Shown here: positions 1-22,457 of the stretch, piece by piece
How the letters are laid out: each line of letters begins with the position of its first letter
How positions within the stretch are numbered: the first letter of the stretch is position 1
Origin: Jaapia argillacea MUCL 33604
Taxonomy: Eukaryota > Basidiomycota > Agaricomycetes > Jaapiales > Jaapiaceae
DNA: 22,457 nt
Reading direction: 5' to 3'
Assembly (NCBI GenBank): GCA_000697665.1
Contig: KL197722.1
Coordinates: 864,950 to 887,406, forward strand
Notes under the pieces: model-generated
Told to the model about the DNA's origin: nothing
Database searches by the model: none
What the model saw: the letters and a program-made list of their open reading frames with translations, nothing else
Made by a program: the position numbers and the translations under genes

Positions 1-207
1 TCACAGTTTTATCCAGGGAACCTGAAGCAATGTGCTTGCCATCTGGTGAGAAAGCAACAGAAGTCACACAATCAGACGTGGCCTTCAATGGCCAGCAACA
101 AGTCTCCTGACTTTGCATCCCACACTCTCACAGTTTTGTCCCAAAGAACCTGAAGCAATGTGCTTGCCATCTGGTGAGAAAGCAACAGAAGTCACATAAT
201 GGGAGTG
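1..207 (-). repeat. Two near-identical WD40 repeat units with 1-nt insertions
   Basis: Positions 1-127 and 128-207 (second unit cut where the array begins) align almost base for base, with a period of 127 instead of 126 (42 codons). Each unit encodes VTSVAFSPDGKHIASGSL. In the first-translated unit there is one extra base within 139-142, where family sequence LDKTV should follow and the frame slips. In the next unit an extra base lies at 77, just after the E-G-H triplet. The two insertions together leave all later repeats in the third frame. Very similar tandem WD40 units are typical of fungal NLRs whose repeat arrays evolve by concerted exchange. Sequencing error in G runs is an alternative cause. 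Confidence 0.85.
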
Positions 208-3200
208 GCCCTCAATTATAGTTTGAATTGATGGCCAGTCCAATGCTTGTCCAGTCTTCAGATGTAATCTATGAGGGTAAATTGATCTATAATGATTTGC
301 AATTTGTGATTTTGCTGGTGCAAATGATAGTACTGATACATAAATATGTGGAATACTGTGTTTAATTGGCACGGCAAACACTGATATCAATTTCAATGCA
401 TCGATCACCATGTTTTGAACATTTATATCATAGTCCTGACAATATTTTATCATTTTACTGCATATACAGAAATAGGCCTATGCTTACCTCAACCCAGGTG
501 GCCACTTGTGTCAGTGCCATAGAACACAGCTGCATTTTCTTTGTCAAACTCAAAACCTCCAACCAAAACAGAAATTTTGTATAAATAAATCTTTGTATAT
601 CTTTTATTATTCTCTCTTCATATTGTGTTTGGCCTAGATGATCTGCCCAAAAGTGACATGCATAGTGCAGCTGTGAAGGTATATATTTCTGTACTAATTT
701 GTTGATATCTGGAACATCATCATTACAGAGGTGCGATGTCTGCAACCTGCATATGTTAAAGCATAGGTTTGACTCCATAAGTTCAAGACATGCAATACAC
801 AGCTGTTGATTTTGAACACTTGCTTGGAAACGGTACTCAGGAGGACATTTCTGTGAGCAGGTCAAAAAGTCAATAAATGATTGATGACTAAATTGAAGTG
901 TAATGGAATCTGCAGCTAGGACAGATTTTAGTCCTCTGCAGACATATTCCATCATTATTGGTAAGATCACTGAGGGGTAAAGTGCCAATACATCATTTGA
1001 TGAGACTGGAGTTTTGACTGCAATTATAGTTCCGGTGATCATTTGAATTGCCTTTTTCACCTTTGGACTAGGATTCTTGAAAGCTATCTTCAAAATCAAA
1101 CAATAAAGTTCATCTATACTGCCCTTGGAGAGATTTCCTAGTAGAATCTGCTCCAGCTGCTCTGTAGGATCTCCTTCCTTCACAAAATCCACAATGGTTT
1201 TTGCCCAGATAAATAGCCCAGCAGCTTGATCGGTGAGGGCTTTTATAGCTTCCACTCCAGGCCATTCTAAAGCTGATAGAGAAGAATATTCATTTCTCAC
1301 TTCTGCAAAAGAATTGCTCAAATAGAAACCAATATCAGATGCAGATTTGAGAGAAACACTACTGCCAGTGAATAACTCAATGGAAACTACAGAATCTGAA
1401 ATGCTCTGAAATACTTGTGATATATCATTCTCAATTCGACTAGTAACCAAGAGCTTAAAAGAAGGTTGAAGATAAGACCACTGTTTTATAGTGTTTAAAA
1501 GATGTCGTCGATATATAGATCGAGAACCATCCAGTCCTCCACATTCATCTAATGCATCAATGACCACAATAGGCATTCTTCCAGCAGGAAATTCTACTTT
1601 TGAGGATAGTGGAAGTCTCACCAGCTCATTGAATAGCTGAATGATGTTTGCTGTACTAACAACTGCTTCATCCTCCTTCAACTTTGCTACAATCATATTT
1701 CTGGCAGTGGGATAAATCTGAGACAAATCATAGGCAACTCTTCTCCACAAAGCAGATGGAGTCTGACTCAATGCCTTGCTTCTTTCAAAGAAAAAAAAGG
1801 ATCCTAATCGATGTGATGCCCTAAAGTGTGCTACAGCACTAGATGCAATAGCTGATTTACCAGCCCCTGGAAAGCCATTTATCCAAAGAATATTAGGACC
1901 AGACAAATCTTTAGCCCAGTGTTCAATCTGTGTGAAGATATCTTGTCGTGTATTTTCCATACACTCTTGTGCCCAAATTGTGTGATCAATATCCATAGGC
2001 AACAAAGCTTTGAGTAGATCATCATCTTTTGAAGATTCTGTAGAATTCAATTTTAGAACTTTGTTTGTCTATAATGAATGAAATTAAAACAAACCCAGAT
2101 TAAATAACACTTTTTCTATTGAAACATTTGCATGCACAGCTAAGCCTCGATCAAACTGCTGCTTGAATTGATTAAAGCGCTTTGAAAGCTCAGTAGCTAT
2201 ATCTGAAGAAGATGAAGAGACAATAGAGTCTAGCAATTGAACTGTTGAGTTGATATTAGTAACCTCAATAGTATTTTGATATCTGTAAACAAACCTCCAG
2301 CACTCTGTGAGTTATATTGAAGGATAAAGTTTGCAGTCTCCTCCATTAGAGGGCGAACTTCTTTAAGAGCCTGTATAAACTGTGCAAGTCTTGCAAACTG
2401 TTCAGCATCTTCAATATAGCCCAGTATCTGTGACATATTCTCAGCAAGATCTAAAATAAGCTTGTCACATTGCTGCTGGTCTTGAAATTTCTAATCCACA
2501 AACAGAAGGTCAGTCCAGTCACAAAACCAACTCCTCCCCATGTACCTTATACACAACTCCAACAGCAGCAAGAACAGCTTTGGCAACAGGATGCAGCTAA
2601 TCATGACTGAATTTATATTCTATATTGATTGGCTATGACATGCTTACCTCACTGACAGCAGTCCCAACATTCAGGACAGTCTCAATAAATGTTTTTGATT
2701 TGCCGAGATGATCAAGCACACTCTTGCGCTGGCCAGTTGCCCGAATTGCACTGCTCAAGGTCATTCCCAGAGTATTAGAGCCCTGTGGAGCTTTGAATTG
2801 AGCAAACCATTCAAAAATTGATGCCCCAACTCACAGGTGCAATATCAATCATGATGCTTGGATTATCCCTAAGTTTGTACTCTGACGGTTGTCGATGTAA
2901 ATATGACAGCAACCAGAGACGTGAAAAACACCCACCAGTTCCAAGCAAGGATTGCTGCAGGTTTTGGTTCATGAAAACACCCTCTGCGAGGACTCTCGTG
3001 GGTCGAAGAGACCGATGTTCACGGAGCTGAATGACGAGTTGAGACCCTCCCTGAAGTGTCCTATCGTCGATACTATTCAATAATGGCCAGATAAAGTAGA
3101 GAGTGAAGGCATGGCTCACAGAGGAGGACTCAACTCCCGTCGCAAGCGAGGAAGCTTGGGGCCAAAATGCTGCTTGATGAAATCGGCTCCACCAATGAGG

Positions 3201-3238
3201 AGCTTGATGGATAGTTTATGGTCTACCACCGGATCCAT
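1..3238 (-). CDS. NACHT-WD40 NLR (STAND) receptor, 3' end cut by window and frameshifted
   Basis: Cytosolic NTP-dependent signalling ATPase of the fungal NLR class (non-self recognition or cell-death signalling is the family's known or proposed role). My exon model on the minus strand is 3238-3120, 3072-2936, 2881-2835, 2782-2648, 2596-2546, 2490-2295, 2241-2111, 2068-488 and 435 onward; all junctions are GT...AG, introns are 42-55 nt, and phases agree. Residues 1-101 look like a degenerate C2 domain (LSIKLLIGGADF near the N-terminus). Residues ~102-272 form a helical region that resembles the N-terminal segments of agaric NLRs. The large exon (273-799) is NACHT: Walker A GFPGAGKSA at 1850-1876, Walker B PIVVIDALDECGG, sensor-like LLVTSR, then the ...TPHIYVSALPF-like linker (here IPHIYVSVLSF) that precedes WD40 repeats. 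The start ATG at 3238 follows an in-frame TGA. Junction 2882-2935 keeps frame whether or not it is spliced. No in-frame stop occurs before the WD40 frameshifts, so the gene may be functional or only recently broken. Confidence 0.85.
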
Positions 3239-3949
3239 GAGGACGGTGATACCTGAGTGCCTGCGATTGAGCCCGATCGGTCGTGATCACCCGCGAAAGA
3301 GGCGCTCACCGGTTATCTGGATACTGGATGAAGAGTCAGCGTCTCTGGGATTTACAGATTTGCAGACACAACTTACGAGCTTGGAATGGTTGTATCGGTG
3401 TTGGAAGCCATTTGGAGATTGTTGTTGTTGTTGTACAGAATCGATACTGAAGTCAGTGGTTGTTCTGTGCAGAGGAAGGAGTCGCGGGGGGACGGTGGCG
3501 TTTGATGTTTGGCGCCGAAAGCGGTAACCCCCTCCAACTTCCTCCTTCCAAGTTTCGCCATTCGCCATTCCTCCCAGCCTCGCTCTATCTTACCTTCCTT
3601 GAAGCATCCTGAGCATCTAAATGCGACGACGTATCTTCAGGACCATCTCACTATGGTCCCCCAGCCCTTTACTGCACAAATGCGCCTGGCACGACAGACT
3701 CCCAGTCCTTTGCTGAATGTTGTCGAGCCAGGTCTCCGTATCTTCAGTGAGTGGGCGCATCCCATTCAAATCTCGTCGAGGCTTCCGTTGTGTATGTTTA
3801 GATCTGACCTCTACGTTTCATTCCCGTACCAGCCTAACGAATGATGTTGACGCGATAACCTTCAAATCAATCGGACCACCAGGAAGATACCCTCGAGCTT
3901 ATACCACAATTGTGCCTTCCTCCAACGTAATCTACACCACACCTTTTTC
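3239..3949. other. Upstream region of the NLR gene, no gene seen
   Basis: GC-richer DNA between the NLR start codon and duplicated segment A. It should hold the NLR promoter, but I see no convincing TATA element. A short (GTT)n microsatellite lies at 3421-3434. The short open frames here match no family I recognise. Confidence 0.4.
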
Positions 3950-5560
3950 CTACTCGACCCTCGATCCTCGAAGCAACCCTTGCAGCTCCAAACCTCACGC
4001 TCGCGTCCGTCCGACTCGAATTGTCCTGCAGCAGTGGGCGCGTGACACTGGTTGAACGATTCGAGGTGCAGGCGTGTCGAGGATCGAGGATGTATGGAAT
4101 CGGACCCCATACAACCCTACCTCCCCATTCCTGCTTCGCAAAACAAATCACTTGGTCGATTCTTAAGGTCTGTTCGACAAGGAGGGGAAGGAGAAAGAGA
4201 CCCAGCCTCGTAGCTTTCCAGCCCACGATCTCGTCCGTCCTTGGGGTGATAGCATTCTGAAGCTCGCTGCGAGTTTCGAGCTCGGTTCGCGTGGTGCTGT
4301 TGTTCGGTCATGTCGAGAAGATGGATCGTTCGTGCTGCGTGGAGGAGGCGAACGCCTCGACAAGGACGAACATTTGGTAAGTTGATTTGCCCGCTCAACG
4401 ATATCTGACTGACCGTGACTTATTCGACTGTGTTCTGGCTACTCGCGTCGCCATTGCACCTCGCATATCCACTTCAATACCAAGACCTCCTTCCACCATT
4501 CCACTGAGAAAGTCTCGGTGGCGACGTTGCCCTCGTCGTTGACGAGAGTAGTATCGGTTGGCTCCGTTAGTTGCATGCCGATTTGGGGTAAATCGGTATT
4601 GGGCAAGGGTCTAGCCGGTGTGGCGACATGCATGTCCCTGAAAGGACGGAGCACTTTGGGTGCTCTCAGAGTGTTAGCGCCTGAGGCATGATCAACGGCT
4701 GATGTGTGAAGAAGATTGTATGCATTGGACACTCGATATGTCAGTCTGTATACTCTTTGTTCCCGATGACTGGGTCTAAAACCCTCTACGACCTAGGAAG
4801 CGTTCCAACTTGGTTTCCGCTGTTAGCGTCTTACCAAACGTGGTGTTGTGTCTTCACGATGGCTCACTCCTGATTAATTCGTTCTTGGCTTCTGATGAAG
4901 CCAGCCTATTCGCCGAACGAGACTGTCTCCCTCTTTGTCTTTGAGTCCACTTGCTCGTTGTCAACGAGACTACAGACATCCCTTTCCTCAAACCTCCTTG
5001 AGGAAGAAGACGCGTAGGAAGTGAGGTTTTGGCTTTCTTCTCGGGAGTTTGGATGGATTTGGATGTTGAGGGTGCAGTGAGGGAGGGAGAGAATCAGTTG
5101 GACGACAAGAGTTAGTATGAGGGTGGATATCCATCGTAGTGTTCAAGGGAAAGAGGCGGCGGTCATCGAGACCGGGAGCCACAAAGAGATAGACAACCAA
5201 AGATATAGGAGATGGACATCGTATTCTTACCTGGTCGCGTTATGGTATGTAATTCGTCGTCGATGCTCAGCGCTCAGCGCGAGTAGACGCAGATATCCAA
5301 CTGTTATTCTTTTTAAATCATGCGATCTGCACCATTATCATAGTCGACGCCTTTCGGTGCACAGCGTCTTGAGTAGGTTCCCGCGTTCAGCTACCTTGAT
5401 GGAGCGCAGGCGTGAATTCCTCGGGAATCAATGAGATCAAGGTATATTACATTATACGTGAACGAGGGTCTGACCCTCTCGGGGAAGGGGGTGCAATGGA
5501 GCGGCCCAAGAACTTGTGGGTGAACCTCGGTGCCTCGCATATATACCTAAAGTGGGGACG
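3950..5560 (+). repeat. Diverged direct duplication, copy A
   Basis: Aligns along its length with copy B (6755-8310) at an offset of about 2760-2815 bases. Anchors shared by both include CTCGATCCTCGAAGCA (A near 3957), GGTAAGTTGATT (4376), CTTATTCGAC, CTCGCGTCGCCATTGC, AGCCGGTGTGG, GACGCGT and AAGGTATATTACAT (A near 5437). Copies differ by many substitutions and small indels, so the duplication is old. The orientation is direct. The LSM4 pseudogene lies between the copies. Confidence 0.8.
4167..4691 (+). pseudogene. Unidentified intron-split gene fragment in copy A
   Basis: Two open segments in matching phase: 4167-4376 (70 codons, ending ERLDKDEHL) and 4431-4691 (87 codons, containing HHSTEKVSVATLP and WGKSVLGKGLAGVATCM, then TGA). 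They flank a 54-nt intron with a strong GTAAGT donor. The expected CAG acceptor reads CTG here, while copy B keeps CAG. Copy B preserves the same frame before the junction (REDGxFV then GG) and the same 54-nt intron, which supports real coding ancestry on this strand. The opposite strand is also open in places, so strand choice is not certain. A further in-phase stretch with VLPNVVLCLHDGSLL near 4830-4870 may be a later exon. I do not recognise the family. Confidence 0.45.
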
Positions 5561-5617
5561 AACGTACCTTAGTTCGTCGTGCCCCGTACACAACCTCGCA
5601 AAAAATAGACGAAGAGC

Positions 5618-6393
5618 TTATGAGCCTCGACCGCGTCCACGTCCGCCTCTGCCTGGTCCCCCGCGCATATTTCCTCTGCCTCCTGTGAGCCGGCGTTAGT
5701 GGGTGTGGACGGGGATGAAGGAGGGGGAAGAACCTCATTGCGGCATACCTCTACCTCCTATGAAGTGAAAAAGGGGGTTAGTGTTGGGGTTTGAGTGTGG
5801 GGAGGAAGTAAAAGAGATGGGAGAATCGACTATGCTATTTGGAACGCGTGGCGATGGGGACCAGATGAAGATGGCGGAATATTGCAATCGACGTTGCCTC
5901 TGGATAATGTGATTCCGGCCTCCGCCACACGACACTACACCACCCTGCTCGAACCTCAAGGCGAAAAGGCGAAAGCGAAAAGAGAGAAGGAAGGAAGGCA
6001 CGTGCCTCCTCTGCTGGCGTTGCCGCGTCTTGCGTTCCTACCCATCTCTCTCGCTGTGTTGTTCGTCTTTGACTGCGTCTAGAAGAGCATCTGGGACTCT
6101 GATGTATTTGATCTGGGGAATTGAAGTCGCAAAGTGACAGCGGCAACCTACAGTGCTACCACGAATATAACAGTCTTTCACTTTCCAAAACCTCCCAGCG
6201 TCGGGAAAAGTTTGGAACTTTCGGAGGGCGATGTTCAGAAAGTTGTAGCAGTTGACGGGTTGAGGAGACGGGCGTTGAATGTTTCGCCGCTTTTGAGTTT
6301 GACCAGCTGTGGGTAGTTGGGTTAGCACGTGAAGAGGGAAGAAGGACCATGGGTTTGTTCTGTGTTGCGTTGAGGAGGGAGGGGTAACTGCAT
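5618..6393 (-). pseudogene. LSM4: LSM4 pseudogene (U6 snRNA-associated Sm-like protein)
   Basis: LSM4 is a subunit of the Lsm1-7 (mRNA decay) and Lsm2-8 (U6 snRNP) rings. Reading the minus strand from ATG 6393, pieces of the Sm fold appear in order across introns: LLNATQNKPM (after a 2-nt deletion that breaks exon 1), LVKLKSGETFNARL, VNCYNFLNIALRKF, RFWKVKDCYIRGST, IKYIRVPDALLDAV, GRNARRGNASRGG, GRGMPQ and the Gly/Arg-rich tail RGGPGRGGRGRGRGS ending at TAA 5618-5620. Introns are at 6307-6347, 6113-6151, 5758-6001 and 5683-5733. Lesions: the exon 1 deletion, a net frameshift within 6152-6306 around the NARLL/VNC join, a frameshift after KDEQH, and TGA at 5735-5737 where RGG-type arginine is expected. 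Retained introns rule out a processed copy. An intact LSM4 must exist elsewhere, because it is normally essential. Confidence 0.85.
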
Positions 6394-6754
6394 TCTCACG
6401 TCAGAACTGCGGAGACGAAGAGCAAGGAGGGACTGACCATGGTGGCAGCTGTTGGCAGGAAGAAACGAGGAGGAAGGTCGAGTACGCAGCCGAAATGGGA
6501 AGTGGAACCCAAACCCCAGCTCGATTCGCACCTGATTTGGGCAAGCAGTTTCCATATCCAGTCAAGCTGCCGTCTTCGGAGGCAACTCCTTGTAACTCTC
6601 TTCCCATGTCCTCGGTTCCCGTGCCTGTTCTCCTTGCAGCAACCCAAGCATGCCATGCGCCTCGCATCCCTGTCCGCCCTCGCCTGGGTTCAGAAGTCCA
6701 CGAAATCGTAGCAACCCACCCTCCTCCGACGTAACGACCCAACACCTCATTTCC
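6394..6754. other. Spacer between LSM4 pseudogene and copy B
   Basis: A plus-strand open frame at 6495-6734 starts with MGSGTQTPARFAPDLG and ends in PPPT. It could be a small gene or a first exon of the copy B gene, but nothing supports it beyond being open. The region just above the LSM4 ATG has a splice-like AG (TCTCCGCAG) at about 6405-6415 on the minus strand, so LSM4 may have had an extra tiny first exon. Confidence 0.3.
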
Positions 6755-8310
6755 ACTCATTCTCGATCCTCGAAGCAGCTTCGCACCTCGAAACCTCAGG
6801 CTCGCATCCGACCACCTTGAAGTGTCCTACGAACTCTTGGCACCCGGCACCCATTCTTCGGTCGGGTGGAGAAGTTGGATGATTCGAGGTACAGTCGGGT
6901 CTCTCCTTCTTTTCCCCGCGTCCTCCTTGTCTATCAAACATGAAGAATCAAGAGGGGATATGTTTTGAAGGAAAGTGGGCTGTAGACTCTGGGTCTGTTT
7001 CGGTCACCAGTATGATAATTCCATACGTCCTCAATTCTTGGAGCAACCTCGTATCTTTGCGGCCCCACGATCGCGCCCATCCCCGTATTCAGCCTTCACG
7101 TCGATCACGTCGAGAAGACGGACGATTCGTATCACACGTAGGAGGTGATGCCTCGAGAAGGCAGGTCGACCAGTTGGTAAGTTGATTGATGTCTTCGATT
7201 GTATCCAACATATCATCACTTATTCGACAGTCGTGCAGCTGCTCGCGTCGCCATTGCCCCTTACATATCCATTCCAACGCCATGACTTCCTTCCACCCTT
7301 CCACAGAGAAAGTCGTAGCGGGCGACACTGCATGTCATCGTTGCCGAGAGTAATGTCGGGCGGCTCCGTTGATTGCATGCCAATATGGCATACATTGGGA
7401 TTCGGGCAAGGGTATAGCCGGTGTGGTGACATGCATGACGCTGGAAGGATGGAGCGCTTTGGGTACACTGAGAGCGCAAGTACCTGAGAGGCATAATGGA
7501 TGAAGAAGACTGGATTCCTCGCCAACTCGACGCTAAACCATACGTGAGTCTATAAGCTTTGTTCGCGATGGCTGAATTTAAAACTCTACCACTTAGGGAG
7601 TGTTCTATCTTGTTTTCTACTGTTACGGTCTTACCAAACATGGTGCCGTATCTTCATTCCGTTGAAGCTCGTGGAACGAACTTCCTCCCGCCGTGGGGCT
7701 TGCTCGATTGTGTGAATCGATCCTTATGGGGGGTTGAAGGTTTATCGGTGACGGTTACGGCGATGAAGGAATGTGGAGGGAGGTGATGAGATTCAAGTCA
7801 CCTTTCTTGAGCTTCCATCGAGGAAGACGACGCGTCGGAAGTTTCTTCTTGGATTGAGGTTACAAGGAGGGAGGGACAGACTCGTCTTGACGATAAGTTG
7901 GGACGAGGTGGATATCCCTCGTGGCGTTCATGAACGAGTGTGGGAGACGGCCAACCAGAGATGAAGGAGATGGCCATTATAATCATATCCGTACCTCGTC
8001 GTGTTCTGGTATGTGAATCGTCATCGATGCTCAGCCGGATTAAGTGCATATATCCATCGATTATTCTTCTTACAATCAGCTACAGCATCAGCACATGTGA
8101 CGCCTTCCGATCATAGTATCTTGAGTCGATTGATGTTCCTATGTTTGAGCGAAGGGTTGAGACGACGAAACTTCGGTTGATTCCTCAGGGAATGAAATCA
8201 AGGTATATTACATTTGTACGTGAATGGGGTACAATGCTCTCCGGGAACAGGAGGCGTGACACAATAGCATCCAAATCGTTACTTTGCCATATAAGTCGAC
8301 TGGAGTTGAG
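6755..8310 (+). repeat. Diverged direct duplication, copy B
   Basis: Second copy of the ~1.6 kb segment described at 3950-5560. Shared blocks keep the same order. The right end of both copies has a short AT-rich motif (CATATATACC in A, CATATAAGTC in B) that could be an old promoter element; this is only a suggestion. Confidence 0.8.
7089..7353 (+). pseudogene. Unidentified intron-split gene fragment in copy B
   Basis: Counterpart of 4167-4691. The first exon remnant ends at 7176 (frame SRREDGRFVSHVGGD...). The intron at 7177-7230 is 54 nt with GTAAGT donor and CGACAG acceptor. The second exon (7231-7353) reads in phase through RRHCPLHIH and FHPSTEKV, then hits TAA because of a small indel relative to copy A. 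Both intron length and exon phase are the same in the two copies. Function is unknown. Confidence 0.4.
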
Positions 8311-9352
8311 GAGAAGATGTGGGGGAGAGTGAACGCTCGATAGATAGTAGAAAATGTGCGAGGGAAAGGTCGATCTGCACGTCCGATTCGTCCTCGCCTT
8401 CTGCTGGGTCTCCGATGTAGGATAGCATACGTACTCTGCGAACATATTAGTCAAATTCTACCCAAGCCGCTGATGGGAAGGCTGAGCGAGAAGATAGTTT
8501 GGGAGGTTCAAGTCACTTGGCAAGAACCGTCGTGGAGCAGCAATTCATATCATAGCTGCCTACGCCGAGGCAGTCAAGTAGAAAACCTATGATAGAGTTG
8601 TAGTCAGTATCTCCCGTTATTCGAGTAGGAGTGTCAAAGAGCGGGACTGGTTCAGAGAGAAGATAACGTCAAATGAAGACACATTCATCCAAGAGCGAAC
8701 CGATTCCATGGGGATTCGGGACCCCTCGTCGCGAAAAATAATGACACTTGGGATTGTCTTTCATGAAAAAGGTTGGGGAAAACTTGGGAAGACACACCAT
8801 TGAGAGAAACGGGCAACAAGGGACTTTGATGAGATCCGAGGTTAAGGAAGACCTGAAAACACAACGTACATACTCACCTCGTTGTCCACCACGCTCTAAT
8901 CCTATTCCAAGAACCCCAGTCGATGGGTGTAACAGCGGCCGCCTTGATTCTACTTATCGATCTGGGAATTGTGGTGGCTGTCAATCCCACCAGAAGAAAC
9001 AAGTAATGTGGAGCTCGCGTGGCGCGGATTCAGCGTCTCACAAAACAGCGCCACGTGAACCAGCTTCGTGCCAAGTCGTTGGTTTTGGTGGAAGAACAAG
9101 CGCTCGAGGAAGATTGCTATTGATTGGCACGGCAAATAGTGGTGGATGCGAGAAAAGCGTAGGAATATCTTGAATTGGGTGAATCGCGTTGAAGGAGTAC
9201 ACAACGGCAAGAGACAATCGAGAATGTAGGATTACAGTCGACATCGAGTAATGGTGTAAGGTCCAAAAGATCACATTCGGGGGGTCCGGGGGGTCGCTAC
9301 CTCGAAGTTCTGCAGTCAAGAAGACTCGAACAGACGACCCGTCGTCTGCCCG
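8311..9352. other. Region without a recognisable gene
   Basis: Several short frames are open on both strands. The most gene-like signal is a minus-strand donor (ACGAG then GTGAGT) near 8877 after a stretch reading FLLVGLTATTIPRSISRIK, which would be a hydrophobic segment. I could not extend it into a gene. The stretch next to the F-box end (9240-9310) has GGGG runs. Confidence 0.3.
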
Positions 9353-10393
9353 TCAACCACAAAATAAACTCCAACAGCCTTCGCCACCCGACAACCGATC
9401 AACCCAGAGGCCCTTCGCCTCATCAAGTGTAAACGCGCTTTCATACGAGGACACGAAACTCTCCGCAAATATGACCCTACGTTCGGAAGCCTGAGCATCG
9501 GATGCAAGCTTCTCGAATGCGAGAAAGTCAACTTGACGAAAAGGCTGAACGTATTATAGTGGGCGAGGACAGCCTCCTGGAGGAGCGGACATTGCCTCGA
9601 TGAGCAGATATTGCAATGTAGCCGGGAACCGCAAGGGACTGCGGGTCACGGTTGCATGGAGTGGAGAAGTCGTGGGCTCCGGGGGTGATTGAATACCCAA
9701 GGCCGTGGCGAACTCGTCTGCAGGTAATAATTCCTTCCAAAGAGCAGATATACGGAGATGGATGAGGAATGGGGCGAGGGGATGTGTCGGCCGGAAAAAG
9801 TCAGACATGAGGGTCAGGCCTTCAGCGCTCGCGTAAACCAAATGGAGGCGCCGTAATGAGGGGAAAGGAGGTGAGAAAGGAAAGGGTGAATGAAGGAGCT
9901 CACGCCCAACTTCTGGCTTCTTCTGAGGTTAGGAGATGTGTAGACTCAGGTCTCGCAAGTAGGGAAGTGGAATCTCGTGCATTCACCGAATGATCGTGTT
10001 GGGCGACATAAAGAGGGTGAGGGTAGTGAGGGATTGGGAGACCATCGTGAGGTATGTATTCAGAGTGGCCGCAGGCGACGTCAGAGGTGCCCGCGATCTT
10101 GAATTGCAGAAGTGCAAGATGGTGTGCTGAACGTTACACCGATGTGCTTGTCAGGTGCAAAGCATTTGGAAAAGCGACCGAATCTTTGTTCGATTCGAGA
10201 CGTCGAATGTTGCCCGAACGGCGCGTAGCCGAATTGTATCCGATACCTCGCGGAAGAATCTGCATACGAGAGGCAGATTGGTTCCCAGATGTCCATCATC
10301 AGAGATGATCTCGACGATCCTTGACCATAGTTCAACGGGGCATCGTTGTATCGCAGAGATTGTGCCGGGGGACAGGGTTGTCGAGACGCTTAT
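9353..10393 (-). pseudogene. F-box protein pseudogene (basidiomycete F-box family)
   Basis: F-box proteins recruit substrates to SCF ubiquitin ligases through Skp1. One minus-strand frame holds family sequence over the whole span: PVELWSRIVEIIS and LPLVCRFFREVSD (F-box), SQSLTTLTLF, PLPYLRDLSLHIS, SLRRLHLVYASAEGL (leucine-rich middle), then EAKGLWVDRLSGGEGCW near the C-terminus, a common ending for this family. The natural stop is 9353-9355. The frame is broken by TGA at 10151-10153, TGA at 9983-9985, TAA at 9929-9931 and TAA at 9554-9556, with no net frameshift. A TAG (10394-10396) precedes the first readable codon; an ATG in a good context (GCCATGG, 10401) is in another frame, so the true start is shifted or lost. 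All these stops can arise from C-to-T changes (CGA, CAA, CAG). Confidence 0.75.
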
Positions 10394-10401
10394 CTACCAT
10401 G

Positions 10402-10753
10402 GCAAAGGTTAAGTACATTACGATCGATGTTTGTTGGGTAAGCGAGAATACCTGATCTGCCACGACCTCATTAGAGCCAACCGGTGATACCATTTAGTCA
10501 CAGAATTGCGACAAGAGCGATTCAAATCGTTCGCTACAGGGCGTCGCCAGTTGTTCGAGGGTATGCTGTAGCTGGCTTTACAGCCTGTATCCATCATATG
10601 TAGCGCTTGTCGCAGTGTGAACAACGAGACGACTATTTCCAGCGGACACTGCCTTGGTGGAGACATGAGGCTACGAGACAGTCGTGACAAAAGTCACACA
10701 TGTGACCAGATACAGTAAGTGAGGATCCGAATCACAGCTCATGTCTACATTCG
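10402..10753. other. Spacer between F-box and DPH5 pseudogenes
   Basis: A minus-strand open frame (10418-10690, starting MSRLSRSLMSPPRQCPLEIV) is present but I do not recognise it, and it has no supporting splice or start context. It is the natural 3' flank of DPH5. Confidence 0.3.
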
Positions 10754-11409
10754 TCAATCTAACGCACATCCGTACACAGTCTCTGCGACTCTCCACCAGT
10801 TCACCTTATTGATAGCAAACTCTTGTGCATACTCAATCTCGAGAGGATGTACTCTCTTGCCCACAATGACCAAACTAGGCAAGGGTTCGCCAAACGCCTC
10901 TGTCGGGTGACCGTTGAGTTCGGACAATGTCCCACTAACGATTTGTTCATGCTTGTCGCCGCTGCCAACTCGAGATACCGCAATGGCTAGGGTGTCCAAA
11001 GGTGAAAGAATATACCCGACGTGGAAGGTACGAACCCAAATGGATCGCCGACTATGAGCAATGCAACATCTTCCTTTTCCACATCTCTAAGAATCTCATC
11101 GCTTTCTAACTCAACCATATCATGATTGGCAATGATCAGCTGTTTCCCGTAAAATTCTTCCTTGCAAACCGATCATAAGCTCAAATCCAAAGCATCCAGC
11201 ACGAAAAGATGGAACTTACCAGCCTCTCCTTCTGAACCATGAGAATACTAGTATAGGCCTCCAGATAGACTTGTGAACAGCCCTTGACCACCTGGAGAGG
11301 CAAATTGACAGGGAATGAGCAGCCATGTGGTGAGGTCTACGAAAGCTCACTTCAAGTCCTCATACTGTGATATCCTTTCACATAGTCCAAGTCCGATGAT
11401 GTAGAACAT
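10754..11409 (-). pseudogene. DPH5: DPH5 pseudogene (diphthine methyl ester synthase), internally deleted
   Basis: DPH5 is the AdoMet-dependent methyltransferase that builds the diphthamide precursor on elongation factor 2. Start ATG 11409 gives MFYIIGLGL. After a 4-nt deletion the frame DITV-stop-GLE follows, where family DITVRGLE has arginine, so TGA replaces CGA. Intron 11292-11350 (59 nt) leads to exon 11220-11291 (SQVYLEAYTSILMVQKERL). Intron 11161-11219 (59 nt) leads to an exon with EEFYGKQLIIANHDMVE and ALLIVGDPFG. About 36 nt later the sequence jumps to DTLAIAVSRVGSGDK and LPSLVIVGKRVHPLEIEY, ending normally at TGA 10754-10756. From known DPH5 proteins (~285 residues), roughly 125 residues are missing. 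That stretch includes the GATTHTDL segment and most of the AdoMet-binding core, so this copy cannot be active. Confidence 0.9.
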
Positions 11410-11630
11410 TATGGTCGACTAAGATCAGCAAGTTGAGAGTGAGATGGTGGTGGCACATTATCTGATTTGAGTTTTCGATGCCCAAGCTAACCACGTGGTC
11501 CACTAGCATATCAGCACAACCATCTCCCACTACACGTCCTTACCAACCCCGAGCATGCTGACCCCTCCTTCGCTCATCTCTCTCATTCTCAAGCCTCTCA
11601 AATACCCCAGCCCCAGTTTGAACCACCGTA
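11410..11630. other. Divergent spacer between DPH5 and plus-strand F-box pseudogenes
   Basis: 221 bases between two outward-facing start codons, so it would have held both promoters. It is C-rich near the plus-strand start (CTCATCTCTCTCATTCTC), as is common for fungal core promoters without a clear TATA box. I see no coding sequence. Confidence 0.4.
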
Positions 11631-13638
11631 ATGAGTCCAAACATCCCAGCTGACATCATCTACCCAATCATCCAAAACCTTCACAGCGACCACGATAGGA
11701 AGGATCTATATGCTGCGACACTTGTTAATTGGACTTTCAATCGGGCTGCCACTCGTTTGCTGTATGCTATGCTCGATTTGAGGAGTATCAAGGAAAAGGA
11801 TGGGAGGGTGAGCCATGTCTCTTTTTTTTGTGAGAGAGATTGGTCGGGTTGGGGCTCGAGGGGGTCATGGTTCAGGGTCTGGGAGTGGGCGATCTTTAGG
11901 GATTAAGGGCGGGCGTGGGTGTTGAGAGATAAGAACTGACTCTATGATGTGCCCGTATAGCTTACAGTCTTACACCCAGCTACCACTCTCCTCGCCAAAC
12001 CAGAGTTGACACGATATGTCCGTCACATCCACGAAACAGGTCTGTGTCCCTCCCACCCACAATCCACCACATCAGTTCTACATCCACTTGAATCCATTGC
12101 TGACTCCGCTCTGCACAGGTGACATACACAAAACCCTAGCCTTCCTCTCACCAGCAACATCAACCTCCGCCCTAACCTCTCTCACGCTCTGCACGAACCT
12201 CCAATCATTCTCATGGGTAGACAATACCTTCTCCCAAGGCCGCTCCCAAGTTCTTTTCATGTCGTTCCTCCTTGTCTTGAAGACATTGCATTCACTGCAG
12301 GATCTTACTATCAGGACTTCAGGTGCATCGGTTCTCTTCCTTGTCGATACGGAACGACTGATATTGATACGGGGGTGTCGGTGATTTGGGGAATGAGGTT
12401 TGGAAAGAGTTGAACGGGATTGGAGGGCTGAAATGAGTTAGTGTTTGGTGCATGGAAGGACCACCCAGAGTCCTTCAAGGTTGGACAGGGACACTAAGTG
12501 GAACCCTCGAAGAACTCGATCTCGGAGTACATCTCTTCCCCTTTTCCCCGCTTCTCCCCTCCTAACGTTCCACCCTCCCAAAACAGTGATGTGCAGGTGT
12601 CCAAGCAACAGTCCTCATCTCCGTCGTCCTCCAACTCCCCCTCCTCACAATCCTCTGTCTCAAAGGCGCTCCATCAGCAGCAATACTGACAATCCTAACT
12701 TACCTTCCCAATCTCCACACACTCGACACTGAGTATTTCTCTTCGGGGATATATCAAATTCTGAGTAAACCATGACCACTTTAAAGAATTTGGTGATTCG
12801 GACTTCGTCGATGGACGTAGATGGGCCTGAACAACTTTGGTCTTGGATACTTGGTTTGGTTCTGGGGCGTAAGGGTGGGAAAGGTGGGGAGGGGCAAGGG
12901 AGTTTGGAAACATTCACTCTACACACCTTCACTGTCCTAGGTCAAACCAGCATGCCTCGCAGTTTCATGTTGGGTCTGGCAAAGATCCACAAGGAGACGT
13001 TGAAGATATTTGGTATAGGAACTACACAGTTGAGTTTGGATGATGTGGAGTTTCTGTGCGGGAGATTGAAGAGGTTAGAAGAGTTGGTTTGTTCGACTTC
13101 TAGTTTGGATGCTGTGAGTACCTCCCTGGTCACTTTCATTTGTATCCTTTCGTCTTTTTGTCCCATTGCCAAAACATTGATGTGTGTATGGGGTCCCATT
13201 CCAGGCAGCTATATCCCAAGCAGTATCAAAAGCTTCCCACCTGCAAACTCTCAAACTTCAAGTTCTTTCGTTAGGTCAAGGGTTCTTGGGGAGTGGTGGT
13301 GATTATGGCTACCATAGTGCTGGTGGTTATGACTTTAGTGGTAGTGGGGGCAGAAGAGGAGGTACTTATTATTATCACACCCATTCTGATCTAGGAGTTG
13401 TTAGTTTGTTTAGGGTAGAACATGCATGGGAGATGATGGTTAGATCTAGGTTGAGGGTTGTTTGGGTTGGGGCTGCTAGATTCAGAGTAAGTTTTTGGTT
13501 GTCAGTCTTGCAATTACCTATTGATATTACCTTATGCCTGCCTTGTTCTTGTTGTAGGGTCAGTGGGTACCCAATCCTGATGGGAATAGGGAACCTAGCT
13601 TGGAGGTCAGTTGTATGGTGGATAGAGACAGGAAATGA
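11631..13638 (+). pseudogene. F-box protein pseudogene with six exons
   Basis: Same broad family as the minus-strand copy but a different member. Exons: 11631-11807 (MSPNIPADIIYPIIQNLHSD... F-box), 11961-12039 (LTRYVRHIHETG), 12119-12526, 12587-13113, 13205-13486 and 13558-13638 with stop TGA. Intron phases match throughout. Family motifs include LQDLTIRTS, WCMEGPPRVLQGWTG, TLEELDLG, CAGVQATVLISVVLQLPLL, LKGAPSAA, LPNLHTLDTEYFSSG, LVIRTSSMDVDGPEQLW, EHAWEMMVRSRLRVVWVG and FRGQWVPN. Breaks: a frameshift between ~12330 and 12380, TGA at 12434-12436 (family basic residue), TGA at 12587-12589 (first codon of the exon, family RCAG), and a 1-nt loss near 12770. Exon 5 has a low-complexity Gly/Ser/Tyr insert (13290-13380). 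The first intron is long (153 nt) for this gene. Confidence 0.85.
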
Positions 13639-14441
13639 TTCAATTAGGGCACCCTCCACTGCAAATAAATCAGTAAGGAAGGTATTTCTGTTTTGTTTAA
13701 GTACTAAGGAATGAGAAAGAGAATCAGTGATTGCAGACTGAGATTTGTGACCAAGTTACTTTGTTGAATGTTTTTGTGGACTGAATGTGTAAGATGTTGG
13801 GTATTCCCATGGTATTTGAACTCTGACCAAATGCACACTTTGTGACTTCTTTGTTTACTCTCTTTTCTTTAGTCTATTTTTTTTTGCCATGATGGCTACT
13901 ATTCCCTAGACTCAGCCCTGTATCTTATTTGTTTATCTGGTATAGAATATAGTGTTCTCGAGGAATAGGTTTCTTACCATTGGTTCATTGTGTCCAAAGT
14001 TCCCAGCTGCAATTACTAGGCTGAATTACGCTCATTTTCTCACTTTTCTTCCACACACACCAAGCAAATCTATAGCCATTGGTCAACAATGTATCCTGCA
14101 TGTTGGAACCATTCCTTTGCCTTCTCAGTAGTTACAGTACTACCAGCCTCAAGCAATTCCATATCTGGATCCTCACTCTCCTGGACTTTACATTAATTCC
14201 TCCAAAGCCAAGCCTTGACTGGCCAAAGTTGTGAACCAGAGCAAAGACAAGCAATTCAACAACTTACTGCAGCTAAAACTGTCCTTAATGGGATTGAATT
14301 AGGGGGAGTATGGAGGTGGAAACATAAGAATGTAACCTGAATTTTTTCTTTTACATCAGAATTGAAAAAACAACCTTATCTGAAGCTTCAAAATCACATA
14401 ATGCTTGGCTCTTGTGAATAGCATAGTTGTTGAGAATCAGG
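13639..14441. other. AT-richer spacer, probable old retroelement debris
   Basis: No gene recognised. A purine run AATTAGGGGGAGTATGGAGG near 14296-14315 resembles the polypurine tract just before a copia-type 3' LTR. A TGTTGAGAATCAGGTTAC stretch starts at about 14427. These are only suggestive; I cannot define element ends. Confidence 0.3.
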
Positions 14442-14624
14442 TTACTTTGTTCTTCTAAACGAGGGTTCATGGCTGGGAGCTACACCAAATGTGATAATCA
14501 TCCAGTTGTCCTTGCTGGATCCATCAACAGCCATAACCTCACTTGCCACAAAATTTGCTTCCACATGCGCCTGCCATGCTGTATGCTGCTCATCATCCTG
14601 CTCCACAGCCGCCTTTTGGAGCAT
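14442..14624 (-). mobile_element. Possible Ty1/copia gag-pol remnant
   Basis: A 60-residue minus-strand frame reads AHVEANFVASEVMAVDG then SSKDNWMII and PSHEP. This resembles the copia region just before the protease, where DNW(I/M)(I/V)DSGAT(S)H is typical. The catalytic D-S/T-G is not readable here, so it would be decayed. It could also be chance. Confidence 0.25.
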
Positions 14625-14671
14625 CTGTAGATGAGGTCACAATTGCAAATGTTGTCATAAAGAGCTGAAAG

Positions 14672-15068
14672 TGTTATGAACCATGCCTCAATAAGACTAT
14701 TTTCATTTCTACTTCACTTTGCTTCACCATCTGACTATGGACTACAGACTGTGGACTGCGGACTATGGACTCCTATTTCCTTTGACTCACCTTGACTCCT
14801 TACTTACTCATCATTGCTGCAGATTACAGACTGTGCCTACTATGGAATGTGCTTCTACCCAGTATATATACCTGCCTGTATTCGCTAATAGTCCCCACCT
14901 TGTTCGCTTTGTCAATACAAGTCTTTACTTACAACTCTACAAAGTCTGACTTGGTCTCTGTCTGGTTTTCTCTCTTTATCATCCTCACACCACCTCACTC
15001 TGCATTGCAACCTAAGTACCATCAGAGAAGTACACTGTCTTAACTTCAGTACTTCATTGAAGTAATGA
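14672..15068 (+). repeat. 5' LTR of gypsy element 1 (approximate ends)
   Basis: Starts TGTTATGAAC, which matches the TGTTGTGAAC start of the LTR at 20443. The right end is placed before CTTTAACA, which also directly follows the other LTR. A TATA box (AGTATATATACC) lies near 14859-14870 and CT-rich sequence follows, as in fungal LTR promoters. The canonical CA end is not intact, so the right end is uncertain by some bases. It contains a microrepeat of (A/T)CTATGGACT-like units at 14730-14770. Confidence 0.5.
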
Positions 15069-15166
15069 CTTTAACACTTGAACAAGATCTCCCTTCTACT
15101 TACCTTGCAACTTACTCTAACCTCGTTATCAAACAAAGGTTATAGAGAAGTTAGACAACTACCACC

Positions 15167-17041
15167 ATGCCTTCCAATACTACGATTCATCCGATCTTTG
15201 CCAGTCTCCTCATTATCATCATCGACTTCATCATCAACCTATTGTTTTGGACCACTATCCAGAAAATTGATTATCTCTTGTTACCCATGATATATTCATC
15301 CTCCTCTTCATGCATTTCATCAATCTTAATTTACCATCTACTTTTGTGTTGCTCTTGCCAAAATAGTAAGACAATTGGAGGAAGAATACATTACTCAGAA
15401 CCTATAAATTGGTTATCTCTCATGAGATAACCTCTTCATGTCAACACAGAAGTCCTACCACCATCCAGTAGATTCCTTACCCTTCCTGATCTTTGGACAC
15501 TTCCCTCTCTTGCCCAAGTCCTCCAAGATCTAGCAGGACACGAGGAAAAACTCACATATGATCATATCTACAACACTCTGTGCCTCGATGGAAAACCTAT
15601 TGCAATTTGGACAGGACCAAATGAACCTGGATATCGCTTCTTACCAGTAGAGAAATATCCTCCCCATGAAAATCTGCTGAAATTAAAAGAATATCTTGGT
15701 CAATTAGCCAAGCCAGGTCCTTCGATTCCATGAGTCACCGAAGAACAGTCAAGATGAGGAGTCAGTGAATCTTCTTGATCACCATGAAGCACACCAACTC
15801 CTCTTTCCTTAGAAGCTCCATGAACATCTACTCCATTAGCAGCATTTGGAGTATATACTCCTATTGCAACTGCACCAGAGCAAGCATTTGCAGGAACATC
15901 TTCCATGTTCGTCCCACAGATACAGGAACCAGCTCCACAGCATCCAACTGGTGTATCTATTGTTACACCTATCCCTCATCACTTTGGGTCATACCATCCA
16001 CCACCAGCTTGATCTCCATCCTCTGATCCACCTAGGGGATCTCCTGACCCTAACCCAGACAACCAACCTGAAGATTCAGACAACAATGTGGCAGGAGATT
16101 TGAAACAACCACAACTGTCTCCTCCTACTCCCTTTACTGGAGATAGGAAAAAGACAGCCAAATTTATCTTGGAAACCAAGCTGTTCATTGCAGCTAAACC
16201 AAAAGATTTCCCTACCAAATTTTCCAAAATTGCCTTCATTCTGTCCTATATGAAGGATGGACCAGCAGGATCCTGGGCAATGAATTGGGTCAACAAGTAC
16301 AATCCAGACACAGAATCACTCTTGAATATCAAAGAATTCTACAAAACCCTCGAAAAAGACTTCGCAGAAATTGACAAAGGATGATCTGCTTGCACACAAA
16401 TCCAAACCCTTAAACAAGGAAGGTTTTTGGTTGATTCCTTCACTGCTGCCTTCAACAAACTAGCAAGGCACACAGGATTTAACGATATAGGACTTATGGA
16501 AGCCTATAAATGTGGGCTCAAATGGGCAATCCTCAAACAAATCATTAAACTACCAAATCCACCAGAAAGCCTAGCCTCTCTACAGGATATGGCTGCCAAA
16601 TTCAAGTTATTAGGAGAAGCAGCAGCAGCAGAGAAAACCTGGCATGAAGGGAAGGGAAAGGGACCAATTTATCCCTCAGCCTTTCAAACCAATTGGTGGG
16701 CTCCATCTAGGGACTACAGTCAAGGAGTCCCTATGGATGTTGATGTCGCCAAAACCAAGAAATGATTTAAAAAACTGACTCCTGAAGAATGACTTGGACT
16801 TCAGAAGAAAGGAGCATGTTTCTTTTGTCATAAACCTGGTCATTTCTCTGGACAATGCCCCTTGAAAAAGAGCAAATCCATCTGAGCCAGAACAGCTGAT
16901 GCAAATGAAGAAAATGCACAGCCTAGTTCTATCATCGATCAAATCAAAGAGCTGGTCACTCAGATCCCAGAAAACGATCAAGGGGAACTTTTCATGGCCA
17001 TGAAAGATGAGTTCTCCAAATCAGGTTTTCAAAGCGCCTAG
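15167..17041 (+). pseudogene. gag of gypsy element 1, with eleven internal stops
   Basis: One frame (625 codons) runs from ATG 15167, in a strong Kozak context (CCACCATGCC), to TAG 17041. The capsid region includes TPFTGDRKKTAKFIL and MKDGPAGSWAMNWV; a CCHC zinc knuckle (CFFCHKPGHFSGQC) lies at about 16817-16860. Internal stops are TAA 15428 and TGA at 15731, 15755, 15776, 15785, 15821, 16010, 16382, 16763, 16790 and 16883. Ten of eleven are TGA. At 16763, 16790 and 16883 the flanking motif KK-x-FKKLTPEE-x-L expects arginine. The N-terminal ~85 residues are unusually hydrophobic, perhaps from C-to-T drift. Confidence 0.8.
15411..15432. other. Perfect 9-bp hairpin inside gag
   Basis: GGTTATCTC - TCAT - GAGATAACC, a perfect stem with a 4-nt loop, overlapping the TAA stop at 15428. 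No function is evident. Confidence 0.6.
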
Positions 17042-18377
17042 CATTGACAGCAGATGTCTTTCATTGGACAATAGATATGCTATATTACAAATGGACATTC
17101 CCGACTCAATGCATGTATCCACTCTGAAGAAAAATGGAATTCCTTCCTTACGATTTGAAGTGGAACTCATTGGAAAGAACCAAAGTGCTGTAACAAAAAC
17201 TCTACTCAACAGTGGAGCCACTGGAAATTTAATCAATACTCGATTTGCCAAAAAACATGGCATGAACATCCAGAAATTGGAACGACCCATTCCAGTTTAC
17301 AACATTGATAACACAGAAAATTGCAATGGAAAAATTGAATATTTTGTGGAACTTGATATGAAAATCAAGGGATCCAAAAATACTTGCCATATCGAAACAA
17401 ATCGATTCTATATCACTGACCTAGGACAGGAAGATGTTGTTCTAGGAACCAATTGGTTACACAAACACAATCCAGAAGTTGAGTGGCAAAACTTCAATTT
17501 GAAGTTTACATGCTGCCCTAATACCTGCCGCATACAAGGACTATGTACTATTCATGTGAAACCATCTGATTGACCCACCACTACTCTTCATGAAACTGAA
17601 CCTGTGCATGTGTTATACACAGCAAAACAGGGAACATCTTATGTTGTTTCAGACTAGGAGTATACTCCAGAATTGGTCCAAGATATGTCATACATATCAC
17701 AACAACCCATGAAGAAAAAAGGATGAGCCTCACAAAAAGTGTCCAAACATCCTATTCCATCTTTATGGTTGACAGAACAATTGGAACCATTCAACCCACT
17801 AGACCAGATAGCCAATGAATAGCAACATGAAGGGATTTGTACTTATTGAATTATCACTGGTCATCCAGACCCAGTAGAACCAGTCATTCCCGACTATATT
17901 CCCTTATCAGAACAACACAAAGTTCTGATCCCTGCTAGACATGTTGCAGGAATACAAATCCAAGCACATGGGAACAAATCAATCATATTAGCATTAAAAG
18001 ATGCTCAAAAGAAAGGGGAGAAAACATTCAAAGAAACAGTTCCACCAGAATATCGAAAATACCAAAAAGTCTTTGAGAAAAAGGCTTTGGAGCAATTCTC
18101 AAAAGAAAGGATTTGGGATCTTGGGATAGAACTCAAGGAAGATTGGAAACCTCATAACTGCAAAACCTACTTGCTGTCCCCTACAGAACAAAAAGAACTC
18201 AATATGTCCTAGAAGAACAATTATGAAAAGGATACATTCATCCTTCAAAATCCCCATTTTCCTCACCATTCTTCTTTGTCGACAAGAAAGATGGAAAGCT
18301 TCATCCCACACAGGATTATTGCTATCTAAACTCACAGACCATCAAAAATGATTATCCCATTCCCCTTATAACGCAAA
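17007..18377 (+). pseudogene. protease and first RT part of gypsy element 1
   Basis: The pol frame starts at 17007, overlaps the end of gag by 35 bases and is +1 relative to it. The aspartic protease is recognised by LLNSGATGNLINTRF followed by VVLGTNWLHKHNPEVEW; the catalytic D of the D-S/T-G motif is N (AAC for GAC). Stops follow at 17571 (TGA), 17655 (TAG), 17724 (TGA), 17820 (TAG) and 17847 (TGA). Family sequence continues with VPPEYRKYQKVFEKKALEQF and WDLGIELKEDWKPH. A frameshift near 18205 moves the frame, then VLEEQL[22 protein letters not shown] and [21 protein letters not shown] give the start of RT, where Y-C-Y-L-N has Cys for the usual Arg. Homology ends near 18377. Confidence 0.8.
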
Positions 18378-18718
18378 AGGCTGCATGTGCAGCAAGAGCC
18401 TGCTACCAGTGTTCATGAATATAGCAGTTTCACATCAACATGATGAAGAAAATCAGGGGAATGCATACCAGGTTCTTTCTTGAACAAGTTAATAACAGCC
18501 AGTAGACAGTGGCACCAACAATAAATTCTTATGGCACACAAACGAATAATATACAATGACAGTAGTTCAACCTACGCTGACAAAGATGAAGTATGAAACC
18601 TGACTGGCAGGTGGAAAAAAGGAGGCAGGTGATCCTGTAGGAAAGGGTGGTGGAGAGGCGAGCACATGGCAACCGGTCCAGGAATGGTTCAATTATTTGG
18701 TCTTCTTGGGACACTTGA

Positions 18719-18826
18719 TAGTCTCACATGGCCAGACCAAGCATGTGTGTGGAGTTTGAAACTTGGGAAACACCCAAGTTGTGCTCGGTCTGGAGACTTT
18801 TGGCATGTTTTCCCTGGATTGGTCAC
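18719..18826 (+). repeat. Left inverted-repeat arm of the insertion
   Basis: Imperfect inverted match to 19344-19488. The core 18790-18826 (CTGGAGACTTTTGG...GGTCAC) pairs with 19344-19381 at about 34 of 38 positions. Flanking blocks GGAGTTTGAA and TAGTCTCACA also pair. The arm folds on itself: AACTTGGG-AAACA-CCCAAGTT sits inside CCAGACCAAGCA ... TGCTCGGTCTGG. Confidence 0.7.
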
Positions 18827-18888
18827 AATTGTAACAAATTTGTGACCCAACGCATAATTTCTTTGGAGTTTGTCTGTGATGTTCCTTC

Positions 18889-19221
18889 ATGGCTGGGGCC
18901 GTTGACTACACTGACCTGTTTGACAATGACGACCATGCACCCGATGACTCTGAAGGCAAAAGTGATTGGTCCGAATCATCCTCAGACTGCAGTATGGAGG
19001 AGATCCCAAATATCATCAACTCAGAAATTGAGGAGGTGGAGGCAGTCCAGTTGCAGAGAACACACCAGCTCAAGGCCAACTTAGAGGGCGAGGAGAAGCC
19101 TCCCAAGGTTTTGGATGAATTGGCAGTTATACTTCTGTCTGAGTGGCTTTCGACCTTGCAGCGTCGAGATTGGAATACGAGCACTTGCGAATCTCGTCAT
19201 GCGATGAGATACTCGACATGA
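18889..19221 (+). CDS. Small acidic protein of unknown function inside the insertion
   Basis: A 110-residue intronless frame starting MAGAVDYTDLFDNDDHAPDD, strongly acidic in its first half (D/E/S-rich, CSMEEIPNIINSEIEEVEAV) with a helical, charged second half (KPPKVLDELAVILLSEW, then RHAMRYST). It sits exactly between the two inverted-repeat arms. The ending vaguely resembles N-terminal segments of transposon-linked proteins in agarics (a ...RYARTxLM... motif would be expected), so it may be a truncated transposon ORF. This is a guess; I do not recognise a domain. Confidence 0.4.
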   Translation: MAGAVDYTDLFDNDDHAPDDSEGKSDWSESSSDCSMEEIPNIINSEIEEVEAVQLQRTHQLKANLEGEEKPPKVLDELAVILLSEWLSTLQRRDWNTSTCESRHAMRYST

Positions 19222-19343
19222 CTATAAAAGCACAGAAATGTCCAGAATAGCCAAGTATGGTCTGAAGCAGCAGGATTTCAACAAGAAATCAACAAAATAT
19301 AAATTGCTGTAAACAGAGCAAAGTAGGTCACCAATCATGTGCA

Positions 19344-19488
19344 GTGACCCAATCCAGGGGAAACACACCAAAAGTCTCCAGATGTTCTATGGGTGTGGAA
19401 TTTCCTGGTTTTTTGTTTCTGCTTCAAACTCCAAGATTCATGATCTCCCTCTCCATCTGCACCATAGAACGGATGGCTTGTGAGACTA
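19344..19488 (-). repeat. Right inverted-repeat arm of the insertion
   Basis: Reverse-complement partner of 18719-18826. It is longer (about 145 versus 108 bases) because of indels between the paired blocks. Confidence 0.7.
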
Positions 19489-19980
19489 GACACTTGAATG
19501 AAGGACAACACAAATCGAACCGGTTGCGGCCCAAGAAGATGTCAGCTCCTAGCAATTTGGCCATGGCAAGGGGAAAGCCTGAGGTTGACCAATATATGCC
19601 TTCCAGCGCGCAAACAACAATGGGACTAGATACAAAGTAAATGACTGTTCCTGCAGTGTGCACCCTGAGCAGACTCGGAGGAGATCAAACAAGGAATGTT
19701 GTGGCTGTGGGGGAGGTTGATCAACAACAAGTGTTGGGCTGTGGGGAGGATTTCAGTGCCATGAGACAGGTACAATCCACGGAGATTTGACATGAGTGGG
19801 GGTAACAGGATGGTTGTTAATGACCACAGACAATCGTCGTTGATGAGGATGGCCATGGAAACACCCTTGAGTTTGAAGCTCAGACAAAAGAAATGTCTCA
19901 GCTTTATAATCGAGCGAAAAATTGGCAGAGCGTCTGTAAAGTATAGAACAGTACAAGACCCACTACTAATGTAGTGGGAA

Positions 19981-20442
19981 TATCTGAAATAAACTCAAAA
20001 ATGCTAAAGTTTATACAACAATGTTCAAATCAAAGACAGAGATCAATGGAAAGTGGCCTTCAAAACAAATTGTGGACTATTCGAACCTACAGTCATGTTC
20101 TTTGGTCTTACCAATTCACCAGGCACTTTTCAAACTATGATGAGTGAATTATTCAAAGACCTTATCGATTGAGGAGTTATCATCATATATTTGGATGTCA
20201 TTCTCATCTTCATGGACATACTAGAGGAACACAGGAAAATAATGCATGAAGTTCTCTGCATTTTAGAAGAAAACAATATTTTCCTCAAACCAGAAAAATG
20301 CACTTTTGAAATGTCAAAAGTCAAATACCTTGGGGTTATCATCTCTCAAAACCTTGTAGAGATGGATCCTGTCAAGGTGTCTGGTATCATTGATTGGCCT
20401 ACCCCAAAAACGGTCAAAGAAGTTCAATCCTTTGTAGGATTC
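19981..20442 (+). pseudogene. Second RT part of gypsy element 1
   Basis: Reads DRDQWKVAFKTNCGLFEP, MFFGLTNSPGTFQTMM, IIIYLDVILIFMD, FLKPEKCTFEMSKVKYLG and DWPTPKTVKEVQSFVGF. This is RT palm through thumb. The catalytic YLDD box reads YLDV, TNRGLFEP has Cys for Arg, and TGA at 20170 interrupts it. The domain is therefore dead. The frame is cut by the LTR at 20443. Confidence 0.85.
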
Positions 20443-20929
20443 TGTTGTGAACACATTCAGACTAGTACATTCTCCAGTTGTATTATATGTATTTTATTCT
20501 TTCTCTTCGATGTGCTCTGCCTTCGTATCATTTCTGCTGTCCATGATACTGGGCATCACCTTATCTTATCTTATCTTGGACTCACCTTATCTTCAGCTTC
20601 TCATTGTTCTATTATTAGACTCATTTTACTTTGACCATTGTCTCACTCGTCATTGTCCGAAATACATTGTCTCACTCACCATTGTTCATAGTACATTGTT
20701 TGATATCCCATTGTCCCTGTAGTATATAAGGACACCTAGCTACTCTGTATTTTGGTAGCTTGTCCACTTGAACAATACAGCACTTTAGTTGTATCCTTCA
20801 ACTGGTTTGCTCATTCTTGTCATCCTCCATTGCCTCAAGATCGTAGCCTGAGCACTAGTCAGCAAGAATACCCAAAAGACTTACAAGCCTTATTCGCTAC
20901 CTTACACTAATGCTAAGGTGCTCATAACA
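20443..20929 (+). repeat. Left LTR of gypsy element 2 (487 bp)
   Basis: Starts TGTTGTGA and ends TCATAACA, near-perfect inverted ends in the TG...CA pattern. It interrupts the RT of element 1 between codons. TATA box AGTATATAAGGA at about 20721-20732. Internal repeats include CTTATCTTATCTTATCTTGG (20560s) and CATTGTCTCACTC/CATTGTTC-type units. The 5 bases before it (GATTC, 20438-20442) are the predicted target-site duplication; the partner lies past the window. Confidence 0.8.
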
Positions 20930-20962
20930 CTTTAACAAGCTCTTACCAACCCTACTCACTCT

Positions 20963-21325
20963 ATGATACCGATGCAGTCAGGATCTGTGAGTTCATCACC
21001 CATCAACACACCATCCACTAACATACTCATCGACTTTGCAAGCTTTGCCTTACGACTTGATCAGTACATATGGAACACTGTGCAATGCCAAACCACTCTG
21101 GCCAAGACAAGGATCCACATCAATGCCTTCATAGGAACCTTCCTCACCATCACCTGCAATCTCAACCAAATCCATAACCATATCAATCTAGTCACTGTGG
21201 ACTCAGCAATACTTTGCCAATGTGTAAGCAACATTATCGAACAAATTAGGATTCAAGCCAACGAAACAGAGCAACTTTGCCAACAGAACATCGAAGCAAC
21301 CAGAAATGCATGTCATCAAGACTAA
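20963..21325 (+). CDS. gag-like N-terminal fragment of gypsy element 2
   Basis: 120 residues starting MIPMQSGSVSSSPIN, with a helical, Gln/Asn/Thr-rich body ending EATRNACHQD then TAA. It starts 34 bases after the LTR, where gag should begin. No zinc knuckle is present in this span. It is assigned by position, not by a clear domain. Confidence 0.5.
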   Translation: MIPMQSGSVSSSPINTPSTNILIDFASFALRLDQYIWNTVQCQTTLAKTRIHINAFIGTFLTITCNLNQIHNHINLVTVDSAILCQCVSNIIEQIRIQANETEQLCQQNIEATRNACHQD

Positions 21326-21742
21326 TTCACCACCACACCTCCTCAACGCATCAACCAAGGTCCCAGATGATGTGCGCACCCAACCTGTAGAAACCCCCAT
21401 TTCAATCACACTGGTCACCATCCACTCTGCCTAAATCACCCATGTAATATTGCACCACCAACATATGAGAATCCATGTACCACTCGTCCCATACCCACTA
21501 ACAGAAATCCAGAACCTAGGCTTATCAGGAACATACTGACACCTGTAGGAGGACTGCTGAACTTCATCGAATTACTGATAGAATTTCATCACATCATTGT
21601 CATTGCAATCAACTTCATAGTAAACCACTATCAAAGTCCCACCTGACGACTACTACCCCCAAAGCAGTAATCATTCCATATTCACTCATCTTTGCAGTCG
21701 TATCAGAATTCCTCAACATAATCATCCAACTCCTAATCAGTT
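21326..21742. other. Degenerate interior of gypsy element 2
   Basis: No readable frame of useful length; composition (CA-rich) matches gag-like sequence above. I see no gene here. Confidence 0.5.
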
Positions 21743-21928
21743 GGACTCATCAACTTGCCAGCTACTGTCCAAACCATGATGAATGAACTATTCAAAGACC
21801 TCACCAACCAAGGGGTAGTTGTCATTTATTTGGATGATATCCTCATCTTCATGAAAACTCTGGAGGAACATCGGAAAATCATGCATGAAGTCATGCACAT
21901 TCTGGAGGACAATCACCAGTCCCTGTAG
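21743..21928 (+). pseudogene. RT fragment of gypsy element 2
   Basis: Reads GLINLPATVQTMMNELFKDL, then VVVIYLDDILIF and LEEHRKIMHEVMHILEDN, ending at TAG 21926-21928. The catalytic YLDD is intact here, unlike in element 1. GLINLP versus family GLTNSP shows two further C-to-T type replacements (T to I, S to L). Confidence 0.8.
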
Positions 21929-21934
21929 CCTTAT

Positions 21935-22004
21935 TATAATGTGCTAGGAAACTTGCCCAAACTGAACATTATAATGTTCAGGAAACTTTACCCTGGTTGA
22001 ACAT
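21935..22004. repeat. 35-nt tandem duplication with a 16-bp perfect palindrome
   Basis: Two units, 21935-21969 and 21970-22004, share TATAATGT..., AGGAAACTT and GAACAT at identical spacing. The junction forms GAACATTATAATGTTC (21964-21979), a perfect palindrome. Confidence 0.75.
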
Positions 22005-22040
22005 AATAAAGTGCTGCTAGCTGTCCCTGTGATATTGTAT

Positions 22041-22457
22041 TCAGAAAATCAGGAAAAATCGGAATAAATTCTAGTAGGGTGGTGCAGTGGTAGAGGGGCA
22101 ATTTGGTCCTGCTTGTCAGGTCACATGACCTTCCTAAAATGGTAAATTGGTTGATACAGCCTGTAAAAAATCGGGAAAAATCACAAAAAATAGCAATAAA
22201 ATTTGTGCTAGGATAGGGAAGTGGGGGCACTTTGGCACTGTTTGGCTGGTCACATGACCTGCTTAAATAGGTAAATTGATCAATACAGCCTGAAAAAATG
22301 CGGGAAAAATCAGGAAAAATCGGAATAAATTATATTAGGATAGGGAAGTGGTGGGGGGCACTTTGGCACTGTTTGGCTGGTCATATGACCTGCCTAAATA
22401 GGTAAACTGATTAATACAGCTGCAAAAAATGCGGGAAAAATCAGGAAAAATCAGAAT
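22041..22457. repeat. Minisatellite, ~127-131 bp unit, three visible copies, runs off the window
   Basis: Units carry in order GGATAGGGAAGTGG (22211, 22338), GGGGCACTTTGGCACTG, GGCTGGTCA(C/T)ATGACCTGC, TAAATAGGTAAA(T/C)TGAT, ATACAGC and GGGAAAAATCAGGAAAAATC. The palindromic GGTCACATGACC block recurs at 22120, 22249 and (as GGTCATATGACC) 22380. The first copy is the most diverged. No coding potential. Confidence 0.85.

Follow-up and report, generated by a model that had tools for sequence, protein, structure and literature searches.

Premature TGA stops in a Jaapia argillacea gene block and gypsy element as a probable product of regional CpG decay

The premature TGA stops in the 22,457-nucleotide stretch of Jaapia argillacea DNA analysed here (the window) probably arose by deamination of methylated CpG, within a regional decay of CpG to TpG and CpA that differs from RIP of the Neurospora type. 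Three observations carry this reading: C-to-T change at CpG on both strands, a gradient of CpG loss towards the gypsy-bearing end of the contig, and a genome-wide dominance of TGA among retrotransposon stops. Polarised alignments give strong support for C-to-T change at CpG, and the distribution of the scars suggests that location, not duplication, decides which DNA is affected. In the mechanism that we propose, Dnmt1-type enzymes of the genome would methylate CpG cytosines in transposon-rich chromatin, the 5-methylcytosines would deaminate to T across generations, and the methylated state would extend a few kilobases into dead gene copies. Arginine CGA codons would thereby become TGA, and dead genes and elements would accumulate TGA stops; the NLR gene at the other end of the window, under selection, would have lost most of its CpGs and kept its frame open. 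The features concerned are collected in Table 1.

Table 1. Features of the window, in window coordinates; B, C and D are sister copies
Feature	Position	Strand	Evidence
NLR open frame (NACHT / NPHP3_N), CpG-depleted	455..2068	-	Pfam NPHP3_N 2.9e-27; CpG o/e 0.17
CpG-rich 5' flank of NLR	2950..3520		kept in 5/5 related copies
Duplicated LSM4 arm, CpG-normal, internal control	4272..8850		CpG o/e about 0.8-1.2
TGA in LSM4 remnant	5735..5737	-	CGA in B and D
Rise in CpG loss of the window copy from left (6%) to right (67%)	8851..13699		logistic slope z 5.4
TAA in minus-strand F-box-like frame	9554..9556	-	CAA in B and C; C-to-T at CpA; absent from initial annotation
TAA in minus-strand F-box-like frame	9929..9931	-	CAA in B and C; C-to-T at CpA; absent from initial annotation
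TGA in minus-strand F-box-like frame	9983..9985	-	CGA in B, CGG in C
TGA in minus-strand F-box-like frame	10151..10153	-	CGA in B and C
TGA in DPH5 remnant (DITV-stop-GLE)	11360..11362	-	CGA in B and C; dph5 exon matches
TGA in plus-strand F-box-like remnant	12434..12436	+	CGA in C
TGA in plus-strand F-box-like remnant	12587..12589	+	CGA in C
CpG-depleted, gypsy-bearing contig end	13700..22457		CpG o/e 0.13-0.43 per kb
Gypsy gag frame, ten internal stops, all TGA	15431..17036	+	frame reading and copy alignment

The initial annotation named 16 TGA codons, six in gene remnants and ten in the gypsy gag, and placed them at arginine positions. All six in the remnants are present as named, and every aligned sister copy has CGA at each of them except at 9983, where one sister has CGG; for the plus-strand pair, copy C is the only comparable sister. 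The two TGAs reported for the minus-strand F-box-like frame are also there, but that frame holds four stops in the window rather than two, the others being CAA-to-TAA changes at CpA. The F-box names themselves are weak for both frames: Pfam gives nothing up to E 1 for the 349-residue minus-strand frame of copy B, and an E of 0.033, below the cut-off, for the plus-strand gene exon of copy C. Copies B and C appear to be open, and selection may be acting on them. TGA 5735 was at first read as intronic, with a GTATGC donor; this was dropped as the sole reading, since the apparently intact LSM4 of copy D has a possible later donor (GTAAAT) downstream of the CGA codon, and an exonic placement would be at least as good. 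In the DPH5 remnant, four bases are deleted and a central exon is missing, and the LSM4 remnant has indels common to the window copy and copy B, so CpG decay need not have been the earliest of these lesions.

Alignment of the window copy to its paralogues shows the dinucleotide context of these changes. Dinucleotide counts were restricted to columns with ungapped neighbours, copy-unique and gradient counts to those whose neighbours also agree, and copy C was taken as the ancestral state for the gradient and context counts; a second aligner reproduces the CpG excess. From 11,006 to 13,699, where homology to copy C ends, CpG has become TpG at 52 of 162 sites, against 43 of 965 for other C-to-T changes (odds ratio 10, p 1e-22; about a 7-fold ratio). 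The C-to-T footprint at CpG on either strand that had been proposed for this DNA is borne out by the polarised alignments, and in the gypsy element of the window both TG and CA are gained. Among the NCG contexts of the window copy, TCG is the least affected (20/141, against 23/91 for ACG, 20/91 for GCG and 20/81 for CCG), and it is also the lowest in the gypsy comparison. Along the gradient, the slope for other C-to-T changes has a z of -1.9 and that for CpG in copy C a z of 0.6. CpG o/e also separates the LSM4 arm from the contig end (Table 1), although copy C is itself CpG-poor towards the right, so that some of the depletion on that side is ancestral. Plain relaxed selection, whereby pseudogenes would show ordinary CpG hypermutability with no regional mark, would be in keeping with the open appearance of copies B and C and with the CpG-normal arm, which has a mild CpG excess of its own (34/414 at CpG, 62/1284 for other C-to-T, 1.7-fold). 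We regard it as quite unlikely, since CpG loss climbs from 6% to 67% over bins in which other C-to-T change stays flat (4-8% per bin, with three bins at 2-3%), and since the ratio at 11.0-13.7 kb is so far above that of the arm.

Changes unique to one copy show where the CpG excess lies. In the window copy, unique CpG-to-T changes number 21/206 in the F-box-like minus block (other C-to-T, 21/563) and 10/43 in DPH5 (8/159); in copy B they number 10/28 in a fragment beside a gypsy element (10/168) and 17/103 in the NLR (56/1072). DPH5 of copies B and C has no unique CpG loss (0/23 and 0/24), and this pair keeps 48 CpGs with 5 changed. No significant copy-unique excess, or none at all, is seen for LSM4, for the window and copy D NLRs, or for the B and C versions of the F-box-like minus block. 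In gypsy (0.158, with 0.182-0.230 at CpC and CpT) and in the F-box-like minus block (8/185), CpA does not exceed CpC and CpT, and DPH5 does not show the CpA signature of Neurospora either; CpA is modestly in excess in the copy D NLR (26/439 against 18/598, p 0.03) and non-significantly so in that of the window (19/415 against 14/572, p 0.07). The blocks without a CpG excess, the CpA excess in copy D and the occurrence of two of the four minus-frame stops at CpA weaken the case for methyl-CpG deamination.

These counts also bear on a RIP- or MIP-like process set off by duplication, in which the sexual cycle would detect repeats and change their CpGs, either by direct mutation or by methylation followed by mutation. 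All of the scarred DNA is repeated, and CpG-only signatures in basidiomycete repeats have been described as RIP- or MIP-like (PMC4352252, PMC4014442). Such a process is nevertheless unlikely here: the duplicated LSM4 arm is CpG-normal, with its low ratio, DPH5 of B and C is unscarred, and the loss forms a gradient along one copy that climbs towards the contig end. The suggestion that deamination or a RIP/MIP-like process acts on duplicated DNA thus holds in part: C-to-T change at CpG is strongly supported, and duplication as the targeting rule is not supported.

The gypsy element extends the comparison to many copies. The search gave at least 51 listed matches (40 of 93 candidates scored), of which 14 near-full copies were aligned with that of the window. 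The annotation had counted ten TGAs among eleven gag stops; all ten internal stops are TGA, and the eleventh, a TAG at 17039, appears to be the frame's own terminator. Nine of the ten are CGA in at least 3 of the 14 other copies, in agreement with an arginine origin, but the tenth is CGA in none of them and has AGA as its majority codon. Codons with a CGA majority have become TGA in five of six cases, and those with a CAA, CAG or TGG majority have become stops in none of 27 (Fisher p 2.5e-5). The protease change from Asp to Asn was correctly read as C-to-T, as 13 of 14 copies have Asp and the change is a CpG transition. The reverse-transcriptase changes from Arg to Cys fare less evenly: Arg is found in 8 of 14 copies at 18320 and in 7 of 14 near 20071, but at the latter three copies have Cys and only six have a first-base CpG. 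Over all pairs of copies, the C/T fraction is 0.52 at CpG and 0.16-0.23 in other contexts.

CpG o/e ranges from 0.21 to 0.91 across the 15 gypsy copies, a continuum where a duplication-triggered process would be expected to be all-or-none, and it is lower in copies on longer terminal branches (rho -0.58, p 0.02). The decay of the window copy exceeds the prediction from its branch length, as a RIP-like burst would give, and this too weakens the methyl-CpG reading. General spreading from element to flank was also considered and rejected, a further point against the proposed mechanism. Two gypsy copies (L013 and L024) have CpG-normal flanks (o/e 1.10 and 1.09) despite their own decay, and flank and copy o/e are uncorrelated (rho 0.13) over the 14 copies in which 800 or more bases are readable, unreadable letters, which make up most of one flank (L015), being excluded. 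In L013 the o/e falls to 0.42 in the 200 bp adjoining the LTR; L024 has no such drop.

Base callers can err at modified bases, and TGA sits at arginine codons, so the TGAs might in principle be miscalls at methylated CpG or be decoded as an amino acid. Both are extremely improbable: TGA 9353 terminates the minus-strand frame in all three copies, the sister copies keep CGA, the dead copies carry deletions too, and the CpG losses of the window element are split between TG and CA (83 and 62).

The stops of reverse-transcriptase (RVT_1) matches follow the same pattern across the genome, with TGA at 99 of 111 internal stops in 150 matches (150 of 178 candidates scored). TGA share alone was rejected as evidence, as TGA already makes up 50-55% of stop triplets in the studied stretches; it is weak evidence, and the paralogue test is strong. 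Internal TGAs in NLR matches (7/9 stops, 55 matches) and in Tet/JBP matches (10/13, 25 matches) do not differ significantly from this background. A profile search of the genome finds DNA_methylase (PF00145) matches over the cut-off on three contigs (C2, C4 and C5), and that on C2 aligns with chains of Dnmt1.

Decay of CpG in basidiomycete repeats has been described before. In Rhizoctonia solani AG8, likewise an Agaricomycete, CpG-to-TpG hypermutation is described as commoner near repeats, with TGA as an expected nonsense product (PMC4014442). Those mutations distinguish nuclei and affect genes as well as repeats, whereas the changes here are polarised by paralogues, with a CpG-normal duplicated control and a gradient in one copy. 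Basidiomycete transposons (PMC4352252), including those of Tricholoma matsutake (PMC6980582), are reported to carry a CpG-only signature together with a Masc2-type Dnmt1, and the present genome resembles them in both its transposon signature and its Dnmt1-type methyltransferase; those works score transposon copies, and here host gene remnants adjoining a transposon-rich end are affected as well. RIP in Neurospora and other Ascomycota also creates stops by C-to-T change in repeats, but at CpA (PMC4352252); here the context is CpG, and duplicated DNA is largely spared except near the transposon-rich end. The RIP-like mutation of Pucciniomycotina and Microbotryum, as cited in PMC4014442 and PMC4352252, shares the CpG context and the basidiomycete host, but is biased to TpCpG, a preference absent here.

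CpG-biased mutation in basidiomycete repeats might track duplication, as in RIP, or chromatin location. A multi-copy gene block in which one end of one copy is the most scarred allows the two to be separated by sequence alone, and supplies polarised sites for methylation sequencing. For annotators, TGA-rich pseudogenes in such genomes may flag methylated DNA, and frames that stay open, like that of the NLR, can be equally exposed.

The NLR had been offered as an unscarred contrast, and this does not hold. Only 8 of its 538 codons contain an internal CpG, six of them CGA, and sister copies on contigs C29 and C46 (L048 and L049) have TGA at the codon of 1520, from CGA. The frame is under purifying selection, with a dN/dS of about 0.3 (0.28-0.33 in the six of ten pairs computed, dS up to 0.94, the four pairs with L049 being left out for masked bases). 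In all five related copies, on four contigs, CpG o/e rises from 0-0.34 in the body to 0.66-0.99 upstream, with one common transition at about 2.7-3.0 kb in window coordinates, near the presumed gene start at 2.85-2.97 kb. The CpG-rich stretch of the C46 copy is about 0.6 kb long, with CpG-poor DNA to its left and right. A possible, though doubtful, explanation is that the gene body is methylated in one NLR clade still subject to purifying selection, and that its CpG-rich promoter stays unmethylated; a methylated gene body combined with such a CpG-island-like start is described as missing in most fungi (PMC7862722, PMC13297926). It is disfavoured because an unrelated NLR on contig C7 is CpG-normal (o/e 0.93), which also rules out CpG depletion as a trait of all NLRs, and because stops interrupt the frame at aligned codons in four of the five related copies, in some cases close to the end of the exon. 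The clade may also be no more than a heterochromatic repeat.

The window forms the terminal 22.5 kb of contig C14 in a genome of 43.7 Mb and 95 contigs, probably fungal to judge from its gene content, and the bulk of positions 1-13,699 is repeated DNA. The observed/expected ratio (o/e) of CpG along it is compartmental: 0.13-0.28 at 1-3,000, the NLR region; 0.8-1.1 at 3,001-11,000; about 0.55 at 11,001-13,000; and 0.13-0.43 from 13,001 to the end. The reference level, from three 2-kb stretches of other contigs, is 0.92-1.05. Three dph5 matches were found genome-wide, one each in the window, B and C, all of them on C14 and within the repeated block.

Sister copies of the repeated block and positions of dph5
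Feature	Location
Copy B	about C14:842969-856627
Copy C, right part only	C14:808555-813930
Copy D, NLR and LSM4	contig C29
Further NLR copies	contigs C46 and C54
dph5, window	10720-11534
dph5, copy C	C14:810561-811374
dph5, copy B	C14:853810-854619

The initial annotation had proposed aligning the pseudogenes to intact paralogues, and better-preserved relatives exist, in B and C for DPH5 and the minus-strand frame and in D for LSM4. Judged from the alignments, the window copies look dead and their relatives better preserved, because the central dph5 exon (model positions 88-173) is present in B and C and absent from the window copy; the minus-strand frame is open over 349 aa in B and 346 aa in C and is broken by four stops in the window; and LSM4 reads intact in D, the window and B copies having indels in common. 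A diverged repeat (4272-4856 and 7171-8214) lies on either side of LSM4, with a match of about 65-73% to the other arm of B and D.

The observation that premature stops are mostly TGA at former arginine codons is right and strong. All six of the named TGAs outside gag are CGA in the sister copies, except that at one of them B has CGA and C has CGG. The ten internal stops of gypsy gag are all TGA, and nine are CGA in at least 3 of the 14 other copies; codons with a CGA majority have become TGA in five of six cases, and those with a CAA, CAG or TGG majority have become stops in none of 27. Across 150 reverse-transcriptase matches (of 178 candidates), TGA makes up 99 of the 111 internal stops, compared with 50-55% of stop triplets in the local background. 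The minus-strand frame also has two CAA>TAA stops that had been missed.

The attribution of these stops to C-to-T change at CpG is borne out by polarised counts, in which a change was scored as copy-unique only where two other copies agree, and CpG>T was compared with other C>T. CpG>T is in excess in the window's minus-strand F-box-like block (21/206 versus 21/563) and DPH5 (10/43 versus 8/159), and in the fragment of B adjoining its own gypsy insertion (10/28 versus 10/168); the NLR of B shows it too (17/103 versus 56/1072). No significant excess is seen for window LSM4 (3/63), for the NLR in the window (3/61) and in D (2/55), or for the minus-strand blocks of B (9/201) and C (9/193), and DPH5 has none in B (0/23) or C (0/24). 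Among the CpG differences across the plus-strand block, 42 are window losses and 4 are losses in copy C, and a second aligner was concordant. TCG is the least hit of the four NCG contexts; CpA change is not raised, apart from the NLR, where D has a modest rise (p 0.03) and the window a non-significant one.

DNA_methylase matches occur on contigs C2, C4 and C5, and the one on C2, which was compared further, matches Dnmt1 chains. According to published work, CpG-only signatures in basidiomycetes accompany a Masc2-type Dnmt1 (PMC4352252), CpG hypermutation is commoner near repeats and deamination, unlike RIP, is said not to 'leak' (PMC4014442), and Tricholoma matsutake has CpG hypermutation despite having no rid/dim2 (PMC6980582). 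Among the matches listed from one literature collection, no title fitted either gene-body methylation or depletion of CpG in NLRs or in Agaricomycetes. Tet/JBP (PF12851) has 25 matches in the genome, an expansion frequently accompanied by TGA stops.

The process had also been described as acting on duplicated DNA; the data do not support duplication as its trigger. The LSM4 arm (4272..8850), which is equally duplicated, shows only a 1.7-fold ratio (CpG>T 34/414 versus other C>T 62/1284), and the DPH5 copies of B and C are spared. Along 8.85-13.7 kb of the window copy, CpG loss by bin, relative to the CpGs of copy C, is 0.06, 0.11, 0.14, 0.22, 0.33, 0.20, 0.35, 0.30 and 0.67, the final value being only 8/12 (z 5.4); other C>T shows no rise there (z -1.9), and copy C has no trend (z 0.6). 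In copy B, scarring affects the fragment bounded by the gypsy copy and a CpG-poor insert of 1.15 kb, and DPH5 across the insert is unscarred. These data most likely reflect decay of methylated CpG set by chromatin location. They fit a picture in which methylated transposon chromatin would reach into dead gene copies and presumably spare the functional-looking DPH5 copies.

The NLR had been taken as a contrast free of such stops. This does not hold: its ORF is strongly CpG-depleted (o/e 0.17), with internal CpG in 8 of 538 codons, six of them CGA, and the C29 and C46 copies have TGA at one of these CpG codons. dN/dS is 0.28-0.33 (6 of 10 copy pairs computed). Selection therefore accounts better than a lack of the process for the frame being open in the window. 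In all five related NLR copies the gene-body depletion stops at about 2.7-3.0 kb, close to where the gene is presumed to start. Beyond it lies a 5' flank rich in CpG (transition and flank together at 2700-3520), which forms an island of about 0.6 kb in the C46 copy. This shared end is the basis for a reading, tentative and rather unlikely, of gene-body methylation, a feature said to be missing from most fungi (PMC7862722, PMC13297926). An unrelated NLR on C7 is CpG-normal. The WD40 end (window 1-215; also in B, D and the related locus L050) consists of tandem repeats, and the number of units varies by copy. The sequence left of the window NLR (C14 before 864950), and at the related loci L047 and L049, reads N.

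Among gypsy copies, CpG o/e declines with terminal branch length (rho -0.58). Spread from elements into neighbouring DNA has its limits: flank CpG does not correlate with copy CpG, one flank has low CpG in the nearest 200 bp and a normal level further out (L013), and another is normal up to the LTR itself (L024). The window gypsy copy (13700-22457) has the lowest o/e of 15 (0.21), far under the branch-length prediction. The right end of copy C also turns CpG-poor; therefore part of the depletion there predates the copies. Some feature of this contig end adds to the depletion, perhaps nested elements or subtelomeric chromatin. About 1.6 kb of other sequence (18390-20000) appears to separate the element's two RT pieces. 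Close to the end of the contig (21900-22457) a short AT-rich motif recurs, which may be a centromeric or subtelomeric repeat.
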